Assembly (NCBI RefSeq): GCF_040782645.1
Contig: NZ_CP160403.1
Coordinates: 4,809,001 to 4,873,000 of the forward strand
Direction: 5' to 3'
DNA: 64,000 nt
From: Streptomyces sp. HUAS ZL42
GTDB taxonomy: Bacteria; Actinomycetota; Actinomycetes; Streptomycetales; Streptomycetaceae
Of the stretch, positions 1-64,000 are shown in pieces (the first letter of the stretch is position 1; the number at the start of each line of letters is the position of its first letter). The translations under genes were made by a program, and so were the position numbers. Under the pieces are notes generated by a model that saw nothing but the letters and a program-made list of their open reading frames with translations, ran no database searches and had not been told where the DNA came from.

Positions 1-1
1 G

Positions 2-265
2 AACATCTACAAGGTGGGCCTCAACACCAGCCGCCTGCTGCTCGCCTCCGGCGACGTCATCGTCGGCTACCTGCTGCTCAAGGGCGCCGCGGTGGCGGCG
101 GACAAGCTGCAGACGGCGTCCGCCAAGGACAAGGCGTTCTACACGGGCAAGATCGCGGCAGCGAAGTTCTTCGCCGCCAACGTCCTCCCGGGCGTCACCC
201 TGGCCCGCAAGATCGCCGAGGGCGTCGACCTGGACCTGATGGAACTGGACGAGGCGGCGTTCTAG
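2..265 (+). CDS. Acyl-CoA dehydrogenase, C-terminal fragment (cut by left edge)
   Basis: The frame is open from the first complete codon and runs to a TAG stop, giving 87 residues with no start in the window. The text contains an all-helical stretch, SRLLLASGDVIVGYLLLKGA, then a region rich in Ala and Lys ending in LDLMELDEAAF. This looks like the extra C-terminal domain found on large FadE-type acyl-CoA dehydrogenases, which oxidise acyl-CoA thioesters with FAD in beta-oxidation. The catalytic domain lies outside the window, so the assignment rests only on the tail. The gene is followed by a strong stem-loop terminator. Confidence 0.6.
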   Translation, partial: NIYKVGLNTSRLLLASGDVIVGYLLLKGAAVAADKLQTASAKDKAFYTGKIAAAKFFAANVLPGVTLARKIAEGVDLDLMELDEAAF

Positions 266-380
266 GACGAGGCGGCGTTCCAGAAGGAAGAAGTCGCACG
301 GCGGCCGGGCACGCCGTCAGTCCGCGGGCATGAGTTCCGCCCTGGGCCGACCGCCCCGCCGTCGAAGACACCCCCCACAC

Positions 381-416
381 GAGGGCCCCCTCCCCTTCCA
401 CAGGGAGGGGGCCCTC
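381..416 (+). terminator. Perfect 14-bp stem-loop terminator after the acyl-CoA dehydrogenase
   Basis: GAGGGCCCCCTCCC at 381-394 pairs perfectly with GGGAGGGGGCCCTC at 403-416 around an 8-nt loop. It separates the dehydrogenase from the aminopeptidase, so the latter is probably transcribed from its own promoter or by read-through. Confidence 0.8.
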
Positions 417-438
417 GTACGTCGTTAAGGTGAACTCC

Positions 439-1737
439 ATGAGCGAACCCCACCGCTTCGACCGCGGCCACACCGACGACCTCATGTCCTTCCTCGCGGC
501 GAGCCCCTCCCCGTACCACGCCGTGGCGAACGCCGCCGAACGGCTGGAGAAGGCCGGCTTCCGCCAGGTCGCCGAGACGGACGCCTGGGACGGGACGAGC
601 GGCGGCAAGTACGTGATCCGCGGCGGCGCGATCGTGGCCTGGTACGTCCCGGAGGGCGCCGCACCGCACACCCCCTTCCGCATCATCGGCGCGCACACCG
701 ACTCCCCCAACCTGCGTGTCAAGCCGCTGCCCGACAGCGGAGCGCACGGCTGGCGTCAGGTGGCCGTGGAGATCTACGGCGGACCGCTGCTCAACTCCTG
801 GCTCGACCGCGACCTGGGCCTGGCCGGCCGGCTCACCCTGCGCGACGGCTCGACGCGCCTGGTGAACGTCGACCGGCCCCTGCTGCGCGTCCCCCAGCTC
901 GCCGTGCACCTCGACCGTTCGGTGAACACGGAGGGGCTCAAGCTCGACAAGCAGCGCCACCTGCAGCCGGTCTGGGGCCTCGGCAACGACGTCCGCGACG
1001 GCGACCTGATCGCCTTCCTGGAGGAGACCGCAGGCATCCCAGCCGGCGAGGTCGCCGGCTGGGACCTGATGGTGCACTCCGTGGAGCCGCCGGCGTACCT
1101 CGGCCGGGACAAGGAACTGGTCGCGGCCCCCCGCATGGACAACCTGCTCTCCGTTCACGCCGCTGCGGCGGCCCTGGCCGCGGTGGCGACGAGCGGCGCG
1201 GGCCTGCCGTACGTCCCCGTCCTCGCCGCCTTCGACCACGAGGAGAACGGCTCGCAGTCGGACACCGGCGCGGACGGCCCGCTGCTCGGCAGCGTGCTGG
1301 AGCGTTCGGTGTTCGCGCGCGGAGGGTCGTACGAGGACCGGGCCCGTGCCTTCGCCGGCACCGTCTGTCTGTCCTCCGACACCGGTCACGCCGTCCACCC
1401 CAACTACGCGGAGCGGCACGACCCGACGCACCACCCGCGCGTCAACGGCGGGCCGATCCTGAAGGTCAACGTCAACAACCGCTATGCCACGGACGGTTCG
1501 GGCCGCGCCGCCTTCGCCGCCGCCTGCGAGAAGGCCGACGTGCCCTTCCAGTCGTTCGTCTCCAACAACTCCATGCCGTGCGGTACGACGATCGGCCCGA
1601 TCACCGCCGCCCGGCACGGCATCAGGACCGTCGACATCGGCGTGGCCATCCTGTCGATGCACAGCGCCCGCGAACTGTGCGGCGCGGCCGACCCGTTCCT
1701 GCTGGCGAACACGCTGGTGGCGTTCCTGGAGGGGTAG
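439..1737 (+). CDS. M18 family aminopeptidase
   Basis: A protein of about 432 residues with clear M18 aminopeptidase features. These are a zinc-ligand region GAHTDSPNLRVKP near residue 78, a DHEENGS segment carrying the catalytic Glu and metal ligands, and a C-terminal SMHSARELCGAAD motif containing the last zinc-binding His. M18 enzymes are cytosolic dodecameric metallopeptidases that remove N-terminal acidic or neutral residues from peptides. The ATG at 439 is preferred because AAGG at 427-430 sits about 8 nt before it. The in-frame GTG at 430 would overlap that ribosome site. Length is normal for the family. Confidence 0.93.
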   Translation: MSEPHRFDRGHTDDLMSFLAASPSPYHAVANAAERLEKAGFRQVAETDAWDGTSGGKYVIRGGAIVAWYVPEGAAPHTPFRIIGAHTDSPNLRVKPLPDSGAHGWRQVAVEIYGGPLLNSWLDRDLGLAGRLTLRDGSTRLVNVDRPLLRVPQLAVHLDRSVNTEGLKLDKQRHLQPVWGLGNDVRDGDLIAFLEETAGIPAGEVAGWDLMVHSVEPPAYLGRDKELVAAPRMDNLLSVHAAAAALAAVATSGAGLPYVPVLAAFDHEENGSQSDTGADGPLLGSVLERSVFARGGSYEDRARAFAGTVCLSSDTGHAVHPNYAERHDPTHHPRVNGGPILKVNVNNRYATDGSGRAAFAAACEKADVPFQSFVSNNSMPCGTTIGPITAARHGIRTVDIGVAILSMHSARELCGAADPFLLANTLVAFLEG

Positions 1738-1823
1738 AACGGGCGAGCCCCGCATGGCTGTTGCCCGCCTGGGTACCCGGGTCGCGGACCGGAACGACCG
1801 GACCGCACAGGGAGGCGACACTC

Positions 1824-2078
1824 ATGGGCCTCGGCGGATGCATCATCCTCATCGCCGTGGGAGCCATCCTCACGTTCGCGACCGACTGGAACATGGAGGG
1901 GGTCAACCTCGACCTGGTCGGCATCATCCTGATGATCGTCGGCCTGATCGGCGTCAGCACGTTCAGCAGCATCGCCCGCCGCAGGCGCGTGGTGGTGCCG
2001 CCCGCGACGCCGGTCATCGACGAGGAGGGCCACCACCATCGCCACCGCGACGGCTACAGCGACGGGTACGGGGTGTGA
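1824..2078 (+). CDS. Small two-helix membrane protein, DUF6458-like
   Basis: An 84-residue protein starting at an ATG 8 nt after a perfect GGAGG (1811-1815). Residues 1-18 (MGLGGCIILIAVGAILTF) and about 30-47 (LVGIILMIVGLIGVSTF) form two membrane segments. A short Arg-rich stretch and a His/Tyr/Asp-rich cytosolic tail follow. Small proteins of this layout are widespread in Streptomyces and are usually labelled DUF6458. No biochemical role is known to me. Confidence 0.8.
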   Translation: MGLGGCIILIAVGAILTFATDWNMEGVNLDLVGIILMIVGLIGVSTFSSIARRRRVVVPPATPVIDEEGHHHRHRDGYSDGYGV

Positions 2079-2435
2079 GCACGCCACCCCAACCCGGACA
2101 CATCCGCCGGAGCGGCACAGGTGCCCCGACGCCGTACGCACAGGGCGACGACAGACAACCTTGAGCAATCCGTGATCGAAAGCACCCTGTCCATTTGTGT
2201 GAATGCAGTGAAGATTCTCGCCGAGGGCGGGACGGACCGGCTGCCCCTGGTGCCGACGGGCATGGGAGTCGCTGACCGTGGCGACCCTGGCGGCCGTGGG
2301 CCCGGGGCCCCTGCACCGGCGCTTCCGCGTGCGGCTCGGCACGACTCCGCCGGCCCGGCTGACGCGCCGGCCGGGACTCAGCCCGTCGGCCTACCGTCGG
2401 CGTTCCGGACCGGCGGTCGGGGAAGCGGTAACGGC
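2079..2435. other. 357-bp intergenic stretch with no recognisable gene
   Basis: It contains a comparatively A/T-rich patch around 2158-2225 that could hold the promoter of the LURP-one gene. I see no convincing gene, repeat or terminator in it. Confidence 0.4.
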
Positions 2436-2930
2436 ATGAGATTCCTCGTACGCGACCGGCTCCTGGGCATCGGCGACGACTACTGGATCGAGGACGACCG
2501 CGGCGCCAAGGTGTTCCTCGTCGACGGCAAGGCGATGCGGCTGCGCGACACCTTCGAGCTGAAGGACATGCACGGGCGCGTGCTCGTCGACATCCGCCGG
2601 AAGATGTTCGCCGTGCGGGACACCATGGTGATCGAGCGGGACGGCGAGCCCCTGGCGACGATCCGCCGCAAACGGCTCTCGCTGTTGCGCAACCACTACC
2701 GGGTCAGCCTGGTGGACGGCACCGAACTCGACGTCAGCGGCAAGATCCTCGACCGGGAGTTCGCCGTCGAGTACGACGGTGAACTGCTGGCCGTCGTCTC
2801 GCGCCGCTGGCTGCACGTGCGCGAGACGTACGGCGTGGACGTCGTCCGGGAGGACGCGGATCCGGCACTGCTGATCGCGGTGACGGTGTGCGTGATCCAC
2901 CTGGCGGAGAAGGAGCGGGAGTCGGAGTAG
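2436..2930 (+). CDS. LURP-one-related (tubby-like fold) protein
   Basis: A 164-residue protein beginning MRFLVRDRLLGIGDDYWIED. It shows the repeated beta-strand pattern of the LURP-one/tubby C-terminal-like family: alternating DGKAMRLRDTFELKD, IRRKMFAVRDTMVIERDG and IRRKRLSLLRNHYRVSLVDG segments. A long C-terminal hydrophobic helix (ALLIAVTVCVIHLA) plugs the predicted barrel. The family is small, cytosolic or membrane-associated and mostly uncharacterised in bacteria. The frame is open well upstream, but homology and a GGGGAAG ribosome site support the start at 2436. Confidence 0.8.
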   Translation: MRFLVRDRLLGIGDDYWIEDDRGAKVFLVDGKAMRLRDTFELKDMHGRVLVDIRRKMFAVRDTMVIERDGEPLATIRRKRLSLLRNHYRVSLVDGTELDVSGKILDREFAVEYDGELLAVVSRRWLHVRETYGVDVVREDADPALLIAVTVCVIHLAEKERESE

Positions 2931-2945
2931 GCGCAGGAGACCTGG

Positions 2946-3740
2946 TCAGCGGCGAGGCGGCTCCAGCCCCAGCACCCGGTCCTTCAGCGCCGGGAACTGC
3001 TCCCGGGTCACCCCGACCCTCGACGGGTCGAACTCCACCGTGAGGACCTCCTCGCCGGCGCCGGCCTCCGCCAGCACCTCCCCCCACGGATCCACCACGA
3101 TCGAGTGACCCGCCTGCGGAACTCCCGCATGCGTCCCGGCCGTTCCACACGCAAGCACGAACGCCTGGTTCTCCACCGCCCGCGCCTGGGCCAGCAGCGT
3201 CCAGTGCGCCCGCCGCCGCTCGGGCCAGCCCGCCGGGAGGACCAGGGTCTGAGCGCCGGCATCGACGAGCCCACGGAACAACTCGGGGAATCGGAGGTCG
3301 TAACAGGTCGCGAGGCCCAGAGTGGTCTCCGCCAGACGAACCGTCACCAGGTCCCGCCCCGCCCCCATCAGCACGGCCTCGCCCTTGTCGAAGCCGAAGC
3401 GGTGGATCTTGCGGTAGGAGGCCACCAGATCACCGGAGGGAGAGAAGACGAGCGACGTGTTGTACAGCGTCCCCTGGGGGGCACGCTCCGGAATCGACCC
3501 GGCGTGCAGCCACACGCCCGCATCGCTCGCGGCCTTGGCCATCGCCTCGTGCGTCGGCCCCTCGAGCGGCTCGGCCTCGCTTCCGAACGCCTCGTACGCG
3601 AACGCTCCCGTGGTCCACAGCTCCGGCAACACGACGAGATCGGTTCCGGCCTGATCCCGTACCAGCGCCGCCACCCGCCGCCGACGCGATTCGACCGATT
3701 CGCCCTCGTCTACGGCGATCTGGATCAGAGAGGCGCGCAC
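2946..3740 (-). CDS. Carbon-nitrogen hydrolase (nitrilase superfamily amidase)
   Basis: A 264-residue protein carrying the full Glu-Lys-Cys catalytic triad: E40 in VVLPELW, K111 in YRKIHRF and C146 in ATCYDLRFPE. These enzymes hydrolyse amide bonds of small molecules, and close relatives act in omega-amidase or deaminated-glutathione repair roles. The substrate cannot be told from sequence. The GTG at 3740 is chosen because the conserved domain begins at once (VRASLIQIAVDEGES); the frame stays open upstream without homology. It is divergent from the next gene. Confidence 0.9.
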   Translation of the reverse strand: MRASLIQIAVDEGESVESRRRRVAALVRDQAGTDLVVLPELWTTGAFAYEAFGSEAEPLEGPTHEAMAKAASDAGVWLHAGSIPERAPQGTLYNTSLVFSPSGDLVASYRKIHRFGFDKGEAVLMGAGRDLVTVRLAETTLGLATCYDLRFPELFRGLVDAGAQTLVLPAGWPERRRAHWTLLAQARAVENQAFVLACGTAGTHAGVPQAGHSIVVDPWGEVLAEAGAGEEVLTVEFDPSRVGVTREQFPALKDRVLGLEPPRR

Positions 3741-3922
3741 ACTACCACCGTCCTGGCATTCGAGCCGTCCACACGGGCCTACGATCGTCACACGAAAGCA
3801 CTGCCGGGGTGCCTCACAGCAGCGTAACTTAGCGTTCCGAGACACCCGCCGACAGCAGCCACCTCCCACTGGCAACGCCGCCGCAACCCGCCCGTGTACC
3901 GACCGCCGAGGGGCCCCGTTCC

Positions 3923-4747
3923 GTGAGTCTGCATCCCACCCTCCAGCCCTACGCCGACGCCTGGACCCACTCCATCGAAGCCATATCCGAGCTGGTGCAG
4001 CCGCTTGTGGAGGGTGAGTGGAACCGGCGCACCCCGTGCCCCGGCTGGTCTGTCCGCGACATCGTCTCCCATGTCATCGGCCTGGACTGCGAGATGCTCG
4101 GCGACCCGCGCCCCATCCACACGCTCCCGCGCGACCTGTTCCACGTCACCAACGACCACCAGCGCTACATGGAGATGCAGGTCGACGTCCGCCGCCATCA
4201 CACGGCACCCGAGATGACGTCCGAGCTGGAGTACACGGTCATCCGCCGCAACCGCCAGCTGCGCAACGAGTCGCGCGATCCCGGTACGAAGGTGCGCGGC
4301 CCCCTCGGCAGCGAGCTCACCCTCGAGGAGGCCATGCGGGGCCACGCGTTCAACGTGTGGGTGCACGAGCAGGACCTGCGCGCGGCCCTCGGCCGCCCCG
4401 GCAACCTCGACTCGCCCGGCGCACACATCGCCCGCGACGTGCTCCTCGCCGACCTGCCCCGCGTCGTCGCCGACGAAGCGGGCGCGCCCCGCAGCTCGGC
4501 GGTCGTCTTCGACGTCCACGGCCCGGTGGAGTTCCTGCGCACCATCCGCGTCGACATCCAGGGCCGCGGCACCCTCGAAACGGCGCCCGCGCTAGGCCCC
4601 GCCGCCACCCTCGCCCTCGACTGGGAGACCTACGTCCGCCTGGCCTGCGGCCGCGTGACCCCGGACGCGGTGACGGACCGGGTGAAGACGGAGGGAGACC
4701 CGGAACTGACGGCGGCGATCCTGAGGAACTTCACGGTGACGCAGTAG
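3923..4747 (+). CDS. Maleylpyruvate isomerase / mycothiol-dependent enzyme family protein
   Basis: A 274-residue protein with an N-terminal DinB-like four-helix domain. Its signature is TPCPGWSVRDIVSHVIGLD, where H50 is a likely metal ligand, followed by HAFNVWVHEQDLR near residue 140. A C-terminal domain of SCP2-like character follows. The family includes mycothiol S-transferases and mycothiol-dependent maleylpyruvate isomerase, which use mycothiol, the actinobacterial low-molecular-weight thiol. The exact reaction is unknown. Translation starts at GTG 3923, and the gene shares a 182-bp divergent promoter region with the amidase gene. Confidence 0.85.
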   Translation: MSLHPTLQPYADAWTHSIEAISELVQPLVEGEWNRRTPCPGWSVRDIVSHVIGLDCEMLGDPRPIHTLPRDLFHVTNDHQRYMEMQVDVRRHHTAPEMTSELEYTVIRRNRQLRNESRDPGTKVRGPLGSELTLEEAMRGHAFNVWVHEQDLRAALGRPGNLDSPGAHIARDVLLADLPRVVADEAGAPRSSAVVFDVHGPVEFLRTIRVDIQGRGTLETAPALGPAATLALDWETYVRLACGRVTPDAVTDRVKTEGDPELTAAILRNFTVTQ

Positions 4748-4845
4748 TCCGGTGGCTTGCGCAGCCTGCGGTCAGCGCCATGGCGGCACCCCGCCGGCGC
4801 CGGGCTGCGCGACCCACCCCACACAGACCCCGGCACGGGGCACCG

Positions 4846-6147
4846 TCACGCAGGAACGTGCACCGTCTCCACCCGGCTGGCGACCAGCCGCTCCCGCTCC
4901 CGCCGGGCCGCCCGCCTCCGCAACCGCAGAATCTGACTCACGCCGAGCGCCTGCAGCACGAACACCACGGAGAACGCGACGGTGTAGTCGTCCCCGGTCA
5001 CATCCAGCAGCACCCCGACCGCGAACAACGTCGTCATGGAGGCGACGAAGCCACCCATGTTGGTGATGCCGGAGGCGGTCCCCTGCCGCTCCGCGGGATT
5101 GGCCGGCCGGGCGAAGTCGAACCCGATCATCGAGGCCGGCCCGCACGCCCCCAGCACCGCGCACAGCACCACAAGGAGCCACATCGGCGCCCGGTCGGCG
5201 GGGTAGAACAGGGTGACGGCCCATACCGAGGCCGTCGCCCCCACCGTCCCCAGCGCGAGCGGCAGCCGCGCCCCGTGGTGCCGGGCGACGATCTGGCCGT
5301 ACACCAGCCCGATCACCATGTTGGCCAGCACGACGAGGGTCAGCAGTTCCCCGGCCGTGGCCCGCGACAGCCCCTGGGCCTCCACCAGGAACGGCAGCCC
5401 CCACAGCAGCAGGAAGACCATCGCCGGGAACTGGGTCGTGAAGTGGACCCACAGCCCGAGCCGCGTCCCCGGCTCCCGCCAGGACGCGGCGATCTGCCGG
5501 CGCACGTACGCCGCGCCCCGGTGCGGGAAGGGCTCGGGCTCGTGCCCCTCGGGGTGGTCCTTCAGGAACAACAGCAGCAGCACCAGCACCACCACACCCG
5601 CCAGCGCGCTGCCCGCGAACGCCGCCGTCCATCCGACGCCGTGCAGCAGCCGGGCCAGTACGAGCGTGGAGACCAGGTTGCCCGCCATCCCGGCCAGCCC
5701 CGCGAGCTGCGCGACCAGGGGCCCGCGCCGGGCCGGGAACCAGCGCGTGCCCAGCCGCAGCACGCTGATGAAGGTCATCGCGTCACCGCATCCGAGCAGC
5801 GCGCGCGAGGCGAGCGCCATGCCGTACGTGGGTGAGAGGGCGAAGCCGAGCTGGCCCGCCGTGAACAGGACGACCCCGATGCCCAGCACCTTCTTCGTGC
5901 CGAGCCGGTCGACGAGCAGGCCGACGGGGATCTGCATGCCCGCGTACACGAGCAGCTGCAGGATCGAGAACGTCGCCAGGGCGGAGGCGTTCACATGGAA
6001 ACGGTCCGCCGCGTCGAGACCGGCCACCCCGAGGGACGTACGGAAGATGACGGCGACGAAGTAGACCGAGACGCCGACGCCCCAGACGGCGACGGCGCGC
6101 CCGCCGCCCGGAGGGTCTCCCGGCAGCGCGGCCGAGGAGGAGCTCAT
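4846..6147 (-). CDS. MFS transporter
   Basis: A 433-residue integral membrane protein with twelve predicted helices. The major-facilitator loop 2-3 motif is visible as GLLVDRLGTKKVLGIG near residue 78. A cytosolic Arg/Glu-rich loop lies in the middle, and the C-terminal tail is rich in Arg (RLRRRAARRERERLV). The substrate is not identifiable. Its ATG overlaps the stop of the GntR gene by 4 nt, so the two are translationally coupled, and the regulator probably controls the transporter. Confidence 0.88.
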   Translation of the reverse strand: MSSSSAALPGDPPGGGRAVAVWGVGVSVYFVAVIFRTSLGVAGLDAADRFHVNASALATFSILQLLVYAGMQIPVGLLVDRLGTKKVLGIGVVLFTAGQLGFALSPTYGMALASRALLGCGDAMTFISVLRLGTRWFPARRGPLVAQLAGLAGMAGNLVSTLVLARLLHGVGWTAAFAGSALAGVVVLVLLLLFLKDHPEGHEPEPFPHRGAAYVRRQIAASWREPGTRLGLWVHFTTQFPAMVFLLLWGLPFLVEAQGLSRATAGELLTLVVLANMVIGLVYGQIVARHHGARLPLALGTVGATASVWAVTLFYPADRAPMWLLVVLCAVLGACGPASMIGFDFARPANPAERQGTASGITNMGGFVASMTTLFAVGVLLDVTGDDYTVAFSVVFVLQALGVSQILRLRRRAARRERERLVASRVETVHVPA

Positions 6148-6818
6148 CGGACCTCACCCCGCGCCAGGTGCGAGAACCAGCTGATGTGCCGGTGCACCAC
6201 TCCGACGGCCGCCTCCGCGTCGCCGGAGCGCAGCGCTTCGAGGATCTCCTCGTGCTCGACGAGGCCCTTGGCGATCCGGTCGGGGTGGGAGTGCAGGACG
6301 GCGACTCCCATGCGCAGCTGGCGGTCGCGGAGTTGGTCGTACAGCCGCGAAAGGATCTCGTTGCCGCCGCTGCGGACGATCTCCGCGTGGAAGCAGCGGT
6401 CGGTGACGGCGGCCGCGGCCAGGTCACCGGCGGCGGCCTGTTCCTTCTGCCGCTCGAGCAGTTCCTCGAGCCGTTCGATGAGCCCGCGGGGCGCGGGTAC
6501 GGCCTTGCGGGCGGCGTGCTCCTCGACCAGCAGCCGGGTCTCCACCACGTCCGCGATCTCCTGCGCGGAGACGGGCAGGACCAGCGCGCCCTTCTTCGGG
6601 TAGAGCTTGATCAGCCCCTCCACCTCGAGCCGCAGCAGCGCCTCGCGCACGGGGGTGCGTGACACCCCGACCGCCTCGGCGAGCTCTCCTTCGGTGAGCA
6701 GCGTTCCGCCCTCGTAACGGCGGTCCAGGACGCCCTGCTTGACGTGGGTGTAGACGCGGTCGGCGGCGGGGGGTTGCTTGGTGGTCGGCTTCACGGGCGC
6801 GGGTGGGGCGGACGGCAT
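6144..6818 (-). CDS. GntR family transcriptional regulator (FCD/FadR subfamily)
   Basis: A 224-residue regulator. A winged helix-turn-helix occupies about residues 20-85, with LLTEGELAEAVGVSRTPVREALLRLEVEGLI as its core. An all-helical FCD ligand domain follows, with putative metal-binding residues in CFHAEIVRSGGNEILSRLYDQLRDRQLRM. Such proteins bind small carboxylic acids and repress adjacent transport or catabolic genes. It is the first gene of a two-gene operon with the MFS transporter. Confidence 0.92.
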   Translation of the reverse strand: MPSAPPAPVKPTTKQPPAADRVYTHVKQGVLDRRYEGGTLLTEGELAEAVGVSRTPVREALLRLEVEGLIKLYPKKGALVLPVSAQEIADVVETRLLVEEHAARKAVPAPRGLIERLEELLERQKEQAAAGDLAAAAVTDRCFHAEIVRSGGNEILSRLYDQLRDRQLRMGVAVLHSHPDRIAKGLVEHEEILEALRSGDAEAAVGVVHRHISWFSHLARGEVR

Positions 6819-7026
6819 GCGAACAGGATAGATACAACACGCACTTATGAGGCGTCACCATCCACCATGCGGACCGGTGACGGACGCCACACGCGGAACT
6901 CCGAATTTGCGTACGACTGTCGCACAACCTCTCGTGCTACTTACGTGTCACACACGTGCGGCCCCACCTTCTTCTCTCCAACTCGGCCGCATTTCCGGGG
7001 CATTCGACGTATTCGGGGTATTTGAG

Positions 7027-7926
7027 TTGATAACCGCCACCAAGGGTTTCCGTGTCCGCAGGGCCGCCGCCGTCGCCGTGACGACCGCCGCAGTGCTCGC
7101 CACCGGAGCTCTCACCGCGGCACCCGCGCAAGCTCTCACGACGCCCACCATCACCGCCAAGGGCGGGTTCCTGATGAACAGCGCGACCGGCACGACGCTC
7201 TACGCCAAGGGCGCCGACACGAAGAGGCTCACCGCCTCCACGACGAAGATCATGACCGCGAAGGTCGTCCTCTCGCAGTCGAACCTGAACCTGGACGCCA
7301 AGGTCACCATCAAGAAGGCGTACAGCGACTACATCGTCTCCAAGGGCGCCTCGTCGGCACACCTGATCGTCGGCGACAAGGTCACCGTCCGCCAGCTGCT
7401 CTACGGGATGATGCTGCCGTCCGGCTGCGACGCCGCGATGGCCCTCGCCGACAAGTTCGGTACCGGCACGACCGTGTCCGCGCGCACGAAGTCGTTCATC
7501 TCGAAGATGAACACGATGGCCACGAGCCTCGGCATGACGAACACGCACTTCGACTCGTTCGACGGCATCAGCAACGGCTCCAACTACTCGACGCCGCGCG
7601 ATCTGACGAAGCTCGCCCGGAGCGCCATGAAGAGCACCACGTTCAAGAGCGTCGTGAAGACCAAGTCGTACACGGCCAAGACGATCACCAGCACCGGCTC
7701 CACCCGCACGATGGCCGCGTGGGCCAACACCAACACGCTGCTCGGCTGGAACGGCACGCTCGGCGTGAAGACCGGTTCCGGCACCTCGGCCCAGTACTGC
7801 CTCGTCTTCGCCGCCACGCTCAACGGCGAGTCGGTGATGGGCACCGTCCTCGCCTCGTCCTCCGCGGCCAACCGCACGACGGACGTGAAGAAGCTGATCA
7901 CCTACGGCTACGCCAAGATCAGCTGA
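7027..7926 (+). CDS. Secreted DD-transpeptidase/carboxypeptidase of the Streptomyces K15 type (S11)
   Basis: Numbered from the proposed TTG start, the protein has a signal peptide with Arg-rich n-region and APAQA cleavage box near residues 31-36. The penicillin-binding motifs are S71-TT-K74, S132-G-C134 and K248-T-G-S251. An SxC instead of SxN second motif is the documented feature of the Streptomyces K15 DD-transpeptidase. The spacing (61 and 177 residues from the active Ser) and surrounding text, for example NLNLDAKVTIKKAYSDY, match that enzyme. It would trim or cross-link peptidoglycan stem peptides outside the cell. The start is uncertain because the frame is open to 6847; TTG 7027 follows GGGG at 7015-7018. 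Confidence 0.92.
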   Translation: MITATKGFRVRRAAAVAVTTAAVLATGALTAAPAQALTTPTITAKGGFLMNSATGTTLYAKGADTKRLTASTTKIMTAKVVLSQSNLNLDAKVTIKKAYSDYIVSKGASSAHLIVGDKVTVRQLLYGMMLPSGCDAAMALADKFGTGTTVSARTKSFISKMNTMATSLGMTNTHFDSFDGISNGSNYSTPRDLTKLARSAMKSTTFKSVVKTKSYTAKTITSTGSTRTMAAWANTNTLLGWNGTLGVKTGSGTSAQYCLVFAATLNGESVMGTVLASSSAANRTTDVKKLITYGYAKIS

Positions 7927-7942
7927 CGCCGCGCACTCCGTG

Positions 7943-7976
7943 AACGGGCCCGCCGCGACTCTGCGGCGGGCCCGTT
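7943..7976. terminator. Bidirectional stem-loop terminator
   Basis: AACGGGCCCGCCGC (7943-7956) and GCGGCGGGCCCGTT (7963-7976) form a perfect 14-bp stem with a 6-nt loop. It lies between two convergent genes. Confidence 0.85.
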
Positions 7977-7981
7977 GCCAC

Positions 7982-8449
7982 TCATCGGTACGCGTCCGCG
8001 GTGATGGCCGCGAGCGCCTCGGCCAGGGCGGAGCGGAGTTTGTCGTGGGCCGGTCCCGGGCTGTGTTCGGGGGCCGTGCGCTCCTCGCCGTAGAGCCACA
8101 CCGGGGCGCGCCGGCGCTCCTGAGGCTCCCAGTGGTAGCGGGCGTGGACGTGCGCGTGCAGATGGTTCCAGAAGTTGCCGAGGATCTCGTAGTTGACGCG
8201 GTAGAACTCCGGGTCGGCTGCCGAGCAGACCTGCTGGACCGCTTCGCCCAGCAGGGAAAGATCCATCAGGAAGCCGGCCCGGTCGGCACGCGAGAGGTCG
8301 GTCAGATGGTCCGCGCTCTCGTGGACCAGCAGGCAGTAGCCGGGCAGGAACTGCGTGCTGCCCAGGACGGCCCAGCCGGTCCGCATCCGGTGCAGGACGT
8401 TGGGTTCGTCGCCCTGTCTGAGTACGTCGATCCAGTCGGTGTCCGACAC
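7982..8449 (-). CDS. HIT-like domain protein
   Basis: A protein of about 155 residues beginning VSDTDWIDVLRQGD. It carries a histidine-triad-like motif NHLHAHVHARYHW near residue 110, typical of nucleotide hydrolases and transferases acting on diadenosine polyphosphates or AMP-conjugates. The sequence around it (FYRVNYEILGNFWNHLHAHV) fits the HIT fold with the second His cluster. The frame is open a further 31 codons upstream, but that part is Arg/Pro-rich and looks non-coding. The ribosome site GGGGAAGGCGGA precedes the GTG at 8449. Confidence 0.75.
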   Translation of the reverse strand: MSDTDWIDVLRQGDEPNVLHRMRTGWAVLGSTQFLPGYCLLVHESADHLTDLSRADRAGFLMDLSLLGEAVQQVCSAADPEFYRVNYEILGNFWNHLHAHVHARYHWEPQERRRAPVWLYGEERTAPEHSPGPAHDKLRSALAEALAAITADAYR

Positions 8450-8546
8450 CCTGTTCCGCCTTCCCCTTTTTCGGCTGTGGTGCTCCCGGAAACGCCGGTC
8501 GCCCCGCCGCGCCGGAGGCGGGACGGGGCGACCGTGGCTCACCGGG

Positions 8547-9929
8547 TCAGGCCCAGGTGATCAGCTTCTTCGGCTGCTCCAGGATCGCCGCCACGTCCGC
8601 CAGCACCTTGGAGCCCAGCTCGCCGTCCACCAAGCGGTGGTCGAAGGACAGCGCCAGGGTGGTCACCTGACGCGGCTTCACCTTGCCCTTGTGGACCCAC
8701 GGCTGGAGCCTGATCGCACCGACCGCGAGGATCGCGGACTCGCCGGGGTTGAGGATCGGCGTGCCGGTGTCGACGCCGAAGACGCCGACGTTGGTGATGG
8801 TGACGGTGCCGCCCTGCATGGCCGCCGGGGACGTTTTGCCCTCGCGCGCCGTGCCCACCAACTCGCCCAGCGCCTCCGCCAGCTGCGGAAGGGTCTTGTC
8901 GTGCGCGTCCTTGACGTTCGGGACGATCAGGCCGCGGGGGGTCGCCGCCGCGATGCCCAGGTTGACGTAGTGCTTGACCACGATCTCCTGGTTCGCCTCG
9001 TCCCAGGACGCGTTGATCTCCGGATGGCGCTTGATCGCGACGAGCAGGGCCTTGGCGATCAGCAGGAGCGGGTTCACCCGCAGGCCCTGCATGTCCTTGT
9101 CCTGCTTCAGCTCCTCGACGAGCTTCAGCGTGCGCGTCACGTCGACCGTCACGAACTCCGTGACGTGCGGCGCCGTGAACGCCGAGCCGACCATCGCCGC
9201 GGCCGTGACCTTGCGGACACCCTTGACGGGGATACGGGTCTCACGGGCCGTGTCGTACGTCGGTACGGGCGCGGGAGGCGCGGAAACAGCCGGCTCCGCC
9301 ACCGTCACCGGCTCGGGGGCCTGCGGCGGGGCCGCCGCCGCGTGGACGTCCTCGCGCGTGATGATGCCGTCGGGGCCCGACGGGGTGATCGTCGCCAGGT
9401 CGACGCCGAGGTCCTTCGCCAGCTTGCGCACCGGCGGCTTCGCCAGCGGGCGCGGCTTGGCCTGACCGTGGCCGTTCAGCTCGGACTGCAGCGCGGCGGA
9501 GGCCTCCTGCACCGGGACCTCCGGGCCCTTGCGCGGACGGCGCTTGGTGGAGGAGGTGGCCACGCCGTAGCCGACGAGGACGGGCGTGCGGCCCGTGCTC
9601 TCGGGCTTCGGCTCCTCATTCGGGGGCTCCGCCGTCTTCGGTGCGGGTGCCTCCGCCGGGGCCCCGCCGCCCGTCACGTCCACCGCGATGATCGGCGTGC
9701 CCACGTCGACCGTGGTGCCCTCGGGGAAGTGGAGGTCGCGGACCACACCGTCGTACGGGATGGGGAGTTCCACGGCCGCCTTGGCCGTCTCGACCTCGCA
9801 GACCACCTGGCCGTCCGTCACCGTGTCGCCGGGCTGCACGTACCACTTGAGGATCTCGGCCTCGGTGAGTCCCTCGCCCACGTCGGGCATCCTGAACTCC
9901 CGAACGGACGCTTCAGTCATCGTCGTCAC
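8547..9929 (-). CDS. bkdC: Branched-chain 2-oxoacid dehydrogenase E2 (dihydrolipoyl acyltransferase), copy 1
   Basis: About 460 residues. An N-terminal lipoyl domain has the lipoylated Lys in VETAKAAVELPIPYDG. A peripheral-subunit-binding domain (VRKLAKDLGVDLATITPSGPDGIITREDV) and a C-terminal acyltransferase domain follow, the latter ending with the catalytic SFDHRLVDG. E2 passes the branched acyl group from E1 to CoA, giving isobutyryl-, isovaleryl- and 2-methylbutyryl-CoA. These are starters for branched fatty acids and polyketides. GTG 9929 lies about 6 nt after GGAG; ATG 9920 is an alternative. It is third in the E1alpha-E1beta-E2 operon. Confidence 0.93.
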   Translation of the reverse strand: MTTMTEASVREFRMPDVGEGLTEAEILKWYVQPGDTVTDGQVVCEVETAKAAVELPIPYDGVVRDLHFPEGTTVDVGTPIIAVDVTGGGAPAEAPAPKTAEPPNEEPKPESTGRTPVLVGYGVATSSTKRRPRKGPEVPVQEASAALQSELNGHGQAKPRPLAKPPVRKLAKDLGVDLATITPSGPDGIITREDVHAAAAPPQAPEPVTVAEPAVSAPPAPVPTYDTARETRIPVKGVRKVTAAAMVGSAFTAPHVTEFVTVDVTRTLKLVEELKQDKDMQGLRVNPLLLIAKALLVAIKRHPEINASWDEANQEIVVKHYVNLGIAAATPRGLIVPNVKDAHDKTLPQLAEALGELVGTAREGKTSPAAMQGGTVTITNVGVFGVDTGTPILNPGESAILAVGAIRLQPWVHKGKVKPRQVTTLALSFDHRLVDGELGSKVLADVAAILEQPKKLITWA

Positions 9930-9939
9930 GACCTTCTCC

Positions 9940-10920
9940 TCAGTACGCCAGGGCACGGTCGACGGCGTCGAGCACCCGGTCCAGGCCCGGCAGGTACTCC
10001 TCCTCCAGGCGGGCCGGCGGGTACGGGGCGTGGTAGCCGCCGACCCTGAGCACCGGGGCCTCCAGGTGGTAGAAGCAGCGCTCCGTGATCCGGGCGGCGA
10101 TCTCCGCGCCGGAGCCGAAGAACACGGGGGCCTCGTGGACGACGACCAGCCGGCGGGTCTTCTCCACCGAGGTCTGGATCGAGTCGAAGTCGAGCGGTGA
10201 GACCGAGCGCAGGTCCAGGACCTCCAGGGACTTGCCCTCCTCGGCGGCCGCGTCGGCGACCTCCTGGCAGAGTTTGACCATCGGGCCGTAGGCGGCGAGG
10301 GTCAGGTCGGTGCCCTCGCGGACCACACGTGCCTTGTGCAGGGGGCCGGGGATCGCCTCGGTGTTGACCTCGGCCTTGTCCCAGTAGCGCCGCTTGGGCT
10401 CGAAGAAGATCACCGGGTCGTCGCTCTGGATGGCCTGCTGCATCATCCAGTACGCGTCGGAGGCGTTCGACGGGGAGACGACCTTCAGACCCGACACATG
10501 CGCGAAGAGCGCCTCCGGGGACTCCGAGTGGTGCTCGACCGCGCCGATGCCGCCGCCGTAGGGGATGCGGACGACGACCGGGAGCTTGACCTTGCCCAGC
10601 GAGCGCGCGTGCATCTTCGCGAGCTGCGTGACGATCTGGTCGTACGCCGGGAAGACGAAGCCGTCGAACTGGATCTCCACCACGGGGCGGTAGCCGCGCA
10701 GGGCGAGACCGATCGCCGTGCCGACGATGCCCGACTCCGCGAGGGGCGTGTCGATGACGCGGCTCTCGCCGAAGTCCTTCTGCAGACCGTCCGTCACACG
10801 GAAGACGCCGCCGAGCTTGCCGACGTCCTCGCCCATGACGAGGACCTTGGGGTCGGCCTCCAGGGCGCTGCGCAGCGACTCGTTGATCGCCTTGGCCAGG
10901 GCCATCTTCTCCGCTGCCAT
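9940..10920 (-). CDS. bkdB: Branched-chain 2-oxoacid dehydrogenase E1 beta subunit, copy 1
   Basis: 326 residues, starting MAAEKMALAKAINESLRSAL. Transketolase central-domain signatures are present: VMGEDVGKLGGVFRVTDGL, DTPLAESGIVGTAIGLALRG, RIPYGGGIGAVEHHSES and the C-terminal APVLRVGGYHAPYPP. Together with E1 alpha it forms the thiamine-diphosphate decarboxylase that acts on 2-oxoisovalerate, 2-oxoisocaproate and 2-oxo-3-methylvalerate. The ATG lies 2 nt beyond the E1 alpha stop (TGATCATG), indicating tight coupling. The frame is open far upstream of this ATG but without family similarity. Confidence 0.95.
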   Translation of the reverse strand: MAAEKMALAKAINESLRSALEADPKVLVMGEDVGKLGGVFRVTDGLQKDFGESRVIDTPLAESGIVGTAIGLALRGYRPVVEIQFDGFVFPAYDQIVTQLAKMHARSLGKVKLPVVVRIPYGGGIGAVEHHSESPEALFAHVSGLKVVSPSNASDAYWMMQQAIQSDDPVIFFEPKRRYWDKAEVNTEAIPGPLHKARVVREGTDLTLAAYGPMVKLCQEVADAAAEEGKSLEVLDLRSVSPLDFDSIQTSVEKTRRLVVVHEAPVFFGSGAEIAARITERCFYHLEAPVLRVGGYHAPYPPARLEEEYLPGLDRVLDAVDRALAY

Positions 10921-10922
10921 GA

Positions 10923-12101
10923 TCAGGCCCCCTCTACATCTGCGAACGACGCCTGGTAGGCGGCGAACTGGGCTCGCTCCTCGTCGACGAGCGCATGCCC
11001 GTCCGCGTACACGTTCTCGAACATGGCGAAGTGGTCCGGGTCCGGCATGGCACGGACCGCTTCGCGCACTCGCCTGCCCAACGCCTCGCTCTCGGCCTCG
11101 AGTTCCGCGAAAAATCCCTCGTCCGCGTGGTTTGAGGCCTCCAGGTAGCGGCGAAGCCGCAGGATCGGGTCCTTCGCCTCCCAGGCCAGCCGCTCCTCGT
11201 CGCCCCGGTAGCGGGTGGGGTCGTCGGAGGTGGTGTGGGCGCCCATGCGGTAGGTGTACGCCTCGACCAGGGTCGGGCCCTCGCCGCTGCGGGCACGCTC
11301 GAGGGCCCACTTGGTGACGGCCAGGGACGCCAGGACGTCGTTGCCGTCCACCCGTACGCCCGGGAAGCCGAAGCCCTGCGCGCGCTGGTAGAGCGGCACA
11401 CGGGTCTGCTTCTCGGTCGGCTCGGAGATCGCCCACTGGTTGTTCTGGCAGAAGAACACGACCGGGGCGTTGTAGACCGCGGAGAACGTGAACGACTCGG
11501 CCACGTCGCCCTGGCTGGAGGCGCCGTCGCCGAAGTAGGCGATGACCGCGCTGTCCGCGCCGTCCTTGGCGATGCCCATCGCGTAGCCCGTGGCGTGCAG
11601 CGTCTGGGAGCCGATGACGATCGTGTAGAGGTGGAAGTTGTTGCCGTTCGGGTCCCAGCCGCCGTTGTTCACGCCGCGGAACATGCCGAGCAGGTTGGTC
11701 GGGTCGACGCCACGGCACCAGGCGACGCCGTGCTCGCGGTAGGTCGGGAAGACGTAGTCGTCGTCGCGCAGGGCCCGGCCGGAGCCGATCTGGGCGGCCT
11801 CCTGGCCCAGCAGCGACGCCCACAGGCCCAGCTCGCCCTGGCGCTGCAGGGAGGTGGCCTCGGCGTCGAAGCGACGGGTGAGCACCATGTCGCGGTACAG
11901 GCCGCGGAGCTCTTCGGGGGTGATGCCGGCGACGTACTTGTCGTACTCGGCGTTCTCGACACGCTCGCCCTCGGGCGTCAGCAGCTGTACGAGCTCGGGC
12001 TCGGCGTGTGGCGATTTCCTTGCGGTCGTGCGCTTGCCGGCCGTGCTCTTGGTACCGGCGCTGCGTCGCGGCTTGCGCGGGGCAGTGCTCTCCACGGTCA
12101 C
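10923..12101 (-). CDS. bkdA: Branched-chain 2-oxoacid dehydrogenase E1 alpha subunit, copy 1
   Basis: 392 residues. The thiamine-diphosphate motif is GDGASSQGDVAESFTFSAVYNAPVVFFCQNN in outline (GDG at the start, NN at the end). The phosphorylation-loop-like RMGAHTTSDDPTRYR is also present. A Lys/Arg/Thr-rich N-terminal extension of about 35 residues precedes the catalytic domain. The GTG at 12101 has a perfect GGAGGAG ribosome site 6 nt upstream. This is the promoter-proximal gene of the bkd operon; an extended palindrome lies 190 nt upstream. Confidence 0.95.
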   Translation of the reverse strand: MTVESTAPRKPRRSAGTKSTAGKRTTARKSPHAEPELVQLLTPEGERVENAEYDKYVAGITPEELRGLYRDMVLTRRFDAEATSLQRQGELGLWASLLGQEAAQIGSGRALRDDDYVFPTYREHGVAWCRGVDPTNLLGMFRGVNNGGWDPNGNNFHLYTIVIGSQTLHATGYAMGIAKDGADSAVIAYFGDGASSQGDVAESFTFSAVYNAPVVFFCQNNQWAISEPTEKQTRVPLYQRAQGFGFPGVRVDGNDVLASLAVTKWALERARSGEGPTLVEAYTYRMGAHTTSDDPTRYRGDEERLAWEAKDPILRLRRYLEASNHADEGFFAELEAESEALGRRVREAVRAMPDPDHFAMFENVYADGHALVDEERAQFAAYQASFADVEGA

Positions 12102-12290
12102 TCGTGCTCCTCCGTCGGTCCGGCTACCCGGGTTCGCCGGGTGCCAGTGCGGCTCACCTGAGGCCCCACGGACGCACAGGGTGGGTGCGGCCCGTGGGAA
12201 ACAGGCGTGACAGGTGCCCCGGCGAGCGCCCTGCAGTAGGCACGTTACCCAGTGCTCCACATTTCTGTGAAACCCCTCCTGACCTGCGTT

Positions 12291-12312
12291 TTTGCTTGGA
12301 TTTCCAAGTAAA
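12291..12312. promoter_or_regulatory. 22-bp near-perfect palindrome upstream of the first bkd operon
   Basis: TTTGCTTGGA (12291-12300), a 2-nt centre, then TCCAAGTAAA (12303-12312). The arms differ at one position only. It sits in a locally A/T-rich stretch of a GC-rich genome, 190 nt upstream of the E1 alpha GTG, and has the size of a dimeric repressor or Lrp/AsnC site. The rest of the 12102-12488 gap shows no gene. Confidence 0.55.
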
Positions 12313-12488
12313 TCGCGAAAGCCGGGAACAGTTGCTGGTCACAGCCTTGCAGGGGGCCGGAACAACGGCACGTTATCTCGGTGACCCAGGTCACCGGAAG
12401 AGTTCACCTCGGGCGGGTCTCGAGCATCACCCGCTACCGAAAGCGACCGACGGTTACTTTCTGTGACAGTAGTGAACCGGCCGAACGC

Positions 12489-14063
12489 TCAGCCGAGGCT
12501 CCCGAGCCCTGTCGCACCGCCGTTGCCGGTGCCGCCGTCGGCCGGGTTCGATCCGCCCGGGTCGGACGGCTCGGACGCCGGGTCGGAAGGGGACGCCGTC
12601 TGGGAAGCGCTCGCCCCGTCCGACGGCTCGTCACTCGGCTCGCTGCTGGCGGTCTCTGACGGCGTGTACGAGGGCGTGTAGGACGGCGAGTAGTGCGACC
12701 CGTCGTCCGAACCGGTGCCGTTGTCCGTCGAGTCGCCCGTCTCCTCGTCGGACGGCTCCTCGCTCGGCGTCGCGCTGGACTGCTCGTCCGTGGCGGTCTG
12801 CGAGGTGGTCGGCGACTGCGTCGTGCCTTTCCCCCCGCCACCGTTGCCCCCGTTGTTCAGGGCCAGCGCCACACCCGCGGCAATGGCGATCACCGCGAGC
12901 ACCGCGAGGACCCACAGCTTGCCGCGGCCGCTGCCCTTGTTGCCGTGGCCCTCGAAGCCGCCGTCGTCCCCGCCGCCGTACCCGCCGGGCAGCATCGGCT
13001 GCGGGATCTGCGTGGTGCCGGCGCCGTCGCCCGGGTGCGGCAGCACCGTCGTGTTCGCGAAGCCGCCCGCCGGGGTGTGCCGGCCGTCGTGCATCGTGAC
13101 CGGGCCGGTGTTCCAGGTACCGGTGTGCCCGCCCTGGTCGTACAGCATGGTCAGCCCGTACTGGACGAGGCCGCGCATCTCCTCGGCGGTCTGGAAACGG
13201 TCGTCCGGCTCCTTGGCGAGCGAGCGCATGACCAGACCGTCCAGCTCCGGCGGGGAGGCGTCCGAGACCTCCGACGGGGGCGTCGGGATGTCCTGAACAT
13301 GCTGGTAGACCACCGACAGCGGGGTCTCGCCGACGAACGGCGGCCGCAGCGCGAGGAGTTCGTACAGCAGACAGCCCGTGGCGTACAGGTCGGAGCGGTG
13401 GTCGACCGCCTTGCCGAGGGCCTGCTCCGGCGACAGGTACTGCGGGGTGCCCATGACCATGCCGGTCTGCGTCATCGTCGTGGACGCGCCGTGCAGGGCG
13501 CGGGCGATGCCGAAGTCCATCACCTTCACGGCGCCGTTGTCGGTGATGATGACGTTCGCCGGCTTGATGTCGCGGTGCACGATGCCGTGCTGGTGCGAGT
13601 AGGCGAGCGCCTCGAGCACACCGGAGACGATGATCAGGGCCTGTTCCGGGCCCGGCGCCTCGGCGTTGATCAGCAGGTCGCGGATGGTGCGGCCCTCGAC
13701 GATCTCCATCACGATGTACGGCACCGACTGGCCGCCCACGAAGTCCTCGCCGGAGTCGTAAACGGCGACGATGGCATGGTGGTTGAGCCCCGCCACCGAC
13801 TGGGCCTCGCGCGTGAAGCGGGCCTTGGAGACCGGGTCCTCGGCGAGGTCGGCGCGCAGCAGCTTGACCGCCACGGTCCGCCCGAGGCGCACGTCCTCGG
13901 CGGCGAACACCTCGGCCATGCCGCCCCGGCCGAGTCTGCGGGTCAGCCGGTACCGGCCGTCACCGACAAGCCCGCCGTTACCCCACAGCTCCGGCGCGTC
14001 TGACATCCCGCCGCCAGTCGCCTCGGGGTCGGACGGGCCCTGAGCGCGCTGCTGCTGTGCCAT
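12489..14063 (-). CDS. Transmembrane serine/threonine protein kinase with acidic extracellular tail
   Basis: 524 residues. The kinase domain spans about 38-300, with Gly-loop RLGRGGMAEVF, Lys67 in VAVKLLR, catalytic HRD at 163-165 (Asp165) and DFG at 183-185. A Gly-rich juxtamembrane segment leads to one membrane helix at about 383-402. The C-terminal 120 residues are a Ser/Thr/Asp/Pro low-complexity extracellular region (repeated SYTPS and EPSD units) with no PASTA repeat. It is therefore PknB-like in catalysis but unlike PknB in its sensor. It is divergent from a second kinase gene. Confidence 0.95.
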   Translation of the reverse strand: MAQQQRAQGPSDPEATGGGMSDAPELWGNGGLVGDGRYRLTRRLGRGGMAEVFAAEDVRLGRTVAVKLLRADLAEDPVSKARFTREAQSVAGLNHHAIVAVYDSGEDFVGGQSVPYIVMEIVEGRTIRDLLINAEAPGPEQALIIVSGVLEALAYSHQHGIVHRDIKPANVIITDNGAVKVMDFGIARALHGASTTMTQTGMVMGTPQYLSPEQALGKAVDHRSDLYATGCLLYELLALRPPFVGETPLSVVYQHVQDIPTPPSEVSDASPPELDGLVMRSLAKEPDDRFQTAEEMRGLVQYGLTMLYDQGGHTGTWNTGPVTMHDGRHTPAGGFANTTVLPHPGDGAGTTQIPQPMLPGGYGGGDDGGFEGHGNKGSGRGKLWVLAVLAVIAIAAGVALALNNGGNGGGGKGTTQSPTTSQTATDEQSSATPSEEPSDEETGDSTDNGTGSDDGSHYSPSYTPSYTPSETASSEPSDEPSDGASASQTASPSDPASEPSDPGGSNPADGGTGNGGATGLGSLG

Positions 14064-14472
14064 CGGTCCTCGCCGTCGTTTCTGCCCGCGGTGCGCGCGG
14101 TGTTGTTACGGTCTCCGTCGGCCACGCTACAGCCTCCACGCAAGCCGCCGGACCGGGACGACCCCGGCAACAGGTGCCGGGCCGACCGGCCATCACATCC
14201 GTAGCACGCGCTCTCGTGCAAATTCTGTGTACCGCCCGTACGCCCCCTGTAACGCTTGCGCGACGCTTCTTTCGCGTACGGTCACGGAACGGGCACCGAG
14301 CTTGACGTGTCAGTGCCCTGGGGCAGACTTGGCCGGGAATAGCACTTTCGATCAATGGCTGATCGATGACTTCGATCGATGGCTTCGGTCAACGGCTTTC
14401 GAGCAGCGGCATCGGTCAACGGCTGGGCAAGGGCGGTCAACGGCGCCTGAAGGCCTATGGGGGACGCGGAAC
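14064..14472. promoter_or_regulatory. Divergent kinase promoter region with five degenerate 11-bp direct repeats
   Basis: This 409-bp gap between the two kinase genes contains five copies of CG(A/G)TC(A/G)A(C/T)GGC on the + strand. They start at 14349, 14373, 14386, 14413 and 14434. Three copies are identical (CGGTCAACGGC). The last copy ends 28 nt before the ATG of the rightward kinase, so the array covers its likely promoter and 5' leader. No gene is recognisable here. Confidence 0.5.
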
Positions 14473-16098
14473 ATGAGCCAGGACGGCGCACAGGGCCGGT
14501 TTGCGGGGCGGGCGCTCGCCGGTGGCCGCTATCAGCTGCGCGACTTGCTCGGCGAGGGCGGCATGGCCTCGGTGCACCTCGCCTACGACTCCGTGCTCGA
14601 CCGCCAGGTCGCGATCAAGACACTCCACACCGAACTGGGCCGCGAGCAGGCCTTCCGCGAGCGCTTCCGCCGCGAGGCCCAGGCCGTGGCCAAGCTCACG
14701 CACACCAACATCGTCTCGGTCTTCGACACCGGCGAGGACACCCTCGAGGGGATGACGACGCCGTACATCGTCATGGAGTACGTCGAGGGCCGCCCGCTCG
14801 GCTCCGTGCTCGACGAGGACGTACGGCAGTTCGGCGCGATGCCCGCCGACAAGGCCCTGAAGATCACCGCGGACGTGCTCGCCGCGCTGGAGATCAGCCA
14901 CGAGATGGGCCTGGTCCACCGGGACATCAAGCCGGGCAACGTGATGATGACCAAGCGCGGCGTCGTCAAGGTGATGGACTTCGGCATCGCCCGCGCCATG
15001 CAGTCCGGTGTGACGTCCATGACGCAGACCGGCATGGTCGTCGGCACCCCGCAGTACCTGTCGCCGGAGCAGGCGCTCGGCCGGGGCGTGGACGCGCGCT
15101 CCGACCTCTACTCGGTCGGCATCATGCTGTTCCAACTGGTCACCGGGCGGCTGCCGTTCGACGCGGACTCGCCGCTGGCGATCGCGTACGCGCATGTGCA
15201 GGAGGAGCCGGTCGCGCCCTCCTCGGTCAACCGCGCGCTTCCGCCGGCCGTGGACGCGCTGGTCGCCCGTGCCCTGCGGAAGAACCCGAACGAGCGCTTC
15301 CCGACGGCCGTGTCCATGCGTGACGAATGCCTGCGGGTGGCGGCGTCCTTCCAGGCGGCCCCGCCGAGCATCGTCCCCGGCGCCCGGACGTCGAGCGGCG
15401 CGGGCGTCGGCTCAGCGGTGTTCCCGCCGGTCGACCAGTCGACCCCGGCGCCCACGGGGCCCGTGCAGACGCCGTACCAGCCGACGCCGAACCCGTACAG
15501 CACCCCGTCGCCCGCACCCGCGTACGGCTACCCGCAGCAGGGCGGCTACCAGACGCCGAATCCGGCCCCGTACACCCCGCAGACGCCTCCGCCGTACAAC
15601 ATCACCCCGCAGACCGCCGTCTCGTCGCCCCCGGGCGGCGGGAAGAGCAACAAGCCGGTCGTCATCGGCTCGGCCGTCGTCGCGGTCGCCGCGGTCGGCG
15701 CGCTGATCGCGGCCCTGATGATGAACGGGGACAACACCGGCAACGAGGGCGGCAGCGGCGGATCGAGCCAGTCGGCGTCGGCGTCCGCCACCAAGGCGGC
15801 GGGCTACCGGGGCCCCGACACGTCGAAGACGATCGACTCGACCGAGTGCAGCGAGCCGCAGGAGTCGTACAACGACCCCGACAAGATCCGGATCCCTGAC
15901 TTCAAGTTCAAGTACATCGCGTCGGTCAAGGAGTGCTTCCAGGCCGCGGGATGGAAGATGAAGATCAAGGACTACGAGGAGAACACGTACGGCGAGGGCG
16001 CCGTCATGGACCAGTTCCCCTCCGCCGGCACGGACGTCGACCCGAAGGACATGCCGGAGATCGAACTCAGCGTGTCGACGGGCAACCCGCCGTCCTGA
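14473..16098 (+). CDS. Transmembrane serine/threonine protein kinase with single PASTA-like domain
   Basis: 541 residues from ATG 14473, preceded by GGGGGACGCGGA. The kinase domain has Gly-loop LLGEGGMASVH, Lys49, HRD 149-151 and DFG 169-171. A long Pro/Tyr/Gln-rich linker (about 320-390) precedes one membrane helix at about 394-417. The extracellular part has a Ser-rich stalk and one PASTA-like module (about 460-541) containing two Cys (DSTECSEP and VKECFQAAG) that may form a disulfide. The open frame extends upstream over the repeat array, but no homology supports using it. Confidence 0.94.
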   Translation: MSQDGAQGRFAGRALAGGRYQLRDLLGEGGMASVHLAYDSVLDRQVAIKTLHTELGREQAFRERFRREAQAVAKLTHTNIVSVFDTGEDTLEGMTTPYIVMEYVEGRPLGSVLDEDVRQFGAMPADKALKITADVLAALEISHEMGLVHRDIKPGNVMMTKRGVVKVMDFGIARAMQSGVTSMTQTGMVVGTPQYLSPEQALGRGVDARSDLYSVGIMLFQLVTGRLPFDADSPLAIAYAHVQEEPVAPSSVNRALPPAVDALVARALRKNPNERFPTAVSMRDECLRVAASFQAAPPSIVPGARTSSGAGVGSAVFPPVDQSTPAPTGPVQTPYQPTPNPYSTPSPAPAYGYPQQGGYQTPNPAPYTPQTPPPYNITPQTAVSSPPGGGKSNKPVVIGSAVVAVAAVGALIAALMMNGDNTGNEGGSGGSSQSASASATKAAGYRGPDTSKTIDSTECSEPQESYNDPDKIRIPDFKFKYIASVKECFQAAGWKMKIKDYEENTYGEGAVMDQFPSAGTDVDPKDMPEIELSVSTGNPPS

Positions 16099-16125
16099 TC
16101 CGCAGGTCGTCGGCAAAGCTGTCAG

Positions 16126-16158
16126 AAAGGGGCCCGGCGCCGGCGCCGGGCCCCTTTT
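16126..16158. terminator. Strong bidirectional terminator
   Basis: AAAGGGGCCCGGCGC (16126-16140) and GCGCCGGGCCCCTTT (16143-16157) form a perfect 15-bp stem with T-runs on both strands. It separates convergent kinase and bpa genes. Confidence 0.88.
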
Positions 16159-16170
16159 GCACCCCGCCGC

Positions 16171-16734
16171 TTACAGGTACGGACCGCCCGAACGGCCGCC
16201 CGGGCGCTGCTCCTCGGAGCCATCGTGGCCCACACCCGGCGGGAGGGCGCGGCGCATCTGCTCCAACTGGGCACGCGCGGCCATCTGCTGGGCGAACAGC
16301 GTGGTCTGGATGCCGTGGAACAGGCCCTCCAGCCAGCCGACCAACTGGGCCTGCGCGATACGCAGTTCGGCGTCGCTAGGCGTCGCCTCGTCATTGAACG
16401 GCAGGGAGAGCCGCTCCAGCTCCGCCACGAGCTCCGGCGCCAGACCGTCCTCCAGCTCCTTCACCGAGCTGGCGTGGATCTCCTTGAGCCGGGCCCGGCT
16501 CGCCTCGTCGAGGGGAGCGGCGCGCACCTCCTCGAGGAGCTGCTTGATCATGCTGCCGATCCGCATGACCTTGGCCGGCTGCTCGACCTGCTCCGTCAGC
16601 GGGGTCTCGTGGGAGTCCTCGTCTGGTTCGATGCCGGCGAGTGCCATGCCGTCCTGGCCCACGACCAGGATCTTCTGGGCGTTCTCCGGCGATCTGTCGT
16701 TCCTCGGCATCTCCATGCCGCCATTCTCTCGCAC
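16171..16734 (-). CDS. bpa: Bacterial proteasome activator Bpa/PafE
   Basis: 187 residues, very close to the mycobacterial protein throughout its core. Recognisable segments are LTEQVEQPAKVMRIGSMIKQLLEEVRAAPLDEASRARL, read across residues 46-83, and AQLVGWLEGLFHGIQTTLFAQQMAARAQLEQMR near 130-160. The C-terminus is GGPYL, the equivalent of the GQYL tail that docks on the 20S core. Bpa forms a dodecameric, ATP-independent ring that opens the proteasome for unfolded substrates. GTG 16734 follows GAGGTG; ATG 16716 is an alternative start. Confidence 0.92.
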   Translation of the reverse strand: MRENGGMEMPRNDRSPENAQKILVVGQDGMALAGIEPDEDSHETPLTEQVEQPAKVMRIGSMIKQLLEEVRAAPLDEASRARLKEIHASSVKELEDGLAPELVAELERLSLPFNDEATPSDAELRIAQAQLVGWLEGLFHGIQTTLFAQQMAARAQLEQMRRALPPGVGHDGSEEQRPGGRSGGPYL

Positions 16735-16802
16735 GCGTACACCTCATCACCGTGGTGCCCCCGGTGGAGGGTGATCCACCGTGCACGAGGACCGGGTTCG
16801 CG

Positions 16803-17387
16803 TCACGTCTCCTCGTCCGGCTCATGCGACTCGTCCGGCTCGTCCGGGCTTCCCCCGCGGGTGAGGCGCAGCAGCCGGACCTCGCACAGGTCCAGCCAGC
16901 GCACCTCGGCCTCCGCGTGGCAGACCAGCTGCTCCAGGACGAGCAGCCGGGTGATCTCGTCCGGGTGCTCCGGCACCTCGGCGAGCAGCCGCGCACGCTG
17001 CCGTACGTAGGTGTGCAGCGCCTCCGCCACATGCCGGCGCTGGGTCTCCACGACCTCCCGTACGTCCACGCCGGCCGCGTGGACCGCCATCACCAGCTTG
17101 ATCGCCAACTCGTCACGCGGCGGGGTCGCCCGCTCCACGGGCCGTGTGAACCATGCCCGCAGCTCGGCCCGGCCCGGCTCCGTCAACGCGTACAGCACCC
17201 GTCCCGCCTCGTCCACGCCTTGCTGCACGACCATTCCGTCCCGTTCCAGCCGCGCGAGGGTCGTGTAGACCTGGCCGATGTTCAGCGGCCAGGTCGCGGC
17301 GGTACGCGCCTCGAAGTCGGTGCGCAGCCGGGAGCCGTAGCGGGGGCCGCGCTCCAGGAGCGCCAGCAGCCCGTGTCGTATCGACAT
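16803..17387 (-). CDS. PadR family transcriptional regulator
   Basis: 194 residues. The N-terminal winged helix shows the PadR pattern: MSIRHGLLALLERGPRYGSRL, then LNIGQVYTTLARLERDGMV and a wing VLYALTEPGRAEL. A helical C-terminal dimerisation domain with coiled-coil character and an acidic tail follow. PadR proteins respond to phenolics, drugs or unknown ligands and often repress a neighbouring gene. The divergent partner here is the secreted protein at 17510. Confidence 0.9.
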   Translation of the reverse strand: MSIRHGLLALLERGPRYGSRLRTDFEARTAATWPLNIGQVYTTLARLERDGMVVQQGVDEAGRVLYALTEPGRAELRAWFTRPVERATPPRDELAIKLVMAVHAAGVDVREVVETQRRHVAEALHTYVRQRARLLAEVPEHPDEITRLLVLEQLVCHAEAEVRWLDLCEVRLLRLTRGGSPDEPDESHEPDEET

Positions 17388-17509
17388 AACCGGATTGTGC
17401 AGTGGGATCGCCTTCTCGGCGGAGTATGCAATGCCGGGATTGTTATCTCATGTGAAGCTTGTGACGTCTTTCTTCCTCGGCGACCGGGCTCCGAAAGGGG
17501 GTCACCGGT

Positions 17510-18004
17510 GTGACTCCATGGCGGCGAGCGGTGTGCATGACGGGGGTGGTGGTGCTGTCGGCGTTCGGGGGCGTCGCGTCGTACAGCAGCCTTGCGCCGT
17601 ACGGGAGCGTTTCGACGCACGGCAGCGTTTCGGCGTACGCCGCATCGGCGTCCGTCACTCCCTCCGCCTCCGCATCCGACGACGGACCGAACCGCGCCGG
17701 AAGCCGGGCGGGTGAAGGTCGGCAGCGGCCGGGACGGGACGACGAGGAGGGGAGCGACTTCACCGATACCGACGCTCCCGCCGACGACACCGATACAGGC
17801 ACCGACGATTCCACCGTCGTACCCGAACCGCCCGGCGAGGCCGGTCTCGTGCCCTCCGCGCCGCCCGAGCCCATGCAGCATGCCGCCTCGCAGGAGGAGC
17901 AGCCCGCCGTACGGGTCCTGCGGATCCTGCCGCTCGGCAGCGGGCTGCTCCTCATCGGCCTGGGCCTCGGAACCGCCTTCCTCGCCCTGCGTCTGCGGCG
18001 TGGC
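17510..18004 (+). CDS. Exported low-complexity protein with C-terminal membrane anchor
   Basis: 165 residues. The N-terminus (MTPWRRAVCMTGVVVLSAFGGVASYS) is a signal peptide. The middle is Ser, Asp, Thr and Pro-rich and probably disordered. A hydrophobic segment near the end (LPLGSGLLLIGLGLGTAFLAL) is followed by RLRRG, the layout of a membrane-anchored surface protein; I see no clear LPXTG or LAXTG sorting box. GTG 17510 follows GGGGG. The stop codon (18005-18007) is the first triplet of an inverted-repeat element. Confidence 0.7.
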
Positions 18005-18172
18005 TAGGGCCCTTCTGATGGATCTCCGTGGGAGAGGGAGCGGCGTCTGCTGCGTGCGCTCGGCGTGCGGCGTGGAGGGTCATGTGACGGAGCCACCTGT
18101 CCCTTCGCGCCGCACGCCGAGCGTGCGTGCCGGGCGTCGCGACGCCGCGGAGATCCGTCAGAAGAGGCCTTA
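18005..18172. repeat. 168-bp imperfect inverted-repeat element (MITE-like or long hairpin)
   Basis: The left end TAGGGCCCTTCTGATGGATC (from 18005) is matched in reverse complement by the right end 18146-18172, which reads TAAGGCCTCTTCTGACGGATC. A second nested pair, GCGCTCGGCGTGCGGCG near 18056-18072 with its complement near 18108-18125, makes the whole element a near-continuous hairpin. Both flanking genes take their stop codons from its termini. It has no coding capacity. Confidence 0.6.
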
Positions 18173-19153
18173 GGGCTTCGCGACCAGCAGGACCTTGCCG
18201 ACGTGGCCGCTGTCCTCCACGACCCGGTGGGCGGCGGGGGCGTCGCTCATCGGGAGTTCGCGGTCGACGACCGGGCGGACGTGGCCTGCGGCGATCAGGG
18301 GCCAGACGTGTTCGCGTACGGCCGCCACGATGGCCGCCTTCTCGCCGAGCGGGCGCGCCCGCAGCGAGGTCGCGCTGATCGCGGCGCGCTTGCCCAGCAG
18401 CGCGGCGATGTTCAGCTCGCCCTTGATGCCGCCCTGCATGCCGATGATCGCGAGGCGGCCGTTGACGGCGAGGGTCTGGACGTTGCGGTCCAGGTACTTG
18501 GCGCCCATGTTGTCGAGGATGACGTCCGCACCCGCCCCGTCGGTGGCCTTCCTGACCTCGGCCACGAAGTCCTGCTCCCGGTAGTTGATCAGGATGTCGG
18601 CACCCAGTTCGGCGCACCGCTCCAGCTTCTCCTCGGTGCCCGCCGTGACGGCGACCTTCGCACCGACGGCCTTGGCCAGCTGGATCGCCATGGTGCCGAT
18701 ACCGCTGGAGCCGCCGTGGACGAGCAGCGTCTCGCCCGGCCGCAGGTGGGCGACCATGAAGACGTTCGACCAGACCGTGCACACCACCTCGGGCAGCGCC
18801 GCGGCCTGCCTGAGGCCGACGCCCTCGGGCACGGGCAGCAACTGGCCGGCCGGCACGGCGACCTTCTCGGCGTAGCCGCCGCCCGCGAGCAGCGCGCACA
18901 CCTCGTCGCCGACGGCCCAGCCGGAGACGCCCGGGCCGAGTTCGGCGATGCGCCCGGAGACCTCGAGGCCGGGGTAGGGGGACGTGCCGGGCGGCGGGTC
19001 GTAGAAGCCCTGACGCTGCAGGATGTCGGCACGGTTGACCGCGCCCGCCACCACCTCGACCAGGACCTCGCCCTCACCGGCCACCGGGTCGGGGACCTCG
19101 TCCCACACCAGCGCCTCGGGCCCACCAGGTTCGGGAATCGTGATCGCATGCAT
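18170..19153 (-). CDS. NADPH:quinone oxidoreductase family protein (MDR superfamily)
   Basis: 327 residues from ATG 19153 (MHAITIPEPGGPEALVW). A GroES-like N-terminal domain includes VNRADILQRQGFYDPPPG. The Rossmann domain has the nucleotide-binding stretch LLVHGGSSGIGTMAIQLAKAVGA. No zinc-binding Cys/His set is visible, as expected for the quinone oxidoreductase branch. It probably reduces quinones or enones with NADPH in the cytosol. GGAGGAG lies about 13 nt upstream of the start, slightly far. The stop codon lies in the inverted-repeat element. Confidence 0.9.
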   Translation of the reverse strand: MHAITIPEPGGPEALVWDEVPDPVAGEGEVLVEVVAGAVNRADILQRQGFYDPPPGTSPYPGLEVSGRIAELGPGVSGWAVGDEVCALLAGGGYAEKVAVPAGQLLPVPEGVGLRQAAALPEVVCTVWSNVFMVAHLRPGETLLVHGGSSGIGTMAIQLAKAVGAKVAVTAGTEEKLERCAELGADILINYREQDFVAEVRKATDGAGADVILDNMGAKYLDRNVQTLAVNGRLAIIGMQGGIKGELNIAALLGKRAAISATSLRARPLGEKAAIVAAVREHVWPLIAAGHVRPVVDRELPMSDAPAAHRVVEDSGHVGKVLLVAKP

Positions 19154-19281
19154 GGGCAGGACGCTACTCCTCCCCCCCGAATCGGGATTCCCCGGGAAAT
19201 TCACGTGCGCCGACCGATGAGTTCGCGCGACGGTAAAGGTCTCCCCATGCGTAACCCATGTACGCGGAAGGACACCCCACC

Positions 19282-20298
19282 ATGAGCCAGCACACCGCCG
19301 GCCTGGCCATCGAGACCGCGGGCCTGGTGAAGACGTTCGGCGACACCAGGGCCGTCGACGGAGTCGACCTGGCCGTGCCGACCGGCACGGTCTACGGCGT
19401 CCTCGGCCCGAACGGCGCCGGCAAGACCACCACCGTGAAGATGCTCGCCACGCTGCTCAGGCCCGACGGAGGCGAGGCCCATGTCTTCGGCCACGACGTC
19501 GTCCGGGAGGCCGACGAGGTACGCGGGCGCGTGAGCCTCACCGGCCAGTACGCCTCCGTCGACGAGGACCTCACCGGCACCGAGAACCTGGTCCTGCTCG
19601 GCCGTCTCCTCGGCCACGGCAAGAAGGCCGCCCGGCAGCGGTCCGGCCGGCTGCTGGAGGCCTTCGGCCTGAGCGAGGCGGCCGGGAAGCAGGTCAAGCA
19701 CTACTCCGGCGGTATGCGGCGGCGCATCGACATCGCCGCGTCCATCCTCAACACGCCCGACCTGCTCTTCCTCGATGAGCCGACGACCGGTCTGGACCCG
19801 CGCAGCCGCAACCAGGTGTGGGACATCGTGCGGGCCGTGGTCGCCCAGGGCACGACGGTGCTGCTGACCACGCAGTACCTCGACGAGGCCGACCAGTTGG
19901 CCTCCCGGATCGCCGTCATCGACCACGGCCGGGTGATCGCCGAGGGCACCAAGGGCGAGCTGAAGGCGTCCGTCGGCGCCGGAACCGTACATCTGCGGCT
20001 GCGGGACGCCGAGCAGCGGCCCCTCGCCGCGGAGGTGCTGCGCCGGACGCTCGACGCCCATGTGCAGCCGGAGCCCGATCCGGTCGCGCTGACCGCGCGC
20101 GTGGGTGCGGCCGCGAGCGGAGCCGCCGCCGAGCAGGCCGCCCGGGCGCTCGGGGAACTGGCCCGGGCCGGCGTCACCGTCGACAACTTCTCGCTCGGCC
20201 AGCCCAGCCTCGACGAGGTGTTCCTCGCCCTCACCGGACACGACACGCACGACGCCCGCGAAGACGCTCCCGACGCGAACAACGAGGTGATGGCATGA
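19282..20298 (+). CDS. ABC transporter ATP-binding protein (DrrA-like)
   Basis: 338 residues. Walker A is GPNGAGKT at about residues 42-49. The signature is [15 protein letters not shown], Walker B is [16 protein letters not shown] and the switch is [12 protein letters not shown]. The C-terminal DUF4162-like extension ends with the phrase [20 protein letters not shown], typical of DrrA daunorubicin-resistance ATPases. It energises export by the adjacent permease, with which it overlaps by 4 nt. ATG 19282 follows GGAAGGAC. Confidence 0.93.
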
Positions 20299-21143
20299 GC
20301 ACCGCGACGACGACCGAGACCCATGACCTCGCCCCCGTCAGCACCGAGTCGCTGGCCGAACTGCTGATCGCCAAGGAGCGGCCGCCCCGACCCAGCGCGT
20401 GGTCGGCCTGTCTGACCTACGGCTGGCGCGCGATGCTCAAGATCAAGCATGTGCCGGAGCAGCTCTTCGACGTCACCGCGTTCCCGATCATGATGGTGCT
20501 GATGTACACCTATCTGTTCGGGGGCGCCCTGGCCGGCTCCCCGGGCGAGTACATCCAGTTCCTGCTGCCGGGCATCCTCGTGATGTCGGTCGTGATGATC
20601 ACGATGTACACCGGCGTCTCGGTCAACACCGACATCGAGAAGGGCGTCTTCGACCGGTTCCGCTCGCTGCCCGTCTGGCGGCCGGCGACGATGGTCGGCT
20701 ATCTGCTCGGCGACGCCCTGCGGTACACGATCGCGTCCGTCGTGATGCTCACCGTCGGGCTCATCCTCGGTTACCGCCCGGACGGCGGCGTCCTGGGCGT
20801 GCTTGCCGGGATCGCCCTGCTGGTGGTGTTCTCGTTCGCGTTCTCGTGGATCTGGACCATGTTCGGCCTGCTGCTGCGCACCGAGAAGTCGGTGATGGGC
20901 GTCAGCATGATGGTGATCTTCCCGCTCACCTTCCTGTCCAACGTCTTCGTGGACCCGAGGACCATGCCGGGCTGGCTGCAGGCGTTCGTCAACAACAGCC
21001 CGATCACCCATCTGTCGTCCGCGGTGCGGGGACTGATGGCGGGCGACTGGCCGGCCGCCGAGGTCGCCTGGTCGCTGGGGTGGGCGGGCCTGTTCGTGCT
21101 GGTCTTCGGGCCGGTCACGATGCGGCTGTACAACCGCAAGTAG
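20295..21143 (+). CDS. ABC-2 type transporter permease (DrrB-like)
   Basis: 282 residues with six membrane segments. They start at about [20 protein letters not shown] and include the conserved loop [30 protein letters not shown] and the near-C-terminal [20 protein letters not shown]. These are characteristic of DrrB-type drug exporters. With the ATPase it should form a homodimeric efflux pump; the substrate is unknown. The ATG is coupled to the ATPase stop (ATGA). Confidence 0.92.
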
Positions 21144-21177
21144 CGCTCGGTCCGCCCCTTCCCGGGGCGGACCCGAC

Positions 21178-21191
21178 GTTTCACGTGAAAC
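21178..21191. other. parS centromere-like site (perfect)
   Basis: GTTTCACGTGAAAC, a perfect 14-bp palindrome identical to the Streptomyces parS consensus bound by ParB. It overlaps the moeA stop codon and lies between two convergent genes. In Streptomyces, parS sites cluster around oriC and nucleate the ParAB complexes that segregate chromosomes at sporulation. Confidence 0.9.
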
Positions 21192-22524
21192 AGACCCCGA
21201 TTCCGGCGCTCGCCCACGGCAGGTCGAGGAGTTCCGTCTCCTGACCGGGGCGGGCGCCGCCCGGTGGTACGACCGCGAGGGCGTCGGCCGCCGCGATGCC
21301 GCGCAGCATCGCCGGGCCGTTGTAGTGCAGGGGAACGGCACGGTCGCCGCGCAGGACGACAGGGACGAGCCGGGTGTCGTGCGGGTGCCCGTGCGCCCCG
21401 TCCTGGAGGGGCAGTGTGTACGGCTCCGGGGCAGGGTGTGCGGCGAGCGTGCGCAGCAGGGGTTCGGCGAGCGTCAGCAGGCCGGAGACGGCCGCGAGGG
21501 GGTTGCCGGGCAGGCCGACGAGGTGCTGGTTCTCCTTGATGCGGGCCAGCAGCATGGGGTGGCCGGGGCGGACGTCGGCCCCGTTCACGAGGAGCTCGGC
21601 TCCGATCCGCCGCAGGGTGGGGTGCACATGGTCGACGGGACCCGCGGCGGTGCCGCCGGTGGTGACGATCAGGTCGGCGTCGGAGGCGGTGATCGCCTTG
21701 CGGAGCGCCTTGGCGTCGTCGCCCAGCCTGCGGACACCGGTGACCTCGGCGCCCAGCGCGCGCAGCCAGGGCGGGAGCATCGGACCGAGCGCGTCCCGGA
21801 TGAGCCCATCGTGCGGCAGACCCTCGGTGAGCAGCTCGTCGCCGAGGACGAGTACTTCGGTGCGGGGGCGGGGAACGGCGGTGAGGGTGTCGTACCCGGC
21901 GGCCGCGGCGAGACCGAGCACGGCCGGTGTGACCAGGGTGCCCACGGGGAGGAGCTGGTCACCGCTGCGGCATTCCTGGCCCCGCGGGCGGATGTCCTGG
22001 CCGTGTGCGACTTCGCGGGCGGCGTGCAGACGGCCCTTGGCGTCGGTGCGTCCGTGCTCGCTGCGCAGGACCGCTGTGGTGTCCGGCGGGATCCGGGCGC
22101 CGGTGGCGATGCGGACGGCCTCGCCGTCCTCGAGGGCCCCCGGCCCAGCGTGCCCGGCCAGCACACCCGTGTCCCGTACGTCCCAGGGGCCGGGTCCGGC
22201 GACGGCCCACCCGTCCATCGCCGAGGTGTCGAAGGAGGGCAGGTCGGTCAGGGCGGTGAGGGGGGCGGCCAACACGAGACCGAGGGCGTCGTCGAGGGGC
22301 ACGGAGACGGGGGCACGACGGGAGCCGGCACGGGCGGCGCGTGCGGCGATCGCCCGGGCCTCGGGCCACGCGGTGCCCGGATGGCGGCCGCCGTGGGAGG
22401 TGCCCTGCGCGGCGGGTGCGTGCGCCGGTCGTGCGGAGCCGTTGCCGTCCTTCACGAGGGCCAGCACCTCCTCGACGTCGAGGTCCTCGGCGTCCTGGTC
22501 GTCCCGGACACCAGGGGCGCTCAT
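21181..22524 (-). CDS. moeA: Molybdopterin molybdotransferase MoeA
   Basis: 447 residues. The MoeA signature FDTSAMDGWAVAG occurs near residue 105. The glycine-rich nucleotide-binding region LIVTTGGTAAGPVDHVHPTL and the later VNGADVRPGHPMLLARI and VGLPGNPLAAVSG are typical. MoeA inserts molybdate into adenylylated molybdopterin, the last step of molybdenum cofactor synthesis. Its ATG overlaps the stop of the MobA-like gene by 4 nt. The N-terminal 45 residues are a poorly conserved extension. The stop codon lies within a parS site. Confidence 0.92.
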   Translation of the reverse strand: MSAPGVRDDQDAEDLDVEEVLALVKDGNGSARPAHAPAAQGTSHGGRHPGTAWPEARAIAARAARAGSRRAPVSVPLDDALGLVLAAPLTALTDLPSFDTSAMDGWAVAGPGPWDVRDTGVLAGHAGPGALEDGEAVRIATGARIPPDTTAVLRSEHGRTDAKGRLHAAREVAHGQDIRPRGQECRSGDQLLPVGTLVTPAVLGLAAAAGYDTLTAVPRPRTEVLVLGDELLTEGLPHDGLIRDALGPMLPPWLRALGAEVTGVRRLGDDAKALRKAITASDADLIVTTGGTAAGPVDHVHPTLRRIGAELLVNGADVRPGHPMLLARIKENQHLVGLPGNPLAAVSGLLTLAEPLLRTLAAHPAPEPYTLPLQDGAHGHPHDTRLVPVVLRGDRAVPLHYNGPAMLRGIAAADALAVVPPGGARPGQETELLDLPWASAGIGVCFT

Positions 22525-23498
22525 CCGGCGTCCGGGCGCTTGTCGGGCGTGGCATCGGGAGCCACATCGGGCTCGGCGTCGCCGGGCCCGGCGGACTCGG
22601 CCCCGCCCGACTCGTCCGCCCAGCGCAGCGCCAGGGCCGCGGCCTTGCGGGTGGCCTCGGCGACGGCCTGAGGCCCTCCCTGCGCCTGGGCGGCCGCGTA
22701 GCCGACAAGGAAGGTGGTCAGCGGCGCGGCGGGCCGTGCCACGCCGTGGGCGGCGTCCCGGGCGAGATCGAGCAGCGCCTTGGTGTCGACGTCCAGGTCG
22801 ATGCCCAGCTCGTCCTTGACTGCGGAAATCCATTCATCCAACACGTGCCCATGCTCCCTGATCCGTGTCCTGGCTGTGGCGATGTCGTCCCAGGTGTCGC
22901 AGTCGAAGGACGCGACGGGGTCCGGAACGCGCATGAGGCGAAGCCCCGCGGTCAGCCGGCGCAGGGGCAGCCCCGTGAGGCCGCCGTCCGCGGCGGAGCC
23001 GCTGGTGGACGCGGCATGGCTGAGGGCCGCGAGTCCGCGACGCAGTGCGGGTGCGCGATACGCGGCGACGAGCGGCTGGTCGCGGCCGTCGGCGTCGGTG
23101 AGCAGCACACCGTCGGCGTCGGCGCTCGCGCGCAGGGCGGTGCTCAGCCGCCGTACCGTGTCCGCTTCGAGAAACGGCAGGTCGGCGGAGAGGACGACGA
23201 CCACCTCGGCCGTGGTGCGGCGCAGCCCGGCGTCGAGCGCGGCGACCGGTCCCGCGCCGGGCGGCTCCTCGCGCGCCCACAGCACGGGCCGGGCGGTGGG
23301 GCGAGGGTCGGCGACGACCACGGTGGTGCGCGCTTCGGCGCAGGCACCGAGCACCCGGTCGAGCAGGGCACGCCCGCCCACCCACAGCCCGGGCTTGTCC
23401 GCGCCGCCGAGCCGCCGCGCGGCGCCGCCGGCGAGCACGACGGCGTCGTACACGGCGGCGTCGGGGCCGGCGGCTCCGGGGGGCTCGTACGAGGTCAC
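22521..23498 (-). CDS. MobA-like NTP transferase fused to a small helical C-terminal domain
   Basis: 325 residues. The N-terminal 190 residues are a nucleotidyltransferase: VVLAGGAARRLGGADKPGLWVGG near residue 21, PVAALDAGLR, a catalytic-metal SADLPFLE, and GRDQPLVAAYR. This matches MobA-type molybdenum cofactor guanylyltransferases. After a linker, residues about 215-295 form a helical unit (LDEWISAVKDELGIDLDVD onward) like DUF6457, often fused or adjacent to Moco genes. The product probably attaches GMP to molybdopterin. It is coupled to moeA. Confidence 0.85.
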   Translation of the reverse strand: MTSYEPPGAAGPDAAVYDAVVLAGGAARRLGGADKPGLWVGGRALLDRVLGACAEARTTVVVADPRPTARPVLWAREEPPGAGPVAALDAGLRRTTAEVVVVLSADLPFLEADTVRRLSTALRASADADGVLLTDADGRDQPLVAAYRAPALRRGLAALSHAASTSGSAADGGLTGLPLRRLTAGLRLMRVPDPVASFDCDTWDDIATARTRIREHGHVLDEWISAVKDELGIDLDVDTKALLDLARDAAHGVARPAAPLTTFLVGYAAAQAQGGPQAVAEATRKAAALALRWADESGGAESAGPGDAEPDVAPDATPDKRPDAG

Positions 23499-23543
23499 CC
23501 CACGAGTATGCGTGCCGTCACGATCACGGGGAACGGCGCCCGG

Positions 23544-24965
23544 TCACAGGGTGCGCAGCAGCACCGCGGGCTGTTCCACGCAGTCCGCCACGTACCGCAG
23601 GAAGCCGCCCGCCGTGCCGCCGTCGCACACCCGGTGGTCGAAGGTGAGCGAGAGCTGCACGACCTGCCGCACCGCCAGTTCGCCTTCGTGCACCCACGGC
23701 TTGGGGACGATACGGCCGACGCCGAGCATGGCCGCCTCGGGGTGGTTGATGATCGGTGTGGAGCCGTCGACGCCGAACACCCCGTAGTTGTTCAGCGTGA
23801 ACGTGCCGCCGGTGAGATCCGCGGGAGTGAGGGTGCCCGCGTGGGCGGCCTCGGTCAGCCTGGCGAACTCTGCGGTCAGCGACTCGGCGTTGCGCGCGTG
23901 CGCGTCCCGTACGACGGGGACGACGAGCCCCCGATCGGTCTGGGCGGCGAAACCGAGGTGGACGTGATCCAGCCGTACGACCTCCCTGGCCTCCATGTCG
24001 ACCATGGAGTTCAGCTCGGGGAACCGGGCGAGGGCCGCCGTGCAGATACGGGCGAGAAGGGCGAGCAGGGAGATCTTCGGTCCTCCCGCTGCGGGGGTCT
24101 GGGGGTGTCCCCCGGAAAAACGCTGCATGACGGCCCGCGCGCGCATGAGCTCCGTGGCGTCGGCGTCCACCCAGCAGGTCGCGTCCGGAATCTCGCGGCG
24201 GCTGCGGGAGAGCTTGTCGGCGACGGCACCCCGGACACCCTTGAGCGGGATGCGGGTGCCGCCGGGGGCGGCTGCGGCAGGGGCGGCGGCCGGTGCGGGT
24301 ACCGGTGCCGCCACGTGCTCGTGGGGCGCCGTCGACGGCTGGGCCGCCCTTCCCTGCGCGGCGGCGGCCCGCAACGCGTACTCCACGTCCGCCCGCAGAA
24401 TCAGTCCGTCGGGGCCGGAGCCCGTCAACTCCCGCAGATCGAGGCCGTTCTCGCGGGCGAGCCTGCGCACGAGCGGGGAGATCACCGGCACGGGGCCCTC
24501 GGCGCCGAGGCCGTTCGCGGCAGGCACGTCGGGCGCCGTGGGAGCAGCCGTGGGCGCCGTGGGAGCAGCCGTGGGCGCCGAAGCCGTCCGGGGCGTCGGC
24601 CCCGTCGGTGCTGCCGGCCGCACCCGCCGGCGTCGGGCCGGAGGCGCGCCCGTGCCGTAGCCCACGAGGACGTTGCCCGAGCTCTCGCCCGACGCCTCGG
24701 TGTCACCGCCGGAGGCCGGCGCGCCCACGGCCACCGTCAGCAGCGGGGCTCCGACGGGCAGTTCCGTGCCCTCCTCGCCGAAGCGGGCGGTGACGACACC
24801 GCCGTAGGGGCAGGGCACGTCGACCAGCGCCTTGGCCGTCTCGACCTCGACGACCGGCTGGTCGACGGCGACGACGTCGCCGACCTGGACCAGCCAGCGG
24901 ACGATCTCCGCCTCGGTGAGCCCCTCCCCGAGGTCGGGGAGCTTGAACTCCAGCACCTGTGCCAT
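23544..24965 (-). CDS. Branched-chain 2-oxoacid dehydrogenase E2, copy 2
   Basis: 473 residues. The lipoyl domain has Lys in VETAKALVDVPCPYGG. An Ala/Pro/Thr hinge contains a 21-nt unit repeated exactly at 24538-24558 and 24559-24579. The binding domain is VRRLARENGLDLRELTGSGPDGLILR, and the acyltransferase domain ends in TFDHRVCDGG with the catalytic His and Asp. It overlaps the E1 beta stop by one base (TGATG). It is clearly homologous to the E2 at 8547 but differs in the hinge and C-terminus, so the two operons are not a recent duplication. Confidence 0.92.
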   Translation of the reverse strand: MAQVLEFKLPDLGEGLTEAEIVRWLVQVGDVVAVDQPVVEVETAKALVDVPCPYGGVVTARFGEEGTELPVGAPLLTVAVGAPASGGDTEASGESSGNVLVGYGTGAPPARRRRVRPAAPTGPTPRTASAPTAAPTAPTAAPTAPDVPAANGLGAEGPVPVISPLVRRLARENGLDLRELTGSGPDGLILRADVEYALRAAAAQGRAAQPSTAPHEHVAAPVPAPAAAPAAAAPGGTRIPLKGVRGAVADKLSRSRREIPDATCWVDADATELMRARAVMQRFSGGHPQTPAAGGPKISLLALLARICTAALARFPELNSMVDMEAREVVRLDHVHLGFAAQTDRGLVVPVVRDAHARNAESLTAEFARLTEAAHAGTLTPADLTGGTFTLNNYGVFGVDGSTPIINHPEAAMLGVGRIVPKPWVHEGELAVRQVVQLSLTFDHRVCDGGTAGGFLRYVADCVEQPAVLLRTL

Positions 24966-25969
24966 CAGCTCTCGGCCTCCCATTGCAGACGCGCCACGGC
25001 GTCCAGGATCCGGTCGACGCCGGGCAGGTGGTGGCGCTCCAGCATCGGCGGCGGGTACGGGACGTCGAACCCGGCCACACGCAGCACCGGTGCCTCCAGG
25101 TGGTGGAAGCAGCGCTCCGTGACCCGGGCCGCGATCTCCCCGCCCGGCCCGCCGAACCCACCCGACTCGTGCACGACGACCGCGCGCCCGGTCCGCCGCA
25201 CCGAAGCGCCGACCGTCTCGTCGTCGAACGGCACCAGGGAGCGCAGGTCGACGACTTCGAGGTCCCAGCCCTCGGCCCGCGCGGCCTCGGCGGCTTCGAG
25301 GCAGACGGGCACGGACGGACCGTACGTGATCAGCGTGGCGCTCCGGCCGGGGCGCCGCACCACGGCACGGCCGATGGGTTCAACGTCCGTGGGGTGCTCC
25401 GGGTTCCAGGAGTCCTTCGACCAGTACAGGCGCTTGGGCTCCAGGAAGACGACCGGGTCGTCGGAGGCGATGGCGGCGCGCAGCAGCCCGTAGGCGTCGG
25501 CGACGGTCGCGGGCGTGACGACATGGAGCCCCGGAGTCGCCATGTAGTACGCCTCGGAGGAGTCGCTGTGGTGCTCCACACCGCCGATGCCGCCGCCGTA
25601 GGGGACGCGGATGGTGATCGGGAGCGGCATCGTGCCGCGCGTGCGGTTGCGCATGCGGGACACGTGCGAGATCAGCTGCTCGAACGCCGGGTAGGCGAAC
25701 GCGTCGAACTGCATCTCCACGACCGGCCGCAGACCGTACATGGCCATGCCCACGGCCGTGCCCAGGATGCCCGCCTCGGCCAGCGGCGTGTCCGTGCAGC
25801 GGTCCTCGCCGAACTCCTTGGCGAGACCGTCGGTGACGCGGAAGACACCGCCGAGGGTGCCGACGTCCTCGCCCATGACGTGCACGCTCGGGTCGGCGGC
25901 CATGGCGTCGCGCAACGCGCGCGTGAGGGCCTGCGCCATGGTGGCCGGCTTCACGGCGACAGTGGTCAT
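24965..25969 (-). CDS. Branched-chain 2-oxoacid dehydrogenase E1 beta subunit, copy 2
   Basis: 334 residues from ATG 25969, which overlaps the E1 alpha stop by 4 nt. It shows the same landmarks as copy 1: VMGEDVGTLGGVFRVTDGLA, DTPLAEAGILGTAVGMAMYG, RVPYGGGIGGVEHHSDSSEA and a C-terminal APVLRVAGFDVPYPP. It pairs with the adjacent E1 alpha to decarboxylate branched-chain 2-oxoacids. Confidence 0.94.
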   Translation of the reverse strand: MTTVAVKPATMAQALTRALRDAMAADPSVHVMGEDVGTLGGVFRVTDGLAKEFGEDRCTDTPLAEAGILGTAVGMAMYGLRPVVEMQFDAFAYPAFEQLISHVSRMRNRTRGTMPLPITIRVPYGGGIGGVEHHSDSSEAYYMATPGLHVVTPATVADAYGLLRAAIASDDPVVFLEPKRLYWSKDSWNPEHPTDVEPIGRAVVRRPGRSATLITYGPSVPVCLEAAEAARAEGWDLEVVDLRSLVPFDDETVGASVRRTGRAVVVHESGGFGGPGGEIAARVTERCFHHLEAPVLRVAGFDVPYPPPMLERHHLPGVDRILDAVARLQWEAES

Positions 25970-27111
25970 CGGGCCGTACCCTCCTCGACGCCGTGCTCGG
26001 CCTCCAGCTCGGCCCTCAACTGGGCGCGCTGCTCGAGCAGTTGCGGGGTGGGCTCGGCATACACATGGGCGAACAGATCCATGGGGTCGAGCACCGGGTC
26101 CTGGTTCATGCGCTCGCGCAGGTCGGCGGCCATGGCCTCCGCGGCCTGCCGCGCGGCCTGCTTGCCGTCCTCGTCGAGCAGCCCTCGCGCGGTCAGCTCG
26201 CGTTCCAGCAGCAGGATCGGGTCGTGTTCGCGCCAGGTCTCGATCTCGGCGTCGCCGCGGTAGCGGGTCGCGTCGTCGGCGTTGGTGTGCGCGTCGATGC
26301 GGTAGGTCACGGCCTCGATCAGCGTGGGACCGCCGCCCGCGCGTGCGCGGCGCACGGCGTCGGTGATCACCTCGTGCATCGCGGCCGCGTCGTTGCCGTC
26401 GACCAGCCGGCCCGGCATGCCGTATCCGACGGCCTTGTGGGCCAGGGAGGGGGCCGCGGTCTGCTTGGCGAGCGGGACGGAGATGGCGAAGCCGTTGTTC
26501 TGGACCAGGAAGACGACCGGGGCCTGCCAGACGGCGGCGAAGTTCAGCGCCTCGTGGAAGTCGCCCTCGCTGGTGCCGCCGTCGCCGACGATCGCCAGCG
26601 CGACCACGTCGTCGCCCTTGAGGCGGGCGGCGTGCGCCAGGCCGACGGCATGCGGCAGCTGGGTGGCGAGCGGGGTGCACAGGGGGGCGACGCGGTGCGC
26701 GTGGGGGTCGTAGCCGGTGTGCCAGTCACCGCGCAGGAGCGTGAGCGCCTCGACGGGGTCCACACCGCGGGCGACGGCGGCGAGCGTGTCGCGGTAGCTG
26801 GGGAAGAGCCAGTCCCGCTCCTCCAGGGCGAGTGCGGCGGCGACCTCGCAGGCCTCCTGACCGGTACTGGAGGGGTAGACGGCCAGTCGGCCCTGCTTGG
26901 TGAGCGCGGTGGCCTGCGCGTTGTAGCGGCGGCCGCGCACCAGCTCGGCGTACAGCCGGCGCAGCAGGGCCGGGTCGGCCTTCGCGGCCGCCTCCGTGCC
27001 GAGAACGCGGTAGGGCTCCGCGTCGGGCAGCAGGGGCGCGGGGTCGGTACGGGGCTGCCAGGCGGGCGGCGGCGTAGGCCGGTAAGCGCCCCGCTGCTCC
27101 ATGACCGTCAT
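25966..27111 (-). CDS. Branched-chain 2-oxoacid dehydrogenase E1 alpha subunit, copy 2
   Basis: 381 residues. The thiamine-diphosphate motif begins IVGDGGTSEGDFHEALNF and ends VFLVQNN. The loop YRIDAHTNADDATRYR follows the E1 alpha pattern. ATG 27111 has an excellent AAGGAGGTG ribosome site 5 nt away. It is the promoter-proximal gene of the second bkd operon. A TetR-type palindrome lies 57 nt upstream, and the Lrp/AsnC regulator gene diverges from the same 172-bp gap. Confidence 0.94.
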   Translation of the reverse strand: MTVMEQRGAYRPTPPPAWQPRTDPAPLLPDAEPYRVLGTEAAAKADPALLRRLYAELVRGRRYNAQATALTKQGRLAVYPSSTGQEACEVAAALALEERDWLFPSYRDTLAAVARGVDPVEALTLLRGDWHTGYDPHAHRVAPLCTPLATQLPHAVGLAHAARLKGDDVVALAIVGDGGTSEGDFHEALNFAAVWQAPVVFLVQNNGFAISVPLAKQTAAPSLAHKAVGYGMPGRLVDGNDAAAMHEVITDAVRRARAGGGPTLIEAVTYRIDAHTNADDATRYRGDAEIETWREHDPILLLERELTARGLLDEDGKQAARQAAEAMAADLRERMNQDPVLDPMDLFAHVYAEPTPQLLEQRAQLRAELEAEHGVEEGTAR

Positions 27112-27167
27112 GACGGCACCTCCTTGTGGGAGCTTCGGGAGGCGCTGCGGTGTGGTGCGCCTCACCT

Positions 27168-27181
27168 ACCGATTGTTCGGT
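27168..27181. promoter_or_regulatory. TetR-type operator candidate upstream of the second bkd operon
   Basis: ACCGATTGTTCGGT, with 5-bp arms around a 4-nt centre. The same palindrome (ACCGATCGTTCGGT) lies at 29954-29967. Both sit exactly 57 nt upstream of the start codon of a leftward operon. Confidence 0.6.
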
Positions 27182-27216
27182 TCGCCGGCACATTTTGGCT
27201 ACAGGCGCCTCAGCGC

Positions 27217-27238
27217 TGTGGACAAACGGTTCTCCACA
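27217..27238. other. Inverted pair of DnaA boxes
   Basis: TGTGGACAA (27217-27225) is an exact Streptomyces DnaA box on the minus strand. TTCTCCACA (27230-27238) fits the degenerate consensus on the plus strand. Together they form TGTGGA-N10-TCCACA between the bkd and Lrp-type genes, so the structure could also serve as an operator. Confidence 0.5.
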
Positions 27239-27283
27239 ACCTCCAATGAACGCAGTACGTCCATGGTAGAGAGGCGGGGGGAC

Positions 27284-27784
27284 ATGGCATCTGAACAAAT
27301 GGCCGAGGGCCCGGAAGCCGACTCGGCCCTGCCGCCCTCCCGCCCGCTGGACGCCATTGATCAGGACATCCTGCGGATGCTGCAGGTGGACGGCAGGGCC
27401 TCGATACGGTCGGTCGCCGAACGGGTCCACGTCTCGCGCGCCAACGCCTACGCCCGGATCAACCGGCTCGTCGAGGACGGCGTCATCCGCGGTTTCGGCG
27501 CCCGCGTCGACCACGAACGCGCAGGCCAGGGCACCTCGGCGTACATCACGTTGAAGATCGTCCAGAACACCTGGCGCACGGTGCGCGAACAGCTCGTCCG
27601 GCTCCCCGGCGCCGCCCACATCGCGTTGGTGGGTGGCGACTTCGACGTACTGCTCCTGGTGCACACGCCCGACAACCGGGCGCTGCGCGAGCTGGTGCTC
27701 ACCCGGCTCCAGGCGATCCCCGAGGTGCTCAGCACACGCACGCTGCTGGTGTTCGAGGAGGAGGACCTGGAACCGCAGGGGTGA
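27284..27784 (+). CDS. Lrp/AsnC family regulator, BkdR-like
   Basis: 166 residues. An N-terminal helix-turn-helix (LDAIDQDILRMLQVDGRASIRSVAERVHVSRANAYARINRL, residues about 27-67) is followed by the RAM ligand-binding domain (TSAYITLKIV to TRTLLVFEEEDL). Lrp-type BkdR proteins control branched-chain 2-oxoacid dehydrogenase operons in several bacteria. The divergent position next to the second bkd operon fits that role. ATG 27284 follows a GGGGGG run; an ATG at 27263 in the same frame is possible. Confidence 0.88.
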   Translation: MASEQMAEGPEADSALPPSRPLDAIDQDILRMLQVDGRASIRSVAERVHVSRANAYARINRLVEDGVIRGFGARVDHERAGQGTSAYITLKIVQNTWRTVREQLVRLPGAAHIALVGGDFDVLLLVHTPDNRALRELVLTRLQAIPEVLSTRTLLVFEEEDLEPQG

Positions 27785-27795
27785 GGCCTGCCCCG

Positions 27796-28386
27796 TCACC
27801 CGGACTGGCGCAGTCCTCCGAACACCAACTGCACCACCGCGTCCGCCACTTCGCGCTCGTTCATGCCGCGCCCGTCCGGCCGGTACCACTCGACGATCGA
27901 GTTGATCATTCCGAAGACCAGCCGGGTGGCGAGGCGCACCTCGACGTCGCCGCGCACGTCCCCCTCGGCGGCGGCCGCCTTCAGCAGCTCGGCCACCCGG
28001 TGGTCGAAGTCGCGGCGCCGCTCCAGGGCCCACCGCTCGGTGTCCGTGTTGCCGCGCACGCGCAGCAGCAGCGTCACGTACGGCAGTTCGGCGATGAGCA
28101 CCTCGACCATGCGCCGCACGACGTACTCCAGGCGCTCGGCGGCATGCCCCACGCGCGCGTGCTCCTCCTCGAGGATCCCGAACAGGCCGTCCAGTGCCCG
28201 GCTCACCGCGCGCCGCAGCAGCTCCTCCTTGCCCGTGACGTGGTGGTAGATCGACGACTTGGAGATGCCGGCCGCCTTGGAGAGGTGCTCCATGGAGGTG
28301 CCGTCGTAGCCGCGATCGTTGAAGACCTGGACCGCGACGGACAGCAGTGTCTCCGGGGTGTAGGTGTCGCGCTTGGCGGTCGTCAT
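27796..28386 (-). CDS. TetR family transcriptional regulator (PaaR-like)
   Basis: 196 residues from ATG 28386, overlapping the upstream dehydrogenase stop by 4 nt. The helix-turn-helix is LLSVAVQVFNDRGYDGTSMEHLSKAAGISKSSIYHHVTGKEELL (about residues 15-58). The C-terminal domain is the TetR_C type seen in regulators of phenylacetate and fatty-acid catabolism. It is co-transcribed with a 3-hydroxyacyl-CoA dehydrogenase and lies between two copies of an ACCGA-N4-TCGGT palindrome that I propose as its operators. Confidence 0.9.
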   Translation of the reverse strand: MTTAKRDTYTPETLLSVAVQVFNDRGYDGTSMEHLSKAAGISKSSIYHHVTGKEELLRRAVSRALDGLFGILEEEHARVGHAAERLEYVVRRMVEVLIAELPYVTLLLRVRGNTDTERWALERRRDFDHRVAELLKAAAAEGDVRGDVEVRLATRLVFGMINSIVEWYRPDGRGMNEREVADAVVQLVFGGLRQSG

Positions 28387-29897
28387 GGGGTGCCCTCCCG
28401 CTTCTCGGTGGCGTACGCGTGGCGGTAGAGCGCGAGGGACGGCGCATAGCGGCCGGAGGGGTCGCGCTGGTGCAGGTCGTCGAGGAGGGCGCAGGCCCAG
28501 CCGCGGCCGAGCCTGCGACTCCACTCGAAGGGACCGAGCGGGTAGTTCACGCCCAGGCGCATCGCGGTGTCGATGTCCTCCTCCGTGGCCACGCCCTTGG
28601 CGACGGCGTCGTGCGCCAGGTCGACGATCCGCGCCACCGTGCGGGCGACGATCATGCCGGGGACGTCACCGATGACGCTGACGGCCTTGCCGAGCGCCTG
28701 GAAGAGGCCGGTGGCCTCGGCGAGGGTGTGCGGGGAGGTGTCCTGGGATGCGGACAGGGCTATCCGGGTGGCCCTGCGGTAGTCGAGGGCGAGGTCGAAG
28801 TAGACGACGTCCCGGAACTCGACCGAGGTCTGGCCGTCGGCGAGCGCCAACTGGCCGCCGCCGGGCAGCACCAGGCGGGTGCCGTGGTCCTCTTCCTCCT
28901 CGCGGACCTGGATGCCCGCCTCGCGGATCAGGGCGAGCAGTTCGGAGGCGGGGCCCAGGTCACCCTCGGCGACCACGTACGCGGGCGGCCGGGCCTGCTC
29001 CGCGGTGTGCGGCTCGGAGCGCTCGGCACCCTCACAGTAGTCGTACCAGCCCTGTCCGCTCTTGCGGCCGAGCCGCCCCGACTCCACCAGCCGCCGCTGG
29101 GCGAGCGACGGCGTGAAGCGCACGTCCTGGAAGAAGGACTGCCACACGGAGTGCGTGACGGACTCGTTGACGTCCTGCCCGATGAGGTCGGTCAGCTCGA
29201 AGGCGCCCATCCGGAAGCCGCCCGACTCACGCAGGACCGCGTCGATCGTGGCGGGGTCGGCGCCCTGGGCCTCGTACACCGCGAATGCCTCGCCGTAGAA
29301 GGGCCGCGCGATGCGGTTGACGATGAAGCCGGGGGTGTCGGCGCAGGCGACCGGGCTCTTCCCCCAGGCGCGGGCCGTCTCGTACGCGCGCGTGGCCGAC
29401 GTGACGTCGGTGGCGAACCCGGAGACGACCTCGACCAGCGGCAGCAGCGGGGCGGGGTTGAAGAAGTGCAGGCCCACGAATCGGCCGGGGTTGCGCAGGA
29501 CGCCGCCGATGGCGGTCACCGACAGCGACGAGGTGTTGGTGGCGAGCAGGCAGTCCTCGGCGACGATGCCCTCCAGCTCGCGCAGCAGCTCCTGTTTGAC
29601 GTCCAGCCGCTCCAGGACGGCCTCGACGACCAGTGCGCAGTCCGCAAGGTCGGCGAGGCTCTCGGCGGGCGTGAGCCGGGCGCGTGCCGCGTCCCGGTCG
29701 GCCCCCGTGAGCCGGTCCTTCTCGACGAGCCGGTCGAGGCGTGCGCCGATCGCGGCCGCCGCTTCCCGGGCCCGCCCCGGGAGGGCGTCGTACAGCCGTA
29801 CGGGATGGCCCGCCACCAGCGCGACCTGGGCGATGCCCTGGCCCATGGTGCCGGTGCCGACCACGGCCACGGGGCTGCTGAGGTCGAGTGCTGTCAT
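28383..29897 (-). CDS. 3-hydroxyacyl-CoA dehydrogenase (PaaH-like)
   Basis: 504 residues. The N-terminal NAD-binding domain has VAVVGTGTMGQGIAQVALVAGH and the catalytic-pair region ATNTSSLSVTAIGGVLRNPGRFVGLHFFNP. It is followed by two C-terminal dimerisation domains (TPGFIVNRIARPFYGEAFAVYE, then NYPLGPFEWSRRLGRG). The two-domain-repeat length is typical of PaaH/PaaC enzymes of phenylacetate degradation, which oxidise 3-hydroxyadipyl-CoA to 3-oxoadipyl-CoA. It shares a regulatory gap with paaN. Confidence 0.92.
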   Translation of the reverse strand: MTALDLSSPVAVVGTGTMGQGIAQVALVAGHPVRLYDALPGRAREAAAAIGARLDRLVEKDRLTGADRDAARARLTPAESLADLADCALVVEAVLERLDVKQELLRELEGIVAEDCLLATNTSSLSVTAIGGVLRNPGRFVGLHFFNPAPLLPLVEVVSGFATDVTSATRAYETARAWGKSPVACADTPGFIVNRIARPFYGEAFAVYEAQGADPATIDAVLRESGGFRMGAFELTDLIGQDVNESVTHSVWQSFFQDVRFTPSLAQRRLVESGRLGRKSGQGWYDYCEGAERSEPHTAEQARPPAYVVAEGDLGPASELLALIREAGIQVREEEEDHGTRLVLPGGGQLALADGQTSVEFRDVVYFDLALDYRRATRIALSASQDTSPHTLAEATGLFQALGKAVSVIGDVPGMIVARTVARIVDLAHDAVAKGVATEEDIDTAMRLGVNYPLGPFEWSRRLGRGWACALLDDLHQRDPSGRYAPSLALYRHAYATEKREGTP

Positions 29898-29953
29898 GTG
29901 CGCGATCCTCCCGCACGGGGTTTTCCACAGATGCGGCAGGCCCCCTTGTCCCG

Positions 29954-29967
29954 ACCGATCGTTCGGT
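29954..29967. promoter_or_regulatory. TetR-type operator candidate between paaH-like gene and paaN
   Basis: ACCGATCGTTCGGT, a 5-bp-arm palindrome 57 nt upstream of the dehydrogenase ATG and 91 nt upstream of the paaN ATG. It nearly duplicates the site at 27168-27181. A lone DnaA-like box TTTTCCACA lies beside it at 29921-29929. Confidence 0.6.
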
Positions 29968-30058
29968 TACTCTAACTCTGTCCACCCGTTCCTGCCCATG
30001 GTTCCGCCCAGGTCATGAGCTCAACGAAGAGTTTCTTGAAACGAGGAGTTGGTCCCGC

Positions 30059-31747
30059 ATGGCCGCCGAACTGACCACGCACGACCTGATCGCCAAGCAT
30101 CGGCCCACCCTCGACCAGGCGCTGGAAGCGATCCGTACACGCGCGTACTGGTCCCCGCACCCCGAGCATCCGAAGGCCTACGGCGAGAACGGCAGCCTGG
30201 ACGCCGCGGCGGGCAGGGCCGCCTTCGACGCCCTTCTGGGCAACCGCCTCGACCTCGGCCAGCCCGGCACGGACGACTGGGTGGGCGGCGAGGTCTCGCC
30301 GTACGGCATCGAACTGGGCGTCGAGTACCCGCACGCGGACATCGACGTGCTGCTGCCCGCCATGAAGTCGGGGCAGCGGGAGTGGCGGGACGCGGGCGCG
30401 GAGATGCGCGCGGTGGTCTGTCTGGAGATCCTCAAGCGGATCAGCGACCGGACGCACGAGTTCGCGCACGCGGTCATGCACACCTCGGGCCAGGCCTTCA
30501 TGATGGCGTTCCAGGCTGGCGGCCCGCACGCGCAGGACCGCGGCCTGGAGGCGGTGGCGTACGCGTACGTGGAGCAGGTCCGCACGCCCGACACGGCCGA
30601 GTGGACCAAGCCGCAGGGCAAGCGCGACCCGCTGGCGCTCACCAAGCAGTTCACGCCCGTCCCCAGGGGCATCGCACTTGTCATCGGCTGCAACACCTTC
30701 CCGACCTGGAACGGCTATCCGGGCCTCTTCGCGTCGCTGGCCACCGGCAACGCGGTCCTCGTCAAGCCCCACCCGCGCGCGGTGCTGCCGCTCGCGCTGA
30801 CCGTGCAGGTCGCGCGCGAGGTGCTCGCCGAGGCCGGCTTCGACGCGAACCTGGTCGCGCTGGCCGCCGAGCGGCCCGGCGAGGGCATCGCCAAGACGCT
30901 CGCCATGCGCCCCGAGATCCGGATCATCGACTACACGGGTTCGACCGTGTTCGGCGACTGGCTGGAGGCCAACGCCCGCCAGGCGCAGGTCTACACGGAG
31001 AAGGCCGGCGTCAACACGGTGGTCGTGGAGTCGACGGGCAACTACAAGGGCATGCTGTCCAACCTGGCCTTCTCGCTGTCGCTGTACAGCGGCCAGATGT
31101 GCACCACCCCGCAGAACCTGCTGATCCCCCGCGACGGCATCCGCACCGACGAGGGTCCCAGGACCTTCGACGAGGTGGTCGCCGACCTCGCCCGCTCCGT
31201 CGACGGCCTCCTCGGCGACGACGCGCGCGCGAACGCCCTGCTCGGCGCCATCGTCAACCCCGACGTCAAGGCCCGTCTTGAGGCCGCTTCGGGACTCGGC
31301 GAAGTCGCCCTCGCCTCCCGGGAGGTCGCCAACCCGGAGTACCCGGACGCGGTGGTCCGCACTCCGGTGATCGTCAAGCTGGACGGCGCCAAGCCGGACG
31401 ACGAGGCCGCCTACATGAGCGAGTGCTTCGGCCCCGTCTCCTTCGCCGTCGCGGTCGACTCGGCGACCCACGCGGTGGAGCTGCTGCGGCGGACGGTCCG
31501 CGAGAAGGGGGCGATGACGGTCGGCGCGTACACCACCGACGAGGAGGTCGAGCGGATCGTCCAGGAGGTCTGCCTCGAGGAGGCGGCCCAGCTGTCGCTG
31601 AACCTCACCGGCGGGGTGTACGTCAACCAGACCGCCGCCTTCTCCGACTTCCACGGCTCGGGCGGCAACCCGGCGGCCAACTCGGCACTCACGGACGGGG
31701 CGTTCGTGGCCAACCGCTTCCGGGTGATCGAGGTCCGCCGGGAGGCT
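30059..31747 (+). CDS. paaN: Phenylacetic acid degradation protein PaaN (aldehyde dehydrogenase family)
   Basis: 563 residues from ATG 30059, about 10 nt after GGAG. It has the aldehyde dehydrogenase fold in its PaaN form: PRGIALVIGCNTFPTWNGYPGLFASLATGNAVLVKPHP (cofactor cleft), VVVESTGNYKG (general-base region) and SLYSGQMCTTPQNLLIP with the catalytic Cys. PaaN-type enzymes oxidise the semialdehyde formed by ring opening in the phenylacetyl-CoA pathway. The stop codon (31748-31750) lies in the terminus of an inverted-repeat element. Confidence 0.92.
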
Positions 31748-31940
31748 TAGGGCCCGTCCGGCGGATCAAGTCGCAGGAAAGCAGCGGCATCTGATCAGCG
31801 CGGGTGAGCGGGGCCCGGTGCGTCCGGTTGCGGGGCGGAGGAGGGAGCCGACACGATGGGGGAGTCGGCGACCGACGACAACGCGGCAGATGGGCGTGCC
31901 AGGTCCCGCGTCTGCGGCATGATCCGCTGGGCATGCGGGC
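31747..31940. repeat. About 190-bp imperfect inverted-repeat element
   Basis: The left end contains CGGATCAAGTCGCAG (31762-31776). The right end, near 31912-31927, reads CGGATCATGCCGCAG on the complementary strand, 13 of 15 bases matching. Like the element at 18005 it begins TTAGGGCCC, supplies the stop codon of the upstream gene and has no coding capacity. The ends differ in sequence between the two elements, so they are not copies of one another. Confidence 0.45.
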
Positions 31941-31969
31941 ATGCACCTGCCGGTCGTCACCACGCTCCC

Positions 31970-32728
31970 TCAGGACGCCGGCGCGCCCCCGGTCGCGCTC
32001 CAGTGGTACAGCGTCATGGCCACGCTGGTCGCGAGGTTGTAGCTGGAGACCTGGGGGCGCATCGGCAGGGACAGCAAATGGTCGGCACGCGCGCGTAGTT
32101 CGGCCGAAAGGCCGCTGCGCTCCGAACCGAAGGCGAGGAGGGCGTCGTCCGGGAGCTTGACGCCCCGGATGTCGTCGCCCTCCGGGTCGAGCGCGAACAC
32201 CGGCCCGGGCGGCAGCTCGTCGACGGCGAGCCGCTCCACGGCGGTCGCGAAGTGCAGGCCCGCCCCGCCGCGTACGACCGTCGGGTGCCAGGGGTCGAGG
32301 GTGCCGGTGGTGACGACACCGGTCGCACCGAATCCGGCGGCCAGGCGGATCACGGCACCCGCGTTGCCCAGGTTGCGCGGGTTGTCGAGGACCACGACGG
32401 GGGCCGAGCGGGGGATGTGCCGCAGCTTCTCCAGATGGGCCGCGCGTGAGGGACGTACGGCCAGTGCGGCCACCGCGGTGGGGTGCGGGCGCGGCACGAG
32501 GGACGTGTATGTCGCCTCCGGGATCTCGGCCAGGAGCGCGTCCAGCGTGTCCCGTACGTCGGGTGCCAGCTCGTCGGCCAGGGCGAGCGCGGCCCGCCGG
32601 TCGGCCGCGACCGCCACCGGCACCTCCGCCCCGAAGCGCACGGCGTGCTTGAGGGCGTGGAAGCCGTCGAGCAGTACACAGGTGCTGGCGAGCCGTCGCC
32701 AGGCGCTCACGGGATCGGGGGCGGTCAT
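31970..32728 (-). CDS. TrmH/SpoU family RNA 2'-O-methyltransferase
   Basis: 252 residues from ATG 32728. The SPOUT knot motifs are VVLDNPRNLGNAGAVIRLAAGFGA (motif 1), PVFALDPEGDDIRGVKLPDDALLAFGSERSGLS (motif 2) and LSLPMRPQVSSYNLATSVAMTLYHW (motif 3, the SAM-binding trefoil knot). It methylates a ribose in tRNA or rRNA; the target cannot be deduced. The N-terminal 100 residues look like the substrate-recognition domain. Confidence 0.9.
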   Translation of the reverse strand: MTAPDPVSAWRRLASTCVLLDGFHALKHAVRFGAEVPVAVAADRRAALALADELAPDVRDTLDALLAEIPEATYTSLVPRPHPTAVAALAVRPSRAAHLEKLRHIPRSAPVVVLDNPRNLGNAGAVIRLAAGFGATGVVTTGTLDPWHPTVVRGGAGLHFATAVERLAVDELPPGPVFALDPEGDDIRGVKLPDDALLAFGSERSGLSAELRARADHLLSLPMRPQVSSYNLATSVAMTLYHWSATGGAPAS

Positions 32729-32738
32729 GCCGTGAAGC

Positions 32739-34052
32739 CTACGTGCGCGTGCTCGGAGTCCCCACGGGCGTGTGCCCGGCGTCCTCGGGGGCGCGCGGGG
32801 CGGGCAGCGGCGTACGGTCACCGCGCGATTGCAGCCGCCGAAGTGCCCGCCCACGCGCGCGTGCGGCCAGGTCGCCCAGACGGCGCAGGAACGGCGTGGG
32901 CAGGAAGACGGAGTCCGCGGCGATCATCGCCAGCGAGAAGAACGGCAGCCCGAGGACCACCGCGATCACGGCGTGCTCGGTCATCATCACCGCCAGCAGG
33001 ACGTTCTTGACCCGCCGGTTGAACAGCGTGAACGGGAAGGCGACCTGCGCGGCCACCGTGCCGTAGGTCACGACCAGGACCATGGTGCCGCTGATCGTCA
33101 GCAGGTCGGCGAGGGCGGGCCAGGGCGTGAAGTAGTCGAGGTGCAGGGGGTAGTAGACCGCGGTGCCGTCCTGCCAGCGCGAACCCTGGATCTTGTACCA
33201 GCCTGCCGTGGCGTAGATCAGACACGCCTCGGCCATGATCACGAGCAGGGCGCCGTTGTGCATGATGTTGGCGATCACGTCGAGCAGGATCCGCGGTTCG
33301 GCGGTCTTCGCACGGCGCCCGACGAACCACCACAGACCCTGCGCCGCCCATGCGCCCCAAAGGATCGTCGGCAGCAGCCCGTGACCGCCGATGCCCGCCG
33401 CCAGGGCCAGCACGATGCCGACCGCCTTCGGCCGCCCGGAATCGTCGGCGTCCGTGAGCCAGTCCGCGCCGAGCTTCCCGGTCACGGTGGCGACGAGCAG
33501 GAGGAGGCCGAACACGGCCCACAGGACCGGGCCGACCCGGTCCGCCACCCGCTCCCCACGCGCGCGTGCCGTATCCGCGAGCCGCTCGCGCCGCGCGTCC
33601 AGCGACCACACCCGGCCGCAGCGCGTGAACAGGAGGTAGAGGGACATCAGATGCAGGACGTTGTCGCCGCCGTCGCCCATGAAGACGCTGCGGTTCTGCA
33701 GCGACAGCACGCCCACCATGAAAAGCACGGACATCGTGCGGGTGCGCCAGCCCAGCAGAAGCAGCAGGCTCGACAGGACGGCGAGGGCGTACACGGCCTC
33801 GAACCAGACCTGGCCGTCGGACCACATCAGGACCGTGAAGGCGCCGTTCGTCCCGATCAGCTGCTGGGCCAGGCCGAAGCTCCACGGGCCGTCGGGGCCG
33901 TACAGCTCCTGGCGGTGCGGGAACTCGCGCAGCAGGAACAGCAGCCAGGTGGCGCTGAGACCGATGCGGACCACCGCCGTCTGGTACGGCCCGAGGGCCG
34001 ACTCGGTGACTCGGGCGATGCCGGCGGAGACCGACAGGGAGAACCGGTTCAC
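32739..34052 (-). CDS. HTTM-domain membrane protein (vitamin K-dependent carboxylase-like)
   Basis: 437 residues with about nine membrane helices. The N-terminal LGPYQTAVVRIGLSATWLLFLLREFPHRQELYGPDGPW and later SLQNRSVFMGDGGDNVLHLMSLYLLFTRCG are typical of HTTM proteins, which share the membrane core of gamma-glutamyl carboxylase. A conserved QDGTAVYYPLHLDYFTPWP segment follows. The biochemical role in Streptomyces is unknown. The GTG start overlaps the stop of the DUF5819 gene (GTGA), and the two form a recurrent pair. Confidence 0.85.
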   Translation of the reverse strand: MNRFSLSVSAGIARVTESALGPYQTAVVRIGLSATWLLFLLREFPHRQELYGPDGPWSFGLAQQLIGTNGAFTVLMWSDGQVWFEAVYALAVLSSLLLLLGWRTRTMSVLFMVGVLSLQNRSVFMGDGGDNVLHLMSLYLLFTRCGRVWSLDARRERLADTARARGERVADRVGPVLWAVFGLLLLVATVTGKLGADWLTDADDSGRPKAVGIVLALAAGIGGHGLLPTILWGAWAAQGLWWFVGRRAKTAEPRILLDVIANIMHNGALLVIMAEACLIYATAGWYKIQGSRWQDGTAVYYPLHLDYFTPWPALADLLTISGTMVLVVTYGTVAAQVAFPFTLFNRRVKNVLLAVMMTEHAVIAVVLGLPFFSLAMIAADSVFLPTPFLRRLGDLAARARGRALRRLQSRGDRTPLPAPRAPEDAGHTPVGTPSTRT

Positions 34053-34843
34053 TGCGCGCCTCCCCGGGCCTCGTCCGCCGGAACCGACCACCAGGACAGC
34101 AGGCGGTACACCGGCTTGAGCGATATCCGCTCCCCGCTCCAGTCGGGCGGGGGCACGCTGGTGGTGCGGGAGCGCACCTGTACCCGCTCGACGACGCCGC
34201 CCTCGCCGGCCGCGTCCAGCCGGTCGAGGCGCATCACCACGATGCGGCGCAGATACGTCTCCGACAGGGCGCCGCGCAGGCCCACCGGGCGGTTGTCGTT
34301 GCCGTGCGTCCCGGAGAAGAAGTCCCAGGCGCGGCGCAGTTCGTTCTGCTGGGTGTGGCTGGGCAGCAGATTGCCGTCTATGGCCCGGCCGTCCGCGGCG
34401 GACAGGTCGTACCAGCCGGTGGTGCGGATCTCTCCGTCCGCCGAGCGGACGTCGGCGCGGACCTCGACCGCGATGTTCTGCTGCAGCGGGTTCGGCGCGA
34501 ACAGCTTCCAGTTCTGCTCGAACTCCGGATAGATCCAGTCGTCGATCGCCTTGCCGTGCTTCTTGGTGATCGTGTTCGACGGCGCGACGTGCAGAAACAC
34601 CATGCCTATGTGCACACAGACGGTGATCGCGACGACCGCGAGCGCCAGGGCGGCGCCGATCTGGTAGCGGGGGGAGAGGGCGGCGACTCCGGTACGGGGT
34701 TGGGTCTGGGGCGCGCCAGGGGGCTGCACAGCCGCGGCGGACTCTGCGCCGACCCGGGCCTCGGGTGGGGTCGCGGGTGCGTCCGGCCCACGCGGGGCGT
34801 CCGCGCCCCCCTCGCTGGCCTCCGTTCCGCCGTGCGCTTCCAT
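34049..34843 (-). CDS. DUF5819 family membrane-anchored protein
   Basis: About 264 residues. A Gly/Ala/Pro-rich cytosolic N-terminus is followed by one membrane helix (YQIGAALALAVVAITVCVHIGMVFLHVAP). An extracytoplasmic domain with PEFEQNWKLFAPNPLQQNIAVEVRAD and TTGWYDLSAADGRAIDGN follows. The phrase NWKLFAPNP is a hallmark of proteins that accompany HTTM membrane proteins. ATG 34843 is preferred; a GTG at 34903 would add 20 low-complexity residues. It is coupled to the HTTM gene, suggesting a two-component membrane complex of unknown function. Confidence 0.8.
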   Translation of the reverse strand: MEAHGGTEASEGGADAPRGPDAPATPPEARVGAESAAAVQPPGAPQTQPRTGVAALSPRYQIGAALALAVVAITVCVHIGMVFLHVAPSNTITKKHGKAIDDWIYPEFEQNWKLFAPNPLQQNIAVEVRADVRSADGEIRTTGWYDLSAADGRAIDGNLLPSHTQQNELRRAWDFFSGTHGNDNRPVGLRGALSETYLRRIVVMRLDRLDAAGEGGVVERVQVRSRTTSVPPPDWSGERISLKPVYRLLSWWSVPADEARGGAQ

Positions 34844-35185
34844 TCCGCCCCGTCTCCCCGATTCCGGTCCGTCGTCCGGCTGCCCGGCCGTGAGGCGCCG
34901 CACCGCCCCGGAGCACCGCCGTGCGGCGCTCGCACGGAACGGTACTCAGGCCCACCCGCCCGGCACAGCCCCCGCCGGTCCGGCACGGTACGCACCGCGG
35001 CCCGTTTGTCCACATCCGGGAGGTTGTCCACAGCACCGGCCCGCGGGTCGTCCACAGCGGGTGACACCTTACGACAGCCCCTCGCCCGAGCCGCCGCACA
35101 CCGTTCCCTTCTTCTAGAACCTGTTCTATCTTGACGATCCGTCAGATCAGGCATCGGGCCGGTGTGCGTGTGGGAGGGCGGGACC
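34844..35185. promoter_or_regulatory. Intergenic region with three DnaA boxes and a KstR-type palindrome
   Basis: TTGTCCACA at 35006-35014 and 35024-35032 are exact Streptomyces DnaA boxes. TCGTCCACA at 35048-35056 fits the degenerate consensus. Downstream, TAGAACCTGTTCTA (35115-35128) is a perfect palindrome matching TnnAACnnGTTnnA, the KstR operator pattern known from Mycobacterium and Rhodococcus. It lies 57 nt before the acyl-CoA dehydrogenase start. Confidence 0.6.
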
Positions 35186-36319
35186 GTGGACTTCACCTTC
35201 ACCGAGGAGCAGCAGGCGGCGGCCGAGGCGGCACGGGGGGTGTTCGCCGGGGTCGCGCCCGACGGTGTCCCCAGCCCGGCGCTCACCAGGGGAGCCGTCG
35301 CCGACCACTTCGACCGTGCGCTGTGGGCCAGGCTCGCCGAGGCGGACCTGCTGAGCCTGCTGCTCGATGAGGAGGCCGGCGGGGCGGGCCTCGACCCCAT
35401 CGCGCTGTGCCTGGTGCTGCGCGAGTCGGCGAAGGTGCTGGCCCGGGTGCCGCTGCTGGAGAACAGCGCGGCCGCCGCGGCCGTACAGGCCTACGGCGGC
35501 CCGGAGCTGAGGTCCTCGCTGCTCGCCCGGGCGGGCCGCGGCGAGGTCGTGCTGACCGTCGCCGCGCACGGCCGCACCGGCCACGACCCGGCTGAACTGG
35601 CCGTGACCGCACGGCAGGAAGGCGACGTGTGGGTGCTGGACGGGGTGCAGACCGCGGTGCCCTGGGCGTACGACGCCGACTTCGTCCTCGTACCCGCGCA
35701 CACCGGCGACGACCGCAGCGTCCTCGCCCTGGTCGCCCGCGGCCACGACAGGGCCGAACTCGCCGAGCAGACGTCCACCAGCGGCGAGCGGCTCGGCGAG
35801 CTGCGGCTGGAGTCCGCGCGGGTCGCGGACCGGGACGTCATCGACGCCGACGGGGCGTGGGAGTGGCTGCGGGAGCTCCTGGCCACGGGGACGTGTGCGC
35901 TGGCGCTCGGGGTGGGTGAGCAGGTCCTGCGGATGACCGGGGAGTACACGAGCAAACGGGAGCAGTTCGGGCACCCCGTCGCCACCTTCCAGGCCGTCGC
36001 CGTGCAGGCCGCCGACCGTTACATCGACCTGCGAGCGATGGAGGCCACCCTGTGGCAGGCCGCGTGGCGGATCGGCTCCGGGACGCAGGGTGCGCTGCCC
36101 GCCTCCGGGGACGTGGCCGTCGCCAAGATCTGGGCGGCGGAGGGCGTACGGCGGACCGTGCAGACGGCACAGCATCTGCACGGCGGATTCGGCGCGGACG
36201 TCGACTACCCGCTGCACCGCTACCACGCCTGGGCCAAACACCTGGAGCTGTCGCTCGGCCCGGCCGCGGCACACGAGGAGGCGCTGGGGGACCTGCTCGC
36301 GGCTCACCCGCTGAGCTGA
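35186..36319 (+). CDS. Acyl-CoA dehydrogenase family protein
   Basis: 377 residues from GTG 35186, after GGAGGGCGGGAC. The family core is visible: N-terminal helical domain, then ALALGVGEQVLRMTGEYTSKREQFGHPVATFQAVAVQAADRYIDL and QTAQHLHGGFGADVDYPLHRYHAWAK. The usual C-terminal catalytic Glu (in YEG of medium-chain enzymes) seems to be replaced: the aligned text is HLELSLGPAAAH. Subunits lacking this base occur in heterotetrameric FadE pairs of steroid side-chain degradation. A KstR-like palindrome upstream is consistent with that kind of pathway, but the partner subunit is not in this window. Confidence 0.82.
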   Translation: MDFTFTEEQQAAAEAARGVFAGVAPDGVPSPALTRGAVADHFDRALWARLAEADLLSLLLDEEAGGAGLDPIALCLVLRESAKVLARVPLLENSAAAAAVQAYGGPELRSSLLARAGRGEVVLTVAAHGRTGHDPAELAVTARQEGDVWVLDGVQTAVPWAYDADFVLVPAHTGDDRSVLALVARGHDRAELAEQTSTSGERLGELRLESARVADRDVIDADGAWEWLRELLATGTCALALGVGEQVLRMTGEYTSKREQFGHPVATFQAVAVQAADRYIDLRAMEATLWQAAWRIGSGTQGALPASGDVAVAKIWAAEGVRRTVQTAQHLHGGFGADVDYPLHRYHAWAKHLELSLGPAAAHEEALGDLLAAHPLS

Positions 36320-36340
36320 GGGCCGCGATGCTCGGTGCGC

Positions 36341-36670
36341 TCAGAGGACGTAGCCGGACTGGCCTTCGTCGGTCACCACGGGCCGGCCCGCTGCCGCCCA
36401 CACCTGCATGCCCCCGTCCACGTTCACGGCGTCGATGCCCTGCTGGACGAGGTACATCGCGACCTGGGCCGAACGGCCGCCGGAACGGCAGATCACATGG
36501 ACGCGGCCGTCCTGCGGCGCGGCCTCGGTCAGCTCGCCGTACCGGGCGACGAACTCACTGATGGGGATGTGCAGCGCCCCTTCGGCGTGACCCGCCTGCC
36601 ACTCGTCGTCCTCACGGACGTCCAGCAGGAAGTCGTCGTCCTTGAGGTCCGTGACCTCGACCGTGGGCAC
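36341..36670 (-). CDS. Rhodanese-like domain protein
   Basis: 109 residues. The single rhodanese domain has the active-site loop VICRSGGRS with Cys, and the flanking FLLDVREDDEWQAGHAEGALHIP. Such stand-alone domains transfer sulfane sulfur or act as redox or phosphatase-like modules in the cytosol. GTG 36670 is chosen because GGAG lies 5 nt upstream; ATG 36688 and GTG 36709 are in frame but have badly placed ribosome sites. Confidence 0.85.
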   Translation of the reverse strand: MPTVEVTDLKDDDFLLDVREDDEWQAGHAEGALHIPISEFVARYGELTEAAPQDGRVHVICRSGGRSAQVAMYLVQQGIDAVNVDGGMQVWAAAGRPVVTDEGQSGYVL

Positions 36671-36736
36671 ACCAGCTCCAAAATGCATGCCTCCGACGCT
36701 ACCCGACACGACCCCGGCCCGAAGAAGGCCCAGGGC

Positions 36737-36759
36737 AGGCCTAGGGCCGGCCTAGGCCT
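36737..36759 (-). terminator. Short stem-loop overlapping the J-domain gene stop
   Basis: AGGCCTAGG (36737-36745) pairs with CCTAGGCCT (36751-36759) around GCCGG. The stop codon of the upstream leftward gene is inside the stem. It has no T-run and is modest in strength. Confidence 0.4.
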
Positions 36760-37681
36760 CTTCCGGCGGCGGATCCTGCCGCAGCTCCTCCGCCAGTTCC
36801 GCCTCCCGCTCGGCGACCTGCGCCAGGAGCTGGTCGGCGATCTCGTCCAGGAGACGGTCGGGGTCGTCCGGGGCCAGGCGGAGCATCGCGCCGATCGCAC
36901 TCTCCTCCAGCTCCCGCGCGACCAGCGTGAGCAGTTCCTTGCGCTGGGCGAGCCACTCGAGACGGGCGTAGAGCTCCTCGCTGCGGCTCGGACCCCGCTC
37001 CTCGGGCGCCGGCCCCGCGGCCCACTCCTCGGCGAGCTCGCGCAGCATGGCCTCGTCGCCACGGCCGTAGGCGGCGTTGACGCGCGTGATGAACTCCTCG
37101 CGCCGCGCCCGCTCGCCCTCGTCCTGCGCCAGATCGGGGTGGGCCTTGCGGGCCAGCTCCCGGTAGAGCTTGCGGGCCTCGTCGCTGGGGCGCACCCGCT
37201 GTGGGGGCCGTACCGGTTGGTCCGTGAGCATCGCCGCGGCCTCCGGAAACAGTCCGTCGCCGTCCATCCAGCCGTGGAACAGCTCCTCGACGCCGGGCAT
37301 GGGCAGCACCCGGGCCCGGGCCTCGTCCGCCTTGCGCACATCCTCGGCGTCGCCGGTGCGGGCGGCCCTGGCCTCCGCGATCTGTGCCTCCAGCTCGTCG
37401 AGCCGGGCGTACATCGGGCCGAGCTTCTGGTGGTGCAGACGCGAGAAGTTCTCGACCTCGATACGGAAGGTCTCCACCGCGATCTCGTACTCGATCAGCG
37501 CCTGCTCGGCGGCCCGCACGGCCCGCTCCAGTCGCTCCTCGGGCCGGGGCGCACCGTCCTCGGGCGTCGCCCGGGTCCCACCGGCGACACCCTCCTGCTC
37601 AGCTTCCGGGCTCGTCACCCGACCAGCGTAGGCCACCGCCCGCCCGGGCCCGCTCCCGAACTCCTCCCCCTGCCCGCCCAT
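36752..37681 (-). CDS. J-domain (DnaJ-like) protein with coiled coil
   Basis: 309 residues. A long helical, coiled-coil-prone region (LERAVRAAEQALIEYEIAVETFRIEVENFSRLHHQKLGPMYARLDELEAQIAEAR in outline, about residues 50-105) precedes a divergent J domain. That domain has KLYRELARKAHPDLAQDEGERARREEFITRVNAAYGRGD with the HPD tripeptide. HPD stimulates the Hsp70 ATPase, so this should be a DnaK co-chaperone of unknown clientele. The ATG at 37681 lies one base after the upstream stop (TGAGATG). A GTG at 37618 is the alternative if the first 21 residues are not translated. Confidence 0.78.
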   Translation of the reverse strand: MGGQGEEFGSGPGRAVAYAGRVTSPEAEQEGVAGGTRATPEDGAPRPEERLERAVRAAEQALIEYEIAVETFRIEVENFSRLHHQKLGPMYARLDELEAQIAEARAARTGDAEDVRKADEARARVLPMPGVEELFHGWMDGDGLFPEAAAMLTDQPVRPPQRVRPSDEARKLYRELARKAHPDLAQDEGERARREEFITRVNAAYGRGDEAMLRELAEEWAAGPAPEERGPSRSEELYARLEWLAQRKELLTLVARELEESAIGAMLRLAPDDPDRLLDEIADQLLAQVAEREAELAEELRQDPPPEEA

Positions 37682-37682
37682 C

Positions 37683-38153
37683 TCACCGACCGAGCTCGGG
37701 GCAGTCCGCCACGACCCACTCCGCCCGCAGGTCCCGGCAGGCCACGACCAGCGTCCCCGGCCGGCAGGCGATCTCGTGGGTGCAGCCCTCGGCGTGCGGG
37801 AGCACCTCGTCGAGGATCACGTCCCCGAGGGCCGCCACGTCACAGACGTCCAGGACGTCCACCTGGAACCGCGAGATGCCCGTGTACCGGATGAGCAGGT
37901 CCTCGTCGTGCTGCCGGCAGTTGTGACCGAAGCGGATCTCGATCTCGTCGTCACCGCTCCGGCGTACCGCCTGCGGTTTGAGGTCCTTCACACACCGCTT
38001 GCCGGAGAAGTCGTAGTGCCCGGGGGCGGTGGCGAAGGCACGCGCCCCCGGCGGCAGCTGCTCCGCCAGGAGGGGCAGTCGCTCCAGATAGGGCCGCGGA
38101 TCGATGACACCGGCCGGCCCACCGACCTCTCCGTCGAGATCCACGTACTTCAT
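37683..38153 (-). CDS. Conserved hypothetical protein
   Basis: 156 residues, MKYVDLDGEVGGPAGVIDPRPYLERL onward. It is soluble, beta-rich in prediction and contains four Cys (KRCVKDL, HNCRQHDED, DVCDVAALG, EGCTHEIACRPG and ADCPELG, several of which could bind metal). The GISRFQVDVLDVCDV and LDEVLPHAEGCTHEIA stretches look conserved in character. I do not recognise the family and assign no function. Its stop is adjacent to the start of the J-domain gene, so the two are probably co-transcribed. Confidence 0.65.
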   Translation of the reverse strand: MKYVDLDGEVGGPAGVIDPRPYLERLPLLAEQLPPGARAFATAPGHYDFSGKRCVKDLKPQAVRRSGDDEIEIRFGHNCRQHDEDLLIRYTGISRFQVDVLDVCDVAALGDVILDEVLPHAEGCTHEIACRPGTLVVACRDLRAEWVVADCPELGR

Positions 38154-38184
38154 CGCACGCACCACGCCAGGAGCACCATGCCCC

Positions 38185-39651
38185 TCACACCCCCATCTCC
38201 GCCGCGATCCGCCCCGCCCGCACCGCCGCGACCAGATCCGCGTGGTCCGCTTCCGTGCGGTCGGCGTAGGCGACGGCGAACGCGGCGATGGCCTCGTCCA
38301 GTTCCTCGTTCTTGCCGCAGTAGCCGGCGACCAGACGCGGGTCGGCGCTGTGGGAGTGGGCGCGGGCCAGCAGCGCACCGGTCATGCGGCCGTAGTCGTC
38401 GATCTGGTCGGCGGCGAGCGCTGCCGGGTCGACGCTGCCCTTGCGGTTGCGGAACTGCCGTACCTGGAAGGGCCGTCCGTCGACCGTCGTCCAGCCCAGC
38501 AGGATGTCGCTGACGACCTGCATGCGCTTCTGGCCGAGCACCACCCGGCGCCCCTCGTGGTCCGTCTCCGGCGCCTCGAAGCCCGCGCTCACCAGGTGTG
38601 GCACCAGGGCGGACGGCCGTGCCTCCTTCACCTGGAGGATCAGCGGCTCACCGCGGTGGTCCAGCAGCAGGACGACGTACGACCGGGTGCCCACGCTGCC
38701 CGTGCCGACGATGCGGAAGGCGACATCGTGCACCGCGTGGCGGGACAGCAGGGGGTGGCGGTCCTCGGCGAGCGTGGTCAGGTACTGCTCCAGAGAGGCG
38801 GCCACCGCCGCGGCGTCCGCGTCCGGGACGCGCCGCAGCACCGGCGGGGCGTCCAGGAAGCGGCGCCCGCCGTCCTCGGTGGCCTCGGTCGACTTCGCGG
38901 CGAAGCGCCCGCTGGTGTTGGCCCGCGCCTTCTCCGAGACCCGTGCCAGCGTGCCGACCAGGTCGTGGGCGTCGGTGTGGGACACGAGCTCCTCGTCCGC
39001 GATGGCGTTCCACGCGTCCAGGGCCGGGAGCTTGGCCAGCAGCCGCATGGTGCGGCGGTAGGAGCCCACCGCCCCGTGCGCCGCCCGGCGGCAGGTGTCC
39101 TCGTCCGCGCCGGCCTCCCGGCCCGCCAGCACGAGGGAGGCGGCGAGCCGCTTCAGGTCCCACTCCCAGGGACCGTGGACCGTCTCGTCGAAGTCGTTCA
39201 GGTCGATGACCAGGCCGCCGCGGGCGTCGGCGTACAGACCGAAGTTGGCCGCGTGCGCGTCGCCACAGATCTGGGCGCGGATCCGGGTCATGGGGGTGCG
39301 GGCCAGGTCGTACGCCATGAGGCCCGCCGAGCCGCGCAGGAACGCGAACGGCGTGGCCGCCATCCTGCCGACCCTTATCGGCGTGAGCTCGGGGATTCTG
39401 CCCCGGTTGGACTCCTCGACCGCCGCGACGGCGTCCGGGCGGGAGCCGTCCAGGTCGAGGGCGGCATGCCCCCTGCGGGACACCTTGCTGCGCAGCGCCC
39501 TGCCCTCCTCCTTGGGCGAGCCCGCCGGGGGCCACTCGGAGAAGCCCCGGACCCGGGGAAGCCGACGCACCGGACCCACGTCCGCCCCGGCGCCCGTCAC
39601 TCCGGAGTCCGACCCTCCAGAATCCCCCACTGCCGCGCCGACCTCGGTCAT
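38185..39651 (-). CDS. DUF2252 family protein
   Basis: 488 residues from ATG 39651, with GGGGGAGG 8 nt upstream. DUF2252 landmarks are RMAATPFAFLRGSAGLMAYDLA, QICGDAHAANFGLYADARGGLVIDLNDFDET, WEWDLKRLAASL and the late RQFRNRKGSVD. The GDAHxxNFG and DLNDFDE elements resemble the catalytic loop of aminoglycoside-phosphotransferase-type kinases, so the fold is probably kinase-like. The natural substrate is unknown. The frame is open for another 173 codons upstream without similarity. Confidence 0.85.
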   Translation of the reverse strand: MTEVGAAVGDSGGSDSGVTGAGADVGPVRRLPRVRGFSEWPPAGSPKEEGRALRSKVSRRGHAALDLDGSRPDAVAAVEESNRGRIPELTPIRVGRMAATPFAFLRGSAGLMAYDLARTPMTRIRAQICGDAHAANFGLYADARGGLVIDLNDFDETVHGPWEWDLKRLAASLVLAGREAGADEDTCRRAAHGAVGSYRRTMRLLAKLPALDAWNAIADEELVSHTDAHDLVGTLARVSEKARANTSGRFAAKSTEATEDGGRRFLDAPPVLRRVPDADAAAVAASLEQYLTTLAEDRHPLLSRHAVHDVAFRIVGTGSVGTRSYVVLLLDHRGEPLILQVKEARPSALVPHLVSAGFEAPETDHEGRRVVLGQKRMQVVSDILLGWTTVDGRPFQVRQFRNRKGSVDPAALAADQIDDYGRMTGALLARAHSHSADPRLVAGYCGKNEELDEAIAAFAVAYADRTEADHADLVAAVRAGRIAAEMGV

Positions 39652-39850
39652 GTCGACCGCCTCCCCCTCGCACATACGCACGAACTTCAATACGGACACG
39701 AACGCCGACTTCAGCACCGAATCCGACGCGAACATCAACTCGTGCAGACCGTACAGCCGGTGGCCGAAACGCGTCAGACCCTGTGGACAACTCCACTGCT
39801 GTGGAAAACCCTCGCGAGAACGCCCGAACCATCGCATGGGACAGTGCCGT
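39652..39850. promoter_or_regulatory. Divergent gap with two DnaA boxes
   Basis: TGTGGACAA at 39782-39790 is an exact DnaA box, and TGTGGAAAA at 39800-39808 is a weaker one in the same orientation, 18 nt apart. They sit just upstream of the epimerase gene. Confidence 0.5.
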
Positions 39851-43406
<3,556 letters not shown>

Positions 43407-43432
43407 CCCGCCTGATCGACACTCACCACCTC

Positions 43433-43473
43433 GAGGAACCCCAGCCGTGCGTCGGGCTGGGGTTCCTCTCTTT
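43433..43473 (+). terminator. Rho-independent terminator of the xylanase gene
   Basis: GAGGAACCCCAGCC (43433-43446) pairs with GGCTGGGGTTCCTC (43455-43468) and is followed by TCTTTT. It is a classical stem plus T-run 27 nt after the stop codon. Confidence 0.88.
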
Positions 43474-43519
43474 TGTGGACTTTCATCGCGGATGACGGCC
43501 GCGGAACCGCCGCCCGTGC

Positions 43520-44165
43520 CGCGCGTCAATGCGGCCGACCCGCACCAGGAACTCCGCCTTCCCCTGGGCGAAGTCGATGCCCGTGGGGTTGGTGAACCGC
43601 GGCCCGGTCAGCGCCTTGGCGGGGACCTTGGTCAGGTCGTCGTTCCGGAACCCACTGACATCGCCGAGCGCGCTGATCAGCGGGAGGCCGGAAGGCTTGA
43701 TCAGTCCGAGCGTCACGGTCTCCTCCAGGCCCTTGGCCGGGGAACCATCCAGTGCGTCGCCCGCCCGCTGTCCGCCGCGGTCACGTCGGTGCTGTCCCAC
43801 ATGCCCGATCCGGTGCCGTACAGACGTTGCCCGGAGTCGAAGGGGTTGATGGCCGGCGCGCCCATCCATTGCCCGATGCCGGTACCCACGTACGGCGCCG
43901 CGGAGTCGTTGCGCACCGAGGTCGCGCCGAGCGTCTTCCAGGTGGCGCCGCCGTCGGTCGAACGGTGGAGCTCGTCGGAAGGCCACCAGCGATCCAGGGT
44001 GGTGACCATCACCGTGGCCGGGTGCTGCGGGTCGACCGTGCGGCCGGCGAAGCCGTCACCGCCGCTGGACGACGAGATGTTCCTCCGGGCGCCCCGGTGG
44101 CCGTCGTCAGTTGCCGTACGGGAGGGCCAGACGTTCCTGATCAGGCCGGAGGGCGAGTATGTCGT
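43520..44165 (-). pseudogene. Decayed GH74 xyloglucanase fragment
   Basis: On the minus strand the segment GDGFAGRTVDPQHPATVMVTTLDRWW, then PYVGTGIGQWMGAPAINPFDSGQRLYGTGSG, closely parallels the intact GH74 protein at 45239-47890. After THW, near 43740-43750, the match jumps frame (DGSPAKGLEETVTLGLI to PTGIDFAQGKAEFLVRVG), so there is at least one frameshift. An unrelated insertion of about 20 codons lies near 44090-44150. Both the N-terminal half and the C-terminal blades are missing. The acidic IDPFDS motif of the intact copy reads INPFDS here. It is clearly non-functional. Confidence 0.8.
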
Positions 44166-44178
44166 CCTGTCGAGACGT

Positions 44179-44220
44179 GGGCGGGGCGGCCCGGAGTGTC
44201 TGCTCCGGGCCGCCCCGCCC
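44179..44220. terminator. Perfect 18-bp stem-loop
   Basis: GGGCGGGGCGGCCCGGAG (44179-44196) and CTCCGGGCCGCCCCGCCC (44203-44220) pair perfectly around TGTCTG. It lies between the two decayed genes and probably once ended the FAH-type gene or its neighbour. Confidence 0.75.
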
Positions 44221-44248
44221 ATGCGACGTCAGCGTGCGGCGGGGGAAC

Positions 44249-44283
44249 GGGTTCGTGCCGCGACACCGCCGCGGCACGAACCC
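44249..44283. terminator. Perfect 14-bp stem-loop
   Basis: GGGTTCGTGCCGCG (44249-44262) and CGCGGCACGAACCC (44270-44283) with a 7-nt loop, only 28 bp from the previous hairpin. The following 44284-44640 holds no recognisable gene. Confidence 0.65.
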
Positions 44284-44649
44284 CCTGACACCAACACCGG
44301 ATCACGCCCACCGGTCACGGCACCGTCGCGCTCACCGCCGCCAATCCAGGCCCCGCGCACCGGTGTTGGACGCGGGCAACGGGCGGCGACAAGCAACCCT
44401 GGCCATGCGTTGGGTTCGTGATCTGGAAGGAGTACTCCGCGCGTCCGTCACGCCACCACGCGCCCCCGATCAGTGCGAGTACCCGGCCGACCACCCACAC
44501 CAGCCCCCTGACCAGCGAATTCAAGGTGGCAGATCATCATTGATTGAGCGCTCGGAATTGATCACCCCCTGGATCTGACTGCCTGATCAACCACCCGCCC
44601 CCGAGATTCGGTTGTGCCCGAACCCAACACTGGGGTGAGCGCGGGATCC

Positions 44650-45095
44650 TCGGCGGGCCTGGCGGCATCGGTTCAGCAGCCGCGCCCGCGACGACGGTGT
44701 TGCTGAGGGTGCCAATCCACCCCACCGTCATGGTGACCGTGTCTCCGGAGGCCGGCGGAGATGGATCCAGCCGCCCCCTGCGGGCCCCAGAACTCGGCGA
44801 GGCACCCGTGCCGCAGGTTGCCGGAGCCGAGGACGTCTCCGGGCCGAACCTCGGTGCCTCGGGAGGCGTACGCGGCCGGCCCACGGCATGTAGGCGAGGC
44901 TGTCCCGGCCGAGGGTGGTGCCTTGACCTCGACACGGAGTCTGCGGCCCAAGCCTTCGCCGTCGCGAGGGGCGTCCAGCTCGTCGGCGGTCACGAGCCAC
45001 GGGCGGGCGGCACGCGCACACCGTCGTGGGTTCCGAGGACGGCGTAGGGGTTGGTGAAGAAGAAGGCGGACTGGGCGTACCACTCGCTGGGACCA
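44650..45095 (-). pseudogene. Decayed fumarylacetoacetate hydrolase (FAH) family gene
   Basis: FAH-family phrases appear in order but in three different minus-strand frames. First is EWYAQSAFFFTNPYAVLGTH near 45030-45090. Second is RPWLVTADELDAPR with YASRGTEVRPGDVLGSGN and GCLAEFWGPQG near 44790-45010. Third is GDTVTMTVGWIGTLSNTVVAG near 44680-44750. The first two phrases are normally separated by a longer metal-binding segment, so an internal deletion is likely in addition to two or more frameshifts. No intact start or stop pair can produce a protein. Confidence 0.7.
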
Positions 45096-45186
45096 TGTCG
45101 GCCGCGAGTCGGACGCTGTGCTGTGTAGGGGCCGTCCGGACAGCCCGGCGCCAGGAGCTCGTGCAGGACGAAGCGAGCTCCTTCAG

Positions 45187-45230
45187 CCCGGGCGGGGCCG
45201 CAGGCCGTTGTGGCTGCGGCCCCGCCCGGG
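45187..45230 (-). terminator. Perfect 17-bp stem-loop terminator of the GH74 gene
   Basis: CCCGGGCGGGGCCGCAG (45187-45203) and CTGCGGCCCCGCCCGGG (45214-45230) with a 10-nt loop, 9 bp downstream of the leftward GH74 stop codon. Confidence 0.85.
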
Positions 45231-45238
45231 CGCCTGGG

Positions 45239-47890
45239 TCAGGACGGGTCGCCGTACTGGAGGCCGCGTCCGTTGGTGCCGATGTAGACGCGGCCGTAGG
45301 TGTCGGGGTCGCCGGTGATGATGCCGACGCTGCCGATGGCGCCCCACTGGTGGGCGTCGTCATTGACGCGGAGCCAGGTGGTGCCCTTGTCGGTGGAGCG
45401 GAAGACTCCGGTGACGTTGTCGACGGTGCCGATCAGGTAGAGGGCCTGGTAGTTGGTGCCGGGTGCGGCCTTGCCGAAGCCGAGGGCGGAGGCGGACTGC
45501 ACTGTCTTGAGTGTGGTGAAGGTGCGGCCGCCGTCGGTGGAGTGCAGCAGCCCGTTGCCGCCGCCGGCGATCCACAGGTCCCCGTTGATGCCGGGGACGG
45601 CGGTGAGTCGGCCGGCGGGCAGGCTGGTGGCGCGGGGGGTGAAGGTCGCGCCGCCGTCGGTGCTGGCGTGGAGCGTGCCGCCGGTGAGTGAGTAGAAGGT
45701 GTTGGCCGAGGAGCGGTCGGCGACGACCACGGCGTCGGTGCCCAGGCCGCTGACCTTCGACCAGCTCGCTCCCTTGTCGGTCGAGCGGTACGGGGCCTGG
45801 CCGGCCTCGGTCCATACGATGGTGGAGCCGTCCGCCGCGAGCGCGACATGGCCGCTGTTCGCGCTGGCGACCGGTTCTGCCGTGAAGCCGTTCCAGCTGC
45901 TGCCGCCGTCGGTGGAGTAGGCGCCGTCCTGCGCGCCGCCCGTGCCGACGCGGACCATCATCGCGGGGGCCGACTGGGCGAAGTCGATGTCGGTGCTGCT
46001 GCTCATCAGCGGGTTCTTCAGCCGTCCGGCGGGCACCTCGGTCAGGGAGTCGTGGCGGAAGCCGCCCTGGTCGCCCATGGAGGTGATGACGGTGGCGCCG
46101 CCGGGAGGGGCGATCGCGTCCGCCAGCGAGGTCTCCTCCAGCCCGCGGGCCCCGGAGGTCCAGTGGCTGGTGTTGCCGCTGTCGGAGGCGCCCGCGTCCT
46201 TGCTGCGCCAGATGCCGTTGCCGGTGCCGTACAGCACGTGCCCGGAGTCGAAGGGATCGATGGCCAGCGCGGTCATCCAGTGCCCGGTGCCGCTGCCGAC
46301 GTAAGGAGCGCCGGAGGCATCACGCTGCGACTTGTCCGCCAGTGCCTTCCAGGTCGTGCCGCCGTCGGTGGTCCGGTAGACCTCGTCCTCGGGCCACCAG
46401 CGGTCCAGGGTGGTGACCATCACCGTGGACGGCTTCTGCGGGTCGACGGCCAGACCGGAGAACCCGTAACCGCCCTGGGAGGGGGAGATGTTCTTCCACG
46501 CGCCGCCGGACGGCGTGTACTTCCACACCGAGCCCGCCGTCGCGTCCATGGGGCCGATGCTGTTGCTGTAGGACAGGTACAGCGAGCCGTCACCGGAGAC
46601 CACGCCGTGCTGCGGCATCTGGCCGGTGGGCTGCCCGGAGACGGCCTGCCAGCTGCTGCCGCCGTCGGTGGAGCGGTACAGGGACGTGGACTTGTCGTTG
46701 ACGCCGGCGTAGACCGTGTTGCTGCCGGCCGGGCCGTACGTCACGAAGGAGATGCCCGCGCCGCTGCCCGCCCCGTCCTTGACGGGGAACGAGGAGACCT
46801 GAGCCCATGTCGTGCCGTAGTCGGTGCTGCGCCACAGGCCGTTCTTGCGGGTGCCCAGCAGCAGGGTGGCGTGGTTCGCGGGGTCGATCACGAGCCGTTC
46901 GCCCGCGCCGCGGCCGGGTTCGTTGCCGCCCAGCTTGAACGGCAGATCGGTGCGCTGGAAGGTGCGGCCCCGGTCGGTGGAGCGCAGGATCGCGCCGTTG
47001 CCGGCCCACTCGTTGGTGTAGGTGCCCGTCGCGAGGTAGAGCCGGTTGGGGTCGACGGGGTCGGTGGCCAGCGCGTCGATGCCCAGAAGGTTCCAGTCCT
47101 TCTCACCGAGCCAGTCGGTCAGCGGGATCCACTGCTCGGCCCCGGTGTCCCAGCGGTAGGCGCCGCCCATGTCGGTACGCGCGTACAGCAGGCCCTTCTC
47201 CTTCGGGTTGAACACCAACCCGGTGACGTAACCGCCGCCCACCACCTGGGCGTTCTTCCACACATACGGTCCGGCCGCGGCCGTGGTCTGTGCCTCGCCG
47301 GTCCCGGAGGTCTGGGTCTCGGCCGTCTTCACCAGCTTCCACTGCTGGTTGGTGCTGCCCAGGCTCGGATACTGGATGATGGCCGCGCCCTGGGCCGTGG
47401 AGCCCCCGGAGACGTCCAGGACCTGGCCGCTCCTGCGGGAGGTGAAGGTGACGGCGTCGGAACCACTCACCTCGCTGATCCGCCACTCCTGAGCGGTGGA
47501 CGAGCTGTCGGTCTGCTGCTCGGCGGCGGCGGCCTTGGCGGTCGAACCGCCCTCTATGCCCAGCACCTTGCCGCTGTTGCGGTTCACCAGCTCGTAGTAG
47601 CCGTCCCCGGCGGCCTTCAGCTTCCACTGCTGGTTGGCGGTGTTCTGGTCGGTCCACTGCTGGATACGGGTGCCGTCGGCGGTGGAGAAACCGTTGACGT
47701 CCAGCACCTTGCCACTGCGCACCGAGACCAGCCGGTAATAGGCACTGCCGTCGATCGTCGCGGCCTGCGAGTCCTCCTGCGCGAACAGGAAATACGGCAC
47801 GACGATGGCGGGCACGCCGACCAGCAGACCGGTCGCGGTCCAGCGACGACGATGACGCCCGCGGCGCCCGCCATTCGTGGGGTTGTCCAT
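45239..47890 (-). CDS. Secreted GH74 xyloglucanase with N-terminal RICIN (CBM13-like) domain
   Basis: 883 residues from ATG 47890. An Arg-rich N-terminus and hydrophobic segment (residues about 17-38) form a signal peptide. Residues 48-187 are a RICIN-type beta-trefoil with three QQW/QEW repeats. A GH74 double seven-bladed propeller follows, from GPYVWKNAQVVGGGYVTGLVFNP to the C-terminus, rich in STDGGxxW blade motifs. Candidate catalytic Asp residues are D240 in ARTDMGGAYRWD and the Asp in WMTALAIDPFDSG. GH74 enzymes hydrolyse plant xyloglucan. Carrying the binding domain at the N-terminus is less common. No cellulose-type CBM2 is visible. Confidence 0.92.
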   Translation of the reverse strand: MDNPTNGGRRGRHRRRWTATGLLVGVPAIVVPYFLFAQEDSQAATIDGSAYYRLVSVRSGKVLDVNGFSTADGTRIQQWTDQNTANQQWKLKAAGDGYYELVNRNSGKVLGIEGGSTAKAAAAEQQTDSSSTAQEWRISEVSGSDAVTFTSRRSGQVLDVSGGSTAQGAAIIQYPSLGSTNQQWKLVKTAETQTSGTGEAQTTAAAGPYVWKNAQVVGGGYVTGLVFNPKEKGLLYARTDMGGAYRWDTGAEQWIPLTDWLGEKDWNLLGIDALATDPVDPNRLYLATGTYTNEWAGNGAILRSTDRGRTFQRTDLPFKLGGNEPGRGAGERLVIDPANHATLLLGTRKNGLWRSTDYGTTWAQVSSFPVKDGAGSGAGISFVTYGPAGSNTVYAGVNDKSTSLYRSTDGGSSWQAVSGQPTGQMPQHGVVSGDGSLYLSYSNSIGPMDATAGSVWKYTPSGGAWKNISPSQGGYGFSGLAVDPQKPSTVMVTTLDRWWPEDEVYRTTDGGTTWKALADKSQRDASGAPYVGSGTGHWMTALAIDPFDSGHVLYGTGNGIWRSKDAGASDSGNTSHWTSGARGLEETSLADAIAPPGGATVITSMGDQGGFRHDSLTEVPAGRLKNPLMSSSTDIDFAQSAPAMMVRVGTGGAQDGAYSTDGGSSWNGFTAEPVASANSGHVALAADGSTIVWTEAGQAPYRSTDKGASWSKVSGLGTDAVVVADRSSANTFYSLTGGTLHASTDGGATFTPRATSLPAGRLTAVPGINGDLWIAGGGNGLLHSTDGGRTFTTLKTVQSASALGFGKAAPGTNYQALYLIGTVDNVTGVFRSTDKGTTWLRVNDDAHQWGAIGSVGIITGDPDTYGRVYIGTNGRGLQYGDPS

Positions 47891-48991
47891 GAGGGGAGGC
47901 TCTCCTTGCACGCGGTTCATGAGAGGAAATCCGGATCCCGGCCACCGGAACTGACCGGATCCGCTCCCTTGTCGCCACAGGCCCCGCACAAGGTTGCCTC
48001 GGGCCGGAAACTTTTTTCGGGGCACCTCGTGGTGCGGAAGGCGTTGATCAGCGTCTGGGCAGACCGATGCAGCGCACCAGAACCTGGCCCGGCTGCGCGC
48101 GGAGCACCCAACCTGCCGGCCGAGCCCTTGGGCCGACACTGGTGCGCGGGCGGCTGCCTCAGTGAGGGGCGCCGCCATTTCGGGCGGGCGCTCGCCGCAG
48201 CGCCCGAGCCCAGCCCGGAGCGGGCCCCGCGTTCCTGGCCGCCGTCTGGGTGGCGCAGACGCAGGGGACGGGGTAGCCGCGAGAGTCGCGTGGGCGGGCG
48301 GCACTCGCCGCGAACCCCGTTGCCCAGGAAGGTCCTCCACATCCACTCGTCACATCGATGCCTCACTCCCACGCCGCAAGCCCGGATCGGCGTTGCGGAA
48401 AGAACCCGCCGTGCCTTGCGGCCACCTCAAAGAGGGGCCCGTGACCCGTGGGAACCGTGCGATGCGACCAGAACCAAAAGGGGAGACAGCGTGTCGGCCA
48501 TCCGCCAGTGGATGCACCAGGTGCTGCTCGCCACCTGGACAATCCTGTGGTTCGCCGTGGTCCAGCCGCACGGGGCTTTCCCTGGCACTACCTGCGCATG
48601 GGTGGGGAGTTGCTCTACGCGGACTCGGGCAGGGCGGGGGAGCTCCCCTGACATCCACGCCCACACGTGGGAGTCGTGGCGACGCGCGGCCCGGCCCATG
48701 GCCGTCGCTTCAGGCGACGGGGGGTTGACCGTACTCCGCCTGGGCCGACGCCATCGCCCTGAACGGAGACCGGCCACGCCGCCGTCCGACCCGGCGCCGC
48801 AAGACCAAGCCGATCGGCACCTGGACCCCGAAGGTCACCTCACCCAGCCCTGAGACCTTCCTCACAGAGAGCAAGCCCTGGAGCCACCCAACCGAAGATC
48901 CAGGAACACAACGCGGACCGCCGAAGGCCACCCAGCCCTCGACGGTCCGCTCCGGCATGCCCAGAGACAAGCGTCACAGCACGCAGAAACA
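47891..48991. other. 1.1-kb gene-poor stretch upstream of the GH74 gene
   Basis: No intact gene is recognisable. A weak trace of a membrane-protein remnant can be read on the plus strand at about 48491-48650: RQWMHQVLLATWTILWFAVVQPHGA, then a frame change to FPWHYLRMGGELLYADSGRAGEL. The rest looks non-coding or too decayed to name. Confidence 0.4.
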
Positions 48992-49029
48992 GGAATGGGC
49001 GGCATCGTGATCACGATGCCGCCCATTCC
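48992..49029. repeat. Perfect 38-bp palindrome beside tRNA-Leu
   Basis: GGAATGGGCGGCATCGTGA is followed immediately by its exact reverse complement, with no spacer (centre TGATCA). It lies 38 bp past the 3' end of the leftward tRNA gene and may act as a terminator, but a 19-bp stem without a loop is unusual. Confidence 0.85.
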
Positions 49030-49067
49030 GTCGGTGCAACCAGAGCACTTTCGTCGGTGCTCCGCTG

Positions 49068-49151
49068 TGCGCGAGGGGGGAGTTGAACCCCCACGCCCTT
49101 GCGGGCACTGGAACCTGAATCCAGCGCGTCTGCCTATTCCGCCACCCGCGC
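49068..49151 (-). tRNA. tRNA-Leu (anticodon CAG)
   Basis: An 84-nt cloverleaf with acceptor GCGCGGG pairing CUCGCGC, D-arm GGCGGAAUAGGCAGACGC and anticodon stem CUGGA/UCCAG with loop UUCAGGU. It has a long variable arm (GCCCGCAAGGGC), typical of class II tRNAs, and T-arm GGGGGUUCAACUCCCCC. The CCA end is not encoded. It reads the CUG codon, the main Leu codon of this GC-rich genome. Confidence 0.96.
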
Positions 49152-49574
49152 ATTGGGTGTGTCCTCCGGCTCCTTCCCCGTGGGGTTGGGCGCCTTCCGA
49201 CATCCAGAACATTAGCACGCTGGCGGGGGTGGGTTCACATCCCTTATTCACGGGCAGTGGAGGCCTACCGACCCCCGGCATCCCCGGCTACGTATCAACG
49301 TGTGCCGGTTCACGTATCAACCTCGTACCGGTCCCGGTCATCTCCCCAGGAGCCGGACGAGGTCCACAGTCAGGTGCGGGACACTGGTCTGCGGCCCCCT
49401 CTACGATCCTGGGCAGAAGTACGTACAGCAGTGGCCGTCGACACCCGTCGACCAAGCCGACAGGGGGAACCAGCCGATTTCCCGGCGCGTGGATACGATC
49501 AGTAAGCAGTATCAGGCAAGGCAGTACCCGCCCAGCGGGCAGCAGGACGGCAGCAGCTACGGAGGAGGTGCCCC

Positions 49575-50417
49575 ATGGGAGTCCTGAAGAAGTTCGAGCA
49601 GCGTCTCGAAGGTCTGGTCAACGGCACCTTCGCCAAAGTCTTCAAGTCAGAGGTCCAGCCCGTGGAGATCGCGGGAGCGCTCCAGCGGGAGTGCGACAAC
49701 AACGCGACCATCTGGAACCGGGACCGGACCGTCGTCCCCAACGACTTCATCGTGGAGCTGAGCGCGCCGGACTACGAGCGCCTCAGCCCCTACTCGGGCC
49801 AGCTCGGCGACGAGCTCGCCGGCATGGTGCGCGACTACGCCAAGCAGCAGCGCTACACCTTCATGGGACCGATCAAGGTCAACCTGGAGAAGGCGGACGA
49901 CCTCGACACCGGCCTGTACCGGGTGCGCAGCCGTACGCTCGCCTCCACCAGCAGCCAGCAGGGGCCCACGGGCGCCGCCCCGGGCGCGCGTCCCGGCGGC
50001 TACCCGCCGGCCGCCGCTCCCGGCGGTGCCCCGCCCATGCCGACCGCGCCGCCCCCGGGCGGCGGCCGTCCCGGCGGCTACGGCTACCCGCAGCCCGTGG
50101 GCCAGCGGCCCCCGGCCGCGCCCGCGGCGGGCGGACGCACCCGCTACTGGATCGAGATCAACGGCACCCGCCACCAGATCTCCCGCGCGACGCTGGTGCT
50201 GGGCCGCAGCACCGAAGCCGATGTGCGGATCGACGACCCCGGCGTCTCCCGCCGGCACTGCGAGATCCGGACCGGAACGCCCTCGACGATCCAGGATCTC
50301 GGGTCCACCAACGGCATCGTGGTGGACGGGCAGCACACCACCCGCGCTACGCTCCGCGACGGCTCGCGGATCGTCGTGGGCAGCACCACCGTTATCTATA
50401 GGCAAGCCGAAGGGTGA
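49575..50417 (+). CDS. fhaA: FHA domain protein FhaA (DUF3662-FHA)
   Basis: 280 residues. The N-terminal DUF3662 domain (GVLKKFEQRLEGLVNGTFAKVFKSEVQPVEIAGAL) is followed by a Pro/Gly-rich linker. The C-terminal FHA domain (about 190-278) has the phosphothreonine-binding GRSTEADVRIDDPGVSRRHCEI and DLGSTNGIVVDG. FhaA binds phosphorylated partners of PknB, such as the peptidoglycan-precursor flippase regulator in mycobacteria. The ATG follows GGAGGAGG (49560-49567). It opens the fhaA-fhaB-pstP-rodA-pbpA-pknB operon. Confidence 0.95.
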   Translation: MGVLKKFEQRLEGLVNGTFAKVFKSEVQPVEIAGALQRECDNNATIWNRDRTVVPNDFIVELSAPDYERLSPYSGQLGDELAGMVRDYAKQQRYTFMGPIKVNLEKADDLDTGLYRVRSRTLASTSSQQGPTGAAPGARPGGYPPAAAPGGAPPMPTAPPPGGGRPGGYGYPQPVGQRPPAAPAAGGRTRYWIEINGTRHQISRATLVLGRSTEADVRIDDPGVSRRHCEIRTGTPSTIQDLGSTNGIVVDGQHTTRATLRDGSRIVVGSTTVIYRQAEG

Positions 50418-50427
50418 AGCGGGGGCA

Positions 50428-50940
50428 ATGTCAGAGCTGACCCTCACGGTCATGCGGCTGGGTTTCCTGGCCGTCCTGTGGCTGTTCGTGATCGTGGCCG
50501 TGCAGGTCATCCGCAGCGACCTGTTCGGTACGCGCGTCACCCAGCGCGGCTCGCGCCGGGAGAGCGCCCGGCCACAGCAGGCCCAGCGCCAGCAGGCGCC
50601 CCCGCAGCAACGCCAGCAGTCCGCGGGCGGCCGCCAGCGCCGCAACGCGCCCACCAAGCTGGTCGTGACCGAGGGGACCCTCACCGGCACCACCGTCGCG
50701 CTCCAGTCCCAGACGATCACCCTGGGCCGGGCGCACGACAGCACGATCGTGCTGGACGACGACTACGCCTCCAGCCGGCATGCCAGGATCTACCCGGACC
50801 GGAACGGTCAGTGGATCGTCGAGGACCTGGGCTCCACCAACGGCACGTACCTCGACCGAACGCGGCTGACGACCCCGACGCCGATTCCGCTGGGTTCGCC
50901 GATCCGCATCGGCAAGACCGCCATCGAGCTGCGGAAGTAG
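50428..50940 (+). CDS. fhaB: Membrane-anchored FHA domain protein FhaB
   Basis: 170 residues. An N-terminal membrane helix (LTVMRLGFLAVLWLFVIVAVQVI) is followed by a Gln/Arg-rich linker. The FHA domain (about 80-168) has GRAHDSTIVLDDDYASSRHARI and DLGSTNGTYLDRTRL. In mycobacteria the orthologue (FipA/FhaB) is a PknB-phosphorylated partner of cell-division and growth proteins. It starts 10 nt after fhaA ends. Confidence 0.95.
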   Translation: MSELTLTVMRLGFLAVLWLFVIVAVQVIRSDLFGTRVTQRGSRRESARPQQAQRQQAPPQQRQQSAGGRQRRNAPTKLVVTEGTLTGTTVALQSQTITLGRAHDSTIVLDDDYASSRHARIYPDRNGQWIVEDLGSTNGTYLDRTRLTTPTPIPLGSPIRIGKTAIELRK

Positions 50941-51072
50941 TACGACAATGAGCGAGCGGAGCGAGCACGCAACGGCGGCCGTCACCCAGGGCCCCGGCGC
51001 GCTCCCGACCGGAGGGTGGGCAGTGTGGCTCGACACGACCGGCTGTACCCGGAGCCGACGGGCGAGGTGGGC

Positions 51073-52602
51073 ATGAGTCTGTCACTGCGCTTCGCCGCCG
51101 GATCGCACAAGGGCATGATCCGGGAGGGCAACGAGGACTCCGGTTACGCCGGTCCGCGCCTGCTCGCCATCGCCGACGGCATGGGTGGCGCGGCCGCCGG
51201 CGAGGTCGCCTCCTCCGAGGCCATCTCCACCATCGTCGCCCTCGACGACGACATCCCCGGCTCCGACGTCCTCACCTCGCTCGGCGCCGCCGTCCAGCGC
51301 GCCAACGACCAGCTGCGCGCGATGGTCGAGGAGGACCCCCAGCTCGAAGGCATGGGGACCACCCTGACCGCGCTGCTGTGGACGGGCCAGCGGCTGGGAC
51401 TCGTGCACGTGGGCGACTCGCGCGCCTATCTGCTGCGCGACGGCGTCCTCACACAGATCACGCAGGACCACACCTGGGTGCAGCGGCTCGTCGACGAGGG
51501 CCGCATCACCGAGGAAGAGGCCACCACCCACCCGCAGCGCTCCCTGCTGATGCGCGCGCTGGGCAGCGGCGACCACGTCGAGCCCGACCTCTCCATCCGC
51601 GAAGTCCGCGCCGGCGACCGCTACTTGATCTGTTCCGACGGCCTCTCCGGCGTCGTCTCCCACCAGACCCTCGAGGACACCCTCGCCAGCTACCAGGGCC
51701 CCCAGGAGACCGTCCAGGAGCTCATCCAGCTCGCGCTGCGCGGCGGCGGCCCCGACAACATCACCGTCATCATCGCCGACGTCCTCGACCTCGACACCGG
51801 CGACACTCTCGCCGGGCAGCTGCACGACACCCCGGTCGTGGTCGGCGCGGTCGCCGAGAACCAGCACCAGCTGCACGACAACGGCATCATGCAGACCCCC
51901 GCCGGCCGTGCCTCCGGACTCGGCCGCCAGGGCCACGGACAGGGCGGCGGCGAGTTCGGCCCGCCCGGCTCCGGCGACACCACCGGCTTCATCCCCACGG
52001 GCGGTTTCGGCGGCTACACGGATGACGACTTCGTCAAGCCACGGCGCGGCCGCAAATGGCTGAAGAGATCCCTCTACAGCGCGCTCACACTCGCCGTCAT
52101 CGGCGGCGGCATGTACGGCGGCTGGCGCTGGACGCAGACGCAGTACTTCGTCGGCACCAAGGGCGAGCACGTCGCGCTGTACCGCGGCATCAGCCAGGAC
52201 CTGGCCTGGGTTTCGCTGTCGAAGGTGGAGAAGGACCACCCCGAGATCGAACTCAAGTACCTGCCGCCGTACCAGCAGAAGCTGGTCGAGGCGACGATCG
52301 CCGAGGGCAGCCTGAAGACCGCGCAGAAGAAGATCGACGAGCTGGCCGTCCAGGCGTCCGCGTGCAAGAAGCAGGCCTCGGCCACCGCCACCGAGAGCGA
52401 GAAGAACTCCAAGACCGGCCAGGGCGAGGCCGGAGGCACCACGGGAACCACCCCGGCCTCCTTCGCGTCCAAGGCATCACCGAGTCCCTCGGCGACCTCG
52501 ACCCCGAACCCGTCCACGTCCCCGACCGCTCCTACTCCCAGCCCCGGTCCCACCCTCTCGGAGGACGAGCAGAAGGTCGTCTCGCTGTGCGGTAAGCAGT
52601 AG
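51073..52602 (+). CDS. pstP: PP2C-type serine/threonine phosphatase PstP
   Basis: 509 residues from ATG 51073. The PP2C domain (about 1-235) has the metal-binding motifs REGNEDS (E21, D22), LAIADGMGG (D35), THVGDSRAYLLRDG-like LVHVGDSRAYLLRDG and GGGPDNITVIIADV. A Gly-rich linker, one membrane helix (about 330-350) and a Ser/Pro/Thr-rich extracellular C-terminus follow. It reverses phosphorylation by PknB. A GTG at 51025 with GGAGG 9 nt upstream is a credible longer start, adding 16 residues. Confidence 0.93.
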   Translation: MSLSLRFAAGSHKGMIREGNEDSGYAGPRLLAIADGMGGAAAGEVASSEAISTIVALDDDIPGSDVLTSLGAAVQRANDQLRAMVEEDPQLEGMGTTLTALLWTGQRLGLVHVGDSRAYLLRDGVLTQITQDHTWVQRLVDEGRITEEEATTHPQRSLLMRALGSGDHVEPDLSIREVRAGDRYLICSDGLSGVVSHQTLEDTLASYQGPQETVQELIQLALRGGGPDNITVIIADVLDLDTGDTLAGQLHDTPVVVGAVAENQHQLHDNGIMQTPAGRASGLGRQGHGQGGGEFGPPGSGDTTGFIPTGGFGGYTDDDFVKPRRGRKWLKRSLYSALTLAVIGGGMYGGWRWTQTQYFVGTKGEHVALYRGISQDLAWVSLSKVEKDHPEIELKYLPPYQQKLVEATIAEGSLKTAQKKIDELAVQASACKKQASATATESEKNSKTGQGEAGGTTGTTPASFASKASPSPSATSTPNPSTSPTAPTPSPGPTLSEDEQKVVSLCGKQ

Positions 52603-52629
52603 GCGAGCCGTGAGAGGCCCTGTCACACG

Positions 52630-54069
52630 ATGAGCAGTTCTACCAACACGTCGACGCACCAGACGTCCACGATCGGCTCGATCGGCACGCCGAGCCGGCG
52701 CAACACCGAGCTCGCGCTTCTGGTGTTCGCCGTCGCCATCCCGGTCTTCGCCTACGCCAACGTGGGCCTCGCCATCAACGACCAGGTGCCCGCCGGCCTG
52801 CTGAGCTACGGCCTCGGCCTCGGCCTCCTGGCCGGCGTCGCCCATATCGTCGTACGCAAGTTCGCCCCATACGCGGACCCGCTGCTGCTGCCGCTGGCCA
52901 CGCTGCTGAACGGACTCGGGCTCGTCGTCATCTGGCGGCTCGACCAGTCCAAGCTGCTGCAGCAGATCGGGCAGGCAGGCTCGGCCGCGCCGCGGCAGCT
53001 GATGTACACGGCACTGGGCGTCGCCCTGTTCATCGTGGTGCTGATCTTCCTCAAGGACCACCGCGTCCTGCAGCGCTACACCTACATCTCGATGGTCGGC
53101 GCGCTGTTCCTGCTGCTCCTGCCGCTCGTCCCGGGCCTCGGCAAGAACCTGTACGGTGCCAAGATCTGGATCTCGGTCGCCGGATTCTCCATTCAGCCCG
53201 GTGAGTTCGCGAAGATCGTGCTGGCGGTGTTCTTCGCCGGCTATCTGATGGTGAAGCGCGACGCCCTCGCCTTGGCCAGCCGCCGCTTCATCGGCCTGTA
53301 CCTGCCGCGCGGCCGTGACCTGGGCCCGATCATCGTCGTCTGGATGATCTCGATCCTGATCCTGGTCTTCGAGACCGACCTCGGAACGTCGCTGCTGTTC
53401 TTCGGCATGTTCGTCATCATGCTGTACGTCGCCACCGAACGAACCAGCTGGATCGTCTTCGGTCTGCTGATGTCCGCGGTCGGCGCCGTCGGCGTGGCCA
53501 GCTTCGAACCGCACGTCCAGCAGCGTGTCCAGGCCTGGCTCGACCCGATGAAGGAGTACACGCTCTCCCGGCAGGGCGTCGGCGGCCACTCCGAGCAGGC
53601 CATGCAGGCACTGTGGGCGTTCGGCTCCGGCGGGACCCTCGGCACCGGCCTCGGCCAGGGCCACTCCGAGCTCATCCGGTTCGCCGCCAACTCCGACTTC
53701 ATCCTCGCCACCTTCGGCGAGGAACTGGGCCTCGCGGGCATCATGGCCATCCTGCTGATCTACGGCCTGCTCGTGGAGCGCGGCGTGCGCACCGCCCTCG
53801 CCGCCCGCGACCCGTTCGGCAAACTGCTCGCCATCGGCCTCTCCGGCGCCTTCGCCCTGCAGGTGTTCGTCGTCGCCGGCGGTGTCATGGGCCTCATCCC
53901 GCTGACCGGCATGACGATGCCCTTCCTGGCGTCCGGAGGTTCCTCCGTCATCGCCAACTGGGCCCTGGTCGGCATCCTGATCAGAATCAGCGACACCGCA
54001 CGCCGTCCGGCGCCCGCCCCCGCCACCAACCCCGACGCCGAGATGACCCAGGTGGTCCGCCCGTCATGA
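52630..54069 (+). CDS. rodA: SEDS peptidoglycan glycosyltransferase RodA/FtsW
   Basis: 479 residues with ten or more membrane helices. SEDS landmarks are GAKIWISVAGFSIQPGEFAKIVL (with the conserved Glu), ETDLGTSLLFFGMFVIML (with the essential Asp), RFAANSDFILATFGEELGLAG and MPFLASGGSSVIANWALVGILI. It polymerises lipid II glycan strands together with its partner class B PBP encoded next. The ATG follows a GTGAGAGG-type site 28 nt after pstP. Its stop overlaps pbpA by 4 nt. Confidence 0.95.
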   Translation: MSSSTNTSTHQTSTIGSIGTPSRRNTELALLVFAVAIPVFAYANVGLAINDQVPAGLLSYGLGLGLLAGVAHIVVRKFAPYADPLLLPLATLLNGLGLVVIWRLDQSKLLQQIGQAGSAAPRQLMYTALGVALFIVVLIFLKDHRVLQRYTYISMVGALFLLLLPLVPGLGKNLYGAKIWISVAGFSIQPGEFAKIVLAVFFAGYLMVKRDALALASRRFIGLYLPRGRDLGPIIVVWMISILILVFETDLGTSLLFFGMFVIMLYVATERTSWIVFGLLMSAVGAVGVASFEPHVQQRVQAWLDPMKEYTLSRQGVGGHSEQAMQALWAFGSGGTLGTGLGQGHSELIRFAANSDFILATFGEELGLAGIMAILLIYGLLVERGVRTALAARDPFGKLLAIGLSGAFALQVFVVAGGVMGLIPLTGMTMPFLASGGSSVIANWALVGILIRISDTARRPAPAPATNPDAEMTQVVRPS

Positions 54070-55541
54070 ACAAGCCCCTGCGCCGGATCGCGATCTTCTG
54101 CGGCCTCCTGGTCCTCACCCTGCTCATCCGCGACAACTGGCTTCAGTACGTCAAGGCCGACTCCCTGGCCGACGACAAGAACAACCGCCGCGTGGCCATC
54201 GCCCGTTATGCCACCCCGCGCGGCGACATCATCGTCGACGGCAAGGCGATCACCGGGCACGTGGAGTCGAAGTCGGGCGACTTCAAGTACAAGCGCACTT
54301 ACACGGACGGCGCCATGTGGGCGCCCGTCACCGGCTTCGTCTCGCAGGTCTACGGCGCCAACCAGCTGGAGTCCATCGAGGACGGCATCCTCACCGGCAA
54401 CGACGACCGGCTCTTCTTCCGCAACACCCTCGACATGATCACGGGCAAGCAGCGGGAGGGCGGCAACGTCGTCACCACGCTCAGCGCCGCCGCGCAGAAG
54501 GCCGCGTACAACGGCCTGAAGAAGCAGGGCGGCAAGGGCGCCGTCGTCGCCCTCGAGCCCTCCACCGGCAAGATCCTCGCGCTGGCCTCCTACCCGTCGT
54601 ACGACCCCTCGAAGATCGCCGGCGACGACGACGCGGACGCCGAGGCCTGGACGAGCCTGCAGAAGAAGAACAACAAGAACGACCCGATGCTCAACCGGGC
54701 GCTGCGCGACGCCTACCCGCCCGGCTCCACCTTCAAGGTGGTCACCGCGGCCGCCGCGCTGGAGAACGGCCTGTACGACTCCGCGGACGAGAAGACGAAC
54801 TCGCCGCTGCCGTACAACCTTCCGACCACGAAGACCGAGCTGAAGAACGAGGGCAACATCCCCTGCGAGAACGCCACCATGCGTGAGGCGCTGCGGGTGT
54901 CCTGCAACACCGTCTTCGGCAAGATCGGCGCCGACCTCGGCAGGGACAAGATGCTCGAGGAGGCCAAGAAATTCGGCTTCAACGAGGAGCAGTTCACGCC
55001 GGTCCGCTCCACCAAGTCCAACTTCCCCGAGACCATGGACCAGCCGCAGACCGCGCTGAGCTCCATCGGCCAGTTCGAGACGGCGGCGACCCCGCTGCAG
55101 ATGGCCATGGTCGCCTCCGCCGTCGCCAACGACGGCAAGCTGATGAAGCCGTACATGGTCGACGAGCTGCAGGCGCCGAACCTGGACCCGATCGCCAAGA
55201 CCGACCCGGAGCAGATGAGCGAGCCCCTGTCGGCGAAGAACGCGCAGATCCTGCAGTCGATGATGGAGACGGTCGTCCAGCAGGGCACCGGCCAGAAGGC
55301 TCAGATCGGCGGCGGCGTGACGGTGGGCGGCAAGACCGGTACCGCCCAGCACGGCCTCAACAACAGCGAGAACCCGTACGCGTGGTTCATCTCGTACGCC
55401 AAGCTCAGCGACGGCAGCTCGCCGGTCGCGGTGGCCGTGGTGATCGAGGACGAGAACGCCAACCGCGACGACATCTCCGGCGGCGGCCTCGCGGCGCCGA
55501 TCGCGAAGAGCGTGATGGAGGCGGTCATCAACAAGAAGTGA
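54066..55541 (+). CDS. pbpA: Class B penicillin-binding protein PbpA (transpeptidase)
   Basis: 491 residues. One N-terminal membrane helix (residues 7-21) is followed by a pedestal domain beginning RYATPRGDIIVDGK. The transpeptidase motifs are S221-TF-K224, S279-C-N281 and K423-TG. It cross-links stem peptides extracytoplasmically as the partner of the preceding SEDS protein. ATGA overlap with rodA ensures coordinated synthesis. Confidence 0.95.
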   Translation: MNKPLRRIAIFCGLLVLTLLIRDNWLQYVKADSLADDKNNRRVAIARYATPRGDIIVDGKAITGHVESKSGDFKYKRTYTDGAMWAPVTGFVSQVYGANQLESIEDGILTGNDDRLFFRNTLDMITGKQREGGNVVTTLSAAAQKAAYNGLKKQGGKGAVVALEPSTGKILALASYPSYDPSKIAGDDDADAEAWTSLQKKNNKNDPMLNRALRDAYPPGSTFKVVTAAAALENGLYDSADEKTNSPLPYNLPTTKTELKNEGNIPCENATMREALRVSCNTVFGKIGADLGRDKMLEEAKKFGFNEEQFTPVRSTKSNFPETMDQPQTALSSIGQFETAATPLQMAMVASAVANDGKLMKPYMVDELQAPNLDPIAKTDPEQMSEPLSAKNAQILQSMMETVVQQGTGQKAQIGGGVTVGGKTGTAQHGLNNSENPYAWFISYAKLSDGSSPVAVAVVIEDENANRDDISGGGLAAPIAKSVMEAVINKK

Positions 55542-55710
55542 CCCCGCTCACGTCCCCTTCACATCGGTGCACGTTGCGATACCGGTCCTGTATCGGGTGA
55601 CGGGCTTGGCCAGGTCACACAACGCGATCCGGGTACCGTATGCCCGGACGGCAGCCTCCGCCGGCACACACGTGCCGGTCGGGACCGACGGAGAGGGCTG
55701 GTAGGAAGCT

Positions 55711-57690
55711 ATGGAAGAGCCGCGTCGCCTCGGCGGCCGGTACGAGCTGGGCCAGGTGCTCGGCCGTGGTGGCATGGCGGAGGTCTACCTCGCGCACGAC
55801 ACGCGCCTCGGCCGCACCGTGGCGGTGAAGACGCTGCGCGCGGACCTCGCGCGCGACCCGTCCTTCCAGGCCCGGTTCCGCCGGGAGGCCCAGTCGGCCG
55901 CCTCGCTCAACCATCCCGCGATCGTCGCGGTCTACGACACGGGCGAGGACTACATCGACGGGGTCTCGATCCCGTACATCGTCATGGAGTACGTCGACGG
56001 CTCCACGCTCCGTGAGCTCCTTCACAGCGGCCGCAAGCTGCTGCCGGAGCGCGCCATGGAGATGACCATCGGCATCCTCCAGGCCCTGGAGTACTCGCAC
56101 CGCAACGGCATCGTGCACCGCGACATCAAGCCGGCAAACGTCATGCTGACGCGCAACGGCCAGGTCAAGGTGATGGACTTCGGCATCGCCCGTGCGATGG
56201 GCGACTCCGGCATGACGATGACGCAGACGTCCGCGGTCATCGGCACCGCCCAGTACCTCTCGCCCGAGCAGGCCAAGGGCGAGCAGGTGGATGCCCGCTC
56301 CGACCTGTACTCGACGGGCTGCCTGCTGTACGAGCTCCTGACCGTCCGCCCGCCCTTCGTGGGCGACTCCCCGGTCGCGGTGGCCTACCAGCACGTACGG
56401 GAGGAACCGCAGTCCCCGAGCGTCTTCGACCCCGAGATCACGCCGGAGATGGACGCCATCGTCCTGAAGGCGCTGGTCAAGGACCCGAACTACCGCTACC
56501 AGTCCGCCGACGAGATGCGCGTCGACATCGAGGCCTGCCTCGACGGCCAGCCGGTCGCGGCGACGGCTGCGATGGGCTCCGTGGGCTACGGCGGCTACCC
56601 GGACGACCAGCCGACGACGGCCCTGCGCGCCGACCCGGGCGCGGGTGCCACGACGATGCTGCCGCCCATGAACCCGGACGACGGCGGCTACGGCTACGAC
56701 GACCGGCCCGACCGACGCCGCCAGAAGAAGTCGAACACCTCGACGATCCTGCTGGTGGTGGCCGCGGTCCTGGTGCTCGTGGGCGCGATCCTGATCGGGA
56801 AGTGGGCGTTCGGCGGGGGCGGGGTCGGCAACGACAAGGTCGCGGTCCCGAACTTCGTGGGACAGACCCTCGACGACGCCAAGAAGCTGGCCGTCAACGC
56901 AGAGCTGCAGGTCACCACCACACAGAAGGCCTGCGAGGACCAGCCGAAGGGCAACGTCTGCGATCAGGACCCGAAGTTGGGCACCGAGGTCGAGAAGGGC
57001 TCCACCGTCACGCTGACGGTGTCCACCGGGGCACCGAAGGTCGCGGTGCCGAGCGTCGTGGGCGACAGCCTCGAGGACGCCAAGGCGACCCTGGAGGGCG
57101 ACAAGTACCAGTTCGTCGTCAAGACGAAGGAAAAGGAGTCCGGGGAAGAACCCGGAACCGTCCTGGAGCAGGATCCGGCCCTCGGCGAGGAGGTCGAGAA
57201 GGGCTCCACCATCACCCTCACCGTCGCCAAGGCCGAGGCGAAGTCCACGGTCCCCGATGTCGTCGGCAAGTCCTGTGACGAGGCCAAGGCGCAGATGCAG
57301 GCCAACAACCTGAACGGCAACTGCGTCGAGGTCGACACCCAGGACCCGAACCTGGTCGGCAAGGTCGTCTCGACCACCCCGCAGGCGAACAGCCAGCTCG
57401 ACAAGGGCTCCACGGTCCAGATCCAGATCGGCCGGCAGGCCCAGAACCAGGCCCAGGTCCCGAGCGTCGTCGGCCAGACGGTGAAGAACGCCAGGCAGAT
57501 CCTGAAGCAGAACGGCTTCAACAACATCCAGTTCGCGAACGGTAGCTCGCAGGACGACAACGCCCTCGTGAGCAATCAGGATCCCGGCGGCGGTACCCAG
57601 GCCGACCCGAACAGCACCACGATCACGCTCACGACGGTCAGTTTCGGCGGCGACAACGGAGGCAACAACAACGGCGGCGTCTTCGGCTGA
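55711..57690 (+). CDS. pknB: PASTA-domain serine/threonine protein kinase PknB
   Basis: 659 residues. The kinase domain (about 10-275) has Gly-loop VLGRGGMAEVY, K40, HRD 136-138 and DFG 156-158. The activation loop carries Thr171 and Thr173 in MTMTQTSAVIGT. The membrane helix spans about 345-363. Four PASTA modules follow, starting near 378 (VAVPNFVG), then VAVPSVVG, STVPDVVG and QVPSVVG. PASTA domains sense muropeptides or lipid II and tune cell-wall synthesis and growth. A 169-bp gap after pbpA may hold an internal promoter. No separate pknA gene is present in this operon. Confidence 0.96.
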   Translation: MEEPRRLGGRYELGQVLGRGGMAEVYLAHDTRLGRTVAVKTLRADLARDPSFQARFRREAQSAASLNHPAIVAVYDTGEDYIDGVSIPYIVMEYVDGSTLRELLHSGRKLLPERAMEMTIGILQALEYSHRNGIVHRDIKPANVMLTRNGQVKVMDFGIARAMGDSGMTMTQTSAVIGTAQYLSPEQAKGEQVDARSDLYSTGCLLYELLTVRPPFVGDSPVAVAYQHVREEPQSPSVFDPEITPEMDAIVLKALVKDPNYRYQSADEMRVDIEACLDGQPVAATAAMGSVGYGGYPDDQPTTALRADPGAGATTMLPPMNPDDGGYGYDDRPDRRRQKKSNTSTILLVVAAVLVLVGAILIGKWAFGGGGVGNDKVAVPNFVGQTLDDAKKLAVNAELQVTTTQKACEDQPKGNVCDQDPKLGTEVEKGSTVTLTVSTGAPKVAVPSVVGDSLEDAKATLEGDKYQFVVKTKEKESGEEPGTVLEQDPALGEEVEKGSTITLTVAKAEAKSTVPDVVGKSCDEAKAQMQANNLNGNCVEVDTQDPNLVGKVVSTTPQANSQLDKGSTVQIQIGRQAQNQAQVPSVVGQTVKNARQILKQNGFNNIQFANGSSQDDNALVSNQDPGGGTQADPNSTTITLTTVSFGGDNGGNNNGGVFG

Positions 57691-57731
57691 CCCGACGGCG
57701 GCCCGCACGCACGCAGGAGTGACCCGCCCCG

Positions 57732-57780
57732 CTCACGACAAGAGCCCCGGCCCCTCGAAAGGGGGCCGGGCTCGGTCGTG
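57732..57780. terminator. Stem-loop terminator between pknB and srtE2
   Basis: GAGCCCCGGCCCC and GGGGGCCGGGCTC pair around TCGAAA, with outer CACGAC/GTCGTG extending the stem. The two flanking genes are convergent, so it probably works in both directions. Confidence 0.85.
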
Positions 57781-57792
57781 AAGCGGCTGCGG

Positions 57793-58539
57793 TCAGCGCA
57801 GTTCCCTCGGCGGCGTCCGCTTGCTGTCCACCCTCTGCACGCGCTCCAGCTCGCCCCACACGATGTAGCGGTAGCGGCTCGTGTAGACCGGCGTGCACGT
57901 CGTGAGGGTGATGTAGCGGCCCGCCTTCTTCTTGCCGGACTCCTCCGGGACGGCGCTCAGTACGTCGACGTTGTACTTCGAGGTCTCCGGGAGGATCGCG
58001 TAGACCTTGTAGACGTACCAGTTGTCCCTCGTCTCGAAGACGATCGGGTCGCCCTTCTTCAGCTTGTCGATGTTGTGGAACTTCGCGCCGTGGCCGTCGC
58101 GGTGCGCGGCCAGGGTGAAGTTGCCGTTCTTGCCCGACATCGGGAGTGTCGCCTCGACCGGGTCCATGTAGTAGCCGGCGACCCCGTCGTTCAGGATCTC
58201 CGTCTCCGTGCCCTTCTCGACCAGGACCTCGCCGTTGTTCATCGCGGGGACATGGAGGAAGCCGATGCCGTTCTTGGTGTCCAGCGCGCCCGGGCCGGTG
58301 TCCTCCTGGGCCCAGCCGTCGCGGACCCGGTCGCTCTGCTTGTTCGCCTCACGGTCGGCGATGACGTTCGTCCACCAGAGTGAGTAGACGACGAACAGGC
58401 CGAGTACCAGGCCCGCCGTGATGAGGAGTTCACCGAAGACGCTGACTGCCGTCGCGAGCCCCCCGCCCCGGCGCCGCGGCGGGGGCGGGGACGCGGACGC
58501 GTCGATGTGCTCTGCGGTGCCGTCGGTGGTCGCTGACAC
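57793..58539 (-). CDS. srtE2: Class E sortase SrtE2-like
   Basis: 248 residues. A Pro/Arg-rich cytosolic N-terminus is followed by one membrane helix (LLITAGLVLGLFVVYSLWW). The sortase beta-barrel has catalytic His in LAAHRDGHG, Cys in ITLTTCTPVYTS and Arg in RYRYIVWG. Class E sortases anchor LAXTG-type surface proteins; in S. coelicolor they attach long chaplins needed for aerial growth. It lies 13 nt after srtE1, the arrangement known for the SrtE1/SrtE2 pair, which is the basis for the symbol. Confidence 0.9.
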   Translation of the reverse strand: MSATTDGTAEHIDASASPPPPRRRGGGLATAVSVFGELLITAGLVLGLFVVYSLWWTNVIADREANKQSDRVRDGWAQEDTGPGALDTKNGIGFLHVPAMNNGEVLVEKGTETEILNDGVAGYYMDPVEATLPMSGKNGNFTLAAHRDGHGAKFHNIDKLKKGDPIVFETRDNWYVYKVYAILPETSKYNVDVLSAVPEESGKKKAGRYITLTTCTPVYTSRYRYIVWGELERVQRVDSKRTPPRELR

Positions 58540-58552
58540 TGTTCATCTGCCC

Positions 58553-59653
58553 TTACTCGACGAGCGCATCCGGCTTCCCCTTGCTGCGCGGCCGTTCCTC
58601 GACCATCTTGCCCCAGACGATCAACCGGTACTTGCTGGTGAACTCCGGCGTGCACGTCGTAAGAGTGATGTAGCGGCCCGGACCGGTGAAACCTGAGCCC
58701 GGTGGGACGGGATCGAGGACGCTCGTGTTGCTCGGCGGCGTCACCGGCAGCATCGACATCATTTTGTACACGTAGTACTTGTCCTGCGTCTCGACGACGA
58801 TCGCGTCGCCCGTCTGCAGCTTGTTGATGTACCGGAACGGCTCACCGTGCGTGTTGCGGTGGCCCGCCAGCCCGAAGTTGCCGGTCTTGGCCTCGGGCAT
58901 CGCCGTCTTCAGCGCGCCCTCGCCGTAGTGCCCGACCATGCCCTTGTCGAGGACCTTCTTGTTGCTGACGCCCTCCGCGATCGGCACGACCACGTCCAGC
59001 TTGGGGATGTGCAGGATGGCGAAGCCCTGCCCCGGCTCGAAGACCCCCGGTGCGCGCTTGCCGTTCGCCCAGTCGTCCTGGAGCTTGTTCTCCACGCTGC
59101 CGGCCTGCGCGTGCGCGCGCACGTTCGTCCACCACAGCTGGTAGGTGACGAACAGCAGCATCAGCACGCCGGTCGTGATGAACACCTCGCCGATCGCCCG
59201 GCTCGCCACGACGGCCGCGCCCGGCTTACGGGCCCGCGCCTGCCGCCGGGCCTCGACACGCGAGAGGGGAGCCTGAGCGGAGGATTCCGCGGATCCGGCG
59301 GGCTCCTCCTTCGGCGCGCCGCCATGACGCCCGTGGCGGCGCTTGGCGGCCTTTCTGCGGGCCGCACGTCCACCGGGTGGGGTTCCAGTGGCGGAAGATG
59401 CAGATGAGGCCGCAGAAGGGGACGCAGCCCCGCCCCCGGCCATCCGCTCCGGCGGCTCGGGCAGCCGAAGCGCCACCGTCTCCTCGTCGATGGGGGTCGG
59501 CCGGTACGGCGGTGAGGCGTCGTAGGACTCGTACGACTCGTACGACTCGTACGGCACGCCGTCGCCGTACGACTCCCCGAAAGCACCGGAAGCCCCGTAC
59601 GCCTGGTCGTCGTACGAGGCACCGGACTCGCGCTCGGGGCGCAGCGCTGTCAC
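58553..59653 (-). CDS. srtE1: Class E sortase SrtE1-like with long N-terminal extension
   Basis: 366 residues from GTG 59653, overlapping the glutamine amidotransferase stop (GTGA). A 150-residue cytosolic region contains SYE tripeptide repeats, encoded by three exact GACTCGTAC units at 59526-59552, and a Lys/Arg-rich block. One membrane helix follows (IGEVFITTGVLMLLFVTYQLWW). The sortase domain has His in LAGHRNTHG, Cys in ITLTTCTPEFTS and Arg in KYRLIVWGK. Its predicted role is covalent anchoring of chaplin-type proteins to peptidoglycan. Confidence 0.9.
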   Translation of the reverse strand: MTALRPERESGASYDDQAYGASGAFGESYGDGVPYESYESYESYDASPPYRPTPIDEETVALRLPEPPERMAGGGAASPSAASSASSATGTPPGGRAARRKAAKRRHGRHGGAPKEEPAGSAESSAQAPLSRVEARRQARARKPGAAVVASRAIGEVFITTGVLMLLFVTYQLWWTNVRAHAQAGSVENKLQDDWANGKRAPGVFEPGQGFAILHIPKLDVVVPIAEGVSNKKVLDKGMVGHYGEGALKTAMPEAKTGNFGLAGHRNTHGEPFRYINKLQTGDAIVVETQDKYYVYKMMSMLPVTPPSNTSVLDPVPPGSGFTGPGRYITLTTCTPEFTSKYRLIVWGKMVEERPRSKGKPDALVE

Positions 59654-60288
59654 GCCGTGGCCCTGCCCACCACCGGGGCCAACCCCGCCGACCTCGCCAC
59701 CGCACCCTCGTCGCCGCACTCCACCAGCCAGTTGGCCAGCATCCGGTGCCCGTGCTCGGTGAGCACCGACTCGGGGTGGAACTGCACGCCCTCGACCGGC
59801 AGTTCACGGTGCCTGAGGCCCATGATGATGCCGTCGTGCGTGCGGGCCGTGACCTCCAGCTCGGCCGGCACGGTCGCCGGCTCGGCCGCCAGGGAGTGGT
59901 AGCGGGTGGCCGTGAAGGGAGAGGGCAGCCCGGCGAAGACGCCCCTGCCCTCGTGCTCGACCAGCGAGGTCTTGCCGTGCAGCAGCTCCGGCGCCCGGTC
60001 CACCACACCGCCGTACGCCACCTGCATCGACTGCATGCCCAGGCAGACCCCGAACACCGGCACCCCGGTCGTCGCGCAGTGCCGCACCATCTCGATGCAG
60101 ACCCCGGCCTCCTCCGGTGTGCCCGGACCCGGCGACAGCAGCACGCCGGCGAAACCGTCCTGAGCGTGCGCCGTCGACACCTCGTCGTTGCGCAGCACCT
60201 CGCACTCGGCGCCCAGCTGGTACAGGTACTGGACCAGGTTGAAGACGAAGCTGTCGTAGTTGTCGACGACGAGGATGCGCGCGCTCAC
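59650..60288 (-). CDS. Class I glutamine amidotransferase (aminodeoxychorismate/anthranilate synthase component II)
   Basis: 212 residues from GTG 60288. The triad is complete: Cys in PVFGVCLGMQSMQVAYGG, and His and Glu in GVQFHPESVLTEHG. The N-terminal ILVVDNYDSFVFNLVQYL and LLSPGPGTPEEAG are typical of PabA/TrpG. It supplies ammonia for 4-amino-4-deoxychorismate (folate) or anthranilate. Its synthase partner is not in this window, so which pathway it serves is open. It is embedded in a sortase operon, with 4-nt overlaps on both sides. Confidence 0.9.
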   Translation of the reverse strand: MSARILVVDNYDSFVFNLVQYLYQLGAECEVLRNDEVSTAHAQDGFAGVLLSPGPGTPEEAGVCIEMVRHCATTGVPVFGVCLGMQSMQVAYGGVVDRAPELLHGKTSLVEHEGRGVFAGLPSPFTATRYHSLAAEPATVPAELEVTARTHDGIIMGLRHRELPVEGVQFHPESVLTEHGHRMLANWLVECGDEGAVARSAGLAPVVGRATA

Positions 60289-60446
60289 TGGTTGTCCACC
60301 GTCACATCGTTGAAGGGAAGCAGCGGTTCGGCCCACGGGAAGACGTACTGGAACAGGACGTAGACCGCGGCCACGACCAGCACGAGTGAGATCGACGCCT
60401 TCACCCACACGTTTCCCGGCAGATGCCGCCAGATCCAGCCGTACAT
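60285..60446 (-). CDS. 53-residue single-pass membrane protein
   Basis: A short gene read directly from the sequence: MYGWIWRHLPGNVWVKASIS, then a hydrophobic helix LVLVVAAVYVLFQYVFPW and a tail AEPLLPFNDVTVDNQ. ATG 60446 has AAAGGGA 6 nt upstream, and the stop overlaps the amidotransferase start as GTGA. The tight spacing, ribosome site and codon bias support a real gene. The function is unknown; its position between sortase genes suggests a role in surface assembly. Confidence 0.8.
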   Translation of the reverse strand: MYGWIWRHLPGNVWVKASISLVLVVAAVYVLFQYVFPWAEPLLPFNDVTVDNQ

Positions 60447-60498
60447 GCCGTCCCTTTCTTAGAACCACGGCACCGGACACACGCCGTACCGCACCAGA

Positions 60499-61194
60499 CT
60501 AACGGCGCAGCGCCTCGGGTTTACCTGCCTCCACGGGCTGTGTGGAGTCCAGATGCGCCCAGACGATCAGCCGGTGGCTGTGCCCCCACTCCGGATCGCA
60601 CGTGGTCAGTGTCAGATAACGGCCTGTACGCGTGTACCCCGACTTACGTGGCACAGGGTCGATCACCTCAACGTCCGTGGGCACGGTTTTGTAGGGCCCT
60701 TTGTCGATCCGATACGTGAACCAGGTCGTGCCGTCCGTCAATACGACCGCGTCCCCCCGCCGCAGCCTGGGGAAGTCCTTGAACGGATCACCGTAGGTGC
60801 GCCGGTGCCCGGCGACCGAGAAGTTGCCGCTCTGGCCCAGCTGCGCCGTGTTCGCGTAGTGGCCCAGCCCCTTCTTCAGCGTGTCGGTGGCGGTGCCCTC
60901 GAGGACGGGCTTGTTCCACGTGAAACCAAGACGCGGGATGTACATGATCGCGAAGGGCCTGCCGCTACTGTACGGAGCCGGCCTCTCGGGGCTCGCGGTG
61001 GTGCCCGGGGCACCGGCCGACGGCGCCGGCTGCACGGTCCCCTTCGACCACTGGTCCTGTAACTGGTCGATCTGGTCGTCCATGACGTGGTCCGCCTTCA
61101 CGCCGGTCCAGAACAGCACGTAGACCACGAAGAGGACGATGACGGCGCCGACGGTGATGCACAGTTCGCTGACGGTCCTGACGATCACGCGCAC
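60499..61194 (-). CDS. Class E sortase, third paralogue
   Basis: 231 residues from GTG 61194 (GGAG 6 nt upstream). An N-terminal membrane helix (VSELCITVGAVIVLFVVYVLFW) is followed by a Pro/Ala-rich spacer. The sortase domain has His in VAGHRRTYG, Cys in LTLTTCDPEWG and Arg in HRLIVWAHL. It lacks the long cytosolic extension of srtE1 and is the most divergent of the three. A near-match to parS lies inside the gene at 60913-60926. Confidence 0.9.
   Translation of the reverse strand: MRVIVRTVSELCITVGAVIVLFVVYVLFWTGVKADHVMDDQIDQLQDQWSKGTVQPAPSAGAPGTTASPERPAPYSSGRPFAIMYIPRLGFTWNKPVLEGTATDTLKKGLGHYANTAQLGQSGNFSVAGHRRTYGDPFKDFPRLRRGDAVVLTDGTTWFTYRIDKGPYKTVPTDVEVIDPVPRKSGYTRTGRYLTLTTCDPEWGHSHRLIVWAHLDSTQPVEAGKPEALRR
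60913..60926. other. Near-consensus parS site inside the third sortase gene
   Basis: GTTCCACGTGAAAC differs from the Streptomyces parS consensus at one position and equals the core of the Bacillus-type parS. It is within a coding sequence. Confidence 0.6.
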
Positions 61195-61241
61195 CGGCGG
61201 CTCCTGAAAGCACTCGTCGAAGAACCACTACGGCGGGACCG

Positions 61242-62021
61242 CTACTCCACGGGCTTCGCGTAGTGCAGATCCACTGTGCCCGAGTAGCCGGGCAGAGTCA
61301 CCGTCCCGTCCTCGGTGACTTTCCAGCCGAGCCCGTAGACATTCACGTACACCATGTAGTTCTGGATCGCCGGCGAGTCCGAGAGAGCCTTCTCCAGCTT
61401 CTCCGGGTCGCCGACCGCCGTGATCCTGTAGGGCGGCGAGTAGACGCGGCCCTGCAGGATCAGCGTGTTGCCGACGCAGCGCACCGCGCTGGTGGAGATC
61501 AGCCGCTGGTCCATCACCTTGATGCCCTTGGCACCGCCCTGCCACAGCGCGTTCACCACGGCCTGCAGGTCCTGCTGGTGGATGACCAGGTAGTCGGGCT
61601 GTGGCTCGGGGTAGCCGGGTAGCTTGGCGGTCGCGTTCGGCGGGGCGTCGTTGAGGGTCACCGTGATCGCCTTGCCCGAGAGCTTCTGTGTGCCCGCGCT
61701 CTTCTCCAGCCGCGCCAGCTTCTCGTCCTCGGCCGACGTACTGCCGTCGTCGCCCTCGGCCAGCGCGTCGACGTCGTCGCGCAGGGCGGCGTTGGCCTCG
61801 TCCAGTTCGCCGTTCTTGCGGCTGCGTTCCTGAATGAGGTCGGAAAGCTTGAGAAGGGACGCGTCCGTACGGATATTGGTGCCCTTGGCCGTGTTGAAAC
61901 TGGTGAAGAAAATGAGCCCGGCGAGAGCGAAGACGCCCACCGTGAGCACCCGCACGGGCCGGAAACGGCGATCCCGGGCAGGACTGGATCCCGTCCCGGG
62001 GGAGTCGGCAGAATTGCTCAA
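61242..62021 (-). CDS. DUF881 family membrane protein
   Basis: 259 residues from a TTG start at 62021. The codon series TTG-AGC-AAT-TCT-GCC follows GGAGATAAGGGTACG. One membrane helix (VLTVGVFALAGLIFFTSFNTA) is followed by a coiled coil (LSDLIQERSRKNGELDEANAALRDDVDAL) and a globular DUF881 domain. That domain includes VIHQQDLQAVVNALWQGGAKGIKVMDQRLI and a conserved Cys in VRCVGNTLILQG. DUF881 proteins occur next to division and sporulation genes in Gram-positive bacteria, but the activity is unknown. It heads the leftward sortase operon and diverges from crgA. Confidence 0.88.
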   Translation of the reverse strand: MSNSADSPGTGSSPARDRRFRPVRVLTVGVFALAGLIFFTSFNTAKGTNIRTDASLLKLSDLIQERSRKNGELDEANAALRDDVDALAEGDDGSTSAEDEKLARLEKSAGTQKLSGKAITVTLNDAPPNATAKLPGYPEPQPDYLVIHQQDLQAVVNALWQGGAKGIKVMDQRLISTSAVRCVGNTLILQGRVYSPPYRITAVGDPEKLEKALSDSPAIQNYMVYVNVYGLGWKVTEDGTVTLPGYSGTVDLHYAKPVE

Positions 62022-62162
62022 CGTACCCTTATCTCCTTCGGCGCCGCGGAAGCACTACGCTAACGGACGCCCGGGGGAGCACTAAGTGTCCCCTTGTACG
62101 CTGCCCCGAGCCCGACCCAGTTCCCTGCGCGGCCACGCAGCGCATCGACAGGAGAGACCCTC

Positions 62163-62417
62163 GTGCCGAAGTCACGTATCCGCAAGAAGGCCGACTACAC
62201 GCCGCCGCCGGCGAAGCAGGCGACCAACATCAAGCTGCACAGCCGCGCCTGGGTCGCGCCCGTCATGCTGGCCATGTTCGTCATCGGGCTCGCCTGGATC
62301 GTCGTGTTCTACGTCACTGACGGCTCGCTGCCCATCGACAAGCTCGACAACTGGAACATCGTGGTCGGCTTCGGCTTCATCGCGGCCGGATTCGGTGTCT
62401 CCACGCAGTGGAAGTAG
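62163..62417 (+). CDS. crgA: Cell division inhibitor CrgA
   Basis: 84 residues from GTG 62163 (GGAGAG 7 nt upstream). A basic N-terminus, [16 protein letters not shown], is followed by two membrane helices, [25 protein letters not shown] and [21 protein letters not shown]. Both are hallmarks of CrgA. CrgA is a small divisome-associated membrane protein that coordinates sporulation septation in Streptomyces. Confidence 0.96.
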
Positions 62418-62681
62418 CGGCCACCAGGCAGTGAACACAGCTCTGCCCAGGGCTATCCAGTGAGTTATCCACAGGTGTTTTCCACATGGGGAAAAGAAAG
62501 ACGATCTGTGGATAACCCGCTGAGTGTTGACGCCGGTGTGACGGAACTACCGGCGACCGAAAACCTGTTCGCCCCCTGTCTGACCTGCGCAAACGCGGGC
62601 CGGTGACAGGGGGCACAGTTGTTCCCGCACCGTATGCACAAGATCCGCCACACGCTGTGGACAACACGCGCCAGGTGAGCG
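62418..62681. other. Intergenic region with a four-box DnaA-box cluster
   Basis: TTATCCACA (62465-62473), TTTTCCACA (62478-62486), TGTGGATAA (62507-62515) and TGTGGACAA (62656-62664) lie within 200 bp. The first three flank an A-rich stretch (GGGGAAAAGAAAGACG). A stem-loop of GCCCCCTGTC (62571-62580) with GACAGGGGGC (62605-62614) may terminate crgA. No gene is visible. Confidence 0.65.
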
Positions 62682-63575
62682 CTAGGTGAGCTGTGTGGTC
62701 CTCAGCAGGGTCATGCCCACGACCAGGGTCAGGACCAGGGCACATGTGCCGTACTGGACGAGGAGGCGGCGCCCGCGCGGGGCGTGGACCATGCCGTAAC
62801 CGACGGCGACGCCGGCCACCAGGCCGCCGATATGGGCCTGCCAGGCGATGTTGAAGCCCGGGCTGAACGTGAAGATCAGGTTGATCACCAGCAGCGCGAT
62901 CATCGGTCGCATGTCGTATCGCTGCCGGCGCATGAGGACGGCCATCGCACCGAAGAGGCCGAAGATGGCGCCGGACGCCCCGAGCGAGGGCTGGTTGGCG
63001 GCGGCGAGAAGGTACGTCAGCGCACTGCCCGCGAGGCCGGAGACGACGTAGAGCGCGATGTAGCGAGCGCGGCCGAGGGCGGCCTCCAGGGGGCCGCCGA
63101 TCCACCACAGGCTGAGCATGTTGAACAGGATGTGGATGTAGCTGCCGTGCAGGAACATCGACGTCAGCAGCCGGTACCACTGTCCCTCCGCGACGCCCTC
63201 GACATCGCCGAGCAGCGGGACATAGGCCCGTCCGATGAGGTCGAAGCTGTCGGTGAAGCGGTCGCCCACCGACAGCTGGACGAGGAAGACGGCCAGACAG
63301 ACGCCGATCAGGACCTTGGTGACGAGACGGGGGTCGGCGCTGACGGTGCCGCCGGCGAGGGTGCGCGGCTGTGCGGCCGCGGGTGGGTGTCCCGTGCCGG
63401 AGCCGGTGCGGACGCACTCCGGGCACTGGAAGCCGACGGAGGCGCTGACCATGCACTCGGGGCAGATGGGACGCTCGCAGCGCGTGCAGCGGACGCCGCT
63501 CTCACGGTCGGGGTGGCGATAGCACACGGGCAGGCTGCTCTGGGCGTCCTGCTGACTGCCGGGAGCCTGGTCCAT
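62682..63575 (-). CDS. Rhomboid family intramembrane serine protease with zinc-ribbon N-terminus
   Basis: 297 residues. An N-terminal Cys-rich segment (CYRH, RCTRCERPICPECM, QCPECV) resembles a B-box/zinc ribbon. Seven membrane helices follow, with the rhomboid dyad S201 in GASGAIFG and H248 in AHIGGLVAG. The conserved MFLHGSYIHILFNMLSLW loop is also present. It would cleave membrane-protein substrates within the bilayer; substrates are unknown. Confidence 0.93.
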   Translation of the reverse strand: MDQAPGSQQDAQSSLPVCYRHPDRESGVRCTRCERPICPECMVSASVGFQCPECVRTGSGTGHPPAAAQPRTLAGGTVSADPRLVTKVLIGVCLAVFLVQLSVGDRFTDSFDLIGRAYVPLLGDVEGVAEGQWYRLLTSMFLHGSYIHILFNMLSLWWIGGPLEAALGRARYIALYVVSGLAGSALTYLLAAANQPSLGASGAIFGLFGAMAVLMRRQRYDMRPMIALLVINLIFTFSPGFNIAWQAHIGGLVAGVAVGYGMVHAPRGRRLLVQYGTCALVLTLVVGMTLLRTTQLT

Positions 63576-63701
63576 GAGATCCCCTAGGTCGTCGTGTGCA
63601 ATGCGATGCCCCGCCCATCCTTACGGACGAGCGGGGCAATAGGTTCCCTGCCGGGAAATTCCGGCGTCCGGAGCAGGGGTCCTGGCGTCCCAGGGCCTGT
63701 C

Positions 63702-64000
63702 CTAGCGCTTCTCGACGACGACCGACTCGATGACCACGTCGTTGAGCGGGCGGTCGGTGCGCGGGTTGGTCCGGGTCTCCGCGATGGCGTCGATGACCTT
63801 CTGGCTCGCCGCGTCGGTGACCTCGCCGAAGATGCTGTGCTTGCGGTTCAGCCAGGCCGTCGGGGAGACGGTGATGAAGAACTGCGAGCCGTTGGTGCCC
63901 GGGCCGGCGTTGGCCATGGCCAGCAGGTACGGCTTGTCGAAGCGCAGGTCCGGGTGGAACTCGTCCTCGAACTGGTAGCCGGGACCACCGGTGCCGTTGC
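63702..64000 (-). CDS. Peptidyl-prolyl cis-trans isomerase (cyclophilin), N-terminus cut by right edge
   Basis: The visible C-terminal 99 residues are cyclophilin: [39 protein letters not shown], then [20 protein letters not shown] and the FGEV loop contain the catalytic-site residues. It catalyses prolyl isomerisation during protein folding. The start codon is beyond the window. Confidence 0.93.

Follow-up and report, generated by a model that had tools for sequence, protein, structure and literature searches.

Judging by the operators described below, the dehydrogenase operon bkd2 and the nearby paaH-like/tetR operon of Streptomyces sp. HUAS ZL42 very probably form one regulon, which would reach a paa cluster 2.7 Mb away; it is very probable that bkd2 and paa genes share one PaaR-type repressor. 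Both operons lie in the 64,000-nucleotide stretch of DNA analysed here (the window). In the reading we favour, with a probability of about two in three, PaaR, predicted to bind and repress bkd2 and the paa genes, would be released by its presumed effector phenylacetyl-CoA, and bkd2, whose substrate is likewise predicted, would most likely be an arylpyruvate dehydrogenase. PaaR is already known as a regulator; its connection to bkd2 is the new part within the literature searched, where no link between PaaR and bkd genes in Actinobacteria was found (the RegPrecise tables, outside the search, may predict it). Coordinates are collected in Table 1.

Table 1. Features of the proposed PaaR-bkd2 region (positions within the window).
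Feature	Position	Strand	Basis or remark
bkd2 E2 acyltransferase	23544..24983	-	2-oxoacid_dh, E3_binding, Biotin_lipoyl
bkd2 E1-beta	24965..25966	-	Transket_pyr + Transketolase_C
bkd2 E1-alpha, 381 aa	25966..27111	-	E1_dh; TIGR03181 above cut-off
Operator 1	27168..27181	-	ACCGATTGTTCGGT (plus-strand reading); ahead of leftward bkd2 operon
Proposed bkd2 promoter	27172..27201	-	inference
bkdR, Lrp/AsnC regulator, divergent from bkd2	27284..27784	+	HTH_AsnC-type + AsnC_trans_reg (scan from 27281)
TetR-family repressor, PaaR (SCO3833 ortholog, PDB 2IAI)	27796..28386	-	TetR_N + TetR_C_24
3-hydroxyacyl-CoA dehydrogenase, PaaH-like	28383..29897	-	PRK08268, 643.6 bits; stop overlaps tetR start (ATGA)
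Proposed paaN core promoter	29946..29973	+	direct reading of sequence
Operator 2	29954..29967	.	ACCGATCGTTCGGT; separates paaH-like/tetR from paaN
paaN, aldehyde dehydrogenase, PaaN_2 family	30059..31750	+	TIGR02288, 994.6 bits, cut-off 578.75

Matching operators ahead of both leftward operons had been proposed from the sequence alone, and their coordinates and sequences were verified, as was the position of site 2 facing the rightward paaN (start 30059). By subtraction, operator 1 lies 57 nt from the E1-alpha ATG (27111) and operator 2 lies 57 nt from the PaaH-like ATG (29897). With 10 of 14 positions in agreement, the 14-mer comes close to a palindrome. An ungapped 13/14 match common to both upstream regions was equalled in 4 of 300 first-order Markov shuffles. 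At up to three mismatches the window is not enriched for the motif (12 found against 10.6 expected), and within the window alone a chance match is only moderately unlikely. That the operators are real is settled by their conservation across Streptomyces. Of 150 Streptomyces genomes, 146 contain the exact 14-mer of site 1 in a single copy, while a reversed-pattern control gave 1 match across the whole set, and it is present without mismatch in 97/97 sequences with an alignable E1-alpha (the window and 96 of the 100 fetched loci). Site 2 recurs letter for letter in 99 of 101 loci, and the degenerate motif ACCGAWYGWTCGGT is found without mismatch at site 1 in 80/80 and at site 2 in 79/80 named loci. 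Three of the four 14-mer-negative genomes (G001, G037 and G121) are without both the TetR and the bkd2 ortholog; the fourth, G010, was dropped as a counter-example because its bkdR-E1-alpha region reads N in the record. Both sites are therefore kept in related genomes far beyond chance, in strong contradiction to the lack of conservation that the sequence-only reading had set against its own proposal. The shared 57-nt spacing, which it had treated as part of the signal, holds in the window and does not generalise: operator 1 stands 47-145 nt from E1-alpha (mode 61; 57 in 5/96 loci), operator 2 stands 57 nt from paaH in 44/82 loci, and because both distances equal 57 in just 3 of 101 loci, the equality was ruled out as a functional signal and is a coincidence that carries no information.

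Between the two sites lies a TetR gene, which the sequence-only reading had placed with those controlling phenylacetate or fatty-acid catabolism: it is of PaaR type, orthologous to SCO3833, and adjoined in the window by paa genes, namely paaN and the paaH-like gene (whose product stays under the PaaH equivalog cut-off, 580 vs 669.4). Its product carries both the N-terminal DNA-binding and the C-terminal domain above cut-off (PF00440 and PF17932), and its best solved match is 2iai_A, 'Putative transcriptional regulator SCO3833' (349.5 bits). Among PaaR relatives from other families, the fetched stretch contains a paa gene in 36 of 40 loci and none in the other 4. On these grounds the protein encoded here, a TetR repressor of PaaR type, is the leading candidate to act at both sites. 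Another TetR protein could be envisaged there, given that the genome yields 43 TetR matches and that some Streptomyces encode another PaaR that is 61-63% identical and shares the GISKSSIYHH/GLSKSSIYHH segment. Yet the gene between the sites is the only PaaR-like gene of the HUAS ZL42 genome: the runner-up is 27% identical (61 vs 419 bits), and no other TetR match exceeds 38% identity, a value spanning 58 residues. Moreover, paaH is absent beside tetR in 19 of 101 loci, and in 17 of these site 2 lies directly ahead of tetR, at 48-154 nt; the ortholog-less G037 and G121 have no motif match, though G001, equally without the ortholog, has one. We consider binding by a different TetR protein highly improbable. 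A literature search found no paper naming SCO3833, SCO3834 or SCO3835; if the PaaR assignment is true, it would give a regulon to SCO3833 (2IAI), a protein of solved structure known only as a putative regulator.

The motif occurs at 12 places in the genome. It stands without mismatch between a paaN paralog and paaI-paaK and ahead of a paaK-like gene, and with one mismatch 26 nt ahead of paaA and upstream of an MFS transporter gene; three places precede genes without an obvious paa role (Rieske, desaturase, DUF3291), one (562006) falls inside an open frame, and two (3625848 and 6052281) have no clear target. Of the 80 named Streptomyces loci, 42 include paaA in the fetched DNA, and all 42 have a site near its start; together with the sites in HUAS ZL42 itself, these loci place PaaR-type inverted-repeat operators before paa promoters. 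Such recurrence bears on the idea that the block at site 1 serves as core promoter of bkd2/bkdR or as an operator for BkdR, its likeness to a PaaR site being secondary. Conservation at site 1 does run past the 14-mer, its central base is fixed as T where site 2 has C, and 97/97 loci have a TGTGGACAA box close by. But the near-palindromic 14-mer returns, slightly changed, at the paaA, paaI/paaN and paaH promoters, and the bkdR-E1-alpha intergenic region is siteless in 17 other-family loci; this explanation of site 1 appears improbable. As a BkdR operator the TGTGGACAA box near bkdR is unsupported, because it was not seen in a further 14 bkd2-type loci (13 from other families plus a paralogous one in the HUAS ZL42 genome); it resembles the DnaA-box-like motif found in clusters around the centre of the chromosome.

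A consensus sigma-70 scan returned no promoter at either operator, so the promoter boxes proposed here are our own reading only. That for paaN would combine TTGTCC (29946-29951) and TACTCT (29968-29973), separated by 16 nt that contain operator 2; CTTGNNC and TACTCT flank site 2 in at least 90 of 99 loci, counted over the 12 commonest forms. For bkd2 a -35 TAGCCA (27201-27196), 18 nt and a -10 AACAAT (27177-27172) inside operator 1 are suggested, and TTTTGGCTAC is kept in 82/97 loci.

All three subunits of bkd2 (E1-alpha, E1-beta and E2) have full domains. The TIGR03181 family passed by E1-alpha is of pyruvate type, and among solved structures it matches pyruvate dehydrogenase E1 best, followed by 2-oxo acid and 2-oxoisovalerate E1; sequence, read through such family and PDB matches, does not fix the substrate. 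In S. avermitilis, an E1 belonging to the bkdAB type reportedly acted on branched-chain 2-oxoacids in vitro. The Lrp-type bkdR beside bkd2 fits amino-acid control. Its place beside bkdR and SCO3833 led us to treat the bkd2 E1-alpha as equivalent to bkdA2/SCO3831 of S. coelicolor.

Genomic context gives a different kind of indication. Phenylacetyl-CoA genes are linked in operons or clusters with bkd2-type genes in related genomes. In G037, G541 and G649, which have no bkd2 ortholog, co-directional E1-alpha, E1-beta and E2 genes lie directly upstream of paaA, with a PaaG-like crotonase separating E2 from paaA in G541; in G387 E2 is likewise followed by a PaaG-like gene, and both PaaG-like products are under the PaaG model cut-off. 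A second bkd2-like operon in HUAS ZL42 itself is accompanied by a paaJ-like thiolase gene, a paralog of bkdR and a gene of the paaN family. Twenty distant genomes have a bkd2-type E1-alpha; in 6 of them it is found no more than 16 kb from paaR, against 0.14 expected for this limit, which was chosen after the data had been seen. Since it is not within that distance in the other 14, and 20 of the 40 PaaR-bearing distant genomes have no such E1-alpha, the association is not obligatory. With one mismatch allowed, ACCGNNCGNNCGGT is absent from the 500 nt upstream of E1-alpha in 20 other-family loci and from between bkdR and E1-alpha in the 17 with bkdR; a site does occur upstream of a bkdR-bkd operon in G362, and another past the end of bkdR in G493. 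At E <= 1e-140 a bkd2 ortholog is missing from 7 of 392 genomes, paaA being also absent in G001 and G121 only; more telling among these seven are G037, G541 and G649, with their bkd2-like complex beside paaA. Co-loss was dropped as functional proof, because such cases are few (2/7), genomes are incomplete (G001 79%, G747 55%) and in G141 the bkd2 E1-alpha is split over two frames.

It may be asked whether PaaR governs both operons while bkd2 is a true branched-chain 2-oxoacid dehydrogenase, so that branched-chain and aromatic acyl-CoA oxidation are coordinated. The evidence on sites and regulator is equally compatible with this, bkdR adjoins bkd2, and SCO3829-3831 are named (putative) branched-chain alpha-keto acid dehydrogenase subunits in PMC12323332, which is also the source of the names of SCO3829-3832. 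Nevertheless, the window contains a separate bkd1 operon, whose E1-alpha is about 40% identical to that of bkd2; a bkd1-type E1-alpha is retained in the bkd2-less G037 and G121 (G001, 79% complete, shows neither); and phenylacetyl-CoA is not a product of branched-chain catabolism. Furthermore, bkd2-type operons recur in or near paa clusters, both in several other families and in three bkd2-less Streptomyces, for which reason bkd2 probably belongs to aromatic catabolism itself. The branched-chain alternative is thus rather unlikely, if the least so of those weighed here. Hence the sequence-only claim that one repressor links branched-chain 2-oxoacid oxidation with phenylacetate-type catabolism is supported as to the shared regulon and probably fails as to branched-chain cross-regulation.

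The favoured mechanism may be sketched as follows. PaaR, as a phenylacetyl-CoA-responsive repressor, would sit as a dimer on the near-palindrome ACCGAT(T/C)GTTCGGT: at site 2 it would occupy the paaN promoter spacer and cover the paaH-tetR side, providing autoregulation, at site 1 it would cover the start of the bkd2 operon, and it may also bind the remote paaA, paaI-K/paaN and related promoters. Rising phenylacetyl-CoA would release PaaR and allow expression of all controlled units. The bkd2 complex would convert deaminated phenylalanine (phenylpyruvate) to phenylacetyl-CoA, and BkdR would add a second, amino-acid-sensing input on bkd2. We think that production of phenylacetyl-CoA, the would-be inducer of PaaR, from phenylpyruvate is the main role of bkd2, both effector and substrate being predicted; the operon would therefore make the inducer of its own repressor. 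The fullest version, in which bkd2 is a dedicated arylpyruvate dehydrogenase under PaaR with positive feedback through its own inducer and an amino-acid signal from BkdR, bkd1 alone serving branched-chain substrates, has in our estimation barely better than even odds. No explanation for two neighbouring 'branched-chain' dehydrogenase operons in Streptomyces was found in the literature search, and the genus-wide PaaR site on bkd2 offers a testable one, namely that bkd2 belongs to aromatic catabolism. If true, this would explain how phenylpyruvate enters the phenylacetyl-CoA pathway without free phenylacetate. It would also bear on strain work, since both branched-chain CoA esters and phenylacetyl-CoA serve as precursors of antibiotics.

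Known PaaR systems share parts of this arrangement. Thermus thermophilus PaaR (TTHA0973), a TetR protein encoded in the same operon as paaABCD, has paaI and the phenylacetyl-CoA ligase gene among its further targets and responds to phenylacetyl-CoA (PMC6651687), whereas its core motif AACGNNCGTT is unlike the HUAS ZL42 sites and the table in the available part of that source contains no bkd genes. PaaR of Burkholderia cenocepacia is a TetR repressor of dispersed paa units, whose 15-bp operator ACCGACCGGTCGGTT was validated by reporter assay and EMSA and which is released by 'compound II', read here as phenylacetyl-CoA (PMC9493321): site 2 with its next base agrees with this operator at 13 of 15 positions, while no 2-oxoacid dehydrogenase is among the targets named in the accessible text. 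In Streptomyces pristinaespiralis the TetR protein PaaR (SSDG_03033), either the ortholog of HUAS ZL42 PaaR or the 61-63% identical paralog, represses paa genes and has a putative site AACGA-N4-TCGGT (PMC10933834), from which the minus strand of site 2, AACGATCGGTCGGG, differs by one letter. The same species has in PglB/PglC a complex of pyruvate-dehydrogenase type, for which conversion of phenylpyruvate into phenylacetyl-CoA has been proposed (PMC7089894); encoded in a biosynthetic (phenylglycine) cluster and likened to bkd2 by its described reaction alone, it would perform the very step proposed here for bkd2.

Two upstream regions of the window (4809001-4873000 of a 9.87-Mb chromosome) match at 13 of 14 letters. 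Site 1 precedes the E1a gene of bkd2, the second 2-oxoacid dehydrogenase operon, and site 2 separates paaN from a leftward paaH-like/tetR pair, whose genes overlap as ATGA and whose tetR encodes the proposed phenylacetate repressor PaaR. The PaaH-like protein scores 580 bits, below the PaaH equivalog cut-off of 669.4, so "paaH-like" is its proper name. From the window by itself, support for the sites is modest: the match was equalled in 4 of 300 Markov shuffles, and at up to three mismatches the motif is not enriched within the window. Across genomes, support is overwhelming. Among tetR-ortholog loci, taken from 100 of 149 other Streptomyces genomes in descending rank of identity, site 1 is mismatch-free in all 97 sequences with an alignable E1a (window counted; rows L099, L107, L110 and L140, without E1a, fall outside this count), and an exact copy of site 2 stands in 99 of 101 loci, L139 and L141 lacking it. 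The site-1 14-mer occurs in one copy each in 146 of 150 genomes, its reversed pattern giving one match, and the degenerate motif ACCGAWYGWTCGGT has matches in 148 of 150, its reversed control in 3. In 80 named Streptomyces loci, partly the same as the genome-set loci and hence not an independent sample, this motif is mismatch-free upstream of E1a in 80 and of paaH in 79. The 14-mer is more conserved than its flanks, although at site 1 the conserved stretch takes in CCTCACCT and, on the opposite side, CATTTTGGCTAC as well; the differing letter is invariant at each site (T at site 1, C at site 2). These counts bear out the matched TetR operators that the sequence-only reading had placed upstream of both operons, and their conservation in related Streptomyces; the equal spacing of 57 nt to both start codons, which it had also stressed, is not fixed, holding for both in just 3 of 101 loci.

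The regulator is widespread: 147 of 150 genomes have an ortholog at E < 1e-80, and G001, G037 and G121 yield nothing beyond weaker TetR matches. Among solved structures it matches SCO3833 of S. coelicolor (2IAI) best; other PDB matches include 3vpr (PfmR), 3whb, a regulator of fatty acid metabolism, and 4w97 (KstR2). No other close TetR was found in its own genome, where the runner-up is 27% identical and the top identity of any other match is 38%, across 58 residues. In the class, 130 of the 394 genomes searched, Streptomyces among them, encode PaaR-like proteins (E <= 1e-35). Among 40 non-Streptomyces loci sampled from PaaR-bearing genomes, the fetched stretch contains paaA or paaK in 33, a paaN-type gene only in three (L289, L308, L309) and no paa gene in four (L304, L312, L314, L320). 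Where Streptomyces tetR has no adjacent paaH, site 2 lies 48-154 nt directly upstream of tetR in 17 of 19 loci, which argues for autoregulation. Some Streptomyces, the present genome not among them, carry a second PaaR, 61-63% identical, which adjoins paaK in L147 and L148 of the three fetched cases (L147, L148, L149); since its recognition segment is nearly identical to that of the bkd-linked PaaR, cross-talk between the two is likely.

At up to one mismatch the genome contains 12 distinct motif places, two of them in the window, and none at the bkd1 operon. The gene paaA falls within the covered stretch of 42 of the 80 named loci (25 lack it although they reach 9 kb or more in that direction, and 13 end sooner), and a site lies near its start in all 42, as the exact site-2 sequence in 41 and with one mismatch in one. 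We estimate a probability of roughly 0.93 that PaaR acts at both sites of the window; the sites and the shared regulon are about as well supported as sequence evidence allows. The paaK-like gene behind a mismatch-free site (L146 6934-8214), whose PaaK match is broken across frames, is probably a decayed copy. In each of two genomes a one-mismatch motif also lies upstream of a gene for an MFS transporter (L143 18606, L149 11645), a candidate uptake system for phenylacetate or aromatic acids.

Features of the window and of the genome that carries it
Feature	Position	Direction	Remark
bkd1, other dehydrogenase operon	~8559-11918		identity to bkd2: E2 39%, E1b 56%, E1a 43%
bkd2 operon, E1a-E1b-E2	27111 down to 23544	leftward	family/profile match
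Site 1	27168-27181		14-mer
bkdR, Lrp/AsnC	27284-27784	rightward	family/profile match
tetR	27796-28386	leftward	family/profile match
paaH-like	28383-29897	leftward	family/profile match
Site 2	29954-29967		14-mer
paaN	30059-31750	rightward	TIGR02288, well above cut-off
DnaA-box-like stretches	27216-27225, 29921-29930, 35024-35033, 39781-39808, 62465-62664		window
Motif place	26 nt upstream of paaA		one mismatch
Motif place	between paaN paralog and paaI-paaK		no mismatch
Motif place	~0.4 kb upstream of called start of MFS transporter gene		one mismatch
Motif place	upstream of paaK-like gene		no mismatch; PaaK match split over frames
Motif place	upstream of Rieske-domain gene		no mismatch
Motif place	upstream of desaturase-family frame		one mismatch
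Motif place	ends 2 nt before first ATG of DUF3291 gene		one mismatch
Motif place	562006		within open frame
Motif places	3625848 and 6052281		without clear target
Second bkd2-like operon	L166 (G000:C1:2062001-2082000), 6080-13352		~34 kb from paaA of paa cluster

Of 99 loci, at least 90 have site 2 between CTTGNNC and TACTCT. The putative paaN promoter of the window would comprise TTGTCC, a 16-nt spacer containing the operator, and TACTCT, and a bound dimer would block it. At site 1, a leftward promoter may have its -10 element, AACAAT, within the operator, which would account for the invariant T. Both promoters are readings by eye, a consensus promoter scan having found none at either site. 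By analogy with PaaR of B. cenocepacia and T. thermophilus, phenylacetyl-CoA would release the repressor from the operators.

A further motif, the DnaA-box-like TTNTCCACAG, occurs in 8 copies in the window versus 0.15 expected, and in 66 copies in the genome versus 18 for a reversed control, with 21 of the 66 between 4.83 and 4.99 Mb. Near site 1 TGTGGACAA is conserved in 97 of 97 loci, and near site 2 TTNTCCACAG in 88 of 99, perhaps reflecting replication-linked control close to the origin.

Of the proposed link between branched-chain oxidation and phenylacetate-type catabolism, the single repressor joining both operons survives, and the branched-chain role of bkd2 is the less likely one: such oxidation leaves control by PaaR unexplained, whereas oxidation of phenylpyruvate would explain it, because the product is phenylacetyl-CoA. 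We lean, with some reserve, towards a role of bkd2 in aromatic catabolism, for which there are several lines of evidence. A bkd2-type E1a (E <= 1e-100) is present in 20 of 40 distant PaaR-bearing genomes and lies within 16 kb of paaR, a limit chosen after the data were seen, in six of them (G362, G438, G493, G309, G387, G176), where random placement expects 0.14; in G387, a PaaG-like gene comes after E1a-E1b-E2, and paaK, a bifunctional PaaZ, paaA and tetR share the same ~13 kb. In the other 14 of the 20, E1a does not lie close to paaR, which counts against the aromatic role. Of 392 Streptomyces, 7 have no bkd2 ortholog at E <= 1e-140. Three such genomes (G037, G541, G649) carry a co-directional E1a-E1b-E2 set ~0.9 kb upstream of paaA (E1a 59-61%), and the E2-paaA gap of G541, the one inspected, holds a PaaG-like crotonase below the PaaG model cut-off; G121 and G001 lack paaA too, and G747 is a 55% complete genome. 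In G141, the last of the seven, the bkd2 E1a is split over two frames (L348 10518-11655), with the site, tetR and the remainder kept.

At 2.07 Mb the present genome carries another bkd2-like operon, E1a-E1b-E2, accompanied by a paaJ-like thiolase (its match in three pieces), a paralog of bkdR and a gene of the paaN family that scores just under the family cut-off; it has no motif site at up to one mismatch. In a midpoint-rooted E1a tree without support values, the paa-linked and 2.07-Mb proteins group with bkd2, apart from bkd1. A further point against is that none of the 20 distant genomes has a site within 500 nt upstream of E1a or, in the 17 where bkdR was matched, between that gene and E1a, and G362 is the only one with a site upstream of its bkdR-bkd operon. 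Since distant loci lack the site at E1a yet show recurrent paa linkage, the Streptomyces and other-family genomes compared suggest that a PaaR site before bkd2 is a trait of the Streptomyces lineage, added to an older bkd2-paa association.

PaaR is already known, as are the operator and effector that go with it, in Streptomyces too (PMC10933834). In a 2026 survey PaaR figures as the dominant regulator of Actinomycetes, and neither "bkd" nor "branched-chain" occurs in the main text (PMC13186573). The literature searched, to which primary PaaR papers and RegPrecise tables did not belong, gave no report joining PaaR with bkd and does not name SCO3833. The reaction proposed for bkd2 resembles that suggested for PglB/C, a pyruvate-dehydrogenase-like complex held to convert phenylpyruvate to phenylacetyl-CoA (PMC7089894).
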